Shown piece after piece: positions 1 to 64,000 of a stretch of DNA of 64,000 nt. How positions within the stretch are numbered: the stretch's first letter is position 1; the number at the start of each line of letters is the position of its first letter. This DNA is from Tenacibaculum sp. MAR_2010_89 (GTDB taxonomy: Bacteria; Bacteroidota; Bacteroidia; Flavobacteriales; Flavobacteriaceae): NCBI RefSeq assembly GCF_900105985.1, contig NZ_FNUB01000005.1, positions 806,001-870,000 on the forward strand, read 5' to 3'. A program made the translations under genes and the position numbers. The notes beneath the pieces are model-generated. The model ran no database searches, was not told the DNA's origin, and worked only from the letters and a program-made list of their open reading frames with translations.

Positions 1-633
1 AACTATTAAATCTTTGGAAAGATATTTTTCATAGGTTTCATGACCTATACTATTTAAATTTATTTTTTTGTAATAAGGTATTGAATCTTTATCAATAAGT
101 GTTTCTATCCAAATTCCACCACCTCTATAAATTGAAAATAAGCGGTAATTCTGACTTGTAATTTTCCATTTTATATTCCCTGTATGATCTGATTCTGAAA
201 GAAAAATAGTATTATTTTTTAATTTCCTTTTAGGAGGGTATACAATAATCTTTTCTCCTTTTCTAAGGTTTAACTTTTTACCATTAGAGGTAAACACTAT
301 TTTTAAAACTCCAGAAGTTTCTAAAAGTTCATTATCAGTTGTAAGTGTTTGTATATTTCTATATAATATTTCATTAAAATCATATAATTCGATTAACTCT
401 AATTGAACTTTATCATTTTGTTTTAAGTTAAAGTAATCTCTCACGTATCTGATTTTTGTTCCATATTTACCTATAATTTCTTTAAATTCGATAGTATCTA
501 AATCAAAAAACTGAGATTTTTCTGTGATAAAATCAGCTAAATGATTCTTAGGTATAAATGGTTTTTGATTTTCTTTTTTACAACTAGTAACAAAAAAAGG
601 AAGAAGTAAAAATAAAAGGTAACGTAGTTTCAT
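1..633 (-). CDS. Putative lipoprotein, C-terminus beyond window edge
   Basis: Open reading frame on the minus strand from ATG at 633 with no stop before the left edge, so only the first 211 residues are visible. The N-terminus has a short charged start, a hydrophobic stretch and a lipobox-like TSC at residues 16-18, followed by KKEN, as in flavobacterial lipoproteins. The rest is polar with no motif I recognise. It should be exported and lipid-anchored. Function unknown. The start is convincing because the signal peptide begins at the first Met. It lies downstream of the phosphopantetheinyl transferase on the same strand, 52 bp away. Confidence 0.6.
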   Translation of the reverse strand, partial: MKLRYLLFLLLPFFVTSCKKENQKPFIPKNHLADFITEKSQFFDLDTIEFKEIIGKYGTKIRYVRDYFNLKQNDKVQLELIELYDFNEILYRNIQTLTTDNELLETSGVLKIVFTSNGKKLNLRKGEKIIVYPPKRKLKNNTIFLSESDHTGNIKWKITSQNYRLFSIYRGGGIWIETLIDKDSIPYYKKINLNSIGHETYEKYLSKDLIV

Positions 634-685
634 GGCAATTAGTTTTGATATTGTTTTCAATGGTTAATCAAAACCTATACCAAAA

Positions 686-1315
686 CTAATACGCATAAAC
701 ACAGGTGAAATCATCTATTTCTAAAAAATGAATATCATAATGTGAGGTTATACCTTCGTATAATATTTTACCAGTGGTTTGTTTATTACTGTTAAAAGGG
801 AAGTCTTCAATGTAAATGTTTTCCAAGAACAATAATTTTTTCTTCCCGTAAATTTTATATAAACTTTCTTTGGCCCCCCAAACAATGGTAAGTTTACTTA
901 CTAAAGCATCGTGATTGGCAATTGATTTGTATTCTTCAATTGGAGTAAACTTATGAGCAATTTTTACAATTTTATCTCTTCTTTTCTCAATATCAATACC
1001 AACAGGTTTTTCATCAGAAATAATAATACCAGAAAAAGTAAAAGAATGGGTAATTGAAATATGTTTTCCGTCTTTTAAATGCGGTTTTCCAAATTCATCA
1101 TAAATTAAATCATTATCTGTATATCCTACCTCTTTTAATAAGTGACGAATACTTAAAAAACCTCTTTGATGCAGTTCAGATTTCATTCCATTTAGTCTGT
1201 TAGCGCTTTTTTCGGTTAATTGAATTTCTTTTAACAAATCATTAAATGATTCTTCAATCTTCCAAATCAAGGCTTTAGTGCTATTACTAATTGTTACTAT
1301 TTTGTAAAGTGGCAT
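686..1315 (-). CDS. 4'-phosphopantetheinyl transferase superfamily protein
   Basis: 209 residues. It transfers the phosphopantetheine arm of CoA to a conserved Ser of acyl or peptidyl carrier proteins. The family signatures are visible: ISITHS at about 87-92 (substrate/CoA region), the Mg-binding GIDIE at 106-110, and WGAKESLYK at 146-154. Length and motif order fit the Sfp/EntD-like branch rather than the shorter AcpS. It is divergent from ahcY with about 60 bp between the starts, so the promoter regions overlap. It may serve fatty-acid synthesis or a carrier protein elsewhere; no PKS/NRPS genes are in the window. Confidence 0.9.
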   Translation of the reverse strand: MPLYKIVTISNSTKALIWKIEESFNDLLKEIQLTEKSANRLNGMKSELHQRGFLSIRHLLKEVGYTDNDLIYDEFGKPHLKDGKHISITHSFTFSGIIISDEKPVGIDIEKRRDKIVKIAHKFTPIEEYKSIANHDALVSKLTIVWGAKESLYKIYGKKKLLFLENIYIEDFPFNSNKQTTGKILYEGITSHYDIHFLEIDDFTCVYAY

Positions 1316-1334
1316 AATTTAAAAAGTTATTTTG

Positions 1335-1342
1335 TAACTTTG
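1335..1342 (+). promoter_or_regulatory. Bacteroidota -7 promoter element for ahcY
   Basis: TAACTTTG matches the flavobacterial -7 consensus TAnnTTTG and lies 35 bp before the ahcY ATG. I could not identify a convincing TTG -33 partner at standard spacing, so only the -7 box is claimed. Confidence 0.5.
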
Positions 1343-1376
1343 CAGTTCGAAAATTTGATAATAAATATACAAAAAT

Positions 1377-2693
1377 ATGAGCACAAATACCGCTGCATAC
1401 GTACCATACAAAGTTAAAGATATTTCTTTAGCAGATTGGGGAAGAAAAGAAATAGAATTGGCAGAAGCTGAAATGCCAGGTTTAATGAGCTTGCGTGAAG
1501 AGTATAAAGACGAGCAACCTTTAAAAGGGGCAAGAATTGCTGGTTGTTTACATATGACAATTCAAACTGCGGTTTTAATTGAAACATTACAAGCTTTAGG
1601 TGCTGAGGTAACTTGGAGTTCATGTAATATTTTTTCTACTCAAGATCAAGCTGCTGCTGCTATAGCTGCTGCTGGAACTCCAGTATATGCTTGGAAAGAT
1701 ATGACAGAAGAAGAGTTTGATTGGTGTATTGAGCAAACTTTATTTTTTGGAGAAGATAAAAAGCCATTAAACTTAATTTTAGATGATGGAGGTGATTTAA
1801 CTAATATGGTATTAGATAAGTATCCTGAGTTAGCTGCTGGAATTAATGGTTTATCAGAAGAAACTACTACTGGTGTTCACCGTTTATATGATAGAGTTAA
1901 AGCTGGAACATTACCTATGCCAGCGATTAACGTAAATGATTCAGTTACTAAATCAAAGTTTGATAACAAATACGGATGTAAAGAGTCTGCAGTTGATGCA
2001 ATTCGTAGAGCAACTGATATTATGTTAGCAGGTAAGCGTGTAGTTGTTTGTGGATATGGTGATGTAGGTAAAGGTACTGCTGCTTCATTTAAAGGAGCTG
2101 GAAGTATTGTTACTGTTACTGAAATTGATCCAATTTGTGCGTTACAAGCTGCAATGGACGGTTTTGAAGTAAAAAAATTAGAAACTGTTATTGGTAATGC
2201 TGATATTGTAATTACTACAACAGGTAACAAAGACATCGTTCAATCTCGTCATTTTGAAGCATTAAAAGACAAAGCCATCGTATGTAATATTGGGCATTTT
2301 GACAATGAAATTGATATGGCTTGGTTAAATGAAAACCATGGACATACTAAAGATACTATTAAGCCACAAGTTGATAAGTATAATGTAAACGGAAATGACA
2401 TTATTATTTTAGCTGAAGGTCGTTTAGTAAACTTAGGATGTGCTACTGGACACCCTAGTTTTGTAATGTCTAACTCATTTACTAACCAAACATTAGCTCA
2501 AATTGAATTATGGACTAATCGTGATGCTTATGAAAATGAAGTATATATGTTACCTAAGCATTTAGATGAGAAAGTAGCAAAATTACATTTAGCTAAAATT
2601 GGTGTAGAGTTAACTGAATTACGTGAAGATCAAGCTTCTTATATTGGTGTTACAGTTGAAGGTCCTTTTAAACCAGAACATTATAGATACTAA
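1377..2693 (+). CDS. ahcY: Adenosylhomocysteinase
   Basis: 438 residues, typical for bacterial S-adenosylhomocysteine hydrolase. It reversibly splits S-adenosylhomocysteine into adenosine and homocysteine, clearing the product inhibitor of methyltransferases. Visible are the substrate-domain DDGGD at about 136-140, the NAD-binding GYGDVGKG at 226-233, and the aromatic C-terminus ending HYRY that is characteristic of the family. Full length, cytosolic, monocistronic: it is followed by two hairpin terminators and a convergent gene. A -7 box precedes it. Confidence 0.97.
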
Positions 2694-2718
2694 TTAATAA
2701 TTTATTTTATTAAATTAA

Positions 2719-2744
2719 AACCTCTCAATTTGAGAGGTTTTTTT
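2719..2744 (+). terminator. Terminator of ahcY
   Basis: Inverted repeat AACCTCTCA/TGAGAGGTT with a two-to-four-base loop, followed by a T run; 26 bp after the ahcY stop. Confidence 0.8.
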
Positions 2745-2768
2745 ATTGTGCTAATTCTTATGTAACTA

Positions 2769-2795
2769 AAAAACTCGCCAATGGGCGAGTTTTTG
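2769..2795. terminator. Second hairpin, likely terminator of the convergent TlpA-like gene
   Basis: ACTCGCC/GGGCGAGT stem flanked by A run on the left and T run on the right, so it can terminate on both strands between two convergent genes. Confidence 0.75.
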
Positions 2796-2816
2796 TATAT
2801 TAATTATTACTGTCTA

Positions 2817-3827
2817 TTACATTTTTAAAGACTCAAATAATTTAACTAATTCAGGACTAGAAGGTCTTGGAGCATTTGCATTCACAATATTTCCTTCTGG
2901 ATCAACTAAAATAAATCTTGGAATTCCAGAAATAGCATAGTCTTTTACAAATTTAGAATTCCAGTTATTATCAGCAAATAATTGAACTCCACCTAATTCT
3001 TTATCATTAACCATTTTTACCCAAGTATCATGGTCTTTTTGTTGATCGATAGAAACACTTACAAATTCAATGTTTTTATCATGAAATTTCTTTTCTACGG
3101 TCTTTAAATAAGGGATTTCTTGTTTACAAGGATTACACCAAGTTGCCCAAACATCTATATAAACGTATTTTCCTTTTAAATCATCTAAAGAAGTTTTTCC
3201 TCCTTTATGGTTTTCATACTCTGTAAATTTTGGAGAAACTAATCCTTTAGCTAAGGTTTCAGCCATGTATTTTTCTTGAGCATATCTACTGTCTAAATAC
3301 GGTTTAAGACCTGAAATGTTTTTTGTTTGATTCGCTGTAAAAGCAGAATCTAATGGTTTTGCTACAAGTCTTGAATTAAAACCATCTATATATGATTTTA
3401 TTTTAGCGTCAAATTCAGCTTTAGGTAATTTGAAAAGAGATTCATCCTTGAAAAACTCTTCTTGAGCTAAAGCAGTTTTTGCTATGAAATTACTCTCCCC
3501 AGCACCTTTACCAGTATAAGAAATGGTTTCATCAAATTGTTTAGCGTCTAATGTTAATTTTATATCATCACCATTTCTTAAAAATGTTGTAGCAAATTCT
3601 TTACCGTCAAAAACAGAATAAACTCCATTAACTACTTTCATAGTGTCTTTAAAAGCACCGTTTTCGTCAACTTTTATTACTCTTTTAAAGCCTGCTCGAT
3701 TTGCAACAACAATAGAGTCAGAATTTTTATTTGTTATTTTTCCTGAAAAAGTAACATAATCTTTCGCTTCTTGTTTACAAGAAACTATAGCAATAGAGGC
3801 AATTGCTAGGTAAATTAATTTTTTCAT
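2817..3827 (-). CDS. TlpA-like thiol-disulfide oxidoreductase lipoprotein
   Basis: 336 residues. Lipoprotein signal with VSC at residues 15-17. Residues about 20-120 look like DUF4369, a common partner of periplasmic thioredoxins in Bacteroidota. Residues about 205-336 are a TlpA/ResA thioredoxin fold with the active site WCNPC (Cys231 and Cys234) and a cis-Pro loop near GIPRFIL. It should act in the periplasm, reducing or exchanging disulfides. The specific client is unknown. It is a single gene bounded by terminators. Confidence 0.88.
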   Translation of the reverse strand: MKKLIYLAIASIAIVSCKQEAKDYVTFSGKITNKNSDSIVVANRAGFKRVIKVDENGAFKDTMKVVNGVYSVFDGKEFATTFLRNGDDIKLTLDAKQFDETISYTGKGAGESNFIAKTALAQEEFFKDESLFKLPKAEFDAKIKSYIDGFNSRLVAKPLDSAFTANQTKNISGLKPYLDSRYAQEKYMAETLAKGLVSPKFTEYENHKGGKTSLDDLKGKYVYIDVWATWCNPCKQEIPYLKTVEKKFHDKNIEFVSVSIDQQKDHDTWVKMVNDKELGGVQLFADNNWNSKFVKDYAISGIPRFILVDPEGNIVNANAPRPSSPELVKLFESLKM

Positions 3828-4013
3828 TTTAGTTTAATTTAAAATTAATAGTTTATAGTAGACGACTAAGGTAATAAATATTTAATGAACCATATAAACC
3901 TAAAAGAAGTACTAAGAAAAGTGATTTATATTAAAAAATAGTCAATTTTAGGTATTGATTTTCAGAGGCTATTATTTGAATTTTGTTGTATGAATAATCA
4001 AAACCAAATAATC

Positions 4014-4607
4014 ATGAAAAAACTTATTTTATCGTTAGTGTTAGTTTTAGCACTAAGTTGTACAAAAAATGAGGAATTAGCTTTAACAAGTAATTCTAAA
4101 ACTGAAAACGAAGTTGTTTTTAAAAAAGATGAAGCTACTAATCTTAATGGTTGGGGTTATATAAAAATTAAAGATAAAATAGCTAAAGAAGAAGTTACTT
4201 TATGGATGACACTTAATCAGTATAATTGGTTAAGAAGAAGTTCAAGAAATCAACTTAACTTTATTAAGTATAAAGGGAAATCTATTTATTATACAAATTC
4301 TAAAGAGTTGAATTTTACAGGTGATTATCCTATAAGCCCTTTTCCTTTTGATCCTTCTGTCCCTCCAATTCCTGCTGTGTTTGATAATTGTTTACCAAAT
4401 TCATTTGAATTGAATAATACTACCTATCCAGGGAACTGTGCGTCAAAAAAACAAGCTTTTTGTGATCATCAACAAGAAATTGCAAATTCAAACTGTGAAA
4501 TACGATTGTTTCAAAAAATATGTTGTGGAAATACAAATGTAGGTCCCTTAGTCTTTTTCCCAGATGAGCCTTGTGTCCAAATTCCATCATTAACAATGAA
4601 TAACTAA
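4014..4607 (+). CDS. Hypothetical Cys-containing lipoprotein
   Basis: 197 residues from the ATG at 4014. An ATG at 3990 would add eight polar residues before the signal peptide, so 4014 is preferred: it starts MKKLILSLVL and reaches an LSC lipobox at residues 14-16. The mature part has a Pro-rich stretch and seven further cysteines in its last 75 residues, including CC. No family recognised. The cysteines suggest a disulfide-stabilised surface protein. Its own terminator follows immediately. Confidence 0.7.
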   Translation: MKKLILSLVLVLALSCTKNEELALTSNSKTENEVVFKKDEATNLNGWGYIKIKDKIAKEEVTLWMTLNQYNWLRRSSRNQLNFIKYKGKSIYYTNSKELNFTGDYPISPFPFDPSVPPIPAVFDNCLPNSFELNNTTYPGNCASKKQAFCDHQQEIANSNCEIRLFQKICCGNTNVGPLVFFPDEPCVQIPSLTMNN

Positions 4608-4612
4608 TGAAT

Positions 4613-4648
4613 AAAAGCTATCGGATGAATTTTTATTCGATAGCTTTT
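4613..4648 (+). terminator. Terminator after the Cys-containing lipoprotein gene
   Basis: AAAAGCTATCG/CGATAGCTTTT stem of 11 bp with an AT-rich loop. Confidence 0.8.
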
Positions 4649-4667
4649 AAAATTTAAGTTTACTTGT

Positions 4668-5414
4668 TTAATAATAGCATAAGTATTTTATTAGATTGTA
4701 ATTTGACTGGATTTTTAATTTCCTTTTTATGCTTCTCCAATGTGTTCTTGTTGTGTAAATTGAAATATACAATGAGTCTGAAATTGTATTTAAAGATTCA
4801 CCATGTATATATTTAAATAAAACTTCCTTTTCTCTTTTTGTAAGCGAAAGGAATTTTAAATAGTTTTTTTGTTTAAATTTTTCTACTTCTATAATACTCT
4901 TTAGAGATTTTAAAAGATTAGAAGTTTCTGAATTTGTTTTAAATTTTAACACCACATTACCTTGTTCGTCTATTCCGTTAAATGAAATATAAGGTTCAAC
5001 GTTGTCCTCAAGGGTGTTAAATGTATTGGAAGATATCCATTCCATGGCTAAAGATTTGTTTGGAAAATGTTTTGGAGAATCTATTTTTGTTCCTTTAAAA
5101 CTATCTAATACACTTAAATGAGAGAATATATTTTCACTCACTACAAAAGCTAGTTTTTTGTTGCCAGCTTTAACACAAGGGACTATTACATTTTTTTCTG
5201 TCCATTTTTTTGTTTCTAAGTCTATCATAAATTTAAAATTTTCATGCAACCAAAGAGCTTTTGAAGGAGAATATTCTATGTATTTATGAACAAATTTTAG
5301 CATTTCACCTTTAAAAATAATTTTTGTGTTTGGAGATGTTTTCCATGTTTGAATGAATAAATCATTTGGTTGGTCGAAAAAAACTTCTAAATAAGTTGTT
5401 TCATGTACTACCAT
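4668..5414 (-). CDS. LuxR-type HTH transcriptional regulator
   Basis: 248 residues. The C-terminal ~60 residues carry a LuxR/GerE helix-turn-helix: LTKREKEVL, then GESLNTISDSLYIS and a second helix with RTHWRSIKRKL. The N-terminal ~170 residues are an unrecognised sensory region, perhaps PAS-like, with no receiver Asp. It should bind DNA. Targets are unknown. It is within 5 kb of the secreted-peptide array, so a regulatory link is possible but not shown. Confidence 0.8.
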   Translation of the reverse strand: MVVHETTYLEVFFDQPNDLFIQTWKTSPNTKIIFKGEMLKFVHKYIEYSPSKALWLHENFKFMIDLETKKWTEKNVIVPCVKAGNKKLAFVVSENIFSHLSVLDSFKGTKIDSPKHFPNKSLAMEWISSNTFNTLEDNVEPYISFNGIDEQGNVVLKFKTNSETSNLLKSLKSIIEVEKFKQKNYLKFLSLTKREKEVLFKYIHGESLNTISDSLYISIYTTRTHWRSIKRKLKIQSNYNLIKYLCYY

Positions 5415-5485
5415 AATTTTGTTAAGTTATAATTAATATGACATTATAATATAGCCTAACAATAAGTATTGTTTATTTGTATTTA

Positions 5486-7021
5486 TTACCCTAACCAACC
5501 TTCTCTATCTAAGCTTCTATATTGAATGGCTTCAGCAATATGGTTTGAGTCTATACTATTAGCAGCATCTAAATCAGCAATAGTACGAGATACTTTTAAA
5601 ATTCTATCATAAGCACGAGCAGAAAGGTTTAGTTTTTCCATAGCAGTTTTAAGAAGTTGTTTGCTTTCTTCAGATAGTTTACAAAATTCTCGAATTTGTT
5701 TTACATTCATTTGAGCATTGTAATGAATGTTTTCGAAATTGTTAAACCTCGTAGATTGTTTTTCACGAGCTTTAGTAACTCGTTCTCTTATACTTTTACT
5801 ATTCTCTCCTTTTCTGTCATCTGATAGTTTGTCAAAAGGAACTGGAGTTACTTCAATATGAATATCTATTCGATCTAATAAGGGACCAGAAACTTTGCTT
5901 AAATATCGTTGCATTTCTGCTGGTGATGAAGTAACTGGAGCATTTGGATCATTAAAATACCCTGAAGGACTAGGGTTCATGCTTGCAACTAACATAAAAC
6001 TACTAGGATAGGTAACTGTAAATTTTGCTCTTGAAATCGTCACTTCTCTGTCTTCCAAAGGTTGCCGCATAACTTCTAAAACGTCTCTTTTAAATTCTGG
6101 AAGTTCATCTAAGAACAACACACCATTATGAGAAAGTGAAATTTCTCCTGGCCTAGGATATTGACCACCACCAACTAAGGCAACATTTGAAATAGTATGA
6201 TGAGGACTTCTAAAAGGCCGGTTATAAAGTAACCCTTCATTTTTGGTTTTACCAACAACAGAATGAATTTTTGTAGTTTCTAATGCTTCATGTAAAGTCA
6301 TTGGAGGTAAAATGGATGGCAATCTCTTTGCTAACATTGTTTTTCCTGATCCAGGAGGGCCAATTAAAATGATATTATGTCCGCCAGCTGCAGCAATTTC
6401 CATACAACGTTTTATACTTTCTTGACCTTTAACATCAGAAAAATCAAATTCAGGAAAATCAATATGTTTATAGAATTCAGCTCTTGTATCAACAATAGTT
6501 GGTTCAATTTTTTTATCATTATTAAAATGATTGATAACCTCTAAAATATTGTCAACTCCTAAGATTTCTAAATTATCTACAATTGCAGCTTCTTTTGCAT
6601 TTTCTTTTGGAAGAATTAAATATTTAAAGCCTTCTTCTCTTGCTTTTATCGCAATAGGTAATGCACCTTTTATAGGTTGTAAGCTTCCATCTAATGAAAG
6701 TTCACCCATTATAACGTATTGGTCAATTTTTTCAGATTTTATTTGATTAGATGAAGCAAGAATTCCTATAGCAAGAGTTAAATCGTACGATGCTCCTTCT
6801 TTACGTATATCAGCAGGAGCCATGTTTATAATAATTTTTTTACCTGGAAGTTTGTAACCGTTGTTATTTAAAGCTGCTGAAATTCGATAAGAACTTTCTC
6901 TAACAGCGTTATCAGGTAAGCCTACTAAATGATATCCTATACCTTTGTCAATATTTACTTCAACCGTGATTGTAGTTGCTTCAATGCCAAATACGGCAGA
7001 TCCATAGATTTTTACTAGCAT
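5486..7021 (-). CDS. YifB/ComM-family Mg-chelatase-like AAA ATPase
   Basis: 511 residues, the usual length. The N-terminal ~170 residues are the Lon-protease-like fold. The Mg-chelatase AAA domain follows with Walker A GPPGSGKT at 221-228 and a Walker B VLFLDE near 302. The C-terminal ~95 residues are the Mg-chelatase C-terminal helical domain (SARAYDRILKVSRTIADL). The best-studied relative, ComM, is a helicase that promotes branch migration in natural transformation; that role here is inferred from family. Confidence 0.92.
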   Translation of the reverse strand: MLVKIYGSAVFGIEATTITVEVNIDKGIGYHLVGLPDNAVRESSYRISAALNNNGYKLPGKKIIINMAPADIRKEGASYDLTLAIGILASSNQIKSEKIDQYVIMGELSLDGSLQPIKGALPIAIKAREEGFKYLILPKENAKEAAIVDNLEILGVDNILEVINHFNNDKKIEPTIVDTRAEFYKHIDFPEFDFSDVKGQESIKRCMEIAAAGGHNIILIGPPGSGKTMLAKRLPSILPPMTLHEALETTKIHSVVGKTKNEGLLYNRPFRSPHHTISNVALVGGGQYPRPGEISLSHNGVLFLDELPEFKRDVLEVMRQPLEDREVTISRAKFTVTYPSSFMLVASMNPSPSGYFNDPNAPVTSSPAEMQRYLSKVSGPLLDRIDIHIEVTPVPFDKLSDDRKGENSKSIRERVTKAREKQSTRFNNFENIHYNAQMNVKQIREFCKLSEESKQLLKTAMEKLNLSARAYDRILKVSRTIADLDAANSIDSNHIAEAIQYRSLDREGWLG

Positions 7022-7348
7022 TTTTTTCTTTTTTTGTTAAAGATATATTTTTTTAAACAAGTTTTAACTTCTTATTAGGTTAAAAAAGAGGTGATTGATA
7101 TAATTTTTTTAACTTTAAAAAGTTAAATAATATGTAATAGCCTTATTGCTTTTTGAATTAATCAGTAATATCTCTAACTTTACAAACCTTCTTTCTTTTT
7201 TTGATAACTTATTTAAAAAGATATTAAGGTTCGGTTATATCTTATTTTTAAGTTTCATTTCAAGAAACTATAACTTCCTATAAGTAGAGATTACTCTCTA
7301 TTATCTAGGTTTACAATTGCTATTGTACTTATTTTAAATTTTTATTTT
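7022..7348. other. 327-bp A+T-rich divergent intergenic region
   Basis: Lies between the divergent YifB and response-regulator genes. It has a near-consensus -7 box, TAACTTTA, at 7175-7182 that could drive the response regulator with a ~160-nt leader. No ORF, repeat or stable hairpin that I would call. Confidence 0.4.
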
Positions 7349-8035
7349 ATGAGAAAAGAAAAATTGACTATTCTAATAGTTAATGATTACCCATTAATGT
7401 GTGAGGCATATAAAAGGGCATTCATTAATGTGAGTAATTATAATGATAATCAATATGATTTTGATTTTATTACGATCCACAACTGCGATGATGCATGTGA
7501 AATCATAAAAACATTTTATGATAGGGAGGAAAAAATTGATTTAGTCTTTCTAGATTTAAAGCTATTTCCGTCTAATAATAAAAAGATAATATCAGGAGAA
7601 GATTTAGGAATCTTAATAAGAGATATGTTTCCAAGTTGTAAAGTGATTTTATCTACTACTAATGATAATAAATATAGAATTCATAGTGTTTTTAGGAGTA
7701 TAAATCCTGAAGGTTTTTTAATAAAGAGTGATATTACATTTAAAGAGTTGGTGAAAGCTATTAATGAAGTAGTAAGTGATCCTCCTTTTTATAGTAAAAC
7801 AGTTTTAAAATTATTAAGAAAGAAAGTTTCAACTGACTTTTTGTTAGACGATGTTGATAGGAAAATATTGTATGAGTTATCTATCGGAGCAAAAGTAAAA
7901 GATATGCTTGGGTATATTCCTTTATCAATAGCAGCTATCGAAAAAAGAAAGAGACATTTAAAAAAGATATTCAATGTGAAAGAAAAAGGACATAGAGAAT
8001 TGATATTGAAAGCCAAAGAAAATGGCTTTATTTAA
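7349..8035 (+). CDS. Response regulator, receiver plus LuxR-type HTH
   Basis: 228 residues. Residues 5-130 form a receiver domain: N-terminal acidic residue in VNDYP, phospho-acceptor Asp69 in DLVFLDLKL, and a conserved Lys in FLIKSD. Residues about 165-228 resemble a LuxR/GerE HTH that has drifted (DRKILYELSIGAKVKDM, then IAAIEKRKRHLKKIF). No histidine kinase is adjacent. It is 118 bp upstream of, and co-directional with, the disulfide-forming fusion of the peptide locus, making it the best candidate regulator of that locus. Confidence 0.82.
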   Translation: MRKEKLTILIVNDYPLMCEAYKRAFINVSNYNDNQYDFDFITIHNCDDACEIIKTFYDREEKIDLVFLDLKLFPSNNKKIISGEDLGILIRDMFPSCKVILSTTNDNKYRIHSVFRSINPEGFLIKSDITFKELVKAINEVVSDPPFYSKTVLKLLRKKVSTDFLLDDVDRKILYELSIGAKVKDMLGYIPLSIAAIEKRKRHLKKIFNVKEKGHRELILKAKENGFI

Positions 8036-8153
8036 TCTGAATAATTGAAAGTAATGTTTATCCTTACTTTTTTTATCAAAAAAAAATCAAGTTTATATTT
8101 TTTTAAAGATAAATTTGATAATAATCTTAAAAATAGCTTAAAAAACTACCGTT

Positions 8154-9743
8154 TTGAAAAATTCATTAAGTTCCTTAGTAGAGCAATTACTTAGAAAAAA
8201 TAAAATCTCTTTTGATAAAGAAGAGTTAAGATTTCAAATACAGAGTCATCCATCGTATCCTAGTTTACACGCTATAACAGGAGTGTTAGATCATTTTAAT
8301 ATAGAAAATGTAGCAGCAGATGTTCCTGTTAACTCAGAAACACTAGAGCAATTACCTTCTTGTTATATCGTACAAGTAAATGATAGTACTGGACAGAACT
8401 TAACTGTAGTTGAAAAAAAGAAAAGTGATTATATTTTATATACCACAGAAGGCAAAAAAGAAAAGATATCAGAAGAAGAGTTTTTAAAGAAGTTTACAGG
8501 GATTATAGTAGCTGTTGAGAAAACAGATACAATACAAACTAGTAAAAAAACTAGTAAGATTCCTCAATATGTAGGTTTTGGAATCATAAGTATGTTAGCA
8601 GTTTTCTTAGTGTTAAAAACAACTGGTTCAGTTTTTAGTATTTCTCATTTATTGCTATCTATAGTAGGAATTGTGGTTAGTGTAGCTATCTTAAAACAAG
8701 AATTAGGCTTGCAAACTTCTATTGGCGATGCTTTTTGTTCTGGAGCAGATGATAAAAAAGATTGTGATGCAGTTCTTACTTCAAAAGGCGCAGAAATAAT
8801 AAAAGGGTATAAACTAAGCGACTTCAGTATTTTATATTTTTCAACATTAACCCTTTTAACCTTTTTAGAAATAGCCACACCAGCTGTTTCTTATACATTA
8901 AGTTTAGTAGCAGTTCCAATAACATTATATTCAATTTATTATCAATATGCAGTAGTAAAAAAGTGGTGTTTATTGTGTTTGAGTATTGTTGGTTTATTAT
9001 GGGTACAAGCATTAATTCCTATACTAACAAATACTTATATTTCTAGCTTTGTACCTAGTGATTATGTTGTTTTAGCAATTATAGGAACAAGTACATGGTT
9101 GGGATGGAGTTATGTAAAACCTCTTATCTCTGAAGTAACAGAATTACGAAAAGAAAAAATAGAAGGAGTTAAATTTAAAAGAAACTACACTTTGTTTGAA
9201 GGTATGCTAAATAAATCCCCTCAAATAAATACAACATTTGATAAAAACCAAGAGATTGTTTTTGGAAATCCAACCTCAAATTTAGAAATAGTTGTTGTAA
9301 CCAATCCTTTTTGTGGTCATTGTAAACCAGTTCATAAACAAGTAGATGAGATTTTACATAAATATAATGATTCGGTTAAAATAAGAATACGTTTTAATAT
9401 AAACACTGAAGATAAAAGTGGTAATGCAGTAAAAGTAACTAGTCGATTATTAGAGCTCTATAACAACAATAAACAAAAAGAATGTTTAGAAGCTATGAGT
9501 GAGATTTATGAAGAAGGGAATGTTGATTTATGGTTAAAGAAATGGGGAGCGACTAATAATAGCGACTACTTTTTATCTGAATTAGAAAGAGAAAAAGAAT
9601 GGTGTAAAAACAATGCTATTAATTTCACTCCAGAAATTTTAATAAATGGAAGGTCATTTCCAAAAGAATACAATAGATCAGATTTAATTTTCTTCATCGA
9701 AGAACTAGAAGAAAATAGTCAAATTACAATAAGTAAAGTATAA
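8154..9743 (+). CDS. C39-like domain / VKOR / thioredoxin fusion (disulfide-forming)
   Basis: 529 residues from a TTG start; no in-frame ATG fits the N-terminus. Residues 1-125 resemble the C39 peptidase fold of GG-leader exporters (HPSYPSLHAITGVL region) but lack the N-terminal catalytic Cys motif. Residues 135-325 are a vitamin K epoxide reductase-like membrane domain with about five helices, a loop pair Cys195/Cys204 and the CxxC Cys272/Cys275. Residues 350-529 are a thioredoxin/DsbA-like domain with CGHC at 387-390. Expected role: oxidise cysteines of exported substrates and pass electrons to quinone. The degenerate C39 domain probably docks the shared leaders of the adjacent peptides. 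It heads the peptide locus. Confidence 0.88.
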   Translation: MKNSLSSLVEQLLRKNKISFDKEELRFQIQSHPSYPSLHAITGVLDHFNIENVAADVPVNSETLEQLPSCYIVQVNDSTGQNLTVVEKKKSDYILYTTEGKKEKISEEEFLKKFTGIIVAVEKTDTIQTSKKTSKIPQYVGFGIISMLAVFLVLKTTGSVFSISHLLLSIVGIVVSVAILKQELGLQTSIGDAFCSGADDKKDCDAVLTSKGAEIIKGYKLSDFSILYFSTLTLLTFLEIATPAVSYTLSLVAVPITLYSIYYQYAVVKKWCLLCLSIVGLLWVQALIPILTNTYISSFVPSDYVVLAIIGTSTWLGWSYVKPLISEVTELRKEKIEGVKFKRNYTLFEGMLNKSPQINTTFDKNQEIVFGNPTSNLEIVVVTNPFCGHCKPVHKQVDEILHKYNDSVKIRIRFNINTEDKSGNAVKVTSRLLELYNNNKQKECLEAMSEIYEEGNVDLWLKKWGATNNSDYFLSELEREKEWCKNNAINFTPEILINGRSFPKEYNRSDLIFFIEELEENSQITISKV

Positions 9744-9748
9744 AAAGA

Positions 9749-9770
9749 CAAAGCCCTAAAAAGGGCTTTG
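9749..9770 (+). terminator. Terminator-like hairpin after the VKOR fusion gene
   Basis: CAAAGCCCT/AGGGCTTTG, 9-bp stem with a 4-base AAAA loop. The T tract is weak, so termination may be partial. Confidence 0.6.
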
Positions 9771-9782
9771 AATTTGAAACAT

Positions 9783-9834
9783 ATTCTCTCGCGAAGAATA
9801 GACACACTCGGTGAGTGTCTTAAAATGTTCGCCG
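9783..9834 (+). promoter_or_regulatory. Pseudoknot leader element, copy A
   Basis: Upstream hairpin ATTCT/AGAAT around TCGCGA. Stem 1 AGACAC (9800-9805) pairs with GTGTCT (9815-9820). Stem 2 CGGTGA (9809-9814) pairs with TCGCCG (9829-9834). Stem 2 differs from the common CCTTGA/TCAAGG by paired changes, which is covariation. It lies 25 nt before the first precursor ATG. Confidence 0.75.
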
Positions 9835-9859
9835 CAAAAGTAATCTTATTATTTTAATT

Positions 9860-10024
9860 ATGAAAAAATCAATTTTAAATTTAGGAAAAGTACTAGATAA
9901 GACGGCTCAAGAAAAAATTAAAGGAGGTATAGGTATCTGTAGTTTTATCCCTTTATGTCCTAATATTTCTGATAGATATTGTATTGTAATACGCAATCAA
10001 CAATGTATTGTTATTGGTGGGTAA
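9860..10024 (+). CDS. Secreted Cys-rich peptide precursor 1 (54 aa, 4 Cys)
   Basis: Leader MKKSILNLGK... ends KGG at residues 21-23. The 31-residue core has four Cys and a Gly-Gly C-terminus. Found by reading the frame directly because it is short. The start is set by the conserved leader. It is headed by pseudoknot copy A. Export and cleavage by the C39-ABC transporter and disulfide formation by the VKOR fusion are inferred from locus context. Confidence 0.88.
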   Translation: MKKSILNLGKVLDKTAQEKIKGGIGICSFIPLCPNISDRYCIVIRNQQCIVIGG

Positions 10025-10125
10025 TAAAATAAGATAATTAAGTCTTGTTATTATACAGGTGTTTTTATAAGGATGAAATTAGAAAAATTTCTAATAATTA
10101 CTTATGATAAGAGAATAATATAGAT

Positions 10126-10262
10126 ATGAAGTATCGAATTTTTTTAGGAAAAAGTTAAATACTATTGAACAAAAGGAAGTGATAGGAGGTTTTCCTGCTA
10201 TGTGTGATCCAGGTTCTGAAGATGAGTGTAAAAGCTTGGCTTTGATTATTGTAACTCTTTAG
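10126..10262 (+). pseudogene. Frameshifted precursor relic
   Basis: ATG at 10126 gives a leader-like start (MKYRIF, LGK) but stops after 10 residues. One extra A in the A run at about 10149 would restore LGKKLN, IEQKEV and IGG, followed by a short core with two Cys ending at the TAG at 10260-10262. So this is a precursor broken by a single-base deletion plus one missing leader codon. A sequencing slip in the A run could mimic this. Confidence 0.65.
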
Positions 10263-10307
10263 GAGTTTGTGTTAAACTATTTTAATAAAACATTAAAACA
10301 ATTATTT

Positions 10308-10532
10308 ATGAAAAAATCAATTTTAAATTTAGGGAAAAAGTTAAATATTACTGAACAAAAAGAAGTTAATGGAGGAGGAAAAGGCTTAAGACTTTGTAGT
10401 TACCATTGTAATGGAACATCATGGGTTTTAGATGGTGGGCAAGGTTCTTATTGTACCTTAAACTTTCCATCTATAATTTATAACCATCCTAATTGTGGAG
10501 GCTCTGGTGGAGGAGGAGATGTTTGGGCTTAA
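10308..10532 (+). CDS. Secreted Cys-rich peptide precursor 2 (74 aa, 4 Cys)
   Basis: Start at 10308 (MKKSILNLGK), not the upstream in-frame ATG at 10269, which adds 13 non-leader residues. Leader ends NGG at 21-23. The core of about 51 residues has four Cys and a Gly-rich C-terminal tail (GGSGGGG) ending in VWA. No pseudoknot element precedes it. A hairpin attenuator and the exporter gene follow, so it is probably cotranscribed with the exporter. Confidence 0.87.
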   Translation: MKKSILNLGKKLNITEQKEVNGGGKGLRLCSYHCNGTSWVLDGGQGSYCTLNFPSIIYNHPNCGGSGGGGDVWA

Positions 10533-10581
10533 ACATTTTCGTTATTATTAAAAAATAGAAACCACTTTAAAAAATCAATGG

Positions 10582-10610
10582 CTGGGGTGGTGTAATGCAT
10601 CCCAGTTTTT
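10582..10610 (+). terminator. Attenuator-like hairpin just before the exporter gene
   Basis: CTGGGGTG (10582-10589) pairs with CATCCCAG (10598-10605) around an 8-base loop, one G-U pair, then TTTTT. It ends 13 bp before the exporter start codon. A terminator inside this gap would let more peptide than exporter mRNA be made. Confidence 0.65.
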
Positions 10611-10623
10611 ATTAACATTCCAC

Positions 10624-12810
10624 TTGAAGAAATTTCCAAATTATAAGCAAACCGAGGCAAAAGATTGTGGCCCAACGTGTATAAAAATAATTGCAAAGCA
10701 TTATGGTAAAACAATCAACACACAACAACTAAGAAAACTAAGTGAAACAACCCGAGAGGGAAGTAGTTTATTAGGTTTGAGTGAGGCAGTTGAATCTATG
10801 GGGTTTAAATCTTTAGGAATTAAACTTGCTTTTAGCAAACTTAGAGAAGCTCCATTACCTTGTATTATTCATTGGAATAAAAACCATTATGTGGTTCTTT
10901 ATAAAATAAAGAAAAATACTGTATACGTTTCAGATCCAGCTCATGGACTTATTACTTTTACTAAAGAAGAGTTTATTCAACATTGGATAGGAAACAATGC
11001 TGATGAAAATACAGAAGAAGGAATAGCTTTACTAGTTGAACCTACTCCTAGGTTTTATCAAGAAGAATTTGAAGAAGATGAAAAATTTGGGTTCTCATTT
11101 ATATTCAAATATCTTTTCAAATATAAAAAATTCATCATCCAACTTATTATTGGGTTATTAGCTGGTAGTTTATTACAATTAATCTTACCCTTTTTAACAC
11201 AGAGTGTGGTTGATGTTGGTATAAAAAATCAAGATCTTAACTTTGTGTATTTAATATTATTTGCACAACTATTTTTATTTGTAGGAAAAGCCTCTTTAGA
11301 AATAATACGTAGTTGGATTTTATTACATTTAAGTACTCGTATTAATATCTCGTTAATCTCTGACTTTTTTATCAAACTAATGAAACTTCCTATTTCTTAT
11401 TTTGATGTAAGAATGACTGGAGATTTATTACAACGAATTAATGACCACAAACGTATAGAACGAATTTTAACTACCTCTTCATTAACGGTGTTATTTTCAT
11501 TCTTTAACCTTATTATTTTCAGTTTAGTTTTAGGGTTTTATAGCCTACAAATATTTGGCGTATTTGTTTTAGGAAGTGTTTTGTATTTTGGTTGGGTTTT
11601 GTTTTTCTTCAAGAAAAGGAAGGAACTAGATTATAAACGATTTTCACAAGTTAGTCAAGAACAAAGTAAAGTTATTGAGCTGATAAATGGAATGCAAGAA
11701 ATTAAACTTCATAATGCAGAAAGACGAATGCGTTGGAACTGGGAGTATGTTCAAGCTCGTTTATTTAAAGTAGCTACCAAAAGTTTAGCATTAGAACAAA
11801 CCCAAAGTGTAGGGTCAAACTTTATCAATGAATTAAAAAATATGTTCATTACCATTTTGTCTGCCAAATTAGTAATTGATGGCCAAATTACTTTAGGTAT
11901 GATGATGGCTATTAGTTATATCGTTGGGCAATTAAATGGTCCTATTGTTCAATTAATCAATTTTATGAGAGATGTGCAAGATGCACAAATATCTATCGAT
12001 AGATTAGGAGAAATTCATAATATGGAAGATGAGGAAAAGCCTGAAGATGAAAAAGTAACTCATATCCCAGAAAAAGAACCTATAAAACTTAACAATATAT
12101 CTTTTAGATATACAGGAGGTTTGGAACCTGTATTAAAAGATTTATCCTTAGAAATTCCTGCCAATAAAACCACTGCTATAGTTGGGGTTAGTGGAAGTGG
12201 AAAAACAACCTTAATGAAATTATTACTTGGTTTTTACCAAGTAGATACTGGAGATATAAGTATAGGAAACTTTAATTTAAAAAATATTTCTCAAAAAGAA
12301 TGGAGAAGAAACTGTGGAGTAGTAATGCAGGAGGGGTATATTTTTAATGATTCCATCGCAAAAAACATCGCTGTTGGAGAGGATTATGTAGATAAGGAGA
12401 AATTAGCACATGCTATAAACGTAGCCAATATAGCTGATTATATAGAGGGTTTACCTTTAGGATACAACACAAAAATAGGTAGTGAAGGAAACGGGCTTAG
12501 TACAGGGCAAAAACAACGATTACTAATTGCACGATCAGTATATAAAAATCCAAAGTTTTTGTTTTTTGATGAAGCGACTAGTGCATTAGATGCAAATAAT
12601 GAGAAAGTAATTATGGGGAAACTGAATGAGTTTTTCTCTAATAAAACCGCAGTAGTTATTGCACATAGATTAAGTACTGTTAAAAATGCGCATCAAATAG
12701 TAGTGCTAGAAAAAGGAAAAATTATAGAAAAAGGAACACATCAGGAATTAATAGCATTAAAAGGAAGCTACCATCACCTAGTTAAAAATCAACTAGATTT
12801 AGGTAAATAA
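10624..12810 (+). CDS. Peptidase-domain ABC exporter (C39-TMD-NBD)
   Basis: 728 residues from a TTG start. Residues 1-130 are a C39 cysteine peptidase with oxyanion Gln9, catalytic Cys15 in DCGPTC, His88 and Asp104. Residues 155-440 are the six-helix ABC transmembrane domain. Residues 480-728 are the ATPase with Walker A GVSGSGKTT at 521-529, signature LSTGQ at 625-629 and Walker B FFDEA. Such PCAT proteins cut after the GG of leader peptides and export the core. All catalytic residues are intact, unlike the degenerate C39 domain of the VKOR fusion. The flanking GG-leader genes are the obvious substrates. Confidence 0.96.
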   Translation: MKKFPNYKQTEAKDCGPTCIKIIAKHYGKTINTQQLRKLSETTREGSSLLGLSEAVESMGFKSLGIKLAFSKLREAPLPCIIHWNKNHYVVLYKIKKNTVYVSDPAHGLITFTKEEFIQHWIGNNADENTEEGIALLVEPTPRFYQEEFEEDEKFGFSFIFKYLFKYKKFIIQLIIGLLAGSLLQLILPFLTQSVVDVGIKNQDLNFVYLILFAQLFLFVGKASLEIIRSWILLHLSTRINISLISDFFIKLMKLPISYFDVRMTGDLLQRINDHKRIERILTTSSLTVLFSFFNLIIFSLVLGFYSLQIFGVFVLGSVLYFGWVLFFFKKRKELDYKRFSQVSQEQSKVIELINGMQEIKLHNAERRMRWNWEYVQARLFKVATKSLALEQTQSVGSNFINELKNMFITILSAKLVIDGQITLGMMMAISYIVGQLNGPIVQLINFMRDVQDAQISIDRLGEIHNMEDEEKPEDEKVTHIPEKEPIKLNNISFRYTGGLEPVLKDLSLEIPANKTTAIVGVSGSGKTTLMKLLLGFYQVDTGDISIGNFNLKNISQKEWRRNCGVVMQEGYIFNDSIAKNIAVGEDYVDKEKLAHAINVANIADYIEGLPLGYNTKIGSEGNGLSTGQKQRLLIARSVYKNPKFLFFDEATSALDANNEKVIMGKLNEFFSNKTAVVIAHRLSTVKNAHQIVVLEKGKIIEKGTHQELIALKGSYHHLVKNQLDLGK

Positions 12811-12821
12811 AATATAAAAAC

Positions 12822-12886
12822 GTCATAACGAGGAATGAAATAACGAAGTTATCTCTTTAAAATTAGATCACTCCATTGGTCATGAC
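12822..12886. repeat. REP-like intergenic palindrome, copy 1
   Basis: GTCATAACGAGGAATG at the left and a complementary-like CATTGGTCATGAC at the right. An internal hairpin ATAAC...GTTAT has the layout of the widespread GTCATTnCGAGGAA type of repeat. Another copy is at 56258-56328, where the hairpin pair is ATTCC/GGAAT. Confidence 0.55.
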
Positions 12887-12892
12887 AAAAAT

Positions 12893-12944
12893 ATTCTCTC
12901 GCGAGGAATAGACATATACCTTGAATGTCTTAAAATGATCAAGG
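12893..12944 (+). promoter_or_regulatory. Pseudoknot leader element, copy B
   Basis: Hairpin ATTCT/GGAAT, then stem 1 AGACAT (12910-12915)/ATGTCT (12925-12930), a compensated version of AGACAC/GTGTCT. Stem 2 CCTTGA (12919-12924)/TCAAGG (12939-12944). Upstream of precursor 3. Confidence 0.8.
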
Positions 12945-12973
12945 GTTTAATAAATCAATTAAATCTTTTTAAA

Positions 12974-13201
12974 ATGAAAAAATCAATTTTAAATTTAGGA
13001 AAGACTTTAAATAAAGTTGAACAAAAAACTATTAGTGGAGGACAAGTGTTTAATGGACCATGTTTTGAATGGTGTGCTGATCCTGACATACAACAAATGT
13101 ATTGGAAGCCACTATACTGTAACTGTAATACAGGAGGAGGAAATAGTGGAGGCGGTAATGGAGGTGGAGATAATGGAGGTGGCTCAGGTGTTATTGTCTA
13201 G
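12974..13201 (+). CDS. Secreted Cys-rich peptide precursor 3 (75 aa, 4 Cys, Gly-rich tail)
   Basis: Start at 12974 (MKKSILNLGK). An in-frame ATG at 12935 lies inside the pseudoknot loop and would add 13 residues not shared by most precursors. Leader ends SGG at 21-23. The core has four Cys in its first half and a Gly/Asn/Ser-rich tail of about 23 residues ending VIV. This kind of tail resembles flexible linkers of secreted antimicrobial peptides, but the function is not known. Confidence 0.88.
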   Translation: MKKSILNLGKTLNKVEQKTISGGQVFNGPCFEWCADPDIQQMYWKPLYCNCNTGGGNSGGGNGGGDNGGGSGVIV

Positions 13202-13229
13202 TAATAAAATAAGCAAATTAAATGTGTTC

Positions 13230-13270
13230 CTAATGATTAAATATTAATAATTAAAATATTTAATCATTAG
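13230..13270. terminator. 16-bp perfect inverted repeat after precursor 3
   Basis: Arms 13230-13245 and 13255-13270 (CTAATGATTAAATATT and its exact complement) with a 9-base loop. Probably a terminator. Its right arm overlaps the beginning of the pseudogene that follows. Confidence 0.6.
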
Positions 13271-13453
13271 AAAACAAATTAAAACTTAGGGAAAGCTGTA
13301 GGTAAGGCTGAACAAAAAAGTATTTGGTGGAATAAAAATAGTGGGTCTGAAATTCCTTTTTCTTGTGAATTTCTTGTATTAGCCCCACCGCCAATTGGTT
13401 GTAGATGGGTTAGTAATGTGCCTTGTACTTACTAGTTTGTTTGTGATAGTTGA
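13266..13453 (+). pseudogene. Degraded precursor, paralogue of precursor 8
   Basis: The start codon position reads ATT instead of ATG. The leader is recognisable (KQI, NLGK, KAEQK). One base is missing before the GG codons and a compensating shift follows. The core PFSCEF, LAPPP and GCRWVS matches precursor 8 at 14638, then an in-frame TAG at 13433 precedes the last Cys. A clear dead copy. Confidence 0.75.
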
Positions 13454-13508
13454 GGTGTTTTAACCTAAATACTTTCTGAGGTTTACCTCGAAGATTAGCT
13501 GTTGTAGA

Positions 13509-13557
13509 AAATCTCGAAGAATAGACATATACCTTGAATGTCTTAAAATGATCAAGG
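13509..13557 (+). promoter_or_regulatory. Pseudoknot leader element, copy C
   Basis: Stem 1 AGACAT (13523-13528)/ATGTCT (13538-13543). Stem 2 CCTTGA (13532-13537)/TCAAGG (13552-13557). The upstream hairpin is shortened. Followed by precursor 4. Confidence 0.78.
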
Positions 13558-13586
13558 GCATAATAAACCAATTAAATCTTTTAAAA

Positions 13587-13832
13587 ATGAAAAAATCAAT
13601 TTTAATTTTAGGTAAAACCTTAAGTAAAAAAGAGCAAAAAGAAATTAATGGTAACGGAGCTATTGGTTTTTGTGATGCTAGTGGAGGTTGTCCAACAGGA
13701 AGCCACTGTGAAGGCTATTTTTGTGTAAAAGATAGTACAGGTGGTGGTAATCCTGGAGGAGGTAATGGAGGCGGAGGTTGTGTTCCAGATAGATTTTGTG
13801 TTGATGATAATGATACATGTTGTATAGGGTAA
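13587..13832 (+). CDS. Secreted Cys-rich peptide precursor 4 (81 aa, 8 Cys)
   Basis: Start at 13587; the in-frame ATG at 13548 is inside the pseudoknot. The leader ends NGNG, so the normal Gly-Gly is Gly-Asn here and cleavage could be altered. The core has eight Cys in two halves: four, a Gly-rich linker, then four with a CC near the C-terminus. This looks like two small disulfide modules joined by a linker. The largest core in the array. Confidence 0.86.
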   Translation: MKKSILILGKTLSKKEQKEINGNGAIGFCDASGGCPTGSHCEGYFCVKDSTGGGNPGGGNGGGGCVPDRFCVDDNDTCCIG

Positions 13833-13843
13833 ATTCAAAAAAG

Positions 13844-14053
13844 ATGAAAAAAACACTATTAAATTTAGGTAAAAGCTTAAGCAAAGTTGAACAAAAAGAA
13901 ATATTAGGAGGTAACAATCCAGTATTACCTATTTGTAAATGTAACACAGTAGGAACAATTATAAATCAACCATGTGATGGTATTGGAACTGGTTGTGGTA
14001 TTATAGATATTGAAGTTCCTGATATTTGTGATGTATTTCCTGCTTTATGCTAA
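13844..14053 (+). CDS. Secreted Cys-rich peptide precursor 5 (69 aa, 6 Cys)
   Basis: Start at 13844 (MKKTLLNLGK); upstream ATG at 13817 overlaps the previous gene and is not leader-like. Leader ends LGG. The core has six Cys with CKC, QPCDG and a C-terminal ICDVFP..C. It belongs to a subfamily with precursors 12 and 21. It starts 11 bp after precursor 4, so the two share a transcript. Confidence 0.88.
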   Translation: MKKTLLNLGKSLSKVEQKEILGGNNPVLPICKCNTVGTIINQPCDGIGTGCGIIDIEVPDICDVFPALC

Positions 14054-14082
14054 TTAGTAACTAAAAATATTTACAGATTATT

Positions 14083-14259
14083 ATGAAAAAACAAATTTTA
14101 AATTTAGGAAAGACTTTAAATAAAATAGAACAAAAAGCGATTAACGGTGGAGTTGATTGTTTTGAATGTCAAAGCTATTGTATATCCAACAGTGGAGGTG
14201 ATCGATTAGTGTATGGTATCTGTATGGATGAATGTATCGCTCAGTATTGTCAACTATAA
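14083..14259 (+). CDS. Secreted Cys-rich peptide precursor 6 (58 aa, 6 Cys)
   Basis: Found by direct reading. Leader MKKQILNLGK, then LNK, EQK and NGG at 21-23. The 35-residue core has six Cys, including CFEC and CMDEC spacings, ending CQL. 29 bp after precursor 5; no own pseudoknot element. Confidence 0.87.
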   Translation: MKKQILNLGKTLNKIEQKAINGGVDCFECQSYCISNSGGDRLVYGICMDECIAQYCQL

Positions 14260-14284
14260 TAGATAGATTAAAATTAGATCTAAT

Positions 14285-14354
14285 ATTTTCTATTTAAAAA
14301 TGAAACAGTCATTACTAAACAAAATAGTAATTCTTTAATTTTTAAATAGAAAAA
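14285..14354. repeat. 70-bp imperfect palindrome between precursors 6 and 7
   Basis: Outer arms 14285-14301 and 14338-14354 form a 16-17 bp AT-rich stem. An inner stem ATTACTA/TAGTAAT sits at 14311-14331. It may be a terminator or a small mobile-element remnant. Confidence 0.45.
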
Positions 14355-14370
14355 TAATAAACGATTAAAA

Positions 14371-14571
14371 ATGAAAAAACAAATTTTAAATTTAGGAACG
14401 ACTTTAAATAAAAGACAACAAAAAGCTATTAATGGAGGAATTGCTCAATGCGATCAGTACAACCATTGTAATGGCTCAGGATTTTGCTGTTCTGGCGGAG
14501 GATGTAAAAGAATAGGAGCTCCTGGAGTAATCTGTGATGCAGAGTTGCCTAGACCAGATTTTTCTCTGTAA
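14371..14571 (+). CDS. Secreted Cys-rich peptide precursor 7 (66 aa, knottin-like)
   Basis: Leader MKKQILNLGT ... NGG. Core Cys pattern C-x5-C-x5-CC-x4-C-x9-C, the C-C-CC-C-C order seen in inhibitor-cystine-knot peptides. Whether it forms a true knot cannot be told from sequence. The C-terminal tail after the last Cys is acidic and Pro-containing. Confidence 0.88.
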   Translation: MKKQILNLGTTLNKRQQKAINGGIAQCDQYNHCNGSGFCCSGGGCKRIGAPGVICDAELPRPDFSL

Positions 14572-14637
14572 AGAATTTATGTAAAATCTAATGTTTTAAA
14601 ACAATTGATAATTTAATCAAAACTAAATAATTTAAAA

Positions 14638-14844
14638 ATGAAAAAATCAATCTTAAGCTTAGGTAGAGCTTTAAATAAAGTAGATCAAAAAAAAGTATTT
14701 GGAGGAACAAAGCAAATTGATCCTCAAATTCCTTTCCCATGTGAGTTTCCTGTATTAGCTCCACCACCAGTTGGATGTAAATGGGTTAGCACTGGGCCTT
14801 GTACATACAAATTAGTTTGTAAGAGCTTAGATATCTTAATCTAA
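14638..14844 (+). CDS. Secreted Cys-rich peptide precursor 8 (68 aa, 4 Cys)
   Basis: Leader MKKSILSLGR ... FGG. Core Pro-rich between Cys1 and Cys2 (LAPPPVGC), four Cys. Its degraded paralogue lies at 13266-13453, showing a tandem-duplication history. Confidence 0.88.
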   Translation: MKKSILSLGRALNKVDQKKVFGGTKQIDPQIPFPCEFPVLAPPPVGCKWVSTGPCTYKLVCKSLDILI

Positions 14845-14897
14845 TACAATTTTTAGGTTAGGTTAATAGTTTTTACTGATAGCTATAGTAATAAAAA

Positions 14898-14946
14898 ATT
14901 TCGCGAAGAATAGACACATACCTTGAATGTCTTAAAATGATCAAGG
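14898..14946 (+). promoter_or_regulatory. Pseudoknot leader element, copy D
   Basis: TCGCGA hairpin then stem 1 AGACA(C) (14912-14917)/(A)TGTCT (14927-14932), with the loop-closing pair lost. Stem 2 CCTTGA (14921-14926)/TCAAGG (14941-14946). Upstream of precursor 9. Confidence 0.75.
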
Positions 14947-14975
14947 GTTTAATGAACTTATTAAATCTTTTAAAA

Positions 14976-15182
14976 ATGAAAAAATCAATATTAAATTTAG
15001 GAGAAGCTTTGAATAAAGCTAAACAAAAAGAAATTAACGGAGGTACTAGTTGTAATGGGCCTTCTTGTTATGGAATTCCAGGAATGGGATGTGGTACTTG
15101 TGAGCAATATCATCAACTTTCTAATTACTGTAAAGTAAGAGTTTTTGTTCATATAAGTTGTGAAACTGCTGATACATTTTAA
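14976..15182 (+). CDS. Secreted Cys-rich peptide precursor 9 (68 aa, 6 Cys)
   Basis: Start at 14976; the in-frame ATG at 14937 is in the pseudoknot loop. Leader ends NGG. The core of 45 residues has six Cys (C-x4-C-x7-C-x2-C then two more). First of a run with precursors 10, 11 and 12 separated by 6, 21 and 18 bp, so likely one mRNA. Confidence 0.88.
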   Translation: MKKSILNLGEALNKAKQKEINGGTSCNGPSCYGIPGMGCGTCEQYHQLSNYCKVRVFVHISCETADTF

Positions 15183-15188
15183 GCTATT

Positions 15189-15416
15189 ATGAAAAAACAA
15201 GTATTAAAATTAGGAAAAGTTTTAGGTAAAACTAAACAGAAAGAGATATTAGGAGGAGGTAAGCCTATTAAAGGAGTAAATCAATGTTATAATGACAGTG
15301 ATTGTTGTAATCATCAACATAATCATAGCTATGGTTATGTTTGTTTTGGAGCAACTCCTGGTGGTCCAGGTGTTTGTGTACCAGGAATTTTTGGAGAGAA
15401 TCCTTGCGGACTTTAA
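15189..15416 (+). CDS. Secreted Cys-rich peptide precursor 10 (75 aa, 6 Cys, His-rich)
   Basis: Leader MKKQVLKLGK ... LGG. Core with six Cys in order C-CC-C-C-C and a His-rich loop (CCNHQHNH) that could bind a metal; that is only suggestive. Starts 6 bp after precursor 9. Confidence 0.88.
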   Translation: MKKQVLKLGKVLGKTKQKEILGGGKPIKGVNQCYNDSDCCNHQHNHSYGYVCFGATPGGPGVCVPGIFGENPCGL

Positions 15417-15437
15417 ATTTAACTAACAACTGTATAA

Positions 15438-15623
15438 ATGAAAAAAACAATTTTAAGTTTTGGTGATGCTTTAAGTAAAGATCAGCAAAAGATAATTAAA
15501 GGAGGAGTTGGTATAGGATGTTTTCATCATTCTGATTGTCCACGTGATATGGGATGTTGTGATAATGCTCCTTATCTAGGTTTATGTATGTTAGGTAGTG
15601 ATTATAGAAGGTATTGTAATTAA
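15438..15623 (+). CDS. Secreted Cys-rich peptide precursor 11 (61 aa, knottin-like)
   Basis: Leader MKKTILSFGD ... KGG. Core Cys order C-x5-C-x5-CC-x8-C-x9-C, again the C-C-CC-C-C framework. 38-residue core ending RRYCN. Confidence 0.88.
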   Translation: MKKTILSFGDALSKDQQKIIKGGVGIGCFHHSDCPRDMGCCDNAPYLGLCMLGSDYRRYCN

Positions 15624-15641
15624 TTTATAAGACTTAATAAG

Positions 15642-15857
15642 ATGAAAAAAACAATTTTAAATTTAGGAAAGACTTTAAATAAAGCTGAGCAAAAATATAT
15701 TAATGGAAGTGGAGGCGTATTAAGTCTTCGACCATGTGAATGTTCTTCTCCTGGAATACCTAATATTCAACCTTGTGACTGGAGTTCACGTAGTATTGAT
15801 TGTGATGGTTTTTCTGATGATATTTGTTTGTTTTTTCCAAATACTCCTGGATGTTAA
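15642..15857 (+). CDS. Secreted Cys-rich peptide precursor 12 (71 aa, 6 Cys)
   Basis: Leader MKKTILNLGK ... INGSGG: the usual GG position is Gly-Ser and a Gly-Gly follows two residues later, so the cleavage site may be shifted. Core with CEC, QPCDW, ICLFFP and a C-terminal Cys matches the precursor 5/21 subfamily. Confidence 0.87.
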   Translation: MKKTILNLGKTLNKAEQKYINGSGGVLSLRPCECSSPGIPNIQPCDWSSRSIDCDGFSDDICLFFPNTPGC

Positions 15858-15927
15858 CTTTTACATACTATTTAGGTGTGAAGTGTTAATGTCAGTAAAT
15901 AATTTTTAATATAGAATATCATTTAAA

Positions 15928-16095
15928 ATGAAGAAATCAATTTCAAACATAGGAACGCCTTTAAATAAAGAAAAGCAAAGAACGATTAATGGAGGAGGTT
16001 CAGGGAAATGTACTTTTGGCTCGTGTCAAAAGCACTATTGTTGCATAAATAATAGATGTGTAATTGGTCCTTTTCAGGAAGCTTGTCCTGAATGA
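15928..16095 (+). CDS. Secreted Cys-rich peptide precursor 13 (55 aa, knottin-like)
   Basis: Found by direct reading. Leader MKKSISNIGT ... NGG is slightly drifted. Core C-x4-C-x4-CC-x4-C-x8-C, six Cys in 32 residues, the most compact C-C-CC-C-C member. Confidence 0.85.
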   Translation: MKKSISNIGTPLNKEKQRTINGGGSGKCTFGSCQKHYCCINNRCVIGPFQEACPE

Positions 16096-16137
16096 TCAAT
16101 TTAATTATTGAATATTTATATTCTTTAAAAGTATAAA

Positions 16138-16171
16138 TAAGCTCATCCCTTGAGAGCATTAAAAATCAAGG
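16138..16171 (+). promoter_or_regulatory. Pseudoknot leader element, divergent copy E
   Basis: Stem 1 is GCTC (16141-16144)/GAGC (16154-16157), unrelated in sequence to AGACAC/GTGTCT, yet the loop is still nine bases ending CCTTGA (16148-16153), which pairs with TCAAGG (16166-16171). This copy supports structure rather than sequence conservation. Upstream of precursor 14. Confidence 0.65.
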
Positions 16172-16197
16172 TTTATTAATTATAAAGTATTTAAATA

Positions 16198-16404
16198 ATG
16201 AAAAAGCAAATTTTAAATTTAGGTAAATTTTTAAACAAGAAAGATCAAAAGTTAATTAATGGTGGATTTGATTATCCAGTTGGATTTTGTTATGCTGTTG
16301 GGGTAAATCCTCCACAGTTAATTGCTAAAGTTCTTTGCAATGAATTATGTCCAGATGGAGCAACTCCTTTCTGTCCAGTATTTGATGATGGAATTAGAAA
16401 TTAG
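16198..16404 (+). CDS. Secreted Cys-rich peptide precursor 14 (68 aa, 4 Cys)
   Basis: Leader MKKQILNLGK ... NGG. Core with four Cys, hydrophobic first third and an acidic C-terminus (DDGIRN). 17 bp upstream of precursor 15. Confidence 0.88.
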   Translation: MKKQILNLGKFLNKKDQKLINGGFDYPVGFCYAVGVNPPQLIAKVLCNELCPDGATPFCPVFDDGIRN

Positions 16405-16421
16405 TTTTAAAAAATAAAGTA

Positions 16422-16598
16422 ATGAAAAAACAAATTTTAACTTTTGGAGTATCCTTAAATAAAGAAGAACAAAAGTCTATTAAAGGAGGAGATACAGTGG
16501 CTCAAATTGCTTGCCGCCAATGTTTACCTGGATATCATTTTGATTTTTGTGATATGCAACTTGCTTGTGATAAGGTTAAAGCCTCAGTTGAAGACTAG
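16422..16598 (+). CDS. Secreted Cys-rich peptide precursor 15 (58 aa, 4 Cys)
   Basis: Found by direct reading. Leader MKKQILTFGV ... KGG. Core with CRQC and two further Cys, acidic end. Last precursor before the HlyD gene, separated from it by a hairpin. Confidence 0.86.
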   Translation: MKKQILTFGVSLNKEEQKSIKGGDTVAQIACRQCLPGYHFDFCDMQLACDKVKASVED

Positions 16599-16631
16599 AT
16601 CTATCATTTAAATAATAGATAAATTGCAAAT

Positions 16632-16657
16632 AAAGGGAGTTGAAGAGCTCCCTTTTT
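16632..16657 (+). terminator. Terminator/attenuator before the HlyD gene
   Basis: AAAGGGAG (16632-16639)/CTCCCTTT (16648-16655) with an 8-base loop, then a T run. Only 17 bp before the HlyD start, so it either ends the precursor transcript or attenuates read-through into HlyD. Confidence 0.75.
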
Positions 16658-16674
16658 AAAGAATAAATTTTAAA

Positions 16675-17964
16675 ATGCCAGAAAATAATCAAGACATAGA
16701 AATACGAAGTGAAGAAGTACAAGAAATATTAAGTTATGTACCTAATTGGATGATTCGTTGGGGAAACACTTTATTTTTTTTATTAATTATCATGTTATTG
16801 TTCATTTCTTGGTTTGTAAAATATCCTGACGTAATAGCAACAGAGGTAATGGTAACTACTTCTTTTCCTCCAGAGAAAATCTATGCAAAATCTGCTGGCC
16901 AGTTTGAAGTTTTTTTAACACATGAAGGAAAAAAAGTAACTAAAAATGAAGTATTAGCTGTCATAGAAAATAGTGCTTCTTATAAAGATGTTTTATTATT
17001 AAAAAGTATTACAGATACAATAAATAAAGAAAAAGAAATTTTTTCTTTCCCCATTGATAAGTTACCTCCTTTATTATTAGGTGATATTACAACCAGTTAT
17101 TCTCAATTTGAAAATCAATATTCTGAATATGTTTTAAATAAAGAATTAACACCATACAAATCAGAATCTTTTGCTAACAGGATGACTGTTATTGAAGCTA
17201 AACAACGATTACAAATTTTACGTTCCCAAAGAGAGTTTAGTAGGAAAGAACTAGAAATAAAACAAAAAGATTTAGAACGAAGTATAAAAATGTTTAATGA
17301 AGGTGTTATTTCAGCTAAAGAAAAAGAGCAAAAAGAAATAGAAATATTACAATCGAAAAGGTCTTATGAAAATTCAGAAAGTTCAATTTCTCAATTAAGA
17401 GAGTTTATTAATAATTCAAAGAAAAACTTAGTAGGAACTACTATTAAAAAAACACAAAACGACACTCGTTTAAAGAAAAAGGCTATTCAGTCGTTTTTAT
17501 ATTTACAAAAAGCAATAAAAGATTGGCTTAAGCAATACGCTTTAACTAGCTCAATAAATGGAAAAGTTTCATTTTTAACATTCTGGAGTGAAAATCAAAC
17601 TGTAAAAACAGGCGATTTAATATTTACAATAATTCCCGAAAAAAGTGATTCTTTTATTGGTAAGATAAAAGCACCTGCAGCAAATTCAGGGAAAATAAAA
17701 AAAGGCCAAAAAGTACAAATACAATTACTGAATTATCCTTCAGATGAATTTGGAGAATTAAATGGAAAGGTGAAGTCAATATCTCCAATAGCAGATGCGG
17801 AAGGAAATTATTTAATAGATGTAATGTTGCCTCAAGATTTAAAAACTACTTATGATAAAAACATAGAGTTTAGGCAAGAGATGAAAGGTACAGCTAACAT
17901 AATAACTGAAGATTTACGTTTGATAGAACGATTTTTCTATCAACTTAAAAATATTATTAAATAA
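16675..17964 (+). CDS. HlyD-family secretion adaptor
   Basis: 429 residues. Cytoplasmic N-terminus of about 27 residues, one membrane helix at about 29-48, a lipoyl/barrel half starting at 55-95, a long coiled coil at roughly 170-290, and the returning barrel (TGDLIFTIIPE, KGQKVQIQLLNYP). This is the periplasmic adaptor that joins an ABC exporter to an outer-membrane channel. With the C39-ABC protein it should form the export machine for the GG-leader peptides. No TolC-like gene is in the window. Confidence 0.92.
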   Translation: MPENNQDIEIRSEEVQEILSYVPNWMIRWGNTLFFLLIIMLLFISWFVKYPDVIATEVMVTTSFPPEKIYAKSAGQFEVFLTHEGKKVTKNEVLAVIENSASYKDVLLLKSITDTINKEKEIFSFPIDKLPPLLLGDITTSYSQFENQYSEYVLNKELTPYKSESFANRMTVIEAKQRLQILRSQREFSRKELEIKQKDLERSIKMFNEGVISAKEKEQKEIEILQSKRSYENSESSISQLREFINNSKKNLVGTTIKKTQNDTRLKKKAIQSFLYLQKAIKDWLKQYALTSSINGKVSFLTFWSENQTVKTGDLIFTIIPEKSDSFIGKIKAPAANSGKIKKGQKVQIQLLNYPSDEFGELNGKVKSISPIADAEGNYLIDVMLPQDLKTTYDKNIEFRQEMKGTANIITEDLRLIERFFYQLKNIIK

Positions 17965-17969
17965 AAGAA

Positions 17970-18020
17970 ATTCTCTCGCGAAGAATAGACAAAATCTTGG
18001 GTGTCTTAAAATGATCAAGG
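17970..18020 (+). promoter_or_regulatory. Pseudoknot leader element, copy F
   Basis: ATTCT/AGAAT hairpin. Stem 1 AGACA (17987-17991)/TGTCT (18002-18006). Stem 2 TCTTGG (17995-18000)/TCAAGG (18015-18020) using two G-U pairs. Upstream of precursor 16. Confidence 0.72.
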
Positions 18021-18046
18021 ATTACTAAATTCTAAATTTTTTAATC

Positions 18047-18220
18047 ATGAAAAAACAAATTTTAAACTTGGGTAAAGTATTAAAGAAGGGTGAACAAATA
18101 AGTATTAAGGGAGGTTCAGTTTCATGTTCAACTGGTAACCCTCCAATCCTGACTTGTAGTAATCATATATTATGGGCTTATTGCGGTCCTGGTGAAGTTA
18201 CATACATGGGACGATGCTAA
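18047..18220 (+). CDS. Secreted Cys-rich peptide precursor 16 (57 aa, 4 Cys)
   Basis: Found by direct reading. Leader MKKQILNLGK ... KGG. Core with four Cys, C-terminal Cys as last residue. Own pseudoknot element. Confidence 0.87.
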   Translation: MKKQILNLGKVLKKGEQISIKGGSVSCSTGNPPILTCSNHILWAYCGPGEVTYMGRC

Positions 18221-18230
18221 TCTTTTAAAT

Positions 18231-18353
18231 AAAATATTCTCTCGCAAAGGATGGACATAAACCTTGAGTGTCTTAAAATGATCAAGGGATATTAAATTAT
18301 TAAATTTTTTAACCATGAAAAAACAAATTTTAAATCTAGGAAAAACATTAAAT
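18231..18353 (+). repeat. 123-bp direct repeat, unit 1 (5' UTR plus leader)
   Basis: Identical except for one base (G versus A at 18253/18678) to 18656-18778. It covers the pseudoknot element and the first 13 leader codons and stops just before the two genes diverge into unrelated cores. Confidence 0.9.
18236..18287 (+). promoter_or_regulatory. Pseudoknot leader element, copy G
   Basis: ATTCT/AGGAT hairpin. Stem 1 GGACAT (18253-18258)/GTGTCT (18268-18273) with wobble ends. Stem 2 CCTTGA (18262-18267)/TCAAGG (18282-18287). Confidence 0.78.
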
Positions 18354-18497
18354 AAAGTAGAGCAAAAAGAAATCAACGGGTCAAAAGCAGCTGTCGGTGG
18401 TTGTATAGGATCTGGAGGTCTTTGTCATAGGACAGGGCCAGGTCCAAAATGCTGTTCAGGTAAATGTAATGGCCGTCAGTGGGGTATTTGTGGATAG
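18315..18497 (+). CDS. Secreted Cys-rich peptide precursor 17 (60 aa, knottin-like)
   Basis: Leader MKKQILNLGK ... INGS: Gly-Ser replaces Gly-Gly, with a GG seven residues on. Core C-x6-C-x8-CC-x3-C-x7-C, Gly-rich and basic, the C-C-CC-C-C framework. Leader and UTR duplicated with precursor 18. Confidence 0.88.
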   Translation: MKKQILNLGKTLNKVEQKEINGSKAAVGGCIGSGGLCHRTGPGPKCCSGKCNGRQWGICG

Positions 18498-18516
18498 TAC
18501 AGAGTTTAGTCAATTA

Positions 18517-18543
18517 TAAAAAGAGATATACTCTTTTTTATAA
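18517..18543 (+). terminator. Terminator-like hairpin after precursor 17
   Basis: TATAAAAAGAG/CTCTTTTTTATA stem; a second weaker palindrome TTACTCAA/TTGAGTAA lies at about 18601-18629. Confidence 0.55.
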
Positions 18544-18655
18544 ATTCATGACACAAGTAACTCAAAACTTATTAATATTAAATGAAGAATCATAAGTTAT
18601 TTACTCAACTTGAAGATTCACTTGAGTAATACTTTATTATTAATTGTAATTTATT

Positions 18656-18778
18656 AAAATATTCTCTCGCAAAGGATAGACATAAACCTTGAGTGTCTTA
18701 AAATGATCAAGGGATATTAAATTATTAAATTTTTTAACCATGAAAAAACAAATTTTAAATCTAGGAAAAACATTAAAT
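18656..18778 (+). repeat. 123-bp direct repeat, unit 2 (5' UTR plus leader)
   Basis: Near-identical partner of 18231-18353. The repeat ends inside the leader at the LN codons, after which the leader end and the core differ. Confidence 0.9.
18661..18712 (+). promoter_or_regulatory. Pseudoknot leader element, copy H
   Basis: ATTCT/AGGAT hairpin. Stem 1 AGACAT (18678-18683)/GTGTCT (18693-18698). Stem 2 CCTTGA (18687-18692)/TCAAGG (18707-18712). Confidence 0.8.
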
Positions 18779-18883
18779 CGAATAGAGCAAAGAGAAGTTA
18801 ATGGAGGTAGAGCTCCTGAATGTTGTATTGATTGGAATCCAGTTGAACGCCATTGTTATAAATGGGATAGAAACTGTAGGTAA
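18740..18883 (+). CDS. Secreted Cys-rich peptide precursor 18 (47 aa, 4 Cys)
   Basis: Shortest precursor, found by direct reading. Leader MKKQILNLGK ... NGG. The 24-residue core has CC followed by two single Cys and is rich in Arg and Trp (DWNP, KWDRNCR). Confidence 0.86.
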   Translation: MKKQILNLGKTLNRIEQREVNGGRAPECCIDWNPVERHCYKWDRNCR

Positions 18884-18892
18884 ATAAAAAAA

Positions 18893-18926
18893 ACAAACAA
18901 CTAGATTGGATTTTCTAGTTGTTTGT
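18893..18926 (+). terminator. Terminator after precursor 18
   Basis: ACAAACAACTAGA/TCTAGTTGTTTGT, 13-bp perfect stem with an 8-base loop. Confidence 0.75.
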
Positions 18927-19304
18927 TGTAAATTAATGGCTCTTAACTAAATAAAGAATGTCTTGTTGTTTGATTATAATATTTAAACATTGACATTATT
19001 GATAATAAAAGCATAGCTTTTAAATAAATTAAAAGCGGTACTACTATGTTTTATATAAATTGATTGTATGGGTTTTTAGCTTAAAGCTACTATAGCAACA
19101 ACTATTTATTCGGCAAAACTTATTGAAAAAAAACTCTTCAGAGTTATGAAATGATGGATTTTTATTTAATGATTGTAAATTCTAATTAAATAAAATAGTA
19201 AGTTATTTTACTACTACTACTACTACTACAAAAATTTGACGTAAATATTTTAATCTCGATTATTATTAATAGAATAAGCTCTTTTAATTATAAGGGTACA
19301 TAAT
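18927..19304. other. ~380-bp non-coding gap in the peptide array
   Basis: No leader-like ORF in any frame. It holds a microsatellite of seven TAC triplets at 19209-19229 and AT-rich sequence. It may be the remains of a deleted precursor but nothing recognisable is left. Confidence 0.5.
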
Positions 19305-19356
19305 ATTCATTCGCGAAGAATAGACACAAGTCTTGAGTGTCTTTAAATGTTCAAGA
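19305..19356 (+). promoter_or_regulatory. Pseudoknot leader element, copy I
   Basis: ATTC/GAAT hairpin around TTCGCGAA. Stem 1 AGACAC (19322-19327)/GTGTCT (19337-19342). Stem 2 TCTTGA (19331-19336)/TCAAGA (19351-19356), a compensatory C-G to T-A change relative to other copies. Confidence 0.8.
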
Positions 19357-19383
19357 AATTATTAATTACTAAATTTTTTAATT

Positions 19384-19575
19384 ATGAAAAAACAGATTTT
19401 AAAGTTAGGAAAAACCTTAGATAGGTCTGAACAAAAACAAATAAATGGAGGAACAGGATGCGTTGTGTATACTCCAGCAAAATGTTTTGGGTGTGGAGGA
19501 TTTTCTTTACCAAATGGATGTTGTTTAGGATCATATGAAACACATGCTTGTTTGGGTGAAATTGTTCCACAATAG
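19384..19575 (+). CDS. Secreted Cys-rich peptide precursor 19 (63 aa, 6 Cys)
   Basis: Leader MKKQILKLGK ... NGG. Core C-x7-C-x2-C-x8-CC-x8-C; six Cys with CC placed later than in the knottin-like group. Own pseudoknot element. Confidence 0.88.
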   Translation: MKKQILKLGKTLDRSEQKQINGGTGCVVYTPAKCFGCGGFSLPNGCCLGSYETHACLGEIVPQ

Positions 19576-19609
19576 AGGGCATATCAATTATTATTTTTAA
19601 GTATAATCC

Positions 19610-19650
19610 ATCCTAGGTTTAATATTTGTTAAGGATATTAAACCTAGGAT
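19610..19650 (+). terminator. Terminator after precursor 19
   Basis: 16-bp perfect stem ATCCTAGGTTTAATAT and its complement with a 9-base loop. Confidence 0.65.
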
Positions 19651-19701
19651 AAAATACTTTATATAAGTCAATTGATTTATTTCATGTGCAGTAAATTATT
19701 T

Positions 19702-19750
19702 ATTCCTAATAAGGAGATGGTGTGCATCTTGAACGTCTTAAAAAACGAGA
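19702..19750 (+). promoter_or_regulatory. Pseudoknot leader element, degenerate copy J
   Basis: Stem 1 AGATG (19715-19719)/CGTCT (19734-19738). Stem 2 TCTTG (19727-19731)/CGAGA (19746-19750), using G-U pairs. Primary sequence is largely lost but both pairings can still form. Upstream of precursor 20. Confidence 0.5.
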
Positions 19751-19783
19751 ATTATTAAACTATTAAATAAAAAATTAAAGATG

Positions 19784-19990
19784 ATGAAAAATAAAGTTTT
19801 TGGTTTTGGTAGAAACTTAAGTACTAAAGAACAAAAAGAGATTAATGGAGGTATCAGTAATTGTGGTTATTATGCTAGAATTAACCTTTGTTTTGCAGAT
19901 AATGACCCTTATTGTATTCCTTGTAATCAAATAGGTAGTTATCCAGGAGCAAGTTCTTGTAATAATTTAGATAATGGGTGCTTTGAGTAA
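19784..19990 (+). CDS. Secreted Cys-rich peptide precursor 20 (68 aa, 6 Cys)
   Basis: Start at the second of two adjacent ATGs (19781 or 19784), because this gives the standard 23-residue leader ending NGG. The leader is drifted (MKNKVFGFGR). Core with six single Cys. Confidence 0.85.
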   Translation: MKNKVFGFGRNLSTKEQKEINGGISNCGYYARINLCFADNDPYCIPCNQIGSYPGASSCNNLDNGCFE

Positions 19991-20058
19991 CATAGTACTC
20001 AAAAAGATAAATGTCAATCAATTTAAATAGATAAAAAAATAATATCTTTTTTAATAAA

Positions 20059-20271
20059 ATGAATAAACAAATTTTAAGTGTAGGGATAGTCTTAACCAAA
20101 GCTAATCAAAAAGAAATAAAAGGTGGTAATAATGGAACATTTCATTATCCTCAATGTAAATGTGATGCTCATGGAAATATAATTAATGCACCATGCGACG
20201 GTGGTTGTATTCGTAAAGAGGAAGAACCTCCTTTAGAAAGTATTTGTGATGTGTATCCTGATTTTTGCTAA
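20059..20271 (+). CDS. Secreted Cys-rich peptide precursor 21 (70 aa, 6 Cys)
   Basis: Leader MNKQILSVGI ... KGG. Core CKC, APCDG, then ICDVYPDFC at the end, clearly paralogous to precursor 5 (13844) and less so to precursor 12, although the three are spread over 6 kb. Contains an acidic/basic linker (RKEEEPP). Confidence 0.88.
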   Translation: MNKQILSVGIVLTKANQKEIKGGNNGTFHYPQCKCDAHGNIINAPCDGGCIRKEEEPPLESICDVYPDFC

Positions 20272-20310
20272 GTTTTAGCTTTTAATAAAAAGAGTAATTG
20301 CTCTAAATTC

Positions 20311-20363
20311 ATTTCTCTCGTAATATATAGACACATGCCTTGAGTGTCTTAAAGTGTTCAAGG
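20311..20363 (+). promoter_or_regulatory. Pseudoknot leader element, copy K
   Basis: Stem 1 AGACAC (20329-20334)/GTGTCT (20344-20349). Stem 2 CCTTGA (20338-20343)/TCAAGG (20358-20363). The upstream hairpin is decayed. Upstream of precursor 22. Confidence 0.78.
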
Positions 20364-20390
20364 ATTAACAAACTATTTAATTTTACAATT

Positions 20391-20543
20391 ATGAAAAAAC
20401 AAATTTTAAATTTGGGAAAACCGTTAACAAAAGAAAAACAAGTTCAAATTAATGGAGGTAGAAAACAATGTAAACCACATAGCGTATGTATAGATTATGG
20501 TAGGCATTGTGCTGAGTTAGAATGCGTGTTTGGACCTTTTTAA
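20391..20543 (+). CDS. Secreted Cys-rich peptide precursor 22 (50 aa, 4 Cys)
   Basis: Start at 20391 (MKKQILNLGK); an in-frame upstream ATG at 20340 lies within the pseudoknot. Leader ends NGG. The 27-residue core has four Cys and ends FGPF. Last member of the array. Confidence 0.87.
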   Translation: MKKQILNLGKPLTKEKQVQINGGRKQCKPHSVCIDYGRHCAELECVFGPF

Positions 20544-20571
20544 ATAGTTAGTTTTTTAAAATTATCCATTA

Positions 20572-20601
20572 AAAAAGCCTCTTTTTTAAAAAGAGGCTTT
20601 A
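20572..20601. terminator. Bidirectional terminator between the peptide array and dsbD-like gene
   Basis: AAAGCCTCTT/AAGAGGCTTT stem flanked by A and T runs between convergent genes. Confidence 0.8.
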
Positions 20602-20622
20602 TTTTTATTATAAAATATATAG

Positions 20623-22587
20623 TTAATTACCCTTGTAACGGTCTAAACCAGACTTTAACCACTTAAGATAAGTGTCCTTGTCAGTATACTGTTCAGGAGT
20701 ATTTAATATTTCTAAATCAGGGCTTAATGATACATAGAATGGTTGAGATGCAGTTTTGAAATTTGCAATCTGCAATGTAGCCCATTTATCACCATAAGTT
20801 CTAATTCTTTTTACTTTACCATTAGGTTTAATGTAGTCAAATTGTTCATCTTCAGGTAACATTCTTTCATTATCATCTACATATAATGAAATTAATACAT
20901 AATCATTACTTAATACCGAGTAAACGTCTGGTTGACTCCAAATGTTTTCTTCCATTTTTCGACAGTTCACACAAGCCCAACCTGTAAAATCTAATAAAAT
21001 AGGTTTGTTTACAGATTTAGCATAAGCAACACCTTCATTAAAATCTTTAAAACAATTTAGGTTTAAAGGACATTTATTATCTTGTTGATATATACTGTGA
21101 AACTGAGGAGGTGCAAAACCACTTAGTAACTTACTTTGACTCCAAGCTGGTTTTTCCATAACACCAGGAGCTAAGTATACAGCAAGACCCAAAGAACAAA
21201 TACCTAAAAGAACTCTGAAAAGAGAAATTTTGCCGTATTTCTTGCCTATAAATCCAAATAGATATAAAGCCATTAATAGAGCTAAAAGTGTCCAAATACC
21301 AATGAAAACTTCACGCTTTAATAAATCCCAGTGTCCAACTAAATCAGCATTTGATAAGAATTTAAATGCAAAGGCAAGTTCTAAGAAACCTAAAATAACT
21401 TTTACAGTATTTAACCATCCTCCTGATTTTGGTAGTGAGTTTAACCAACCTGGGAACATAGCAAATAAAGCAAAAGGTAAGGCTAATGCTACACCAAATC
21501 CAGTCATACCAGCTGTTAATTGCATTGCTCCTCCACTAGAAGTTAAAGAACCTGCTAATAATGACCCTAAAATAGGACCAGTACAAGAGAAAGAAACTAT
21601 AGCAAGAGTTAAAGCCATAAAGAAAATTCCTATAATACCTCCTATACTAGAAGCACTATCAGCTTTATTACTCCAAGAACTTGGTAAAGTTATTTCGTAG
21701 AAACCAAAAAATGATCCAGCAAAGAATATTAATACAGCAAAGAAAAATACGTTTAACCATACATTCGTAGATATATTATTTAATATTTCTGGATCTAATG
21801 TGTCTAAGTAATGGAAAGGAACACTTAATAAAGCATATATAAGAATAATAAAGAATCCATATAGTAAAGCACTTCCTAATCCTTTTCCTTTTTGTTCTGT
21901 TTTCTTTGTAAAGAAAGATACAGTTAAAGGAACCATAGGGAAAACACAAGGAGTTAAAAATGCTAGTAATCCACCAACAAATCCTAATAAGAATATATTA
22001 AGTAAACTACTGTCTTTATCGTCACCAGCTTTATCAGTTGAACTTTTAAGTAAAACAGTGTTTTTTAAATCTAATTTTAATGACTCTGATAAAGATTTAC
22101 TTTTGTCACTAACTTCAGCTACAGTTTGTTCTACAGCTTCTCCAGTTAAAGAAAACGTAAAATCTTCATCAAATGGCAAACAGTATTCTTTACAAACCTG
22201 CGCATCTAAGTTAAGTGTTATTTGAGTTAAAGATGTGTCTGTAATAGTTATACGCTGTACTATAGTAGCTTCATCTACAAAGAAAACTTCATCTTTTCCC
22301 CAAATTTCACTAAATTCAGTTTCGGTTTCACTTTCTTTAGCTTTTCCACTTATTGTGTACCCTGACTCACCTTCAGCGGGTGTTATTGTCATTGGTAAAG
22401 AAGCGTCTTCCGGATTGTATTGGGAGTACAGGTGCCAATCTTCAGCAATTGTTATGTTGAAGATTAAATCATATTCAGTATCTGAAACTTTTTCAACTGT
22501 TGGGTTAACCAATATTGGGTTATCATCAGTTTGGGAGAAAGTAACGAAACCTATAAAAAATAAAATAAGAGTAAAGAGTTTTTTCAT
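20623..22587 (-). CDS. DsbD-family protein-disulfide reductase
   Basis: 654 residues. Signal peptide at 1-18, an N-terminal DsbD-alpha-like domain with CKEYC, a membrane domain of about eight helices with the CVFPMVPL motif and a second Cys in SCTGPI, and a C-terminal thioredoxin domain with ACVNC. It moves reducing power from cytosolic thioredoxin to periplasmic proteins. It is convergent with the peptide array. Since DsbD is common in this phylum, its place here may be coincidence, but it could isomerise or repair wrongly paired disulfides. Confidence 0.93.
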   Translation of the reverse strand: MKKLFTLILFFIGFVTFSQTDDNPILVNPTVEKVSDTEYDLIFNITIAEDWHLYSQYNPEDASLPMTITPAEGESGYTISGKAKESETETEFSEIWGKDEVFFVDEATIVQRITITDTSLTQITLNLDAQVCKEYCLPFDEDFTFSLTGEAVEQTVAEVSDKSKSLSESLKLDLKNTVLLKSSTDKAGDDKDSSLLNIFLLGFVGGLLAFLTPCVFPMVPLTVSFFTKKTEQKGKGLGSALLYGFFIILIYALLSVPFHYLDTLDPEILNNISTNVWLNVFFFAVLIFFAGSFFGFYEITLPSSWSNKADSASSIGGIIGIFFMALTLAIVSFSCTGPILGSLLAGSLTSSGGAMQLTAGMTGFGVALALPFALFAMFPGWLNSLPKSGGWLNTVKVILGFLELAFAFKFLSNADLVGHWDLLKREVFIGIWTLLALLMALYLFGFIGKKYGKISLFRVLLGICSLGLAVYLAPGVMEKPAWSQSKLLSGFAPPQFHSIYQQDNKCPLNLNCFKDFNEGVAYAKSVNKPILLDFTGWACVNCRKMEENIWSQPDVYSVLSNDYVLISLYVDDNERMLPEDEQFDYIKPNGKVKRIRTYGDKWATLQIANFKTASQPFYVSLSPDLEILNTPEQYTDKDTYLKWLKSGLDRYKGN

Positions 22588-22598
22588 TCTATAATTGT

Positions 22599-23924
22599 TT
22601 ACAGGGGTTTATATATACTTATTTGCAACATATTGATAGTTTTGTCTGATGGTAGAAAACGCCTGTCTTGTCGTTTCCCTAAAATCCATATTATTTCATT
22701 TTTATCAGAACAAAGTATCCATATATTTTGTTTTTCAATTAGTGATAATTTTTCATCCTTAAAATACTTACTAACTTTTTTTTTACCAAGCATTCCTTTA
22801 GGGTAAAAAAAATCACCATCATTCCACTTACGCAGAGTGAGGGGGTAATTTAGTGAATTTTTATCAACATAAATAGTATTTTTGTCTAAAGATGTTGTTT
22901 TTTGAACGTTTTTAAATAATAAATTTATTGGATAACTGACTTTTGAATCATTACTATTTATTGTAACTAGTTGATTTTCAGTATTTATAAATTTATCAGA
23001 GGGTAAAAGTAATAAAAAATCTCTGTCTTTCAACAATGTATGTGATTTTGTTGTTAGTACTTTTCCTGTTTGAGTGTAAATTAAATTAAAAACATCATTC
23101 CATTCTGTAAAACCGTATTTTTTAAATAAATGATATAAATAGGCTTTTGGATTGGTGAATTCTTTTATTTTTTTGATGTTGAATTTTATTATTTCACCAT
23201 CATATGAAATTATCTCTAAGGATTTTTGTTTTATAGTATCATCAATAATTTGTTGACCTTCTTGAAGAAAAGTACTAGTATTATTAAAAGAATTTATAAG
23301 ATTAGGATTAATTTCTTTTAAAACAGGAATTACGTTATGTCGTATTTTATTCCTTATATATTTTGTTTCTGTATTGCTAATGTCTTCTCTCCATTCAATG
23401 TTGTTTAACGTTGCGTAATTTAAAATTTCTTCCCTTGAAAATTTTAATAAAGGACGTATGATTTTACCATTTATAGGAGGGATTCCTGTTAATCCTTCTA
23501 AACCAGTTCCACGAGTTAGATTAATAAGGAAAGTTTCTAAGTTATCATTGGAATGATGTGCAGTTGCTACATAATCAATTTTTTGTTCTTCTAATAATTT
23601 AAAAAACCAATTGTAGCGTAACTCTCTAGCCGCTAATTGTGTTGATAATTTGTTTTTATTTTGATACTCTCGTGTTGAGAATTTTATAGTAAAAGTGTCT
23701 ATATTAAATTTGTCTCCGAGCTTTATTATGAATTGTTCATCTAAATCACTTTCATTTTCTCTTAGTTGAAAATTACAATGAGCTAAAGTGATATTATAGT
23801 TTAACTTATAAAGTAAATGAGTTAGAACAACACTATCAACTCCACCAGAAATTGCTATAAGTATTTTTTTACCTTCTAAAAAAGGAAAACTTGAAGTAAG
23901 ATGTTGTTTAAATTTATTGACCAT
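22599..23924 (-). CDS. tilS: tRNA(Ile)-lysidine synthase
   Basis: 441 residues. N-terminal PP-loop ATP pyrophosphatase with SGGVDS at 26-31, followed by HCNFQLR and ATAHHSNDNLET, and a C-terminal TilS substrate-binding region. It converts C34 of the CAU-anticodon tRNA-Ile to lysidine, giving AUA decoding, which is heavily used in this A+T-rich genome. 11 bp upstream of the DsbD gene on the same strand. Confidence 0.95.
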   Translation of the reverse strand: MVNKFKQHLTSSFPFLEGKKILIAISGGVDSVVLTHLLYKLNYNITLAHCNFQLRENESDLDEQFIIKLGDKFNIDTFTIKFSTREYQNKNKLSTQLAARELRYNWFFKLLEEQKIDYVATAHHSNDNLETFLINLTRGTGLEGLTGIPPINGKIIRPLLKFSREEILNYATLNNIEWREDISNTETKYIRNKIRHNVIPVLKEINPNLINSFNNTSTFLQEGQQIIDDTIKQKSLEIISYDGEIIKFNIKKIKEFTNPKAYLYHLFKKYGFTEWNDVFNLIYTQTGKVLTTKSHTLLKDRDFLLLLPSDKFINTENQLVTINSNDSKVSYPINLLFKNVQKTTSLDKNTIYVDKNSLNYPLTLRKWNDGDFFYPKGMLGKKKVSKYFKDEKLSLIEKQNIWILCSDKNEIIWILGKRQDRRFLPSDKTINMLQISIYKPL

Positions 23925-23937
23925 TGATACTAATAAA

Positions 23938-24759
23938 TTAAACTTGTTGGTTTAGCCAATCAACAATGTTTTGTAGCATTTCTTCTTTACATAAATCATT
24001 GTGTAATTCATGATAACCATTTTCATAAAGTTTCAAGGTAGCTGTGTTTGAATTTTCAGCAAAAGCTCTAGTGCCTTTGTAATCAATTATTTTGTCTTCA
24101 ATCCCATGTAATAAAAGCATTGGTGTTTTTAGTAAAGAAGCATTATTAATGGCCCATTCTCCAGAATCTATAAAAGTTAAAGAAAAGTTTGGGCTAATTT
24201 TGTCATGTACCAGAGGGTCGTTAATATATTTCTTAACTTCATTTGCATCTCTAGAAATATCATTAGGATCTAATTCATTACCTAAAGTTATCGATGGAGC
24301 TATTTTTTGCATGATTTTCCCAAGAGAAATTTTCCATTTTGGTGGTTGAAAAGCTAATTTTAAAAAGGGGCTAGTAGCAATCACACCTTGTAAATTATGT
24401 TTTTTACGTAACGTGTAATTAATCACAGCATTACCTCCCATGGAATGACCGTATAAAAAAACTTTTTTGTTTCCAAAAATGTCTTTGGCTTTATCAATTA
24501 ATTTTGAAACGCTTTCTAAAACAGCATTGTAATTAGGATTATGACCTCTTTTGCCAGTTGTTTTACCATGTCCAAAATGATCAAAAGTTATTACTCCAAA
24601 ATCATTATCAGTTAGTTTTTTAGCAACGTGAGTGTAGCGTCCAGAGTGTTCTCCCATCCCATGAATAATTACTACTATAGCTTTTGTTTTTTTGGGTTTC
24701 CAAAATTGACCAAAAAAATTAGTTTTATGATAATTGAAATTAAACTCTTGATGTGTCAT
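23938..24759 (-). CDS. Alpha/beta hydrolase, monoacylglycerol lipase-like
   Basis: 273 residues. HGMGEHSGRY oxyanion region, nucleophile elbow GHSMGG, acid in HGIEDKIID and the catalytic His in NGYHELHND. The sequence layout is that of lysophospholipase/monoacylglycerol lipase serine hydrolases. No signal peptide, so cytosolic. Substrate not determinable. In a minus-strand operon with tilS and a 77-residue protein. Confidence 0.9.
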   Translation of the reverse strand: MTHQEFNFNYHKTNFFGQFWKPKKTKAIVVIIHGMGEHSGRYTHVAKKLTDNDFGVITFDHFGHGKTTGKRGHNPNYNAVLESVSKLIDKAKDIFGNKKVFLYGHSMGGNAVINYTLRKKHNLQGVIATSPFLKLAFQPPKWKISLGKIMQKIAPSITLGNELDPNDISRDANEVKKYINDPLVHDKISPNFSLTFIDSGEWAINNASLLKTPMLLLHGIEDKIIDYKGTRAFAENSNTATLKLYENGYHELHNDLCKEEMLQNIVDWLNQQV

Positions 24760-24762
24760 AAA

Positions 24763-24996
24763 TTATTGTTTTTGCAACCATTGTCTAATCTCTTTTCTTA
24801 AAGATTGTTCTGGTCTTGGTAGTGGAATTGTTCTACCAAATTGTTTACTTCGTTTAAATTTTGAGAATGTAATTTTTAGTTGTTTCCAATCTTCAGGATA
24901 TGTTTCTAAAAACATATTAAAAAAACTTTGTTCATTAGCTGTTCCTTCAATTTTAGAAAGTACATGATTAAATTTCTTCTCTTGCTCTATGATCAT
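24763..24996 (-). CDS. Small conserved-looking hypothetical protein
   Basis: 77 residues, basic, no signal or membrane helix. Phrases such as FLETYPEDWKQLKITFSKFKR and a C-terminal RKEIRQWLQKQ suggest a helical cytosolic protein. It sits 3 bp upstream of the hydrolase and 24 bp downstream of the PabB-like gene on the same strand, so it is real by context. Function unknown. Confidence 0.75.
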   Translation of the reverse strand: MIIEQEKKFNHVLSKIEGTANEQSFFNMFLETYPEDWKQLKITFSKFKRSKQFGRTIPLPRPEQSLRKEIRQWLQKQ

Positions 24997-25020
24997 ATTT
25001 TTTAGTAAATATAAGTAAAA

Positions 25021-26331
25021 CTACTTTGAGTTAAGTAAAACGTATTTCATTGCTTTTGCTTTTAATAAGCATTCTTCATACTCTTTTTCAGGAATTGATT
25101 TAGCAGTAATAGCTCCTCCTACTGAATAAGAAACGTATTTTTCATCAGCGTTATATAGAATACTACGAATTACAACATTGAAATCAAAATCACCTTCAGG
25201 AGTAAAATACCCAACAGTTCCTGAATATAACCCTCGTTTAGTTTCTTCTAATTCTTCAATGATTTTCATAGCAGATACTTTTGGTGCTCCGGTCATACTT
25301 CCCATTGGAAAAGTATCTTTGATAACATCCACAGGATGTGTTGTTGAATTTATTTCAGAAACGATTGTTGAAATCATTTGATGTACTTGCTTAAACGAGT
25401 ATACTTTACATAATTCTTCAACGATAACACTTCCTTTTTTAGCTGTTTTTGATAAGTCGTTTCTAACTAAATCAACAATCATGATATTCTCAGAGCGTTC
25501 CTTTTCATCACGAGCTAAATCAAAAGCAATTTTATCGTCATCTATTTTGTTAATTAAACGTTTGGCCGTGCCTTTTATCGGTTGAGAAATAATTTTATTA
25601 CCTTCTTTTTTAATATACCTTTCAGGGGTTGCTGATAATAAATAAAGATTCTCATGTTTAAAGAAAGTAGCAAAAGGAGGTTCAGAAATTTCGTTTAAAT
25701 GAGTATATATATGATGAGGATCAATATTGGTGTTTTCTGCATAAAATTCTTGACAAAAATTAGCCTCATAAATATCACCTCGATGAATATGTTTTAATAC
25801 TTGAGAAACTTTTTTATGGTATTCGTCTTTATGAATTCTAAGTTTTATTTTAATATTATTTTCTTGTGATGTGTCTTTATTGGGTAAATTAATGTTTGTT
25901 TCAAAAATTTCTTCATAATCCTCTTCTAATTCATCATCAATCATTTGTAAATAATGAAATTCAACTGTATTACCTTTTATAAAAATTATTTTTTGAGGTT
26001 GAAAAAAATACAAATCAGGAAAATGAAGGCCATCGAAATTTTTAGAATGTAGTTTTTCTACATTGTTTTTAACATCATAAGAAATATATCCAAATATATA
26101 ATCATTAGTATACGATTGGTATTCTTTTAATTTATTAAAAGCTTCATGATAGTCAGTTTTGATAGCTGTAAACTCATCAACAGCAAGAGCACTATCAAAA
26201 GAGCTATATGTTTGATCATGGTTATTAGAATCTAACCAAATTGCAGTTTCAAATTGTTTAGCCCAAAGAAATAGTTGTTTTTTAAATACTATTGGGTTTT
26301 CTATTGAAAATTTACGAATTACTCTTAACAT
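25021..26331 (-). CDS. Anthranilate/aminodeoxychorismate synthase component I family
   Basis: 436 residues of the chorismate-binding family. Signature regions: GDIYEANFCQEF, PIKGTAKR, ENIMIVDLVRNDLS and FPMGSMTGAPKVSAMKIIEELE. The isolated position away from trp genes and the length favour PabB (aminodeoxychorismate synthase, folate pathway) over TrpE. The N-terminal ~100 residues are divergent. The PIKGT lysine is typical of PabB enzymes that form a covalent intermediate. Confidence 0.88.
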   Translation of the reverse strand: MLRVIRKFSIENPIVFKKQLFLWAKQFETAIWLDSNNHDQTYSSFDSALAVDEFTAIKTDYHEAFNKLKEYQSYTNDYIFGYISYDVKNNVEKLHSKNFDGLHFPDLYFFQPQKIIFIKGNTVEFHYLQMIDDELEEDYEEIFETNINLPNKDTSQENNIKIKLRIHKDEYHKKVSQVLKHIHRGDIYEANFCQEFYAENTNIDPHHIYTHLNEISEPPFATFFKHENLYLLSATPERYIKKEGNKIISQPIKGTAKRLINKIDDDKIAFDLARDEKERSENIMIVDLVRNDLSKTAKKGSVIVEELCKVYSFKQVHQMISTIVSEINSTTHPVDVIKDTFPMGSMTGAPKVSAMKIIEELEETKRGLYSGTVGYFTPEGDFDFNVVIRSILYNADEKYVSYSVGGAITAKSIPEKEYEECLLKAKAMKYVLLNSK

Positions 26332-26450
26332 TATGCAAAAATAAGAAACCGAATAGAAACTTAAATGTAATAAGGGTTTTTCTTGTGGATTATCTTTAAA
26401 ACTATAATTAATACTTTATCGCTACATTTATAGCTGTTAAAAAGTATTTT

Positions 26451-27677
26451 ATGATTAAAAATTGGCTTAAAAACATAGGTCCAGGAACTTTAGTTGCGGC
26501 TGCTTTTATAGGTCCAGGAACTGTAACACTATGTACGTTAGCTGGAGTTAATTTCGGAATGAATTTATTGTGGGCTATGTTGGTGTCAATTATAGCCACA
26601 ATTATATTACAAGAAATGGCTGCCAGATTAGGTATTATTTCTCAAAAAGGACTTTCTGAAGTTATTAGAAGTGAGATTAACAATCCTTTTTTAAGACAGA
26701 TAATAACAGTTTTAATTTTATCAGCAATAGTAATAGGAAATGCTTCTTATGAAGCAGGTAATATTAGTGGAGGAATTTTAGGTTTAGAAACCGTTTTTGG
26801 GAAAATGATATTAGAAATTGGAGGTGTTTCAATTAACTTTATGAGTGTTTTTATTGGTGTGATTGCTTTTGCATTGTTATTTATTGGCAACTATAAATTT
26901 TTAGAAAAAACATTGATAACTCTAGTTTTACTAATGAGTTTTTCTTTTTTAATTACTGCATTAATAACAAAACCCAATTTAGTAGAAATATTAAAAGGGT
27001 TGTTTGTTCCTAAATTTCCTGAAGAAAGTTTACTAACTATTATAGGTTTAATAGGTACTACTGTAGTTCCGTATAATTTGTTTTTACATGCATCTTTAGT
27101 TAAAGAAAAATGGAAAATAGCTGATGAGTTAACTTTCGCAAAAAAAGATACTATAATTTCTATAATTTTGGGAGGATTAGTGTCAATAGCAATTATCATT
27201 TCTGCTGCATCAATCCAAACTAATAGTGTTGGGAGTGTTACAGATTTAGCAAAAAGTTTAGCGCCTTTATATGGAGAGTTTGCAAAATATTTTTTAGCAT
27301 TAGGAATGTTTGCTGCAGGAATAACATCGGCAATAACAGCTCCTTTAGCTGCGGCTTATGTTGCTAAAGGTTGTTTAGGTTGGAGTGGTGGATTAAAATC
27401 TAATAAATTTAGAATGGTCTGGATATTTATATTGTTTCTGGGAGTGTTGTTCTCTTCATTTGGGATTAAACCGATTGAAATTATAAAATTTGCACAAGTA
27501 GCTAATGGAATGTTGCTACCAGTAATAGCAGGTGTGTTATTGTGGATAATGAATAAGAAATCTGTGTTAGGTAAATACAGTAATACAAAAACTCAAAATA
27601 TTTTTGGGATTATTATACTTGTGTTTAGTGTTTTTTTAGGGGTTAAAAGTATACTAAAAGTACTCAATGTTTTTTAA
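26451..27677 (+). CDS. Nramp-family divalent metal transporter
   Basis: 408 residues, about 11 membrane helices. N-terminal GPGTLVAAAFIGPGTVT corresponds to the Nramp helix-1 region, but the canonical metal-binding DPGN is replaced by GPGT, so metal selectivity may be altered. It is the first gene of an operon with pxpABC (1 bp before pxpA). Bacillus subtilis also carries an Nramp-like gene (ycsG) beside ycsF and kipI/kipA, so the linkage is ancient. Confidence 0.88.
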   Translation: MIKNWLKNIGPGTLVAAAFIGPGTVTLCTLAGVNFGMNLLWAMLVSIIATIILQEMAARLGIISQKGLSEVIRSEINNPFLRQIITVLILSAIVIGNASYEAGNISGGILGLETVFGKMILEIGGVSINFMSVFIGVIAFALLFIGNYKFLEKTLITLVLLMSFSFLITALITKPNLVEILKGLFVPKFPEESLLTIIGLIGTTVVPYNLFLHASLVKEKWKIADELTFAKKDTIISIILGGLVSIAIIISAASIQTNSVGSVTDLAKSLAPLYGEFAKYFLALGMFAAGITSAITAPLAAAYVAKGCLGWSGGLKSNKFRMVWIFILFLGVLFSSFGIKPIEIIKFAQVANGMLLPVIAGVLLWIMNKKSVLGKYSNTKTQNIFGIIILVFSVFLGVKSILKVLNVF

Positions 27678-27678
27678 T

Positions 27679-28410
27679 ATGAAAATAGATATAAATTGTG
27701 ATGTGGGTGAAGGTGTTGGTAATGAGGAGTTGTTAATGCCTTACATATCATCTTGTAATATTGCATGTACAGCTCATGCAGGTACTATTGAAACAATTGA
27801 TGCTGTTATACAATTAGCAAAAGAAAATAATGTTAAAATAGGAGCGCATCCTTCATTTCCAGATAAAGAAAATTTTGGAAGAAAAATAATGGATATTTCT
27901 ACTATAGAGCTTCAAAAAAGTGTTGAGTGGCAAATTAACTTACTTAAAGAAAGAGTAAAGATTCAAAAAAGTGAATTGAATCACATAAAATTTCATGGAG
28001 CTTTATACAATTTAGTAGCTAAAAATAAAGAAATAGCTGAAGTAGTTATTCAGTCAATATTAAAAGTAAGTCCAGCTACTTTTTTATATGTTCCTTTTAA
28101 TTCTAAAATAGCTGAGATAGCAGAAAAAGAAAATATTAAAATTAAGTATGAAGCATTTGCTGACAGAAATTACAATGATGATTCAACGTTAGTTTCTAGA
28201 AGTTTATCTAATGCTGTTATAAATGATAAAAGTAAAGCTTTTAACCATGTTTTTAGAATGCTCTCATTAGGAGAATTGAAAACAACTAATGGAAAACTGA
28301 TAAAAATAAAAGCAGATACTTTTTGTGTGCATGGAGATACTGAAAATGCGATAGAATTAGTGAGTTATATTTATAAATCAATGCAGAAAAAAGGAATTAC
28401 TATTGCTTAA
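27679..28410 (+). CDS. pxpA: 5-oxoprolinase subunit A
   Basis: 243 residues from the ATG at 27679, which begins the family-typical MKIDINCDVGEG. The in-frame ATG at 27667 would overlap the transporter. LamB/YcsF fold with conserved His/Asp residues in GAHPSFPD and FHGALYN. With PxpB and PxpC it hydrolyses 5-oxoproline to glutamate using ATP. Overlaps pxpB by 8 bp. Confidence 0.94.
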   Translation: MKIDINCDVGEGVGNEELLMPYISSCNIACTAHAGTIETIDAVIQLAKENNVKIGAHPSFPDKENFGRKIMDISTIELQKSVEWQINLLKERVKIQKSELNHIKFHGALYNLVAKNKEIAEVVIQSILKVSPATFLYVPFNSKIAEIAEKENIKIKYEAFADRNYNDDSTLVSRSLSNAVINDKSKAFNHVFRMLSLGELKTTNGKLIKIKADTFCVHGDTENAIELVSYIYKSMQKKGITIA

Positions 28411-29134
28411 AGTATTATCATATAAACCATTTGGGGTAAAAGCTATTTTGATAGAGTGGGAGGCTAGAATTAGTACTGTTATTTTAAATGACATCATTAA
28501 TTTTAAAACTAAAATTAGTTTTTCAAAAAATGATGTTTTAGATGATTGTATTGTTGGGTATCATTCATTAACTCTTGTTTATAAAGAAAGAATCAATGAT
28601 TTTTTAAGAGAAGTAGAGTCGTTGAAGAGATTAAGTTTAATAGAAGATATAAAGAATAGTACAGCGAAATATATTTGGGAGATACCAGTTTGTTATGATC
28701 TTCAGTTTGGAATTGATTTAGAAGAAATGTCTAGAGTAAAAAATATAAATATAGATGAAATTATAAAGTTTCATACTCAAAATTTATATACTGTATATTT
28801 TATTGGTTTTTTACCTGGTTTTTTATATTTAGGAGGATTAAACAAAATACTTTATATGAACCGTAAAGCTACACCAAGGTTAGAGGTTTTTGAAGGAGCT
28901 GTTGCTATAGGAGGAAATCAAACAGGTGTTTATCCATCTAAAAGTCCAGGAGGATGGAATATATTAGGAAAAACTCCAGTTTTGTTTTTTAATCATAATA
29001 ATAGTACTCCATGTTTTGCTAAATCAGGAGATAAAATTCGTTTTAAGCCTGTCAACTTAGAAGAGTTTAAAAAGCTTGAAAAAGAAATAAAAAATGGGAA
29101 CTATATACCTGTAAAAGAAATAATTTATGATTAA
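28403..29134 (+). CDS. pxpB: 5-oxoprolinase subunit B (KipI-like)
   Basis: 243 residues from a TTG start overlapping the pxpA stop; translational coupling is likely. Carboxyltransferase subdomain C/D motifs: FLPGFLYLGGL, PRLEVFEGAVAIGGNQTGVYPSKSPGGWNILG. Forms the PxpBC heterodimer. Overlaps pxpC by 8 bp. Confidence 0.93.
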   Translation: MLKVLSYKPFGVKAILIEWEARISTVILNDIINFKTKISFSKNDVLDDCIVGYHSLTLVYKERINDFLREVESLKRLSLIEDIKNSTAKYIWEIPVCYDLQFGIDLEEMSRVKNINIDEIIKFHTQNLYTVYFIGFLPGFLYLGGLNKILYMNRKATPRLEVFEGAVAIGGNQTGVYPSKSPGGWNILGKTPVLFFNHNNSTPCFAKSGDKIRFKPVNLEEFKKLEKEIKNGNYIPVKEIIYD

Positions 29135-29972
29135 AGTTTTATCTGCAGGTTTTTATACAACTATTCAGGACTTAGGAAGGGTTGGATATGGAAGTTTTGG
29201 CTTGCCAATCTCTGGAGCTATGGATTTTTATTCAGCTAAACTTTCAAATTTTTTACTAAATAATAATGTTAATGATGCAGTGTTAGAAGTTGTTTATGGT
29301 GGATGTAAATTATTGTTTGAAAATGATACTATTGTAAGTGTAACTGGTGCAGATTTTTCAGTTAAAATAAATGAGAATGAAGTGACTATGAATACAGCTT
29401 TGTTTATTGAGAAGGGAAGTGTTTTGTCTTTTGGAAAAAGAGGTTATGGAGTGAGAACTTATATTGGGGTTAAAGGAGGAATTCGTTCTGAAAAGTTATT
29501 TGGAAGTAGGAGTATGTATAAAGGCATAACATCTAGTTTTAAAATTAATAAAGGAGTACAATTGCCAATTATTCAATTGGGTAAAACAAATGAAAAAAGT
29601 TTTTCAAAGATAAAAATAGATGGAAGCTTTTTTTTGTCTAAAAATATAGAATGTAATGAAGGTCCTGAATTTAGTTTATTATCTAAAAAAGAAAAAATGA
29701 ATTTATTTAGAATGATATTTACAATTTCGTCAGATAATAATAGAATGGGATACAGATTAGAAGAAAAAATTAATAATACTTTGCCTTCAATGTTAACATC
29801 TGCAGTTTTACCAGGAACTGTTCAGTTAACACCATCAGGAACACTTATTGTTTTAATGAAAGATAGTCAAATTACTGGTGGATATCCAAGGGTTTTGCAA
29901 TTAACTGAAGAAGGAATAAGTAAATTGGCTCAAAAAACAACGGGAGACCGTTTTCAATTTAAAATAGTATAA
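29127..29972 (+). CDS. pxpC: 5-oxoprolinase subunit C (KipA-like)
   Basis: 281 residues, biotin-dependent carboxyltransferase-like fold. Motifs at the N-terminus (TTIQDLGRVGYGSFG, SGAMD) and C-terminus (GTVQLTPSGT, GGYPRV). Last gene of the operon, followed by a strong terminator. Confidence 0.93.
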   Translation: MIKVLSAGFYTTIQDLGRVGYGSFGLPISGAMDFYSAKLSNFLLNNNVNDAVLEVVYGGCKLLFENDTIVSVTGADFSVKINENEVTMNTALFIEKGSVLSFGKRGYGVRTYIGVKGGIRSEKLFGSRSMYKGITSSFKINKGVQLPIIQLGKTNEKSFSKIKIDGSFFLSKNIECNEGPEFSLLSKKEKMNLFRMIFTISSDNNRMGYRLEEKINNTLPSMLTSAVLPGTVQLTPSGTLIVLMKDSQITGGYPRVLQLTEEGISKLAQKTTGDRFQFKIV

Positions 29973-29973
29973 A

Positions 29974-30003
29974 AAAAACCTCGCAATGAGCGAGGTTTTT
30001 TTA
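29974..30003. terminator. Bidirectional terminator between pxpC and hppA
   Basis: AAAACCTCGC/GCGAGGTTTT with a 5-base loop, A and T runs on either side. Confidence 0.85.
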
Positions 30004-30013
30004 TACTATGAAA

Positions 30014-32464
30014 TTAACTTTTGTTTTTTGGTTTATGAAGGATTACCATTTTTTGAGTTTCTCCTTTAGAGCTGTCTAATTTAAAATGCTTTTCTCCATG
30101 AATTCCTTTTCCCTTCATGTTTTCAATCTTATTTTCAACCTCTTCCAAGGAACCTTCAATTATTTCTTTTTTAGTTTTTTCAACACCATTTTCTGTGTAA
30201 GTTGTTGTAATAACTGCTTTAGCTAAATCATCATTTTTAACAGTAAGATTAACTTCTTTTTTTATCTTTTCTGAAGCATGACTGTCAGTGGTTGAGTGTC
30301 CTCCTAATATTGGAGCAATTACTAATCCTATTAAACATGTTAACTTAATTAAAATATTCATAGATGGTCCTGAAGTGTCTTTAAATGGATCACCTACTGT
30401 ATCACCTGTAACTGCAGCTTTATGTGCGTCAGAACCTTTGTATGTCATTTCTCCGTTGATTTCTACGCCAGCTTCAAAAGATTTTTTTGCATTGTCCCAA
30501 GCACCTCCTGCATTGTTTTGGAAAATAGCCCATAATACACCACTAACAGTAACACCAGCCATATAACCACCTAGCATTTCAGCAATCGCCATGTTGTTCA
30601 TTCCAAAAATCATAGGAACGAAAGCGATAATTAAAGGGAAACCGATAGTTAATAATCCTGGTAACATCATTTCTTTTAAAGAAGCTTCGGTAGAAATAGC
30701 TACACATTTGTCATATTCAGGTTTACCAGTACCTTCCATTATACCTGGAATGTCTTTAAATTGACGACGAACTTCTTGTACCATTTCCATTGCAGCTTTA
30801 CCAACAGCGTTCATAGCTAAAGCGGAAAAAACAACAGGTACCATACCTCCAACAAACAACATAGCTAATACTGGAGCTTTAAAAATATTAATACCATCAA
30901 TGCCTGTAAAAGTAACATAAGCAGCAAATAAAGCTAATGAAGTTAATGCAGCAGAAGCAATAGCGAAACCTTTACCCGTTGCAGCAGTTGTATTACCAAC
31001 TGAATCTAAAATATCTGTACGTTCTCTAACGATTGGTTCTTGCTCACTCATTTCAGCAATACCACCAGCATTATCAGCAATAGGCCCAAAAGCGTCAATA
31101 GCTAATTGCATAGCAGTTGTAGCCATCATAGCAGAAGCAGCTAATGCAACTCCATAAAAACCTGCGAAAGCATAAGATGCCCAAATAGCACCTGCAAATA
31201 ATAATACAGAAGGAAATGTAGATATCATTCCTGTAGCTAAACCAGCTATAATATTTGTTCCTGCACCAGTGCTAGATTGTTGTACTATCTTTAAAATAGG
31301 CGATTTCCCTAATCCTGTATAATATTCGGTAACAGAAGAAATAACTGCTCCAACTATTAAACCAACAAGGGTAGCGTAGAAAACTCTCATAGAAGAAATT
31401 TCTTGCAATCCTTCTCCAAAAAACTCCATGTTCATTGTTTCTGGTAACATCCATGTTACAAGTCCATAGCAAGAAATAGCAACTAAAGCAATAGATGTCC
31501 AGTTTCCTTTGTTTAAAGCTCCCATTACTTGAGACTCTTTAGCATCATTGCTTTTTATTTTAACAAGCATTGTTCCAATAATAGAAATAATGATTCCAGC
31601 CCCAGCAATTGCCATAGGTAATAAAATTGGACCTATTCCGCCAAAAGCATCTGAAATAGAACCTCCCATGTCTTTAATTACATAGTTACCTAAAACCATT
31701 GCTGCTAAAACTGTAGCAACATATGACCCAAATAAGTCAGCACCCATTCCAGCAACATCACCAACATTATCACCAACATTATCAGCAATTGTAGCAGGGT
31801 TACGAGGGTCATCTTCAGGAATACCAGCTTCTACCTTACCAACTAAGTCAGCACCAACATCAGCTGCTTTTGTATATATACCTCCACCAACACGAGCAAA
31901 TAAAGCTATAGATTCAGCACCTAAAGAAAAGCCTGCTAAGGTTTCTAAAACTATTGTCATGTCCATTGTATTTGTCCATGAGCCCCCCATAAAAAAGTGA
32001 AAGAAGAAGATGAAAAATGCAGTTAAACCTAAAACAGCCAAGCCTGCAACACCTAATCCCATTACGGTACCTCCATCAAATGATATTTTTAGAGCATTTG
32101 GTAAACTAGTTCGTGCTGCTTGAGTTGTTCTAACGTTAGTTTTAGTAGCTATTTTCATTCCTATATTTCCTGCATAGGCAGAAAAAACGGCTCCAAATAT
32201 AAAAGCGACAACGATTAACCAGTGGGTTGTAGGTACAATGAAGGAAACAATTGCTAGTAATACACTAACAATTATTACGAATATTGCTAAAAGTCTATAT
32301 TCTGCGTTTAAAAAGGCTAAAGCTCCTTCGTAAATATGATCTGAAATTTCTTTCATTTTTCCATCACCTGCATCCTGTTTCATCACCCAAGCCTTTTTAA
32401 AGACCATATAAATTAAACCTAAAGATGCCATTATTATTGGCATCCAAATCATCATTGATTCCAT
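30014..32464 (-). CDS. hppA: Membrane ion-translocating pyrophosphatase with C-terminal extension
   Basis: 816 residues, about 16 membrane helices. Pyrophosphate-binding cluster near [18 protein letters not shown] and [16 protein letters not shown]. The K+-dependence site reads [10 protein letters not shown], with Ala where K+-independent enzymes have Lys, so a K+-dependent (Na+ or H+ pumping) enzyme is inferred. After the last helix near residue 720 there are about 95 extra hydrophilic residues, absent from ordinary family members. Next gene upstream is the soluble pyrophosphatase. Confidence 0.94.
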
Positions 32465-32526
32465 ATATTATTGTTTGATTAGTTAATTAATGTTCGTAAA
32501 TATAACAAAATCAGCGACTAATAAAA

Positions 32527-32554
32527 AAGCCTTTCAGAACTAACTGAAAGGCTT
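32527..32554 (-). terminator. Terminator of ppa
   Basis: AAGCCTTTCAG/CTGAAAGGCTT, 11-bp stem with a 6-base loop, between ppa and hppA on the minus strand. A run of A on the plus strand gives the U tract. Confidence 0.8.
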
Positions 32555-32579
32555 AATGTATTTTTGAAGAAAAAAATTA

Positions 32580-33107
32580 CTAGATAGTAAAGTTTCCGTT
32601 TGCTTTATGTTCACTGTTTGCGTAACGTTCAATACACTTATCTAAAATTTCATAAGCTTCATTTGCGTCACCCCAATCACCAATATCAACTTTCTTTTTT
32701 TCTAAATCTTTATATACTTGGAAAAAATGTGTAATTTCTTGTTGACGGTGTGGGTTTAAGTCTGATAAATCATTATATCTATTCCAAATTGGATCAGATA
32801 CAGGTACACAAACAATTTTTTCATCTGGACCTTTTTCATCTGCCATATGGAAAACACCAATAGGTTTTACTTCCATAACACACATTGGGAAAGTAGGTTC
32901 TGCACCTAATACTAATACATCTAATGGATCTCCATCTAATGCTAATGTTTCAGGTATAAATCCGTAATCACCAGGATACATCATTGATGAAAATAACATT
33001 CTATCAAAACGTATTTTACCTAAATCAAAATCGTATTCGTATTTATTTCTACTTCCTTTTGGTATTTCTATTAAAACATCTACTGTCTTTCTTTCTTTTG
33101 CAGTCAT
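32580..33107 (-). CDS. ppa: Inorganic pyrophosphatase, family I
   Basis: 175 residues from the ATG at 33107 (MTAKERKTVDV). A longer frame from a TTG at 33146 is rejected because that TTG is inside the -7 promoter box. Motifs: EIPKGSRNKYEYD, YPGDYGFIPETLALDGDPLDVLVLG with the metal-binding aspartates. Cytosolic hydrolysis of pyrophosphate. Confidence 0.95.
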   Translation of the reverse strand: MTAKERKTVDVLIEIPKGSRNKYEYDFDLGKIRFDRMLFSSMMYPGDYGFIPETLALDGDPLDVLVLGAEPTFPMCVMEVKPIGVFHMADEKGPDEKIVCVPVSDPIWNRYNDLSDLNPHRQQEITHFFQVYKDLEKKKVDIGDWGDANEAYEILDKCIERYANSEHKANGNFTI

Positions 33108-33143
33108 ATTACTTAACTTATCTTCGTTTCTAAAATCGGAGTG

Positions 33144-33151
33144 CAAAAGTA
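33144..33151 (-). promoter_or_regulatory. -7 promoter box for ppa
   Basis: TACTTTTG on the minus strand matches TAnnTTTG, 37 bp before the chosen start. It helps to exclude the longer ppa reading. Confidence 0.6.
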
Positions 33152-33209
33152 ATAATTTATTGCTGATTTTATAGTTAAAAACAAGGTTATTTTATGGTTA
33201 AATGTATGG

Positions 33210-35714
33210 CTATAAGCCTGGTTTAATTCCTATTCGTATTGCAAATTTTGGAGTTGGACTTACTACTGAGCCTGCTGGAGGGGTGTAGTTACTTCTCCAA
33301 ATAGCGTCAATACGTAAAAAACGTAAGTTTCCGTAGCCTATGTTTTCTACTCCAACACTATATTCATAATACATTTTATTTGGTGTGTTGTAATTTATGT
33401 TTGACTTATTAATAGCTATATTGTTATTTGAAATTGTACCATAAGCTGCTCTGAAAGTTACTAAACTACGTAGCTTTAGTTTTTTTAATAGAGGTATTTT
33501 ATTTAAAATAAATCCATTAAAGTGATGCTCTAAATGTGTAGCTGCGTAGGTGTCAGTAACAAAATCATAATAATTTAATAAAGAAAAAGTGTTCTTAACT
33601 AAAGAAAGTGATTGGTTAGCTGGTACTGGGTTTAGTAGTCCAATTGGTACAGTTCCAAAAGTTTTACCACCTTCAATCGTTGCGTCTAGTAAACCAAATT
33701 TTCCTAAAAGAATAGGTTGCGTATATTTAAATTGAATTTTATCATAACTATGAGTTCCATTAAAAGGCCCTTTATATCCTTTTCTGTAGTTTAATACTAG
33801 AGTAGGGAATATATTTCTTCCAAAACGCCTTTCAACCCCCAATCCATAAACAAAACGTCCAGGAGTATAAGAAACATAAATGTCAGAAGCAACGTCTGTT
33901 ATTTGTGAGCGTAAATTCCCTTTTTCATCAAGGTAATTCATTGAAAAATCTTTCTGTGAAGCAGTTCCAATTCTAGCATGTGATAGGTTAAAGCCTACAT
34001 GCAGATTCATTTTTATCTGGTAATCAAAATTTGCAGCTACCTTTTTGACTCTTGAAAGGAAAAAATTGTCTCCTCTATTAAGTATAGCAGTGGTACCAAA
34101 ACTTCTTCCTAATAATTGAGTAGTATTTAATAGCACACTACCTAGTTGTTCAATATCATCTTGATAGGCTAATCCTACAGCTATTCTTGGTTTGTATGAT
34201 AGTAGGTATCTAGCTTCAGCTCCGTACTTAACTTTTTTGTCTTTAAATCCGTATGCAATGTGCCCACCTAACCTAAAACGATCATCTTTTGTTTTAAAAG
34301 TTCTAAATCCTATTTTTGTTCTAAATCCTTCTACTTGATTACTTGCAAAAGCTGTCCAAAATGGGCCGAATTGAATCCCTAAATTAGTGTTTATATATCC
34401 ACTAGCTACTGTATTTATTAATCCTGTAATGTTTTTTATTTCTTTCTTTTGTTTTACAGAATTAATTAATTTATAGGTTGATTTATTTTCCTCATCAGTA
34501 ACTCCTTTCCAGTATTCTTGCTTTTTTGTATACTGATCTGGTCGTATTTTAATGTTTTTTTGAGTATAGAAAATAGAAGGCTTTGGTTTGTTAAGAATGT
34601 AGTTTTTGAATAAAATAGTTTTCTTTATTGTTAACCCTTTATTACTTTCATTCTTGTCGAGAAAAGTAAAATCACCATCATAAGCATTTTTTGTAGAAAG
34701 ATATATGCTATCATTTTTAACTTCGTATTCTTTTTCAAAACTCAATCCCCTCACAAAGTTTAAATTAATACTTTTGTGAACTTTCATTTTTATTTTTTTT
34801 ACTGAATAGTTTTTATCAGCAATCCAAACATTTCCTTGAAAAGCTAAATCACCATTTCTTCTAGGGAAAAAATAGATGTTATATAGCTTCTTTTTATTTT
34901 TTACAATACTATCATATAAAACATAATCATAAGTAGCAAAACCGTCTGAAGATAGGGGGCTAACAAATGACTTCTGTAATAGTGTAATGTTATTTTTAAA
35001 TACATCAATGTTTTGAAAAGTATTTGACATTCTATCAAAAACAAAACCTTGAGCACCTAATCCTTCTTCTTTTTCAGCTTCGATATCGGTTCTAATATTG
35101 TTCTCTTTATTATTACCATATACATTGGCAACTTGCTCTCTTAAATATACAGGGATATAGTAATTAATACCGTCGTTGTCATATTTAATTTCAGAAATTG
35201 CTTTTTCGTAATCTTGTTTAAAAATTCTTTTAATGAATACTGTATCTAAATTATTAAGCCCAATTTCAATACTGGTATGTTTTTTAAATTGATAATTATC
35301 AACTAAGTTTAGGCCTAGTTTACGTTTACGCTTCCATACTTCTTTTAAAATTCTATAAGCAGGGTTTTCTTTTTTCTTTAGCCTTTTTTTAGGTTTAGTT
35401 ACAACAATAACTTCTTCAAGTTCATTTGAAAGTTCTTTTAAAACAACATTAAGATATTTTGTTTTTTGATTAACTTTTAAAACTTGAGTTTTATATCCTA
35501 TAAAAGATATTTCTAAAGTTCCTCTGTATTTTTTTGTTTTTAAAAAAAACTTACCATCATCACTAGTAGTAGTTCCATAAGTTGTGTTTTGTAAAAAAAC
35601 ATTAACAAATGGTAATGGATTATTAAATTCATCAACTACTTTCCCTTTTAAAGTTATTTGTGCACTAACTGAGGTAGTTATGAATATAAGTAAGTAAAAC
35701 AGCCGAATTTTCAT
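33210..35714 (-). CDS. DUF5686 outer-membrane protein with carboxypeptidase-like regulatory domain
   Basis: 834 residues. Signal peptide at 1-18. Residues 20-95 are a CarboxypepD_reg-like beta domain (GKVVDEFNNPLPFVNVFLQN, ISFIGYKTQVL), the usual plug-preceding domain of Bacteroidota outer-membrane proteins. The remainder is DUF5686, predicted to end in a beta-barrel (many alternating aromatic strands, last residues IRIGIKPGL). Function unknown; envelope assembly or transport is suggested by family architecture. Confidence 0.88.
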   Translation of the reverse strand: MKIRLFYLLIFITTSVSAQITLKGKVVDEFNNPLPFVNVFLQNTTYGTTTSDDGKFFLKTKKYRGTLEISFIGYKTQVLKVNQKTKYLNVVLKELSNELEEVIVVTKPKKRLKKKENPAYRILKEVWKRKRKLGLNLVDNYQFKKHTSIEIGLNNLDTVFIKRIFKQDYEKAISEIKYDNDGINYYIPVYLREQVANVYGNNKENNIRTDIEAEKEEGLGAQGFVFDRMSNTFQNIDVFKNNITLLQKSFVSPLSSDGFATYDYVLYDSIVKNKKKLYNIYFFPRRNGDLAFQGNVWIADKNYSVKKIKMKVHKSINLNFVRGLSFEKEYEVKNDSIYLSTKNAYDGDFTFLDKNESNKGLTIKKTILFKNYILNKPKPSIFYTQKNIKIRPDQYTKKQEYWKGVTDEENKSTYKLINSVKQKKEIKNITGLINTVASGYINTNLGIQFGPFWTAFASNQVEGFRTKIGFRTFKTKDDRFRLGGHIAYGFKDKKVKYGAEARYLLSYKPRIAVGLAYQDDIEQLGSVLLNTTQLLGRSFGTTAILNRGDNFFLSRVKKVAANFDYQIKMNLHVGFNLSHARIGTASQKDFSMNYLDEKGNLRSQITDVASDIYVSYTPGRFVYGLGVERRFGRNIFPTLVLNYRKGYKGPFNGTHSYDKIQFKYTQPILLGKFGLLDATIEGGKTFGTVPIGLLNPVPANQSLSLVKNTFSLLNYYDFVTDTYAATHLEHHFNGFILNKIPLLKKLKLRSLVTFRAAYGTISNNNIAINKSNINYNTPNKMYYEYSVGVENIGYGNLRFLRIDAIWRSNYTPPAGSVVSPTPKFAIRIGIKPGL

Positions 35715-35791
35715 TATTTTCTTTTACTGCAAAATCCTTTTGATATAAAAAATCAAAAGGATTTTGGATTATTTTTTCAATTTCAATTTGT

Positions 35792-36772
35792 TTATTTGAT
35801 GTATAAAACTTCTTTTACAGCAGTAACAACATCATTTGCGTTTGGTAACCATTTTTCTAATAAAACTGGTGAATACGGAGCAGGAGTATCAGCTGTCGTA
35901 ATTCTTTTTATAGGTGCATCTAGATAATCAAAAGCTTCATCTTGAACTCTAAAAGTTATTTCTGAAGAAACACTTCCAAATGGCCAAGCTTCTTCTAGAA
36001 CTACAAGTCTGTTTGTTTTCTTTACAGATTCTAAAATTGCATTATGATCCATAGGACGAACAGTTCGTAAATCGATAATTTCGATAGAAATACCTTCTTT
36101 AGCAAGTTCGTCAGCAGCTTTATAAGCTTCTTTAATTATTTTACCAAAAGAAACTACAGTAACATCAGTACCTTCTCTTTTAATATCTGCTACACCAATA
36201 GGTATTATGTATTCCCCTTCTGGAATTTCCATTTTATCACCATACATTTGTTCAGACTCCATGAAAATAACTGGATCATCATCACGAATTGCTGCTTTTA
36301 GTAAGCCTTTTGCATCGTATGGGTTTGAAGGAACGATAACTTTTAACCCAGGACAGTTAGCAAACCAGCTTTCAAAAGCTTGTGAATGAGTTGCAGCCAA
36401 TTGACCAGCAGAAGCAGTTGGTCCTCTAAATACTATAGGACAATTGAATTGTCCTCCACTCATTTGTCTAATTTTAGCCGCGTTATTTATAATTTGATCA
36501 ATTCCTACTAATGAGAAATTGAAAGTCATATATTCAACAATAGGGCGGTTTCCATTCATTGCTGAACCAACAGCAATTCCACCAAAACCTAATTCAGCAA
36601 TAGGAGCATCAATTACACGTTTAGCACCAAATTCATCTAGCATCCCTTTACTAGCTTTATATGCACCATTGTACTCAGCAACTTCTTCACCTATTAAGTA
36701 AATGCTTTCATCTCTGCGCATTTCCTCACTCATTGCTTCGCAAACGGCCTCTCTAAATTGTACTGTTTTCAT
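35792..36772 (-). CDS. Pyruvate dehydrogenase E1 component subunit beta
   Basis: 326 residues, the standard length for the alpha-ketoacid dehydrogenase E1-beta subunit. Transketolase pyrimidine-binding region with LIGEEVAEYNGAYK and the C-terminal domain with SFGKIIKEAYKAADEL and LEEAWPFGSVSSEI. It decarboxylates pyruvate (or a branched 2-oxoacid) with the alpha subunit, which is not adjacent. The pyruvate assignment is by similarity to flavobacterial PdhB. Confidence 0.9.
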   Translation of the reverse strand: MKTVQFREAVCEAMSEEMRRDESIYLIGEEVAEYNGAYKASKGMLDEFGAKRVIDAPIAELGFGGIAVGSAMNGNRPIVEYMTFNFSLVGIDQIINNAAKIRQMSGGQFNCPIVFRGPTASAGQLAATHSQAFESWFANCPGLKVIVPSNPYDAKGLLKAAIRDDDPVIFMESEQMYGDKMEIPEGEYIIPIGVADIKREGTDVTVVSFGKIIKEAYKAADELAKEGISIEIIDLRTVRPMDHNAILESVKKTNRLVVLEEAWPFGSVSSEITFRVQDEAFDYLDAPIKRITTADTPAPYSPVLLEKWLPNANDVVTAVKEVLYIK

Positions 36773-36803
36773 ACGTTTTATAAGTAGTTGTTTATCAAGA
36801 GTG

Positions 36804-36811
36804 CAAAAGTA
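36804..36811 (-). promoter_or_regulatory. -7 promoter box for the E1-beta gene
   Basis: TACTTTTG on the minus strand, 32 bp before the start codon; the same octamer as at ppa. Confidence 0.55.
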
Positions 36812-36835
36812 GTAAAAATAGATGTAATGTAAAGG

Positions 36836-37642
36836 TTAGAATTTTCTTAAAATCCAAATATCTTGTGTAGGTTTATTATTAATAATCCCTCTTTCAATAT
36901 GCTTAAGTACTTTAAAGTTATTTGAGGTGCATAAATTATTAAAGAAAATAGGAGGGTGGTAAGTAGCAAAAAGTCTATTACCTTCTACTTTATATGAATG
37001 TTCAATTAGTTTTCCCTGATTAAAATTTATAGTCTCTTTCTTAGAAAGTTTGTTTTTATATGCATTTCCATGAGTTGTTATGAATAAAATAGCTCCTTTT
37101 TTTGAAACTCTATTTAATTCTTTTATCCATAAATGATGTTTTTCCTCTGATAGATGCGTGAAAATTGAAATGCTATAAATGAAATCAAAAAAGTTAGCTT
37201 GAAAATTTAAAGGAGGGGTTAAGTTGTTTTTAATAACATTTATATTCGATAAATTTTTTGAACACCATTTTATGTATTTTGAATTATAGTCAGAACCCCA
37301 AAAAATAGATTTTTTAATAAATTTAGGCATATGCCTTAATATTCTTCCAGTTCCGCAGCCCCAGTCTAAAACTTTAATGTTTGTTGGTTTTATGAATTCT
37401 TTAATGTGTTCAACAATCCATTCGGCTGTGTCTTCTCCACCAAAATATATTTTATGATAGTCTAAGCCAAAGGTTTCATACAAATAAAAATCAGGAGGTA
37501 TTTTTACAAAAGGGTTTTCATTCAAAAAGATAGTATTCTTTTTTTTATTCTTGAATTTTTGATAAAAAAAATTCCCATGCTCAAAAAGAGGTAGTAGACC
37601 AATTAGTTTCACAGTTTTTTTAATTTTTCTCTTCATATTCAA
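36836..37642 (-). CDS. Class I SAM-dependent methyltransferase
   Basis: 268 residues. Rossmann motif I VLDWGCGTGRILRHM, acidic loop GSDYN, and post-motif FDFIYSISIFTHLSEEKH. The N-terminal ~75 residues are basic and aromatic, with no signal. The substrate is not predictable. The architecture resembles methyltransferases from polysaccharide or small-molecule loci, but no such genes are adjacent. Confidence 0.85.
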   Translation of the reverse strand: MNMKRKIKKTVKLIGLLPLFEHGNFFYQKFKNKKKNTIFLNENPFVKIPPDFYLYETFGLDYHKIYFGGEDTAEWIVEHIKEFIKPTNIKVLDWGCGTGRILRHMPKFIKKSIFWGSDYNSKYIKWCSKNLSNINVIKNNLTPPLNFQANFFDFIYSISIFTHLSEEKHHLWIKELNRVSKKGAILFITTHGNAYKNKLSKKETINFNQGKLIEHSYKVEGNRLFATYHPPIFFNNLCTSNNFKVLKHIERGIINNKPTQDIWILRKF

Positions 37643-37674
37643 TGAGTAAGGTTTTTTAGCGAAATGATTAATTG

Positions 37675-37682
37675 CAAAAATA
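37675..37682 (-). promoter_or_regulatory. -7 promoter box for the methyltransferase gene
   Basis: TATTTTTG on the minus strand matches TAnnTTTG, 33 bp before the start codon. Confidence 0.45.
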
Positions 37683-37699
37683 AAAAGGAAAAAATAATT

Positions 37700-37717
37700 T
37701 ACTATGCACGCATAGTA
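37700..37717. promoter_or_regulatory. Operator-like palindrome upstream of etfBA
   Basis: TACTATGC/GCATAGTA: 8-base perfect arms around AC. It lies 17 bp upstream of a near-consensus -7 box (TAACTTCG at 37735-37742), where a repressor would cover the -33 region of the etf promoter. Length and symmetry fit a TetR- or MarR-type dimer. Confidence 0.55.
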
Positions 37718-37778
37718 TTTTTAAAAAAAATGCGTAACTTCGTCGTTCAAAAAATAAGTTTCTTTAAAACAGCAATAT

Positions 37779-38519
37779 ATGAAAATATTAGTATGTATCA
37801 GTCACGTACCTGATACCACTTCAAAAATTAACTTTACAGATAGCGATACAAAGTTTGATACGAATGGAGTACAGTTTGTTATAAATCCATATGATGAGTT
37901 TAGTTTAACTAGAGCTATGTGGTTTAAAGAAAAGCAAGGTGCTTCGGTAACTGTAGTTAACGTTGGAGGAGCTTCAACTGAACCAACTTTGAGGAAAGCT
38001 TTGGCTATAGGAGCTGATGAGGCTATAAGAGTTAATGTTGAGCCAACTGATGGTTTAATGGTAGCGAAAGAATTAGCTGAGATAGTAAAAGAAGGTGGAT
38101 ACGATTTAGTATTAGCAGGGAAAGAATCTGCTGACTATAATGGGCAAATGGTTCCAGGAATGTTAGCTTCTTTAGTAGATTTCAATTTTGTTAATGGTTG
38201 TGTTGGGATGGAAGTAGAAGGAACTAATGTAACTTTAGATAGAGAAATAGATGGAGGAGAAGAAAAAGTTTCATCTGTTTTACCTATGGTAGTTGCTGGG
38301 CAAAAAGGGATCGTAGAAGAAAAAGATTTACGTATACCTAACATGAGAGGTATTATGATGGCTCGTAAAAAACCATTAAAGGTTGTTGAAGGAAGTGGAG
38401 CTGCTGCATCATCTGTAACAAAAACCTTTGAAAAACCAGTAGCAAAAGGAGCTGTTAAGTTAGTGGATAATGTTGATGATTTAATCAACTTATTACATAA
38501 CGAAGCAAAAGCAATTTAA
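37779..38519 (+). CDS. etfB: Electron transfer flavoprotein subunit beta
   Basis: 246 residues. N-terminal MKILVCISHVPDT, AMP/FAD-domain region LVLAGKESADYNGQMVPGMLA and the recognition-loop region AARKKPLKV-like. With EtfA it accepts electrons from acyl-CoA dehydrogenases and hands them to ETF:quinone oxidoreductase. 64 bp upstream of etfA, same transcript. A palindromic operator lies in its promoter. Confidence 0.96.
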   Translation: MKILVCISHVPDTTSKINFTDSDTKFDTNGVQFVINPYDEFSLTRAMWFKEKQGASVTVVNVGGASTEPTLRKALAIGADEAIRVNVEPTDGLMVAKELAEIVKEGGYDLVLAGKESADYNGQMVPGMLASLVDFNFVNGCVGMEVEGTNVTLDREIDGGEEKVSSVLPMVVAGQKGIVEEKDLRIPNMRGIMMARKKPLKVVEGSGAAASSVTKTFEKPVAKGAVKLVDNVDDLINLLHNEAKAI

Positions 38520-38583
38520 AAATAAAATATAAAATTTTGCGGGTGATATTAAAATCACTTAGCAACCTAAAAATATAAAAAAT

Positions 38584-39537
38584 ATGTCTGTATTAGTTTT
38601 TGCCGATTCAACGGAAGGAAAATTCAAAAAAACAGCTTTTGAAGTTGTTTCATACGGAAAAAAAGTTGCTGAACAGTTAGGAACTAGTTTGGTAACGTTA
38701 ACAATAAATGGTGGTGATGCTTCAGAACTGAATACTTATGGAGCAGAAAATGTTGTAGAAGTGAAAAATGAATTATCAACGTTTAACGCTAAATCATATG
38801 CTTCAATTATAAAGCAAGTAGCCGAAGCAAAGGAGGCTAGTGTTGTTGTTATTGATTCAAGTGTTGATGGTTTAACTGTGGCTCCTTTAGTAGCAGTTTC
38901 TTTAGAAGCTGGGTACGCTTCAAATGTAGTAGCATTACCAAGCGATACTGCTCCTTTTGTAGTTAAACGTAAAGCTTTTTCGAATAAAGGATTTAATAAT
39001 ACTGAAATTTCTACTGATAGAAAGGTAATAGGTGTAGCAAAGAATTCATATGGTGCACATGAAAATCAAGCTTCAGGTGCTGTTGAAGGATTTGAAGCAG
39101 TATTACCAGAATTAAATGTAAAGTCTGAAGCGATAAATAAGGCATCAGGTAAAGTTACAATTGCAGATGCAGATGTTGTTGTATCAGCAGGTAGAGGTTT
39201 AAAAGGCCCTGAAAACTGGGGGATGGTAGAAGAGTTAGCTGAAGTTCTTGGAGCTGCAACTGCTTGTTCAAAGCCAGTATCTGATTTAGGTTGGAGACCA
39301 CATAGTGAGCATGTTGGACAAACAGGTAAGCCAGTTGCATCTAATTTATATATCGCAATAGGTATTTCTGGAGCTATTCAACATTTAGCAGGTGTAAATG
39401 CATCAAAGGTAAAAGTAGTTGTTAATAATGATCCTGAAGCACCATTTTTTAAGGCTGCTGACTATGGTATTGTTGGAGATGCCTTTGAAGTTATTCCTCA
39501 ATTAATAGAAAAATTAAAAGTATTTAAACAAGCATAA
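38584..39537 (+). CDS. etfA: Electron transfer flavoprotein subunit alpha
   Basis: 317 residues. C-terminal FAD-binding domain with VVSAGRGLKGPENWGM, GWRPHSEHVGQTGKPV and LYIAIGISGAIQHLAGV, all typical of EtfA. Partner of EtfB in the preceding gene. Followed by a long hairpin terminator. Confidence 0.96.
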   Translation: MSVLVFADSTEGKFKKTAFEVVSYGKKVAEQLGTSLVTLTINGGDASELNTYGAENVVEVKNELSTFNAKSYASIIKQVAEAKEASVVVIDSSVDGLTVAPLVAVSLEAGYASNVVALPSDTAPFVVKRKAFSNKGFNNTEISTDRKVIGVAKNSYGAHENQASGAVEGFEAVLPELNVKSEAINKASGKVTIADADVVVSAGRGLKGPENWGMVEELAEVLGAATACSKPVSDLGWRPHSEHVGQTGKPVASNLYIAIGISGAIQHLAGVNASKVKVVVNNDPEAPFFKAADYGIVGDAFEVIPQLIEKLKVFKQA

Positions 39538-39608
39538 TTAATGAGTTAATTTTTCTTTTAAAAGAAAATAGAAAAGAACTCATAATTTTTAGTAAATTGT
39601 GCTCGCAT

Positions 39609-39660
39609 AAAAAAGGCTGTCTAAAACTTAAAAATAAGCCTAAGTTAGACAGCCTTTTTC
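39609..39660 (+). terminator. Terminator of etfBA
   Basis: AAAAAGGCTGTCTAA/TTAGACAGCCTTTTT, 15-bp stem with a 20-base loop. Confidence 0.8.
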
Positions 39661-39679
39661 TTTTTTATGATGATGATAC

Positions 39680-40285
39680 ATGAGTTTAATAAAACTAACT
39701 ATTAAAGGAATTTCATATAGTCAAACACAAAGTGGAGCCTACGCTTTGGTGTTGAGTGAAATAGAAGGAACAAGAACGTTGCCTATTATAATTGGAGCTT
39801 TTGAAGCTCAGTCTATTGCTATAGCTTTAGAGAAAGAAATTAGACCCCCAAGGCCACTAACTCATGATTTGTTCAAAACATTTGCTGATCGTTTTTCTAT
39901 AAATATAAAACAAGTAATTATTCATAAGCTGGTTGATGGTGTTTTCTTTTCAAGTTTACTTTCTGAAAGAGATGGTGTTGAGGAGGTTATTGATACCAGA
40001 ACATCTGATGCAATTGCATTAGCAGTTCGTTTTCAAGCGCCTATTTATACTTATGAAAATATTTTAGATAAAGCAGGGATATATTTGAAATTAGACGAAG
40101 AGTTTTCTGAAGAAGAAGGTTTGGATGAAGATGAATTTGAGTTAACTTTTGAAGAAGAAGTTGAGGAAGATGCGTATAGCCAAATGTCTTTGTCAGAATT
40201 ACATGATGAGCTAAATGAAGCTGTTTCAAATGAAGATTATGAAGTAGCAGCTAAAATTCGAGATGAAATTAGCAAACGATCTTAA
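39680..40285 (+). CDS. Bifunctional nuclease (DUF151) with C-terminal UVR motif
   Basis: 201 residues. Residues 1-130 are the BFN domain (LPIIIGAFEAQSIAIALE, DGVFFSSL, DTRTSDAIALAVRFQAPIY). An acidic linker follows at 135-160, and residues 162-201 are a UVR/UvrB-C interaction motif (LHDELNEAVSNEDYEVAAKIRDEI). The family cleaves RNA/DNA in vitro in some members. The pairing with a UVR helix pair is usual in Bacteroidota. 20 bp upstream of the nucleoside transporter. Confidence 0.9.
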   Translation: MSLIKLTIKGISYSQTQSGAYALVLSEIEGTRTLPIIIGAFEAQSIAIALEKEIRPPRPLTHDLFKTFADRFSINIKQVIIHKLVDGVFFSSLLSERDGVEEVIDTRTSDAIALAVRFQAPIYTYENILDKAGIYLKLDEEFSEEEGLDEDEFELTFEEEVEEDAYSQMSLSELHDELNEAVSNEDYEVAAKIRDEISKRS

Positions 40286-40305
40286 AAATATTTAAAACTA
40301 CAAAA

Positions 40306-42024
40306 ATGAAGAAGTTATTTACACTTTTGATGCTTTGCGTTTCAATAGTAACGTTTAGCCAAAGTATTGAAAAAAAGTGGAATTTTTCATCTATAACAAC
40401 AACTGAAGGAAAAGAAGTTGTTTCTATAAATCAAAATGATGTTTTCGAATTATCTAAAGGAGAGTTTTGTTATTCTTTAGAGGCGAAAGATGATTTAAAA
40501 TCGTCTGGAAGCTATATACATCAAAATAATCTATTAATTTTTAATTACAAACAACCTAAAGATACCGTTAGGTACTATAATATTACTGAGTTAACTGATA
40601 AAGTATTAACATTATCAGAGAATAATATACTATACAAGTTCTCTTCTAGTGAAAGTGTAGCGCCAATTGTAGCGGAAAAATCTGAAATAAAAGAAATGAA
40701 TTCTGGAATAGTTTCTAGTCAAGGATTTACAATGCAAAGTTTGTGGAGAGGTGTTTTAGGAATGGTCTCGTTATTAGTTATCGCATTTTTATTTAGTTCA
40801 AATAGAAGGGGGATAGATTGGAAAACTGTAGGTTTAGGATTGGCTTTTCAGTTGTTGATAGCTATTGGTGTTTTAAAAGTTCCGTTTGTTCAAAAAGCTT
40901 TCGAATGGGTTGGAGGTTTATTTGTAAGCGTGCTCGATTTTACAAGAGCAGGAAGTGAATTTTTGTTTAGTGGATTAGTAGCTGATATGGATTCTTTTGG
41001 ATTTATTTTTGCTTTTCAAGTACTACCTACTATTATATTCTTTTCGGCGTTAACTTCCTTATTGTTTTATTTAGGTTTAATTCAAAAAGTTGTAAAAGTT
41101 TTAGCTTGGTTATTAAGTAAAGTTTTAAAGATATCAGGAGCAGAGAGTTTATCTGTAGCGGGTAATATCTTTTTAGGGCAAACAGAAGCTCCATTGTTAA
41201 TAAAGGCATATTTAGAAAAGATGAATAAATCTGAAATGCTTTTAGTAATGATAGGAGGAATGGCAACAGTTGCTGGAGCAGTTTTAGCTGCTTATATTGG
41301 TTTCTTAGGTGGAGATGATGAAGTGTTGAGATTGTTATATGCTAAGCATTTATTAGCTGCATCTGTTATGGCAGCGCCTGGTGCAATTATAATTTCTAAA
41401 ATATTATACCCTCAAACTGAAAAAGTAAATACAGATGTGAAAGTTTCTTCAGAAAAAATAGGTTCTAATATTTTAGATGCTATAGCTAATGGAACTACTG
41501 AGGGGTTACAGTTAGCAATGAATGTGGCAGCTATGTTGTTAGTTTTTATCGCTTTTATTGCAATGATAAATGGAGTTTTAGGTTGGGTTGGAGATATTAC
41601 TTCAATTAATACATGGATGATTGAAAATACATCTTATTCTAAACTTTCATTAGAGGCAATTTTGGGGTATCTTTTTGCGCCATTAATGTGGTTAATAGGG
41701 GTTGCTAGTGAAGATATGGCTTTAATGGGTCAATTGTTAGGTATAAAATTAGCAGCAAGTGAGTTTGTAGGGTATATTCAATTAGCTGAACTTAAAGATG
41801 TTGCTAGTGCTACTCATTTAACTTATAATAAGTCAATTATAATGGCAACATATATGTTGTGCGGATTTGCAAATTTCGCTTCTATTGGAATTCAAATAGG
41901 AGGTATAGGTTCATTAGCTCCGGGACAGCGTAAAACATTATCTGAATTTGGAATGAAAGCTTTAATTGGAGGTACTATTGCATCTTTAATGTCTGCAACT
42001 ATTGCTGGGATGATTATAGGTTAA
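40306..42024 (+). CDS. NupC-type nucleoside transporter with extra N-terminal domain
   Basis: 572 residues. Signal peptide at 1-19, then about 110 residues resembling a lipocalin-like beta domain (KKWNFSSITTTEGKEV), and from about residue 145 a concentrative nucleoside transporter with its FLGQTEAPLL motif and C-terminal GFANFASIGIQIGGIG. It should import nucleosides with a cation. The additional exported N-terminal domain is typical of flavobacterial homologues, with unknown role. Confidence 0.9.
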   Translation: MKKLFTLLMLCVSIVTFSQSIEKKWNFSSITTTEGKEVVSINQNDVFELSKGEFCYSLEAKDDLKSSGSYIHQNNLLIFNYKQPKDTVRYYNITELTDKVLTLSENNILYKFSSSESVAPIVAEKSEIKEMNSGIVSSQGFTMQSLWRGVLGMVSLLVIAFLFSSNRRGIDWKTVGLGLAFQLLIAIGVLKVPFVQKAFEWVGGLFVSVLDFTRAGSEFLFSGLVADMDSFGFIFAFQVLPTIIFFSALTSLLFYLGLIQKVVKVLAWLLSKVLKISGAESLSVAGNIFLGQTEAPLLIKAYLEKMNKSEMLLVMIGGMATVAGAVLAAYIGFLGGDDEVLRLLYAKHLLAASVMAAPGAIIISKILYPQTEKVNTDVKVSSEKIGSNILDAIANGTTEGLQLAMNVAAMLLVFIAFIAMINGVLGWVGDITSINTWMIENTSYSKLSLEAILGYLFAPLMWLIGVASEDMALMGQLLGIKLAASEFVGYIQLAELKDVASATHLTYNKSIIMATYMLCGFANFASIGIQIGGIGSLAPGQRKTLSEFGMKALIGGTIASLMSATIAGMIIG

Positions 42025-42047
42025 TAAAAAAATAAAAAAAAATAAAA

Positions 42048-42077
42048 AAAACACCAACTGTACAGTTGGTGTTTTTT
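42048..42077 (+). terminator. Terminator after the nucleoside transporter
   Basis: AACACCAACTG/CAGTTGGTGTT with a TA loop and long T run. Confidence 0.85.
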
Positions 42078-42128
42078 TTATGTAAAATTTGGTATGAATA
42101 TTGTCAATAAAGTGTACAAAAAACTATT

Positions 42129-45100
42129 ATGAAGAAACTACTATTTTTAATTACGTTGTTAATTACTAACCTTGTGATTAGCCAAAAAACACCTACTTTA
42201 AATGTAGGTAAAAGACAATTAGCATTATCTTCCTTAGATATTAAAGCAACAATTACAGGCAATATAGCAACTACAACTTACGATATGTTGTTTTATAATC
42301 CAAGTTCAAGAGTTTTAGAAGGAGAATTAAAGTTTCCTTTGGGAGAAAGCCAAGAGATTTCTAGATTAGCATTAGAAATACAAGGGAAGCTAAGGGAAGC
42401 TGTTGTTGTAGAAAAAGAGTTAGGTAGAGTTGCTTTTGAAGGAATTGTAAGAAAAGGAGTCGATCCTGCATTGTTGGAAAAAGGGAAAGGAAACTCATAT
42501 AATGTAAGAGTGTATCCTATTCCTGCAAATGGGTATAAACGTGTTGTTATTGCTTATGAGCAAGAGCTTGTTTATAAAGATGAAGCGCATTATTATCATT
42601 TACCACTAAGCTTTAAAGATGAATTAGATTTTTTTAATGTTTCTATAGAAACTAGTCAACAAAAATTTACACCATTATTAATTAAAGGAGATAAAACAAT
42701 GTCTTTTTCCAAATGGGAAAATGTATTTAGAACAACATTAAAAAAAGAAAAATATATACCTAATAAAAGTGTTTTGGTAAAAATGCCAATTGCATTAAAA
42801 GAAGAGAAATTAGTAGCTTCTTCTAATCATTTTTATTTTTATAAAACAATTAAACCAGAAGAAAAAAAACGTGAAAGACCGAATAAAATTACCATTTATT
42901 GGGATGCTTCATTGTCTATGAAGTCTAGAAACACTTCTAAAGAAATAAATTTATTACATCAATATTTTAGAAATTTAAAAAATGTAGACGTTGATTTTTT
43001 GCCTTTTAGTAATCTTATTAATGGTAAAGAAAAATTTAAAATAAGAAATGGAGATTGGTCTCGTTTAAAGAAAAGAATAATGAGTACTGTATATGATGGA
43101 GGAACATCATATTCTTCACTAAAGAACATGAAAGATAATTCAGATGTGATTATTCTTTTTTCTGACGGTATAACTACACTAAGTAAATCTGATTTAGCTA
43201 AGGGTATCCCTGTTTTTGTTATAAATAGTAAAACAAAAGCAGCACACAAAAAGTTACATCGTATAGCAAAAAATACAAATGGAGGTTATCTTAATTTAAA
43301 CAGAACAAGCATAAAAGAAGCGTTATCAATTTTAAATAATATACAACTTCAATATTTAGGGTATAATTCATTTACAAAAAACATAGAAGTGTATAGGTCA
43401 GAATCGTCAAAAGGATTGTTTGATTTTTCTATTGCTGGTAAAAATTATAAGCAGGGAGAAAAGATAACTTTTTTCTTTGGGTATGGTGATAAAGTTACAC
43501 AAGAAATTTCTGTTGTATTAAAAAAGAATGTGTCAAGTGATAAGGGAATTATAAGAAGAATTTGGGCTAAAAATAAAATAAATCATCTTTTAGAAAATAA
43601 GGAGGAAAATAAAGAAAGTATCATTAATACGGCAGTTGAACATAGTTTAGTTACTGAGTATACTTCTTTAATAGTGTTAGAAGATGTTCAAGATTATATT
43701 ACTTATAATATACCTCCACCTAAAGAATTGTTGGATCAGTACAATATGATAAAAAATAATTCTACTAAAAGAAGTGTGAATAGGAGTAATATGGGGAATT
43801 CTTCTCTGCAACCAGAAAGAATTGAAATAGTTGAAGATACTAAAGATGTGGAAGAAATGATTATAGAAGTTACTGAAACTGATGAAGCTGAGGTTGTAGC
43901 GTTAGATGAAATTGTAGAAGTAGAGGAAGAAGAAGTGGTTGTTGAAGATGTTCCGTTTTCGATAGTAGAAAAGCTTCCAATTTATTTAGGGTGTGAAGAA
44001 AATTTAAGAAAAGAAGATCAAAAAAAATGTTTTATAGATAAGTTAGATGAGCATATAAAAATTAATTTGAATACAAGTTTAACTCAAGGTTTAGAAATAA
44101 GATCTAATACTAGAATTCTGGCAAAATTCACGATAGATAAGAGAGGTGAAATTATTAATATTCAAGTTAGAAGCCAATATTTAATTTTAGCAAATGAAGT
44201 TGTTAGAGTTTTAAAGATGTTACCTAGGTTTATTCCAGCAAGTCAAAGAGGAAGGTCAGTAAACGTTTCTTATATATTGCCTATAACAATGAGTAAATCA
44301 AATAATCCTGAAAGAATAAATTTACAAAGACCAGAATCAGTAATAGTTAAAGCAAATACCATAGAACTCCCTAATAATGCAAGCAATAGAAGACCTAATT
44401 CTAATAGTTTAACAGAAAGTCAGGTAGTTAATAATTCGTTAGTGAAACCTTCTTATAAAAAATACAAAGGAAGTTTGCAGGTAGAAAAGCGAATAGTAAA
44501 TACACCATATTTAAATGCGTTAGACTTTTTTAAAGATAAAGAAACTGCTTATTTATTTTATATAAAGCAAAGAGAAAGCTATAAAGAAGTACCACATTAT
44601 TATATAGATGTTTCTGATTATTTTAACAGGAGGTTTAATGCTAGAATATATGCAAGTAGAATTTTATCTAATGTATCTGAATTAGATGCAGATAATTATG
44701 AGTTATTAAAAGCGTATGCTTATAAATTAGAAGAAAGAAATGAGAATACTTTAGCATTGTTTATCTATAAAACTATTTTAGAACTAAGACCTGAAGATGC
44801 ACAGTCATATAGGGATGTTGCTTTAGCATATCAAAACATTGGTTTATGTCAAGAAGCTTTTGATGTTTTATTAAGTATTGTAAATAATAAAATATACGAA
44901 AAAAATAAACACCGAAGAGTTTTTAAGGGGATGCAAGATATAGCAAAACAAGAGTTAAATATTTTATATAAAAAATATAAGGATGATTTAGATATATCAA
45001 AAGCGCCTGAAGGTTTTTTTGAAGAAATGACACCTATAGATTTTAGAACGGTAGTTGACTGGAATCACAATGATACAGATATTGACTTGCATGTTATAGA

Positions 45101-45398
45101 TCCTAATTTAGAAGAGTGTTATTATAGTCATACTAAAACTGAACAAGGAGGTAGTATTTCTAGAGATATGACTCAAGGTTTCGGACCAGAATGTTTTACA
45201 TTGAAGGAAGCAGAAAAGGGGCTTTATTATGTGAAGATTAAATATTTTGGAGATCGTAAACAAAAAATTGAAACTCCCACTTTTATGAAAATAACAATTT
45301 ATAAAAATCAGGGAAAGAAGGATGAAAGTAAGCAAGTAAAAGTTATTAGATTAACTAAGAAAGATAAAGAAGAGATGATTGCTAAAGTTAAAATTTAG
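42129..45398 (+). CDS. VIT-VWA-TonB_C-TPR-DUF2135 multidomain surface protein
   Basis: 1089 residues. Signal peptide at 1-18. Residues 20-150 form a VIT domain. Residues 255-400 form a von Willebrand A domain (IYWDASLSMKSR metal site). A highly acidic linker (DEIVEVEEEEVVVED) runs near 595-615. Residues 615-725 form a TonB C-terminal-like domain with paired Cys. TPR-like helices lie at about 830-930, and a C-terminal beta domain of the DUF2135 kind (DWNHNDTDIDLHVIDP). Envelope-exposed. The combination suggests a scaffold or adhesion role but the function is unknown. Confidence 0.8.
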   Translation: MKKLLFLITLLITNLVISQKTPTLNVGKRQLALSSLDIKATITGNIATTTYDMLFYNPSSRVLEGELKFPLGESQEISRLALEIQGKLREAVVVEKELGRVAFEGIVRKGVDPALLEKGKGNSYNVRVYPIPANGYKRVVIAYEQELVYKDEAHYYHLPLSFKDELDFFNVSIETSQQKFTPLLIKGDKTMSFSKWENVFRTTLKKEKYIPNKSVLVKMPIALKEEKLVASSNHFYFYKTIKPEEKKRERPNKITIYWDASLSMKSRNTSKEINLLHQYFRNLKNVDVDFLPFSNLINGKEKFKIRNGDWSRLKKRIMSTVYDGGTSYSSLKNMKDNSDVIILFSDGITTLSKSDLAKGIPVFVINSKTKAAHKKLHRIAKNTNGGYLNLNRTSIKEALSILNNIQLQYLGYNSFTKNIEVYRSESSKGLFDFSIAGKNYKQGEKITFFFGYGDKVTQEISVVLKKNVSSDKGIIRRIWAKNKINHLLENKEENKESIINTAVEHSLVTEYTSLIVLEDVQDYITYNIPPPKELLDQYNMIKNNSTKRSVNRSNMGNSSLQPERIEIVEDTKDVEEMIIEVTETDEAEVVALDEIVEVEEEEVVVEDVPFSIVEKLPIYLGCEENLRKEDQKKCFIDKLDEHIKINLNTSLTQGLEIRSNTRILAKFTIDKRGEIINIQVRSQYLILANEVVRVLKMLPRFIPASQRGRSVNVSYILPITMSKSNNPERINLQRPESVIVKANTIELPNNASNRRPNSNSLTESQVVNNSLVKPSYKKYKGSLQVEKRIVNTPYLNALDFFKDKETAYLFYIKQRESYKEVPHYYIDVSDYFNRRFNARIYASRILSNVSELDADNYELLKAYAYKLEERNENTLALFIYKTILELRPEDAQSYRDVALAYQNIGLCQEAFDVLLSIVNNKIYEKNKHRRVFKGMQDIAKQELNILYKKYKDDLDISKAPEGFFEEMTPIDFRTVVDWNHNDTDIDLHVIDPNLEECYYSHTKTEQGGSISRDMTQGFGPECFTLKEAEKGLYYVKIKYFGDRKQKIETPTFMKITIYKNQGKKDESKQVKVIRLTKKDKEEMIAKVKI

Positions 45399-45516
45399 AA
45401 GGCTTTTTAGTTAATAACTTATTAATATAATTATGAAAAGCTTCAGTATAATATATGGAAGCTTTTTTATTTTTACAAAATGAAATGTTTTCCTTAAGGG
45501 AAGTGAATATAGAATT

Positions 45517-46341
45517 ATGAAGCAGTATTTAGATTTAGTAAAGCACGTTTTAGAAAACGGAAATGAGAAAGGAGATAGAACAGGAACAGGAACTAAAAGT
45601 GTTTTTGGGCATCAAATGCGTTTTGATTTAAGCAAAGGTTTTCCAATGGTAACAACCAAAAAACTGCATTTGAAATCTATTGTTTATGAGCTTTTATGGT
45701 TTATTAAAGGAGATACAAATATTAAATACTTACAAGAAAATGGTGTTCGTATTTGGAATGAATGGGCAGATGAGAACGGAGATTTAGGCCCTGTATATGG
45801 TCATCAATGGCGAAATTGGAATAGTGATGAGGTTGATCAATTAAAAGAAGTAATTGAAACGTTAAAAAAGAATCCTAATAGTAGAAGGATGTTAGTTTCT
45901 GCTTGGAATCCATCTGTTTTACCAGACACTTCAAAGTCATTTGGAGAGAATGTAGCAAATGGTAAAGCTGCATTACCACCTTGCCATGCCTTTTTTCAAT
46001 TCTATGTAGCTAATGGAAAATTATCATGTCAATTATACCAAAGAAGTGCTGATATATTTTTAGGTGTTCCATTCAATATAGCCTCATATGCTTTGTTTAC
46101 TATGATGGTAGCACAAGTATGTGGTTATGAAGCAGGGGAGTTTATTCATACTTTTGGAGATGCTCATATTTATAATAATCATTTAGAGCAATTGGAATTA
46201 CAATTATCTAGAGATCCAAAAGAACTTCCAAAAATGAAGATAAATCCAGCGATTAAAAATATTGAAGACTTTACATTTGAAGACTTTGAATTGGTTGGTT
46301 ATGAATCACATCCTCATATAAAAGGAGTGGTAGCTATTTAA
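45517..46341 (+). CDS. thyA: Thymidylate synthase
   Basis: 274 residues. Catalytic Cys156 in [10 protein letters not shown], folate/dUMP signature [10 protein letters not shown] and [18 protein letters not shown]. It makes dTMP from dUMP using methylene-THF, generating DHF that the DHFR domain encoded 250 bp downstream can recycle. Ten extra residues before the active site ([10 protein letters not shown]) are a typical small insertion. Confidence 0.97.
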
Positions 46342-46422
46342 TTTTTAACGTTCTTTTATCTTTTTAATAATTAAAAATTAGTTCTTAGTTATTACTTTAG
46401 TACTAACCCTAAAACATAGAAT

Positions 46423-46605
46423 ATGACCAATGAAATAGATACTATAAAAGAGAATATTTACGATAAGATAGCTGAAATTAATGACGAAAATGTGTTAATA
46501 GCTATTCAAACTATTATTGTAAATATTGAAAATAGTAGGGAAGATAAAATAACGAATAAAGAAGACTTTACAAGCTATATAAAAGAATGGGTAAAGAATA
46601 TGTAA
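46423..46605 (+). CDS. Small hypothetical acidic protein
   Basis: 60 residues, acidic and helical (IKENIYDKIAEINDENVLIAIQTI). The general look is that of small antitoxin-like or addiction-module proteins of Bacteroidota, but no toxin partner is adjacent. Overlaps the DinB-DHFR gene by 19 bp, so coupled translation is likely. Function unknown. Confidence 0.5.
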   Translation: MTNEIDTIKENIYDKIAEINDENVLIAIQTIIVNIENSREDKITNKEDFTSYIKEWVKNM

Positions 46606-47537
46606 TTAAAACATGTATTGAAAACTTAGAAAATATACTTAATTCATTTCCTTTACAGGTAGCTTCTATTTCTAAAGAGAGTTGGAATAAGAAAGAATCT
46701 GAAAGTAAATGGAGTAAAAAAGAAGTTCTAGGCCATTTAATTGATTCGGGTTTTAATAATTTACAGCGTTTTATTAGAGTTCAATATGAAGAAACTCCAC
46801 ATATTGCATATAATCAAAATGAATGGGTGAAATCACAAAATTGGCAAGCATTACCTATTGAAAATGTTGTGCAGTTATGGAAAGTGATTAACCAACAAAT
46901 ACTTCATATATGGAAAAATTTTCCAGAGAATAAAGTAAATGCTAAAATTAATGTTTCAAAAGAGAAAACAGAATTATATACATTTGCTGAAATAATGGAA
47001 GATTATATTGTCCATTTTCATCATCATGAAAAACAAATAGTTTCAAAAATGATTATAGTAATTGCTGCAATAGGTAAAAATAATGAGTTAGGAAAAGGAA
47101 ATGATTTAATATGGCACTTACCAGCCGATTTAAAGCGATTTAAAAAAGTAACTAGTGGTCATCATATTGTCATGGGACGTAATACTTTTGAAAGTATAGG
47201 GAAACCTTTACCAAATAGAACAACAATCATTATTACTAGAAATAAAGACTATTCAAAAGAAGGTTGCTTAACTGCTAATAGTATAGAAGAGGCTTTAGAG
47301 TTGAGTAAAAAAGATACAGATGTTTTTATTATTGGAGGTGCTCAAATTTATAAACAAGCATTAGAAAGTAATTTAGTAGATAAATTAGATATTACATTGG
47401 TTCATGAAAATTTTGAAGCGGATGTTTATTTTCCTGAAATTAATACTTTAGTTTGGAAAGAAGCTTCAAGAGAAGATTTTATAGCTGATGAAAAAAATAA
47501 ATATGATTATAGTTTCGTTTCTTATGTAAAGAAGTAA
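46587..47537 (+). CDS. DinB-domain / dihydrofolate reductase fusion
   Basis: 316 residues in one uninterrupted frame. Residues 1-152 form a DinB/YfiT-like four-helix domain with metal-ligand-type His at GHLIDSG and HFHHHEKQ. Residues 155-316 are a complete dihydrofolate reductase: IIVIAAIGKNNELGKGNDLIWHLPADLKRFK, VMGRNTFESIG, FIIGGAQIYKQAL. Met155 (47049) is the usual DHFR start, so the two could also be made separately from an internal start. DHFR regenerates THF for thyA upstream. Confidence 0.88.
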   Translation: MGKEYVIKTCIENLENILNSFPLQVASISKESWNKKESESKWSKKEVLGHLIDSGFNNLQRFIRVQYEETPHIAYNQNEWVKSQNWQALPIENVVQLWKVINQQILHIWKNFPENKVNAKINVSKEKTELYTFAEIMEDYIVHFHHHEKQIVSKMIIVIAAIGKNNELGKGNDLIWHLPADLKRFKKVTSGHHIVMGRNTFESIGKPLPNRTTIIITRNKDYSKEGCLTANSIEEALELSKKDTDVFIIGGAQIYKQALESNLVDKLDITLVHENFEADVYFPEINTLVWKEASREDFIADEKNKYDYSFVSYVKK

Positions 47538-48013
47538 TGATTTATAAAGAAACACATGCGTTAAGCGAATTTGAAAAAGAAGCAGTAAGATTATTGTGGA
47601 ATAATGAGTACCCCGAAATAATTCAACAAAAAAGTAAAGCAGAATTTGATGAGTATTTATCTCAACTAAAAAATAAAAAACATATTCTTATATTAAAAGA
47701 GAATGAAGTTTTAGGGTGGTATTGCGATTTTATTAGAAATAATGAGTTGTGGTTTGCTATGATAATTGACGCTAAAATGCAAGGTTTTGGAGAAGGGAGA
47801 AAACTAATACAAAAAGCAAAGAAAAGAAATAAAGAATTGAATGGTTGGGTAGTTATAGAAAATAGTTACCTTAAACAGAATAAAAAAGAATATAAATCTC
47901 CTATTGAATTTTATAAAAAGTTAGGTTTCAAAATTTTCTTAAATAAAAAATTAGAATCAAACGAAATGAATGCAATAAAAATTCAATGGAAATCTGAAGA
48001 TCAATGTCATTAA
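47537..48013 (+). CDS. GNAT-family N-acetyltransferase
   Basis: 158 residues. Acetyl-CoA fold with MIDAKMQGFGEGRKLIQKAKK as the pyrophosphate-binding loop (QGFGEGR for the Q/RxxGxG/A motif) and NSYLKQNKKEYKSPIEFYKKLGFKI at the end. The start overlaps the previous stop by one base and gldA overlaps its end by 10 bp. Substrate unknown. Confidence 0.82.
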   Translation: MIYKETHALSEFEKEAVRLLWNNEYPEIIQQKSKAEFDEYLSQLKNKKHILILKENEVLGWYCDFIRNNELWFAMIIDAKMQGFGEGRKLIQKAKKRNKELNGWVVIENSYLKQNKKEYKSPIEFYKKLGFKIFLNKKLESNEMNAIKIQWKSEDQCH

Positions 48014-48900
48014 AACTTACCTCGATAACTAAAATATACGGAACACAAAAAGCTGTTAATACTATTTCTTTTTCAGTTGAGAAAGGTGAAATAGTAGGGT
48101 TTTTAGGTCCTAATGGAGCAGGGAAGTCAACTACTATGAAAATCATAGCCGGTTATATAAAACCAACCGAAGGTGAAGTGTTAGTAGATGGTATTGATGT
48201 AATTAAAACACCAATAGAAGCGCAAAAAAGAACAGGATATTTACCCGAACATAATCCGTTGTATTTAGATATGTACGTTCGTGAGTATTTAAAATTTCAA
48301 GCTTCAATTTATAAAATTGACTTAACCAAGATAGCTGAAGTAATAGATAAAGTAGGTTTAATTAATGAAGCGCATAAAAAAATAAACCAATTATCAAAAG
48401 GGTATAGGCAGCGTGTTGGTTTAGCTGCAGCAATTTTACATGATCCTGAAGTATTAATTTTAGATGAACCTACTACAGGTTTAGATCCTAATCAATTAGT
48501 TGAAATACGTGAATTAATAAAAGAGTTAGGAAAAAACAAAACGGTACTATTGTCTACACATATCATGCAAGAAGTTGAAGCTGTTTGTGATAGGGTGTTA
48601 TTGATTAATAAAGGAGAGGTAATTATAGATAAACCTTTAAAAGAATTAAAAACAAGTAAAGAACAAATTATTAAAGTAACATTTGATTATAAGTTAGAAG
48701 AACAATTTATAAAACGCTTACCAAATATTTTGTCTTTTAAAAATACTACTGAGAACAACTGGATTTTGACTTTTGAATCAGAACAAGATATGCGTCCAGT
48801 AATTTTTGATTTCGCTCAAGAAAACGGACTTAAAATTCTTGGCTTAAATACAGAAAATAAAAACTTAGAAAGTTTATTTCATGAGTTGACTAAAAGTTAA
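48004..48900 (+). CDS. gldA: Gliding-motility ABC transporter ATPase GldA
   Basis: 298 residues. Walker A GPNGAGKST, signature LSKGYRQR, Walker B VLILDEPTTGLD, then the C-terminal extension typical of GldA. In Flavobacterium johnsoniae GldA works with GldF and GldG in gliding; those two are not in this window. Full length. Last gene before the eCIS operon, with a terminator after it. Confidence 0.9.
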   Translation: MSLKLTSITKIYGTQKAVNTISFSVEKGEIVGFLGPNGAGKSTTMKIIAGYIKPTEGEVLVDGIDVIKTPIEAQKRTGYLPEHNPLYLDMYVREYLKFQASIYKIDLTKIAEVIDKVGLINEAHKKINQLSKGYRQRVGLAAAILHDPEVLILDEPTTGLDPNQLVEIRELIKELGKNKTVLLSTHIMQEVEAVCDRVLLINKGEVIIDKPLKELKTSKEQIIKVTFDYKLEEQFIKRLPNILSFKNTTENNWILTFESEQDMRPVIFDFAQENGLKILGLNTENKNLESLFHELTKS

Positions 48901-48927
48901 TTCATAAAAATATTTTAAATACTTTAT

Positions 48928-48960
48928 AAAACCTCTAAATATCATGTTTAGAGGTTTTTA
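48928..48960 (+). terminator. Terminator of gldA
   Basis: AAAACCTCTAAA/TTTAGAGGTTTT, 12-bp stem with a 7-base loop. Confidence 0.8.
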
Positions 48961-49081
48961 TGTTTTTAAGTCAAAATCTAAACTTTTTAATTGTTAAAAA
49001 CTAGAGTGTTTTTCCTTTTTTTAATTCATATTATCACCGAAAATAATTAAAGAAAAAGAACTTTTTTTAAGGAGATTTTCA

Positions 49082-49115
49082 TTGTAAATTTTTCATGTAG
49101 TTAGGGGTAGTTTTG
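49082..49115 (+). promoter_or_regulatory. Promoter of the eCIS operon
   Basis: TTG at 49082-49084, 23 bp, then TAGTTTTG at 49108-49115 match the flavobacterial -33 TTG and -7 TAnnTTTG consensus; the start codon is 26 bp further. The spacing is at the long end of the accepted range. Confidence 0.55.
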
Positions 49116-49141
49116 GAAACCAACTAAACTAGGAACTACTA

Positions 49142-49717
49142 ATGATTTACGAAATACTACAAATCATAGCAGAAGAACTAAATGATTATTTAGATTCTAA
49201 TGATGTAGCATTAGCAAACATAGCTGATGCAAACTCTGAGGGTAATTCACCTGGTAATTTTCCCAATATATCTCTTACTTTAATAAATACACAAGAAGAA
49301 TTTGCATTAAAAAATTTACGAAATAATTATGTAAACGGAACTACGGTTTCATATAAAAACCCAAAAATTTACTTAAACCTTTTTGTGTTATTCAGTATTA
49401 ATAAATCTACCTACACTGAGTCGTTAAAAAGTCTTACTAATGTTATTGCTTTTTTTCAAGGCAAAAAAGTATTTACACAAGCCAATAGTAACTATGAAAA
49501 TGTTGACGGAGTTGAAAATATTAAAAGTTTCAAGTTTATAACGGAGTTATATACGCCAACTTTTGAAGAATTGAATTTCATATGGGGAACCTTAGGTGGA
49601 AAACAAAACCCATCAGTACTTTATAAAATAACATTACTAGAGATAGAAAGAGATGTACTAAAACGCGAAGGATCAGTAGTTACAGAAATGAATAAAAATG
49701 CAATAATTAATAATTAA
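49142..49717 (+). CDS. eCIS DUF4255 cap/terminator protein (Pvc16/Afp16-like)
   Basis: 191 residues. N-terminal MIYEILQIIAEELNDYL, then ISLTLINTQEEFALKN and FELNFIWGTLGGKQNPSVLYKI as in DUF4255. In Afp/PVC particles this protein caps and sets the end of the tail tube. First gene of a co-directional operon that carries all following structural genes; 5 bp before the next gene. Confidence 0.85.
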   Translation: MIYEILQIIAEELNDYLDSNDVALANIADANSEGNSPGNFPNISLTLINTQEEFALKNLRNNYVNGTTVSYKNPKIYLNLFVLFSINKSTYTESLKSLTNVIAFFQGKKVFTQANSNYENVDGVENIKSFKFITELYTPTFEELNFIWGTLGGKQNPSVLYKITLLEIERDVLKREGSVVTEMNKNAIINN

Positions 49718-49722
49718 TTACA

Positions 49723-50796
49723 ATGGTATATCAAACACTCTTTAATATTAATTTATTACATGCTTATTTTTTAGATAGAGGTGAAAAAAAGTATCATTCA
49801 ATTAATCCAGATCCTAACAAAAAATTAAAGGCTAAAGAAAAAGAAGAAGCAGATAAAGTATACAATAGTAAAACTTGTATTGAAATAGTACCTAATAGGA
49901 TTACCCAAGAAACAATAAAGGATTATAGATTAATGATAAGAAATCATTCAAAAGGAATGAGAGTTCTTACTACTTCATTGAAAGAAGTAGCTATGGAAGG
50001 AAATAATGAAATAGAAAGGTATAGTCCGCTTATTAATTTACCAAACGATTTAACACTAACTTTTTTTGTAAAAATAACAGATAAGTATTTTGAAAACTAC
50101 ACTGAAATAATAGATAAAAACACAAAGAAATTCTATCAGTTATCCAATATATCATCTTCCGCTATTAACATTTTTGAAGCAAGTACTGATATTGAAAAAT
50201 GGAGTTCTTTTTTAATTTCTGAAGAAGAATCAAGAAGATTAGTATATGAAATGGAAAAAGAGAATGAGTTTAATACGAATACGCCTAAGAAAGTTACTAT
50301 TGCTGATTTTGACTCAAATCAAATTAATATAATTGAAAACAAAATACAGAATAATGTTTCATTAAATACTCAAGAACAAGAAGTTTTGGATAGTTTAAAT
50401 TTAAGTATTCAAAAGTATAAAAGCAAAGGAATTATTGGTGTTTTGAGGTTGAAAATTTTAGGAGACAATAATTCTAAACTAACTGAAAACGTTTTTGTAA
50501 AAAATCCTGAAACAAACAATTTTGATGTTAGTAAAAAATGTGTATTAAAAGAGGTTCCAAATTTTCAGATCTATATAGAAAATAGAAAAACATTTTGGAG
50601 GTATAGTCAGTTGTCTGAAAATTTAAAAATGATTACAAATACTAAGCACCCTTTAACAAAAAATGGGCGCGTAGAAATTGGTAAAACTGATGTAACTCCC
50701 CCGTCTCAAGGAACTGTTTTTTTTCCAAATCCCACAATAGAGAGTATTACACTAGATAAGGATAGCCAAGATTACTATTCAGAAATATTTATATAA
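49723..50796 (+). CDS. eCIS-operon protein of unknown function
   Basis: 357 residues, no signal, no membrane helix, no family I recognise. The N-terminus (YQTLFNINLLHAYFLDRGEKKY) and a later beta-rich region (IGVLRLKILGDNN, PNFQIYIENRKTFWRYSQ) suggest a soluble structural protein. Its place between the cap gene and the sheath gene argues it belongs to the particle. Confidence 0.7.
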   Translation: MVYQTLFNINLLHAYFLDRGEKKYHSINPDPNKKLKAKEKEEADKVYNSKTCIEIVPNRITQETIKDYRLMIRNHSKGMRVLTTSLKEVAMEGNNEIERYSPLINLPNDLTLTFFVKITDKYFENYTEIIDKNTKKFYQLSNISSSAINIFEASTDIEKWSSFLISEEESRRLVYEMEKENEFNTNTPKKVTIADFDSNQINIIENKIQNNVSLNTQEQEVLDSLNLSIQKYKSKGIIGVLRLKILGDNNSKLTENVFVKNPETNNFDVSKKCVLKEVPNFQIYIENRKTFWRYSQLSENLKMITNTKHPLTKNGRVEIGKTDVTPPSQGTVFFPNPTIESITLDKDSQDYYSEIFI

Positions 50797-50817
50797 TAAA
50801 AATTAAAATTAATAATT

Positions 50818-52713
50818 ATGTCAGCTTACAAAACACCAGGAGTCTACATTGAAGAAATTGTGAAATTTCCACCATCAGTAGCTCAAGTAGAAACAGCAAT
50901 TCCAGCCTTTATTGGATATACAGAAAAGGCGACAAAAAAAGCAATAGGAGATTTAAAAGGGAAACCAACTCGTATTACTTCGATGTTAGAGTATGAAAAT
51001 TATTTTGGGAAGCCTCAAAATGAAACTGGTATAAAAGTATCAGTTGTTAATGGAGAAATTTTTGCAGAAGGCCCTTCTAAAAATAATAGATCTCCATTTC
51101 TTATGTATTATAGCCTTCAAATGTTCTTTGCTAATGGTGGAGGGCCGTGTTATATAGTTTCTGTTGGTAGATATGGTACTGTTATAGATGATGAAGACGC
51201 AACGGTTTCTATAGTAGAACAACCAAAATTAAAAGTAGGTTTAGATGCTATTGAAAAAGTAGATGAAGCTACATTAATTGTATTTCCTGATGCTACTAAT
51301 ATAGGAGATGCTGATAGTTTTTATGGTTTGTATAATGATGCTTTGAAGCAATGTTTGAAATTAAAAGATCGTTTTGTAATTATCGATTCAGAGCATGATG
51401 ATGAAACACAATCGCCTACTCCTGTAGAAGATTTAAGAAATAAAATTTCTAGTATTAAAAATGAAGTTAAATATGGAGCCGCATATTATCCATTTTTAAA
51501 AACAATTTTAGATTACGCCTATGATGAATCTCAAATTTCAGTAGTTGAAAAATCTACAACTCAGGAAGACTTAGAAGCGCAAGTACAATTGATTTCTGAT
51601 GATATCGATACCGCTAAATTTAATGATTTAAAAACAGCGTTAAATACTTTAAAGGCAGACACAGATGCTAATGTTACAGATGCAATTTCAGCTGCAGCTT
51701 ATACGCCAATAGTTAAGGCATCTATAGATAATGTAATAAATTACGTGAATTCAATTAAAACTAGTTTAGAAGCTGCTTTGGCAATTTCAAGAAAAAATGC
51801 TAGTGTAGTTGCAGAATCTAATGCTTTAGATACTTGGATTACAAACATTCTTGAAGATATAGTGCTTGATTTTAATAAAGCAAAAGATAGATTAAATGAT
51901 GATGATACAGCTACTAAAATTAAAAATGAAATTGATGCAAATGTTTTAGAAATTGACACTTTAAAAACAGCTATAGATACACTTATTACTCCTGGAGAGT
52001 TAAGTTTATTAATTGCTGCTTTAAATGCTAATGCTGCTGTTTTTCCTTCAACAACAACTATTCTTAGAAACCTTAAAAATACAAATGATCGTTTGTATAA
52101 TCAAGTAAAAGCTGAAATAGGGCGTATACCATTGGTATTACCTCCAAGTTCAACAATAGCGGGGATTTATGCGGCGGTTGATTCTAATAGAGGAGTATGG
52201 AAAGCACCAGCAAATGTAAGTTTAAATTATGTTGTAGAACCAACGATTCAAGTTTCTCATGAAGAGCAACAAGGGTTAAATGTAGATGAAGTTGCAGGTA
52301 AATCTATAAACGCAATTAGAGCTTTTGTAGGAAAAGGAAACTTAGTGTGGGGGGCAAGAACTCTTGCAGGAAATGATAACGAATGGAGATATGTACCAGT
52401 AAGACGTTTCTTTAATATGGCAGAAGAGTCAATTAAAAAAGCTACTGAACAGTTTGTTTTTGAACCAAATGACAAAAACACTTGGATTCGTGTAAAAGCA
52501 ATGATAGATAATTTCTTAACACTTCAATGGAGAGCAGGAGCATTAGCTGGTCCTACGCCAGAAAAAGCTTTTTATGTAAATATAGGCTTAGGAGAAACAA
52601 TGACAGCGCAAGATATTTTAGAGGGTAATATGATTATTGAAATAGGAATGGCGGTTGTTCGTCCTGCAGAATTTATCATTTTAAAATTCTCTCATAAAAT
52701 GCAAGAAGTATAA
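50818..52713 (+). CDS. eCIS contractile sheath protein with large helical insertion
   Basis: 631 residues. N-terminal KTPGVYIEEI and C-terminal LQWRAGALAGPTPEKAFYV ... MAVVRPAEFIILKFSHKM are classic tail-sheath signatures. Between about residues 240 and 435 lies a Lys/Asp/Ala-rich, helical, coiled-coil-like insertion that an ordinary sheath lacks. The conserved C-terminal domain forms the sheath wall around the tube. The insertion would be expected on the outer surface. Confidence 0.92.
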   Translation: MSAYKTPGVYIEEIVKFPPSVAQVETAIPAFIGYTEKATKKAIGDLKGKPTRITSMLEYENYFGKPQNETGIKVSVVNGEIFAEGPSKNNRSPFLMYYSLQMFFANGGGPCYIVSVGRYGTVIDDEDATVSIVEQPKLKVGLDAIEKVDEATLIVFPDATNIGDADSFYGLYNDALKQCLKLKDRFVIIDSEHDDETQSPTPVEDLRNKISSIKNEVKYGAAYYPFLKTILDYAYDESQISVVEKSTTQEDLEAQVQLISDDIDTAKFNDLKTALNTLKADTDANVTDAISAAAYTPIVKASIDNVINYVNSIKTSLEAALAISRKNASVVAESNALDTWITNILEDIVLDFNKAKDRLNDDDTATKIKNEIDANVLEIDTLKTAIDTLITPGELSLLIAALNANAAVFPSTTTILRNLKNTNDRLYNQVKAEIGRIPLVLPPSSTIAGIYAAVDSNRGVWKAPANVSLNYVVEPTIQVSHEEQQGLNVDEVAGKSINAIRAFVGKGNLVWGARTLAGNDNEWRYVPVRRFFNMAEESIKKATEQFVFEPNDKNTWIRVKAMIDNFLTLQWRAGALAGPTPEKAFYVNIGLGETMTAQDILEGNMIIEIGMAVVRPAEFIILKFSHKMQEV

Positions 52714-52751
52714 GTAACTCGCTAAATAAAATTAAATAAAAAAATAAAATT

Positions 52752-53198
52752 ATGTCAGTATTATATCCATTTAGTAAATTTTCCTTCGCTGTAGATTTTG
52801 GAGGGGCTAAATTTAACTGTACAGAGGTTTCAGGGTTAACCTTTGAAAATAAAATGATTGAGTACCGTGGAGGAGCGGATAGAGAGTATCATAAATCTAA
52901 ACAACCTGGGTTATTTGAGTATGCTAACATTACTATAAAGAGAGGAATATTTGCAGATAAAAGTAAAGAGTTTTATGAGCAATGGGCTAAAACTGTATAC
53001 CTACAAGAAGGAGGTGCTCAGTTTAGAGGAGACTTAACTATTAGTTTATTAGATGAAAACGGAGATGCATCTGTAAACTGGAAATGTACAAATGCATATT
53101 TGGCTAAACTTTCTGATACAGATTTAAAAGCAGATGGTAATGAAATAGCTATACAAAGCGCTGAATTTGTAATAGAAAAATTAACAATGATAGATTAA
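52752..53198 (+). CDS. eCIS inner tube protein (Pvc1-like)
   Basis: 148 residues of the T4 gp19-like phage tail tube family: SKFSFAVDFGGAKFNCTEVSGL, YRGGADREYHKSKQPGLFEYANITIKRG. Forms the Hcp-like hexameric rings of the inner tube. One base overlap with the next gene. Confidence 0.9.
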   Translation: MSVLYPFSKFSFAVDFGGAKFNCTEVSGLTFENKMIEYRGGADREYHKSKQPGLFEYANITIKRGIFADKSKEFYEQWAKTVYLQEGGAQFRGDLTISLLDENGDASVNWKCTNAYLAKLSDTDLKADGNEIAIQSAEFVIEKLTMID

Positions 53199-53638
53199 TG
53201 TTTAGTTACTATCCACCAGTAGGCTTTAGTTTTAAAGTAGAGTTTGAAACAATTCCAACTTCACAAGGAGACAACTCATTTCAATCAGTTTCAGGGCTCT
53301 CAGTAGACCTTGAAACTGAAGAAATTGCTGAAGGTGGAGAAAATAGATTTAAGCATAAAATACCAGTACGCTCAAAATACCCAAATTTAGTTTTAAAAAG
53401 AGGAGTTCTAGTAAATTCTGAGGTTATTAAATGGTGCAAGAAAGCATTAGAAAACTTTGAAATTCAACCAGTAAATATAAATGTTATGTTGCTTGGAGAA
53501 GATCATCAAGCTATCCAAACTTGGAACATAGTTCATGCATATCCAGTTAAATGGAATGTGGGCGACTTTAATGCTGAAGAAAGTAAACTTGTAATAGAAA
53601 CTCTTGAATTAACGTATAATTATTTTAAAGTAACCTAA
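53198..53638 (+). CDS. eCIS second tube/tube-initiator protein (Pvc5-like)
   Basis: 146 residues, same gp19-like fold as the preceding gene (GFSFKVEFETIPTSQGDNSFQSVSGL) but divergent. Two tube paralogues in tandem is the usual eCIS arrangement, one for the bulk tube and one joining tube to baseplate. Confidence 0.87.
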   Translation: MFSYYPPVGFSFKVEFETIPTSQGDNSFQSVSGLSVDLETEEIAEGGENRFKHKIPVRSKYPNLVLKRGVLVNSEVIKWCKKALENFEIQPVNINVMLLGEDHQAIQTWNIVHAYPVKWNVGDFNAEESKLVIETLELTYNYFKVT

Positions 53639-53640
53639 CC

Positions 53641-53802
53641 ATGCCAATTACTATTAAAGAATTACATATTAAAATAAATGTAGATGAAAAGCCTGAAATA
53701 CAAGGACAGGCTAGTGGAACAAATATTAGTAATACTGCAGCCATAGTTGCAACTTGTGTAGAGGAAGTAATGGATATTCTTGAAAGACAAAAACAACGAT
53801 AA
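53641..53802 (+). CDS. DUF5908-type small eCIS protein (Pvc6-like)
   Basis: 53 residues, too short for most automatic calls. Reads MPITIKELHIKINV ... VMDILERQKQR. Position between tube and LysM genes and its shape match the small DUF5908 protein of PVC-type loci. Starts 2 bp after the tube gene and its stop overlaps the next ATG. Confidence 0.85.
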   Translation: MPITIKELHIKINVDEKPEIQGQASGTNISNTAAIVATCVEEVMDILERQKQR

Positions 53803-54488
53803 TGAGTCAAGGAGAATTAAAAAAACTAGTTATAAAAGCTTATAAAGACGATAAATTTAATGATGAGGTTGCTAATGGAGAGTTTACAACATTGGTAAAC
53901 CCTGAAAAATATATGGTGGCATACAAGCCAGAGTATACTGAAGTTCAGGGTCAAGGAACAAGTGGGGGACAACCAAAATTCACTAAAATACCTCCACAAG
54001 AACTAGATCTAGATTTGTTATTTGATAGTAGCGGAGTAATTGATGGAAAAGGTGATTTGAAGAATGGAATTATCGATAAAATTGAAGCTTTTAAGAAGAT
54101 TGTTTTTGAGTACAAAGGAGAAGAACACAAGCCTAATTATTTAATGATTAAATGGGGGGCGCTTTTGTTTAAAGGATCTTTAGTAGATCTTTCAATTGAA
54201 TATAGATTATTTGCTCCTGATGGTACTCCATTACGTGCGAATGCAAAATTAAAAGTAAAAGGTACTATTGATGATGATTTACGAATAGCTAAAGAAAATA
54301 ATCAATCGCCAGATTTAACCCATTATCGTAAAGTAAAATCTGGAGATACCTTGCCCCTGATGTGCCACCGTATTTATGGAGACTCTAAGTATTATCTAGA
54401 AGTAGCGAGGGTAAACAAGATTATGCAATTCAGAAAATTAAAATCTGGTCAAGAAATTTTTTTTCCACCATTACAAAAATTCGCCTAA
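53802..54488 (+). CDS. eCIS LysM-domain baseplate protein (Pvc7-like)
   Basis: 228 residues. N-terminal baseplate domain (LVIKAYKDDKFNDEVANGEFTTLVNPEKY), then a C-terminal LysM-like motif (HYRKVKSGDTLPLMCHRIYGD, LKSGQEIFFPP). Equivalent to T4 gp53/Pvc7, which links tube to baseplate. Confidence 0.88.
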   Translation: MSQGELKKLVIKAYKDDKFNDEVANGEFTTLVNPEKYMVAYKPEYTEVQGQGTSGGQPKFTKIPPQELDLDLLFDSSGVIDGKGDLKNGIIDKIEAFKKIVFEYKGEEHKPNYLMIKWGALLFKGSLVDLSIEYRLFAPDGTPLRANAKLKVKGTIDDDLRIAKENNQSPDLTHYRKVKSGDTLPLMCHRIYGDSKYYLEVARVNKIMQFRKLKSGQEIFFPPLQKFA

Positions 54489-56234
54489 ATGAATAGTACA
54501 GGAACCATACAAACTTCAAAAAGTGCTGATTTAACCACTTTTAAAATACTTGTTGAAGGAGAAGAATTGTCAAAAATATATGAGGTAAAAAGCATCACTG
54601 TTTCTAAAGAGGTAAATAAAATACCAACGGCTCAAATTATTTTAATTGATGGAGATGCTTCAAAACGAGATTTTAAATTAAGTAATGAAAACTTACTTAT
54701 TCCAGGGAAAGAGATTGAACTTACAGCTGGTTATCATTCAGATGAAGAAACTATTTTTAAAGGAATTGTGATTAAACATAATTTAAGAATTAGGGCTCAT
54801 TCAGCACAGTTAGTTATTGAATGTAAAGATGAAGCTGTAAAAATGACGATGGGTAGAAAAAGTAAATATTTCTACGAAAGCAAAGACAGTGATATTTTTG
54901 AAGAAATTATTGGTGAATATGGACTATCTAAAGAAGTTGAATCAACAAATCATTCTCACCCTGAATTAGTTCAGTATAATGCTTCAGATTGGGATTTTTT
55001 AGTTTCAAGAGCTCAAGCCAATGGAAAGCTATGCTTTGTAGATGATGGAACTGTGACTATAGCAAAACCAAACATTGGTCAATCTGAAATAGAAACAGTA
55101 ACCTTTGGAGGTTCACTTTTAGATTTTGATGCAGAAATAGATGCTCGTCATCAAGTTAAAAAAGTGGCTGCTTATAGTTGGAATCATACAGATCAAGAAT
55201 TAGTTGAGGTTGAAGGTAAAGATCCAGGAGTTACGTTAAACGGAAATTTATCAGTTTCTGATTTAAACAAAATTATAGATTTAGAAAACTTAGAACTTAG
55301 GCATGGAGGAGGTATTACAGATACTGAATTACAAGATTGGGCAGATGCAAAATGGTTATTTCAACAATTAGCAAAAGTAAGAGGTAGAGTGAAATTTCAA
55401 GGAATTCCATCGGTAAAGCCTAATACAATTTTAAAATTAGAAGGAGTTGGTGATCGCTTTAACGGTAATGTTTACGTAACTGGTGTACAACATGTTATTT
55501 CTAATGGAAATTGGGTATCGAATGCTCAATTTGGATTGTCAACAGAGTGGTTTTCTGAAACTTTTGAAATTTCTTCAAAACCAGCATCAGGATTATTACC
55601 AGCAATTCAAGGATTGCAAATAGGTGTTGTTTCTCAATTAGAAGAAGACCCTGATGGTGAAGATAGGATTTTAGTGCAAATTCCAATTATTAATAATGAA
55701 GAAGAAGGTATTTGGTGTAGAGTTGCTTCACCAGATGCTGGAGAAAATAGAGGTGTTTTTTTTCGACCAGAAATAGGAGATGAAGTTATAGTAGGTTTTA
55801 TTAATCAAGACCCTAATGATGCTATTGTTTTAGGAATGTTGCATAGTAGTGCTAAACCTTCGCCAATAACAGCTACAGATGATAATCATGAAAAAGGAAT
55901 TATTACAAGAAGCGAAATGAAAGTATTGTTTGATGATGATAAGAAGATAATTACTATTGAAACACCAGCAGGAAAAATTATATCTCTTGATGAAGATGAA
56001 AACACTATAACTATTGAAGATGATAATTCAAATGTAATTACTATAAATAGTGATGGTATATCAATGGAAAGTGCAGGAGATATTTCTTTAAAAGCTTCTG
56101 GAGATGTTTCTATTGAAGGAACTAATGTGAGTTTAACGGCAAATGCTGAATTCAAAGCTGAAGGGAGTGCAGGAGCAGAGTTATCAACTAGTGCGATAGC
56201 AGTTTTAAAAGGATCATTAGTACAAATAAATTAA
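54489..56234 (+). CDS. eCIS VgrG-like spike protein (Pvc8-like)
   Basis: 581 residues. gp27-like N-terminus (TIQTSKSADLTTFKILVEG), gp5-like OB-fold region (IGVVSQLEEDPDGEDRILVQIP, GIWCRVASPDAGENRGVFFRPEIGDEVIVGF), then a beta-helix of short repeats with alternating polar residues (SAGDISLKASGDVSIEG). Forms the trimeric spike hub that carries the PAAR tip encoded next. Confidence 0.92.
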   Translation: MNSTGTIQTSKSADLTTFKILVEGEELSKIYEVKSITVSKEVNKIPTAQIILIDGDASKRDFKLSNENLLIPGKEIELTAGYHSDEETIFKGIVIKHNLRIRAHSAQLVIECKDEAVKMTMGRKSKYFYESKDSDIFEEIIGEYGLSKEVESTNHSHPELVQYNASDWDFLVSRAQANGKLCFVDDGTVTIAKPNIGQSEIETVTFGGSLLDFDAEIDARHQVKKVAAYSWNHTDQELVEVEGKDPGVTLNGNLSVSDLNKIIDLENLELRHGGGITDTELQDWADAKWLFQQLAKVRGRVKFQGIPSVKPNTILKLEGVGDRFNGNVYVTGVQHVISNGNWVSNAQFGLSTEWFSETFEISSKPASGLLPAIQGLQIGVVSQLEEDPDGEDRILVQIPIINNEEEGIWCRVASPDAGENRGVFFRPEIGDEVIVGFINQDPNDAIVLGMLHSSAKPSPITATDDNHEKGIITRSEMKVLFDDDKKIITIETPAGKIISLDEDENTITIEDDNSNVITINSDGISMESAGDISLKASGDVSIEGTNVSLTANAEFKAEGSAGAELSTSAIAVLKGSLVQIN

Positions 56235-56257
56235 TTTTTAAAAGGTAAAACAATAAT

Positions 56258-56328
56258 GTCATTCCGAGGAAATAAGACGAAGGAATCTGTCTTTTAAAGT
56301 AAGGTTACCTCCTTTAACTCGTAATGAT
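56258..56328. repeat. REP-like intergenic palindrome, copy 2
   Basis: GTCATTCCGAG at the left and CTCGTAATGAT at the right (9 of 11 bases pair), with an inner ATTCC/GGAAT hairpin around CGAGGAAATAAGACGA. Matches copy 1 at 12822-12886 with compensated stem changes. It lies in a gap of the eCIS operon. Confidence 0.55.
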
Positions 56329-56348
56329 AGTTCAAATAAGTAAAGTAA

Positions 56349-56639
56349 ATGGGAAATCCAGCAGCAAGAATTACAGATATGCATGTTTGCCCTATGGTTA
56401 CAGGAGTGGTTCCTCATGTTGGAGGGCCAATTTTACCAGCAGGAGAACCAACAGTTTTAATTGGAGGTTTACCAGCTGCAAGAGTTGGAGATATGGCAGT
56501 TTGTGTTGGACCACCTGATAGTATAGTAGCAGGTTCAGGAACAGTATTAATAGGAGGTATGCCAGCGGCAAGAATGGGAGATAGTACTTCACATGGAGGC
56601 ACAATAGTATTAGGAGAACCAACAGTATTAATAGGATAG
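56349..56639 (+). CDS. eCIS PAAR spike-tip protein
   Basis: 96 residues. PAAR signatures GNPAARITDMHVCP, GLPAARVGDMAVCVGP, GMPAARMGDSTSHGG with regular GEPTVLIGG turns. Forms the pointed cap of the VgrG-like spike and usually binds a metal ion. Starts after the REP-like element. Confidence 0.93.
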   Translation: MGNPAARITDMHVCPMVTGVVPHVGGPILPAGEPTVLIGGLPAARVGDMAVCVGPPDSIVAGSGTVLIGGMPAARMGDSTSHGGTIVLGEPTVLIG

Positions 56640-56642
56640 TTA

Positions 56643-57059
56643 ATGATGGAAAATAAAAAAGCATTTTTAGGAATAGGATGGGGGTTTCCTCCTGAGTTTT
56701 CTAATGATTTAAGAGAAGTAGTTATGATATCCGATGAAGAGGATATTAAAAGTAGTTTAGAAATACTATTAACCACACGATTAGGTGAACGAGTATTATT
56801 ACCAAATTATGGTTGTAACCTGGAAGAATTACTTTTTGAACGATTAGACAGAACACTTATAACTTATGCAAAAGAACTGATTCAAACTGCAATATTATAC
56901 CATGAACCAAGAATTGATGTAATTCATATTGATGTTTCAGAAACAGATCCTTTAGAAGGGATGTTAGTTATAAAAATCGAGTATACAATTAGAGCTACAA
57001 ATAGTAGAACCAATGTGGTGTTTCCTTTTTATAAAGGAGAAGGAACTGATATAAATTAA
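56643..57059 (+). CDS. eCIS GPW/gp25 baseplate protein (Pvc9-like)
   Basis: 138 residues. FLGIGWGFPPEF, LEILLTTRLGERVLLPNYGCNLEELLFE are the gp25 family hallmark with the EPR motif (YHEPRIDV). Joins sheath to baseplate. 3 bp after the PAAR gene; two adjacent ATGs, either could start. Confidence 0.92.
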   Translation: MMENKKAFLGIGWGFPPEFSNDLREVVMISDEEDIKSSLEILLTTRLGERVLLPNYGCNLEELLFERLDRTLITYAKELIQTAILYHEPRIDVIHIDVSETDPLEGMLVIKIEYTIRATNSRTNVVFPFYKGEGTDIN

Positions 57060-57066
57060 AAAAAAC

Positions 57067-60000
57067 ATGAGTAAAATCATTCCTAATATATTACAACGAA
57101 ACGGAACAGGACAAGAACAGCGTACTATAGATGCGTTAGATCCTGAAAATTTCGAACTTCATGATTTTACGATTGAAGATTGGATTTTATTTGCGTTTAA
57201 TTTTGCTGAGAAATTAAATTATTTCTCTACAGAAAATCATGAAGTAGCATCTGGAAATTGGAAAGTTTTTTTTAACAAACTAACAACATCTCAAGTGCCT
57301 TTTAGGGGTACTCGTGAATATGGAAAGCTAAAAGAAAATATAACAACAATACTTAATGATTTTACGAAAGAAGCTAGACTTTCTCCACATTTAACTTTAT
57401 TTGTTTGCTTCTTAAAGTTGTTAGAGTTCTCAAAAGAAAGGTTTAATAAGTTAACTAAACGTCATTTAGATTTTTATTACAAAGAAATTCTTCAAGTAAA
57501 TAATAAAGAAGCAATACCAGATCAAGCGCATGTAATTTTTGAATTAGCTAAAAAAATAACGAATCAACAGGTTAAAAAGGAAACCTTACTAGATGCAAAA
57601 AAAGATATTTCAGGAAATTCTTTAATGTATAAAACGGATGAAGATCTAACTGTAAACAAAGCCAAAGTAGGGGCTATAAAAACTATTTATAATAAAAATT
57701 CTAATAGTTTAAAAAAGATAAAAGTAAGTCATGTAGCGAATACAAAAGATGGTATAGCTGAGCCGCTTCTTGAAACTGAACCGTATTGGCACCCTTTTGG
57801 GTATCCATCAAGTGGTAAAAATGTAGATGAATTACAAGACGCAGAAATGGGGTTTTGTATAGCTTCCCCTATGTTATGGCTCCAAGAAGGAAGACGAGTA
57901 GTAACGATAACCATTAAATTTGATACTGATTTTGAAAAAGAACCATTTAAAGTAGATACACTTATTGAAAATTTAAAGTTGTATGGAAGTGGAAAAGAAA
58001 AATGGATAGAGCCTACTCTAATAGCAATTAATGATGCAAATGATGGTGATTTAGAAGTTTCTGATGAAATAAGTTTCACATTTTTTTTAGGAGAAGATAC
58101 AGAAGCGATAGTAAATTATGAAGAAGAGTTTCTATTAAAAAAATATAAAACAACACATCCATTAGTTCGTTTTGTTTTTGATATATCTAATAATACGGGG
58201 TATGATTTTTATAGATTTTTAGCAAGTAATACAGTTAATAAAATAACAATAAAAACTGTTGTTGAAGGAGCTAAATCATTAATTGTTGAAAATGATAATG
58301 GTTTGGTTAAGAGTAAAAAACCTTTTCATCCTTTTACCACTCGACCTATTGAAGGATCTAACTTTAGTGTTGATTATAAAGAAGCGTTTTCTAAAAAATG
58401 GACAAGTTTTTCAGTTAATTTACGTTGGAAAAATACTCCAGAAGATTTCAAAAATTGGTATCAAGCGTATTTAAAAAAATCAAGCTACTCTTCTATTAAA
58501 ACATATGGGGAAGAGTTAGCAAAAGCTATAGCTAATAGAAGTTTACTAATAGAAAATGAAGGATTTTTCAAGGCAAAAAAAAGAATGTTACATGCAGCTG
58601 GTGAAGCGAATGAAACAATAGGAGAGATAAAAAAAATATTTACTAAAGAGGTATTAGAAAAAGCTGATGAAGATGAGGTTTTTTATACTGGAAATTTTAC
58701 AGCTATAAATTCAAGTAATACTTATGATGTTCATAAAGCAGGACCTTTGAAATTAACATTAGAACAATCTTTTTTTCATGATTTATATCCTCGCTTGTAT
58801 GCTTTGGCAGTTAGTTCTGAAAATAAAGATGTTAATCTCCCTAATGAGCCTTACACTCCTTTGGTTGAAACAATTACAGTAGATTATGTAGCTGAAGAAA
58901 CTATTCTAGTGTCAGAAGTTAGAAAAGATGAAAATCGAATTCAACTTTTTCATGAGCATCCTTTCGGAGAACATGAAGAAAATTATGCACATAAAAAATA
59001 CTTACAAGAAGAAAAAAATATTATAGATATTTTTGATAAAGATACTATTCAAACTTTTTTAGTTCCTAAATACTGTTTGGGAGGACATTTATTTTTAGGA
59101 ATAGAAAACCTAGAACCTCAGCAAAATATTTCTTTATTGATTCAAGTTCTTGAAGGAAGTGAAAATCCAGAAGTGGAGAGTTTTAAAGAAAATGAAAAAG
59201 TAAACTGGTCAATTTTATGTAATAATAAATGGAAAAGCCTTGAAAATGAGATTATTTCTAATAATACCGATAACTTTTTAAAATCTGGAATTGTAAAATT
59301 TTCTATACCAAAAGAAGCTAGTTTAAATAATACACTATTACCAGAAGGATATATTTGGATAAAAGCTCAAATGAATAAATCATTTGATGCAGTATGTAAG
59401 GTTATTAATATTCATGCTCAGGCAGTTCTTGCTACTTTTAAAAATAATGAAAATGAAGTAAGTCATTTAAAAAACGGATTAGCTGGTGACACTATAAAGA
59501 AAATGGTAACTCGTATACCACAAATTAAATCGATATCACAACCGTATAATACTTTTGGAGGAAGCACCCTAGAGTCTGACGATAATTTCTATCGAAGAAT
59601 TAGTGAACGTCTTCGCCATAAGAATAGAGCTATAACTCTTTGGGATTACGAGCATTTAATTCTTCAACAATTTCCTGAAATCTATAAAGTAAAATGTTTA
59701 AATCATACTTCAAAAACAAGTTTTACTGCGGCAGGTCATGTTACACTTGTAGTAATTCCTGATACAGTAAATAAAAATGTGTTTGATATTTATCAACCAA
59801 GGGTAAGTAAAGCAACATTAAATAGTATTACTAATTATATAAATTCATTAAATACATTACATGTAAATGCAGTAGTAATGAACCCTATTTATGAAGAGGT
59901 AAGTATAGGATTAGAGGTTAGCTTCTATAAAGGTTTTGACGATAATTTTTATACAGAACAATTAAAATTAGATATCACAAAATTTTTATCTCCTTGGGCT

Positions 60001-60249
60001 TATGATGAAGCAAAAGAAATAACTTTTGGGCTTACATTACATAAAAGTGTATTGATTGATTATATAGAAAAACTATCCTATGTAGATTATTTACAAAATG
60101 TAAAAATGAATGGGGATGCTACTATTTATAAGATTACACCTAGTAATCCAAAGTCAATAGTAGTATCAGCAAAAAAACATACGGTAAGCACAGTATTAAC
60201 TACCTGTAAAGGAACTAAAAAAATTATAGAGCAAACATGTCAGTTATAA
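57067..60249 (+). CDS. eCIS baseplate wedge protein, gp47/J-like (Pvc11-like)
   Basis: 1060 residues. N-terminal PVC-type region (LDPENFELHDFTIEDWILFAFNFAEKL). The conserved baseplate-J module is near the C-terminus (SDDNFYRRISERLRHKNRAITLWDYEHLILQQFPEIYKVKC). Large baseplate wedge. Overlaps the following gene by 13 bp, indicating coupled translation. Confidence 0.9.
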   Translation: MSKIIPNILQRNGTGQEQRTIDALDPENFELHDFTIEDWILFAFNFAEKLNYFSTENHEVASGNWKVFFNKLTTSQVPFRGTREYGKLKENITTILNDFTKEARLSPHLTLFVCFLKLLEFSKERFNKLTKRHLDFYYKEILQVNNKEAIPDQAHVIFELAKKITNQQVKKETLLDAKKDISGNSLMYKTDEDLTVNKAKVGAIKTIYNKNSNSLKKIKVSHVANTKDGIAEPLLETEPYWHPFGYPSSGKNVDELQDAEMGFCIASPMLWLQEGRRVVTITIKFDTDFEKEPFKVDTLIENLKLYGSGKEKWIEPTLIAINDANDGDLEVSDEISFTFFLGEDTEAIVNYEEEFLLKKYKTTHPLVRFVFDISNNTGYDFYRFLASNTVNKITIKTVVEGAKSLIVENDNGLVKSKKPFHPFTTRPIEGSNFSVDYKEAFSKKWTSFSVNLRWKNTPEDFKNWYQAYLKKSSYSSIKTYGEELAKAIANRSLLIENEGFFKAKKRMLHAAGEANETIGEIKKIFTKEVLEKADEDEVFYTGNFTAINSSNTYDVHKAGPLKLTLEQSFFHDLYPRLYALAVSSENKDVNLPNEPYTPLVETITVDYVAEETILVSEVRKDENRIQLFHEHPFGEHEENYAHKKYLQEEKNIIDIFDKDTIQTFLVPKYCLGGHLFLGIENLEPQQNISLLIQVLEGSENPEVESFKENEKVNWSILCNNKWKSLENEIISNNTDNFLKSGIVKFSIPKEASLNNTLLPEGYIWIKAQMNKSFDAVCKVINIHAQAVLATFKNNENEVSHLKNGLAGDTIKKMVTRIPQIKSISQPYNTFGGSTLESDDNFYRRISERLRHKNRAITLWDYEHLILQQFPEIYKVKCLNHTSKTSFTAAGHVTLVVIPDTVNKNVFDIYQPRVSKATLNSITNYINSLNTLHVNAVVMNPIYEEVSIGLEVSFYKGFDDNFYTEQLKLDITKFLSPWAYDEAKEITFGLTLHKSVLIDYIEKLSYVDYLQNVKMNGDATIYKITPSNPKSIVVSAKKHTVSTVLTTCKGTKKIIEQTCQL

Positions 60250-62972
60250 ACGAACCTATAAGTATTCCAAAAAATATTACTACTAAAGATGATTTAGATT
60301 TTTCTTTTTTAAGAAAAGAGGGGATTTCATATCTAGAAAGTTTTGGAGGTAAGTTATGGACTGATTTTAATTCTCACGACCCAGGAGTCACTATTTTAGA
60401 AATGTTATGCTATGCAATTACTGATTTAGGAATGCGAATGAATACACCTTTAGAAGATTTGTTGGCTTCTAAAAACCCTGATTTATCATTACAAGCTCAG
60501 TTTTATAAAGCTTCTGAAATTCTTCCGTCTAAACCAGTTAATGAGTTAGATTATAGAAAGCTATTTATTGATATAAAAGGAGTGAAAAATTGTTGGCTAC
60601 GAATTTATGATAAACAAGTACATGTAGATTGTAAAAACAACAAATTAGCCTATAAAAAGTTTACTAATATTTTACCAGAATTTCAAAAGAAATTCAAATT
60701 AAAAGGGCTGTACACTTTATTAGTTGATTTAGAAGAAGGGTACTCAGATGAGTTGTTTTCAACTATTAAAACAATATATCATCAAAATAGAAATTTATGT
60801 GAAGATTTAATTGAAGTAAAACAAGTAGAAGAACAGCCAATAGCTATTTGTGCTAATGTAGATGTAGTTCCTGAAGCAGATGAAGAAAAGATATATGCCA
60901 CTATTCTGTTTGAAATTGAAAATTATTTATCGCCTTCATTACAAGTTTATTCTGTTCAGCAAATGTTAGATAAAGAATATACTACTGATGAAATATTTGA
61001 TGGCCCTATTTTAAAAAATGGATTTATTAATACTGAGGAACTTAAAAATGCAGATTTAAGAAAAGAAGTACGCCTTTCAGATATAATGAAATTGATTATG
61101 AATGTAGAAGGGGTTAAGCTTATTAAAGATATTTCAGTTGGTTTTTGTGATGAGAGTTTAACTCAAGAAAACAAGTGGGTAGTTTGTATTGATAAAGATA
61201 AAAAACCTGTTTTATGTGATAAGAGTTCTTTTAATTTTAGTAAGGGGTTTCTTCCTTTAAATTTAAATTATGAAAGAGTAAATACATATTTAGAACAACT
61301 AAAAGAAGACGATAAAGAAGCGCAAAAAATAGCTGATGCTGATAAAGATTTACCACTTCCTAAAGGAAATGTTGTGGCATCAAATGAGTATACTACAATT
61401 CAAAATGATTTTCCAGATACGTATGGGATTGGGCAAGAAGGATTGTCTGTTCATGTTACAAATGAAAGAAAATCAAAAGCAAAGCAATTAAAAGGATATT
61501 TAACTTTCTTTGATCAAATTTTAGCAACTTATTTTAAACATTTATCAGAGGTAAGAACACTATTGTCTGTTAGTGGGCAAGAGAAAAGAACTTACTTTAC
61601 GCAAGCGATAAAAGATATTAAAGATTTTGAATCCATAGCTAATGAATACCCAGAATCAAATGATGCTGAGTTAACAAAATTACTATTAAGTCAGTTTGAT
61701 AATAATATAGAAAGAAGAAATTCTATTTTAGATCATTTATTAGCACGTTTTGCTGAAAGGTTTGGTGAGTACACATTTATAATGAAAGCTTTGTATGGAA
61801 CTGCTACTGATGAAATTGTATTATCAAATAAAGAAGCGTTTTTAAAAGATTACAAAGTAATAAGTAGTGACAGGGGATTGGCTTTTAATTATTATAAACA
61901 ATCTGAAGAAGGGTTATGGGGTACAAATAATGTTTCAGGTTTTCAAAAGCGTATAGCTCGTTTAATGGGGATTTCTAATGAAAAAAGAAGGCATTTAACA
62001 GAAACTAACGTTGAAGTATATGACTTATTAAATAGCCATAATAAAACTGTTTATAGATGGAGGTTAAAAGATAATGATGGTGCTATTTTATTGTCAGCTA
62101 CAGAAAGCTATACGAAGGTGGCATTTGCTATAGAGGAATTATATTTTGCAGTATTACAAATAGTTCAAACTAGTGAAAGTGAAATAGAAAAAGCGTTCGA
62201 AATTGGGATAAAAGATAATACAGAAATAGGATTTATAAGAATACATAAATCAACACCTTCAAAACCTTCTATTCCAGTAAAATATTCTTTTGATGTTATC
62301 AACCCTGAAAAACCAGAAAGTAGTTCTGATTATATTATAGCAAAACAATTCAAGTATCATACGAGTCTTAATGATTTAAAAGAGGCATTACTTGCTGTAG
62401 TTTCTTTTATGAAAAAAGATTTTACAGAAGAAGGAATGTTTTTAGTAGAGCATATGTTATTACGACCTGATGTAAATAGTAATGATTCAGTAAACTTTTT
62501 ACCTATTTGTGCAGATGATTGTGCAGATTGTGGAACAATAGACCCATATTCATATAGAGTAAGTATTGTACTTCCAGGTTATACATATCGCTTTTCAAAC
62601 CCTGATTTTAGACGCTACATGGAAGATGTTATTAGGCAAGAACTGCCAGCTCATGTTCTACCAAGAATATGTTGGGTAGGAGAACGAAAAGGTACAGTTG
62701 CTGATGATGATAACGATTTGCTACAATTTGAAGACTCTTATAAAAAATACTTGTTTGCTAAAACGAATTCGGAACAAAAACAACCTATAGAAGGGAATGA
62801 ACTACAAGATTTAATGAACGCAATGCAAAAGTTAAATACTATTTATCCTGTAGGGAGATTAACAGATTGTAATGCGGAAGATGAAGCTTTAGATGGAAGA
62901 ATCATATTAGGTCAATCTAGTATAGGAAATATAGCAGTAGAAAAAGAAAATAATAAAGAAATAAAGTCATAA
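60237..62972 (+). CDS. eCIS baseplate wedge protein (Pvc12-like)
   Basis: 911 residues. N-terminal LWTDFNSHDPGVTILEMLCYAITDLGMRM is the hallmark of the gp6/Pvc12 group, and the C-terminus contains RYMEDVIRQELPAHVLPRICWV as in family members. Contains a CADDCADC cluster near residue 760. Second wedge subunit of the baseplate. Confidence 0.88.
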   Translation: MSVINEPISIPKNITTKDDLDFSFLRKEGISYLESFGGKLWTDFNSHDPGVTILEMLCYAITDLGMRMNTPLEDLLASKNPDLSLQAQFYKASEILPSKPVNELDYRKLFIDIKGVKNCWLRIYDKQVHVDCKNNKLAYKKFTNILPEFQKKFKLKGLYTLLVDLEEGYSDELFSTIKTIYHQNRNLCEDLIEVKQVEEQPIAICANVDVVPEADEEKIYATILFEIENYLSPSLQVYSVQQMLDKEYTTDEIFDGPILKNGFINTEELKNADLRKEVRLSDIMKLIMNVEGVKLIKDISVGFCDESLTQENKWVVCIDKDKKPVLCDKSSFNFSKGFLPLNLNYERVNTYLEQLKEDDKEAQKIADADKDLPLPKGNVVASNEYTTIQNDFPDTYGIGQEGLSVHVTNERKSKAKQLKGYLTFFDQILATYFKHLSEVRTLLSVSGQEKRTYFTQAIKDIKDFESIANEYPESNDAELTKLLLSQFDNNIERRNSILDHLLARFAERFGEYTFIMKALYGTATDEIVLSNKEAFLKDYKVISSDRGLAFNYYKQSEEGLWGTNNVSGFQKRIARLMGISNEKRRHLTETNVEVYDLLNSHNKTVYRWRLKDNDGAILLSATESYTKVAFAIEELYFAVLQIVQTSESEIEKAFEIGIKDNTEIGFIRIHKSTPSKPSIPVKYSFDVINPEKPESSSDYIIAKQFKYHTSLNDLKEALLAVVSFMKKDFTEEGMFLVEHMLLRPDVNSNDSVNFLPICADDCADCGTIDPYSYRVSIVLPGYTYRFSNPDFRRYMEDVIRQELPAHVLPRICWVGERKGTVADDDNDLLQFEDSYKKYLFAKTNSEQKQPIEGNELQDLMNAMQKLNTIYPVGRLTDCNAEDEALDGRIILGQSSIGNIAVEKENNKEIKS

Positions 62973-63017
62973 AAATAGTACGTGTTTATTAATTAACACT
63001 GCCAAAACTTATTAGGT

Positions 63018-64000
63018 ATGGAAACTAAACTAAAGCTAAAAGATATAACAACAGAGTACAGTAAATTTAATGCAAATCAGGTATTAACTGAAAAACAGTT
63101 AAATACATTCATTGATTATTTTGAAGATCAAAATCGTTTATCTAAATTAGGTTTAAGTGGTGTAGGACTTGTTTGTGGTTTTGAAGTATTACCTCTATTT
63201 AATACTGATAAAAATGCAGTTACTAGTATTGAAATTACTCAAGGAACTGCGGTTACAACTGATGGAGATTTAGTACAGTTTTTTGATTTAATAGCAAATA
63301 AAATTAAATCAAAAACATTTTCATTTTTTAAAAAATATGAAGATGATAAAGGTCAATATCCACGTTTTTTAAATTCTCAAGAAAAGCAGTTTAATTTATG
63401 GGAGTTACATAGTGAAAAGGATGATTCGTATACTGATTTAGCAAGTTTTGAAAACATACAAAAAATGACTGTTTTATTGTATCTAGAACAGTATTCAAAA
63501 GAAGATGTATTATGTAATAAACTAACCTGTGATAATCAAGGAATAGAGCAAATAAATAATTTACGTGTACTACTTGTAGATAGTGAAGATTTAGAAGCTA
63601 TAGCTACTAGAGATGCTATTTTTTTAAAGCATAATTGGTATAAAATTAATAATGAATTACCAATAGTTGAGGCTAAAAGAGTTGTATTACATGAAAAAAA
63701 CACTGAAACATTTTCTGATTTAAAAGCACAATTTAATGACGTTGTTAAAGACGAAAGTATTAGTACAGATTTAATTTTAGGATATGATGTATTACTATCA
63801 AAATTTCAAAAACCTTCAATTTCAGCAAAAATAAAATCATTGTTTAGCTTTAGTTCTTTAGCTGTTCCTTTAGATTTTCAATATAGATATGATGTTTTAA
63901 AAGATTTAATAGATACTTATAATGAAATAAAGGAACTATTACTTCATATTAATGTAAACTGTTGTCCGAGTATAGGAGCATTTCCTAAACATATTATGCT
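63018..64000 (+). CDS. eCIS-operon protein, N-terminal part (runs off window)
   Basis: ATG at 63018 opens a frame with no stop to the right edge; 327 complete codons are visible. Early segment LSKLGLSGVGLVCGFEVLPL ... ITQGTAVTTDGDLVQFFDL resembles conserved proteins next to Pvc12 in Bacteroidota eCIS loci. No signal peptide or membrane helix in the visible part. Probably a baseplate-, fibre- or tail-associated protein. Function uncertain. Confidence 0.75.
   Translation, partial: METKLKLKDITTEYSKFNANQVLTEKQLNTFIDYFEDQNRLSKLGLSGVGLVCGFEVLPLFNTDKNAVTSIEITQGTAVTTDGDLVQFFDLIANKIKSKTFSFFKKYEDDKGQYPRFLNSQEKQFNLWELHSEKDDSYTDLASFENIQKMTVLLYLEQYSKEDVLCNKLTCDNQGIEQINNLRVLLVDSEDLEAIATRDAIFLKHNWYKINNELPIVEAKRVVLHEKNTETFSDLKAQFNDVVKDESISTDLILGYDVLLSKFQKPSISAKIKSLFSFSSLAVPLDFQYRYDVLKDLIDTYNEIKELLLHINVNCCPSIGAFPKHIM

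Follow-up and report, generated by a model that had tools for sequence, protein, structure and literature searches.

A candidate cis-acting RNA pseudoknot at the head of double-glycine peptide units in flavobacteria

Introduction

Leader RNAs of the preQ1-I and SAM-II classes fold into H-type pseudoknots, and the translational operator of phage T4 gene 32 is likewise a pseudoknot, serving a single autoregulated gene. The Downstream-peptide motif is a leader RNA associated with short peptide ORFs. It is listed as RF01704 in Table 1 of PMC2864571, where its distribution is given as cyanobacteria/marine. The STAXI motif, as presented in the text of PMC2864571 available to us, consists of repeated small pseudoknots that its authors regard as likelier to be RNA than DNA.

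Here we analyse a repeated element at a secreted-peptide locus of a flavobacterium. It apparently represents an unnamed class of structured RNA, with about 220 examples among the matches examined, nearly all of them in Flavobacteriaceae.

Results

Eleven elements in a double-glycine peptide locus

The window, i.e., the whole 64-kb stretch of DNA analysed, contains the following genes:

8154..9743, + strand, VKOR, thioredoxin and C39-like protein
9860..20543, + strand, array of 22 intact double-glycine-leader peptide genes, leader like MKKQILNLGKTLNKxEQKxINGG
10624..12810, + strand, C39-peptidase ABC exporter, predicted to secrete double-glycine peptides
16675..17964, + strand, HlyD-like membrane-fusion protein

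The peptide leaders end in GG or a near variant (GS, GN) and a C39-peptidase ABC exporter is encoded nearby, as in a double-glycine-leader secreted peptide system. The HlyD-like protein probably belongs to the exporter, and the VKOR/thioredoxin/C39-like protein is likely to form disulfides in the peptides. An earlier note on this DNA had placed eleven elements of about 50 nt just upstream of the precursor genes; all eleven were located, on the + strand and each ahead of a double-glycine-leader peptide gene (S1 and S2 are stems 1 and 2):

9783..9834, + strand, element A; inverted repeat 9783-9799, S1 9800-9805/9815-9820, S2 9809-9814/9829-9834, ATG 9860
12893..12944, + strand, element B; S1 AGACAU/AUGUCU, S2 CCUUGA/UCAAGG, ATG 12974
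13506..13557, + strand, element C; degenerate 5' inverted repeat, ATG 13587
14895..14946, + strand, element D; degenerate 5' repeat, top S1 pair mismatched (C-A), ATG 14976
16122..16171, + strand, element E (divergent); S1 GCUC/GAGC through compensatory changes, ATG 16198
17970..18020, + strand, element F; model match begins 3 nt past the stop codon of the HlyD-like gene, ATG 18047
18236..18287, + strand, element G; between two peptide genes, ATG 18315
18661..18712, + strand, element H; ATG 18740
19305..19356, + strand, element I; compensatory S2 UCUUGA/UCAAGA, ATG 19384
19718..19750, + strand, element J (divergent); pseudoknot core only, without a clear 5' repeat, ATG 19781
20312..20363, + strand, element K; degenerate 5' repeat, ATG 20391

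In every one of the eleven copies, 25-30 nt separate the 3' end of S2 from the ATG. Half of the peptide genes (11/22) are preceded by an element, and the 11 others each have a peptide gene upstream, at up to 111 nt in ten cases and at 283 nt in the remaining one. A loose pattern of the element has 7 exact matches in the 4.17-Mb genome, compared with 0 for a reversed-pattern control.

In the alignment of the eleven window copies alone, S1 is paired in 95.4% and S2 in 98.5% of the cells, and 11 cells over all three helices carry double changes, compared with 3.7 in shuffles. The compensatory changes described earlier hold for copies E, B (in S1) and I, while the one cited for S2 of copy A, CGGUGA/UCGCCG, includes a U-G pair. 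In copy D the C opposite A breaks the top pair of S1. In the divergent copies E and J, other pairs preserve the register of both helices (GGUGU/ACGUC for S1 and UCUUG/CGAGA for S2 in copy J), with one S1 pair lost in each. The proposed 5' hairpin ATTCT/AGAAT is only partly borne out and is much weaker than S1 and S2: it is paired in only 70% of the cells in the eleven copies, its pairing is disrupted in C, D, E and K, and the aligned part of J lacks it.

The consensus consists, in order, of S1 AGACAY, L1 AAA, S2 YYKUGA, S1' RUGUCU, L3 UUUAAAUGU, S2' UCAMGG, a spacer of about 27 nt and the AUG. Each stem has about 6 bp, L1 is an A-rich loop of 3 nt, and L3 is an A-rich loop of 8-9 nt. Near-invariant positions are G21, C23, A26 (96%), G37, C39, A43/A44 (100/98%) and G47 (90%), and the conserved loop residues A26, A43/A44 and G47 suggest specific tertiary or trans contacts.

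Covariation of two crossing stems

Two covariance models were built from the 11-copy alignment, R1 with only S1 paired and R2 with only S2 paired, and each stem was tested on rows unselected for it. In the genome that holds the window, R1 finds 15 strong copies, of which eleven are those already described and four lie on contig C4, and two further weak matches (E 0.81 and 5.84); all 15 strong copies precede double-glycine ORFs. Among the first set of relatives, S2 is paired in 97.6% of the cells on R1-fitted rows and all six of its pairs show double changes (41 double-change cells compared with 5.0 in shuffles); S1 is paired in 96.0% of the cells on R2-fitted rows, with double changes in four of six pairs (24 cells compared with 5.7). 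These pairing values, and that of the 5' repeat below, use all cross-fitted rows, identical ones once. Both sets of relatives together provide 201 sequences for S2, with 65 distinct helices of which 40 are fully paired, and 225 for S1, with 48 distinct helices of which 27 are fully paired; these counts, like the G-U counts below, leave out L094 and rows gapped in the helix and cover 201/219 rows for S2 and 225/241 for S1. The S2 variants include CCUUGA/UCAAGG, CUGUGA/UCACAG, CGGUGA/UCACCG, CUUUGG/CCAAAG, UCAAGA/UCUUGA and CUGUAA/UUGCAG, and those of S1 include AGACAC/GUGUCU, AGGCAU/GUGCCU, UGGCAU/AUGCCA and AGACCA/UGGUCU.

Covariation was set against phylogeny with a phylogeny-preserving null of our own, not R-scape, in which E is counted over the 17 proposed pairs. 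On R1 rows, S2 pairs 30-53 and 31-52 reach E=2.8e-4, the floor of the test, and the remaining four S2 pairs range from 0.057 to 0.34. On R2 rows, S1 pairs 25-35, 20-40, 24-36 and 22-38 give E=0.0019, 0.0047, 0.0072 and 0.019, respectively, and the other two have too little variation. Three non-proposed pairs, 30-52, 31-53 and 10-13, likewise fall below 0.05 on the 17-pair scale. When all 1540 column pairs are counted, no pairs other than 30-53 and 31-52 of S2 keep E below 0.05. An earlier, different phylogeny null on 89 sequences (L094, L086:1-26, L087:509 and duplicates left out) gave one S2 pair with E=0.033 over all pairs, the next being 0.22. By parsimony, S2 has 75 double changes compared with 4-12 in slid controls, and S1 has 43 compared with 0-5; the trees were built without the tested columns, and as few columns make poor trees the counts are relative measures. 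The phylogeny-preserving null and the parsimony analysis cover 205 and 219 entries. L094, two overlapping matches that form a palindrome on a small MAG contig and were judged an assembly artefact, was left out of the upstream, promoter, start-region, strand-folding, null, palindrome, parsimony, peptide-gene and AUG analyses, as were the weak L085 and L098, duplicates, rows with many gaps, rows close to the end of a locus, and rows in which S1 or the ATG could not be recognised.

The element thus has two crossing helices, each of which covaries on an alignment not fitted to it, with not every pair significant. Nested-only folding of three copies stays near shuffles (z -0.18, -1.50 and 0.52); nested folds cannot show a knot. 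The earlier note had claimed an H-type pseudoknot with two covarying stems and had suggested covariance models, a scan of relatives and covariation measured against phylogeny; with these carried out (the last by our own null), both stems pass, if not every pair, and the claim stands on the cross-fitted alignments, the phylogeny-preserving null and the slid controls. Comparison of the sequences strongly supports a conserved RNA pseudoknot.

Strand preference and the 5' repeat

G-U outnumbers A-C in both S2 (37:8, p=1.5e-5) and S1 (27:9, p=0.004), counted over distinct helices with cells treated as independent. In a DNA palindrome neither G-T nor A-C would be preferred, and this excess therefore argues that S1 and S2 act as RNA of the gene-sense (+) strand.

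The 5' repeat behaves differently. It is paired in 81.3% of the cells in the first set of relatives and has no strand bias, neither in G-U against A-C (51 vs 36, p=0.13) nor in the folding energy of the + against the - strand (p=0.27, 178 entries); it is stabler than column-permuted versions of itself (-0.98 vs -0.705, sd 0.075, 178 entries). Parsimony counts 143 breaking events vs 41 double ones, and no proposed pair of the repeat falls below E 0.05 under the phylogeny-preserving null on the 17-pair scale. A 5' hairpin as established RNA was not accepted, given the lack of strand bias, the frequent breaks and the lack of a significant pair. The repeat is conserved in sequence, and a search of its own genome with up to 3 mismatches finds 9 places, every one an element. 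A different register allows a palindromic reading of its centre (125 entries), and pair 10-13, where an RNA hairpin could hardly pair, hints at such a palindrome. Upstream of the repeat, the only informative columns are an A-rich stretch directly before it (207 entries). The inverted repeat and the A-tract may be either a second RNA hairpin or a promoter/operator of the unit.

Distribution and novelty

At E<=1e-3, the combined model R3 matches 48/397 genomes of the family (40/237 genera), 10/296 of the order sample, one of them in another family, and 8/395 of the phylum sample, all in the family; the samples overlap, and Infernal was run with stricter filters. An exact pattern of the element occurs in at least 80 stretches of the named genome collection. 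Genera among the matches listed are Tenacibaculum, Bizionia, Winogradskyella, Polaribacter, Dokdonia, Aquimarina, Lutibacter, Lacinutrix, Gelidibacter, Ulvibacterium, Flavivirga and Galbibacter.

Rfam 15 has 0 matches in the window at gathering score; at E<=5, three sub-cut-off matches in 9700-20600 (SpF51, AbsR25 and mir-7360) were judged chance, and 13 relatives' loci (135,513 bases) gave solely a DUF805b RNA in L181. This agrees with the initial statement that no named family matches. No paper on such a leader was found in the open PMC subset. The table of 104 motifs in the available part of PMC2864571 includes Bacteroidetes motifs, none tied to such peptides, and the main text of PMC8632094 and PMC11109978, as far as accessible, makes no mention of flavobacteria or Bacteroides. 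An earlier unnamed sighting, for example in the supplements of a paper, is possible. It is very likely a genuine RNA control element, not yet named, that many marine flavobacteria carry.

Gene context and start region

A double-glycine-type ORF lies downstream of 223/242 matches, and in 202 of these 223 the ATG is 20-28 nt past the model end. The test is our own loose automatic pattern, which takes GTG/TTG starts within 140 nt and counts L085; all 242 matches are included, and a small number of the 223 are open to doubt, mainly within the 21 whose start codon falls outside 20-28 nt. The 19 exceptions comprise 11 broken or divergent peptide genes, judged by eye, three that are L094 (twice) and L098, two ahead of a VKOR-like gene (L087:509 and L067:4541), one ahead of an assembly gap (L071:11063), one ahead of a lipoprotein-type gene (L124) and one without a clear assignment (L176:2971). 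The match in L124 (E 7e-6) is followed after 20 nt by a lipoprotein-type ORF, and L285 in G521 (E 4e-10), the sole match outside the family, after 25 nt by a 114-aa ORF with a signal-peptide-like start. Because of L124 and L285, the link to double-glycine genes, although strong, has exceptions, and unrelated genes preserve the spacing as well.

The fetched loci hold 385 distinct peptide genes, 209 with and 176 without an element, a sample drawn around element matches in which the share of genes with an element is overstated. Another peptide gene lies within 600 nt upstream of 139/176 element-less genes (within 60 nt for 97), and the median gap to their same-strand upstream gene is 31.5 nt; the remaining 37 fall outside this rule. 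No element-bearing gene (0/209) lies within 60 nt of a peptide gene, which is partly forced since the element takes about 80 nt. The element thus heads peptide units. Since peptide genes inside operons lack it, it is not required at each start codon.

A same-strand ORF (>=40 aa) lies within 400 nt upstream of 197 matches, of which 52 start within 20 nt and 93 within 40 nt past its stop. With 52/197 this close to the upstream stop codon, the element is often the entire intergenic region. In 12 of the closest 30 listed, the upstream ORF has 428-430 aa, the size of the HlyD-like gene of the window.

Among 58 genus genomes, element (E<=1e-3) and peptide profile are both present in 13; G046, whose leaders are of another type, has the element alone, G016 has the peptide alone, and 43 have neither (Fisher p=6e-11, which ignores shared ancestry). 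G056 is counted solely through the artefact L094; without it the numbers are 12, 1, 2 and 43 (p=1.3e-9, with the same caveat).

Between knot and ATG (224 entries), A is found at -3 (91%) and -12 (90%), and T at -6 (71%). According to the part of PMC6847099 available, the phylum of Flavobacterium johnsoniae lacks Shine-Dalgarno sequences, and in that species initiation is positively determined by adenines at -3, -6, -12 and -13. The T at -6, where the reported determinant is A, counts against a translational role. An upstream ORF starting at an AUG in the third loop was considered and rejected; the AUG occurs in 139/232 distinct elements, and its frame varies from <=8 to >25 codons.

Discussion

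The strand-specific G-U pairs, the fixed spacing to the start codon and the strong association with double-glycine peptide genes agree with the earlier claim of a cis-acting RNA, which on sequence grounds is highly probable. We infer that the element is part of the transcript of its gene and governs either the loading of ribosomes or the fate of the mRNA. The best explanation, held with moderate confidence, is a family of leader RNAs in which the knot gates translation of peptide units. In each such mRNA, S1, L1, S2 and L3 UUUAAAUGU would form a compact H-type pseudoknot; the conserved structure and spacing put its end about 24-32 nt ahead of the start codon, bordering the ribosome-binding region. 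The folded knot, or the knot bound by a putative trans-acting protein or small molecule, would gate 30S loading at the neighbouring start region, which is Kozak-like and has no Shine-Dalgarno site; both the first gene and the peptide genes close behind it would depend on the knot for their expression, and all such units would form one post-transcriptional regulon. Translation is favoured by the spacing and the start-region signature; inherited cassette structure alone could keep much of that spacing.

Confinement to unit heads fits control of stability, processing or transcription as well as translation, and together with the abutting upstream stop codons it favours processing, stability or a promoter in the 5' repeat. 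A role in mRNA processing or stability is accordingly a possible alternative, put forward tentatively: the knot, with the 5' repeat as a hairpin, would block decay or set a processed 5' end, such that the peptide segments of a polycistronic mRNA would stay more abundant than the transporter segment that precedes them. The element often abuts the upstream gene (52/197 within 20 nt and 93/197 within 40 nt of its stop), it stands at unit heads and not ahead of packed peptide genes, and no housekeeping promoter signal was seen upstream of it. However, such a role does not require a tight start-codon spacing that is kept ahead of unrelated genes too, and we know of no H-type knot that blocks an exonuclease.

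A metabolite- or ion-sensing riboswitch of H-type, like preQ1-I or SAM-II, that switches the peptide units is unlikely. Such a sensor would suit the compact pseudoknot, the near-invariant loop adenines and core pairs, and a downstream gene class that is mostly one and the same, but no Rfam riboswitch matches, the ribosome-binding site is distinct from the 3' strand of S2, nothing about the target genes points to a metabolite, and no intrinsic-terminator-like site is found on the + strand between element and ATG for any of the eleven window elements.

Still less probable is a DNA promoter or operator with interlocked inverted repeats that does not act as RNA. The 5' repeat, conserved in sequence, without strand bias and often broken in its pairing, would fit such a site, the E. 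coli-like TAGACA-16-TAAAAT is present in five window copies, and the sequence upstream has no promoter motif at fixed spacing (207 entries). Against this, the G-U pairs of S1 and S2 are strand-asymmetric and the two stems covary as crossing helices, and the flavobacterial primary sigma factor uses TAnnTTTG, as stated in the accessible part of PMC9723704. A housekeeping promoter TAnnTTTG upstream was rejected (far set 17/100 vs 12.1 shuffled, near set 5/58 vs 4.3). In ordinary genes of the same loci the box occurs in 59/264 vs 30.8 shuffled, so the single box has some power, and the far set is not clearly poorer than these; the two-box pattern is not clearly enriched even there (7/264 vs 4.4). 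Sigma-54-like and TAnnTTGY sites are not enriched upstream (178 entries). For the 5' repeat alone, the DNA reading could hold. That the covariation merely reflects shared ancestry of duplicated leaders, without structural function, is highly improbable: copies within clusters are related, some identical, and just two pairs pass the count over all 1540, but the shuffle, phylogeny-preserving and slid controls and the strand-specific G-U excess already largely contradict it.

To return to gated translation, a wider and speculative form of it is a self-contained ribosome-loading module in bacteria without Shine-Dalgarno sites, in which a knot upstream of the 30S footprint would recruit or license ribosomes or an RNA-binding regulator. 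Carried as a cassette with its gene, it might let one post-transcriptional signal switch all the dispersed double-glycine peptides of a genome and occasionally another secreted protein. The element would offer a testable case of an upstream RNA structure that controls translation or stability in such organisms. It is, to our knowledge, the first sequence handle on co-regulation of large secreted double-glycine peptide arrays in these bacteria, and it aids gene finding, as a match usually marks a short ORF about 27 nt downstream.

Among known systems, preQ1-I and SAM-II share with the element a short 5'-leader RNA, an H-type pseudoknot and an A-rich third loop, but no Rfam model matches here, gene context and host group are other, and no ligand is known. 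As for the T4 gene 32 operator, an H-type knot lies upstream of an unstructured A/U-rich mRNA start region; the element differs in being a family dispersed over many units, with no known binding protein. The Downstream-peptide motif is likewise a conserved leader RNA ahead of short peptide ORFs, but its model, RF01704, has no match here. STAXI resembles the element as a set of repeated small pseudoknots, but, in the text of PMC2864571 at hand, occurs in two or three tandem copies near DNA-handling genes and has no link to peptide leaders.

Further copies and a shortened variant

The genome of Tenacibaculum sp. MAR_2010_89 carries the pseudoknot element on a second contig (C4) as well:

C4:435951-441433, second element cluster, three copies
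C4:375761, single element copy

Among the loci of relatives, a VKOR-like gene is preceded by a shortened variant at L087:509-557 and L067:4541-4578, which retains the 5' repeat together with an S1 whose loop is tiny, and from which the 5' strand of S2 is absent. An alternative pairing of UUCGC with GCGAA of the 5' repeat is possible in this variant, and window copy A is able to form the same pairing. The match at L094:163-221, on a small MAG contig where the element halves make a palindrome, was judged an assembly artefact. A match to DUF805b RNA (RF02914) at L181:8745-8780 has no relation to the element.

Genes downstream of the elements

Several intact-looking elements, among them those at L076:5566, L147:1423, L179:5696 and L200:1251, stand before peptide genes apparently disrupted by premature stop codons or by loss of the start codon, which suggests turnover of the peptide arsenal. 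Within the window, the stretches at about 10137-10270 and 13270-13440 were judged by eye to be degraded copies of peptide genes, the latter similar to the gene at 14638-14844.

In G521, a genome from another family, a well-formed element (L285:921-978; S2 CUAUGA/UCAUAG) lies 25 nt upstream of a 114-aa ORF whose start is signal-peptide-like and which does not encode a double-glycine peptide; this signal-peptide type possibly constitutes a second class of element targets. A lipoprotein-type ORF is located 20 nt downstream of an element-like match at L124:1501-1558.

Candidate transcription signals and peptide cores

Two candidate transcriptional regulators are encoded upstream of the cluster:

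4671-5414, LuxR-type regulator with a GerE domain
7349-8035, response-regulator-like protein

The E. coli-like promoter match TAGACA-16-TAAAAT occurs inside five window copies (9799-9826, 12909-12936, 13522-13549, 14911-14938 and 18677-18704), with near variants in copies G and K. In this phylum, such matches are probably fortuitous.

The peptide cores encoded at 9860-20543 are very diverse and for the most part Cys-rich, and the adjoining VKOR-thioredoxin gene suggests that disulfides are formed. In the peptide at 18315-18497, which gives a weak, below cut-off match to Pfam Conotoxin (E 0.013), the spacing is reminiscent of cystine knots.
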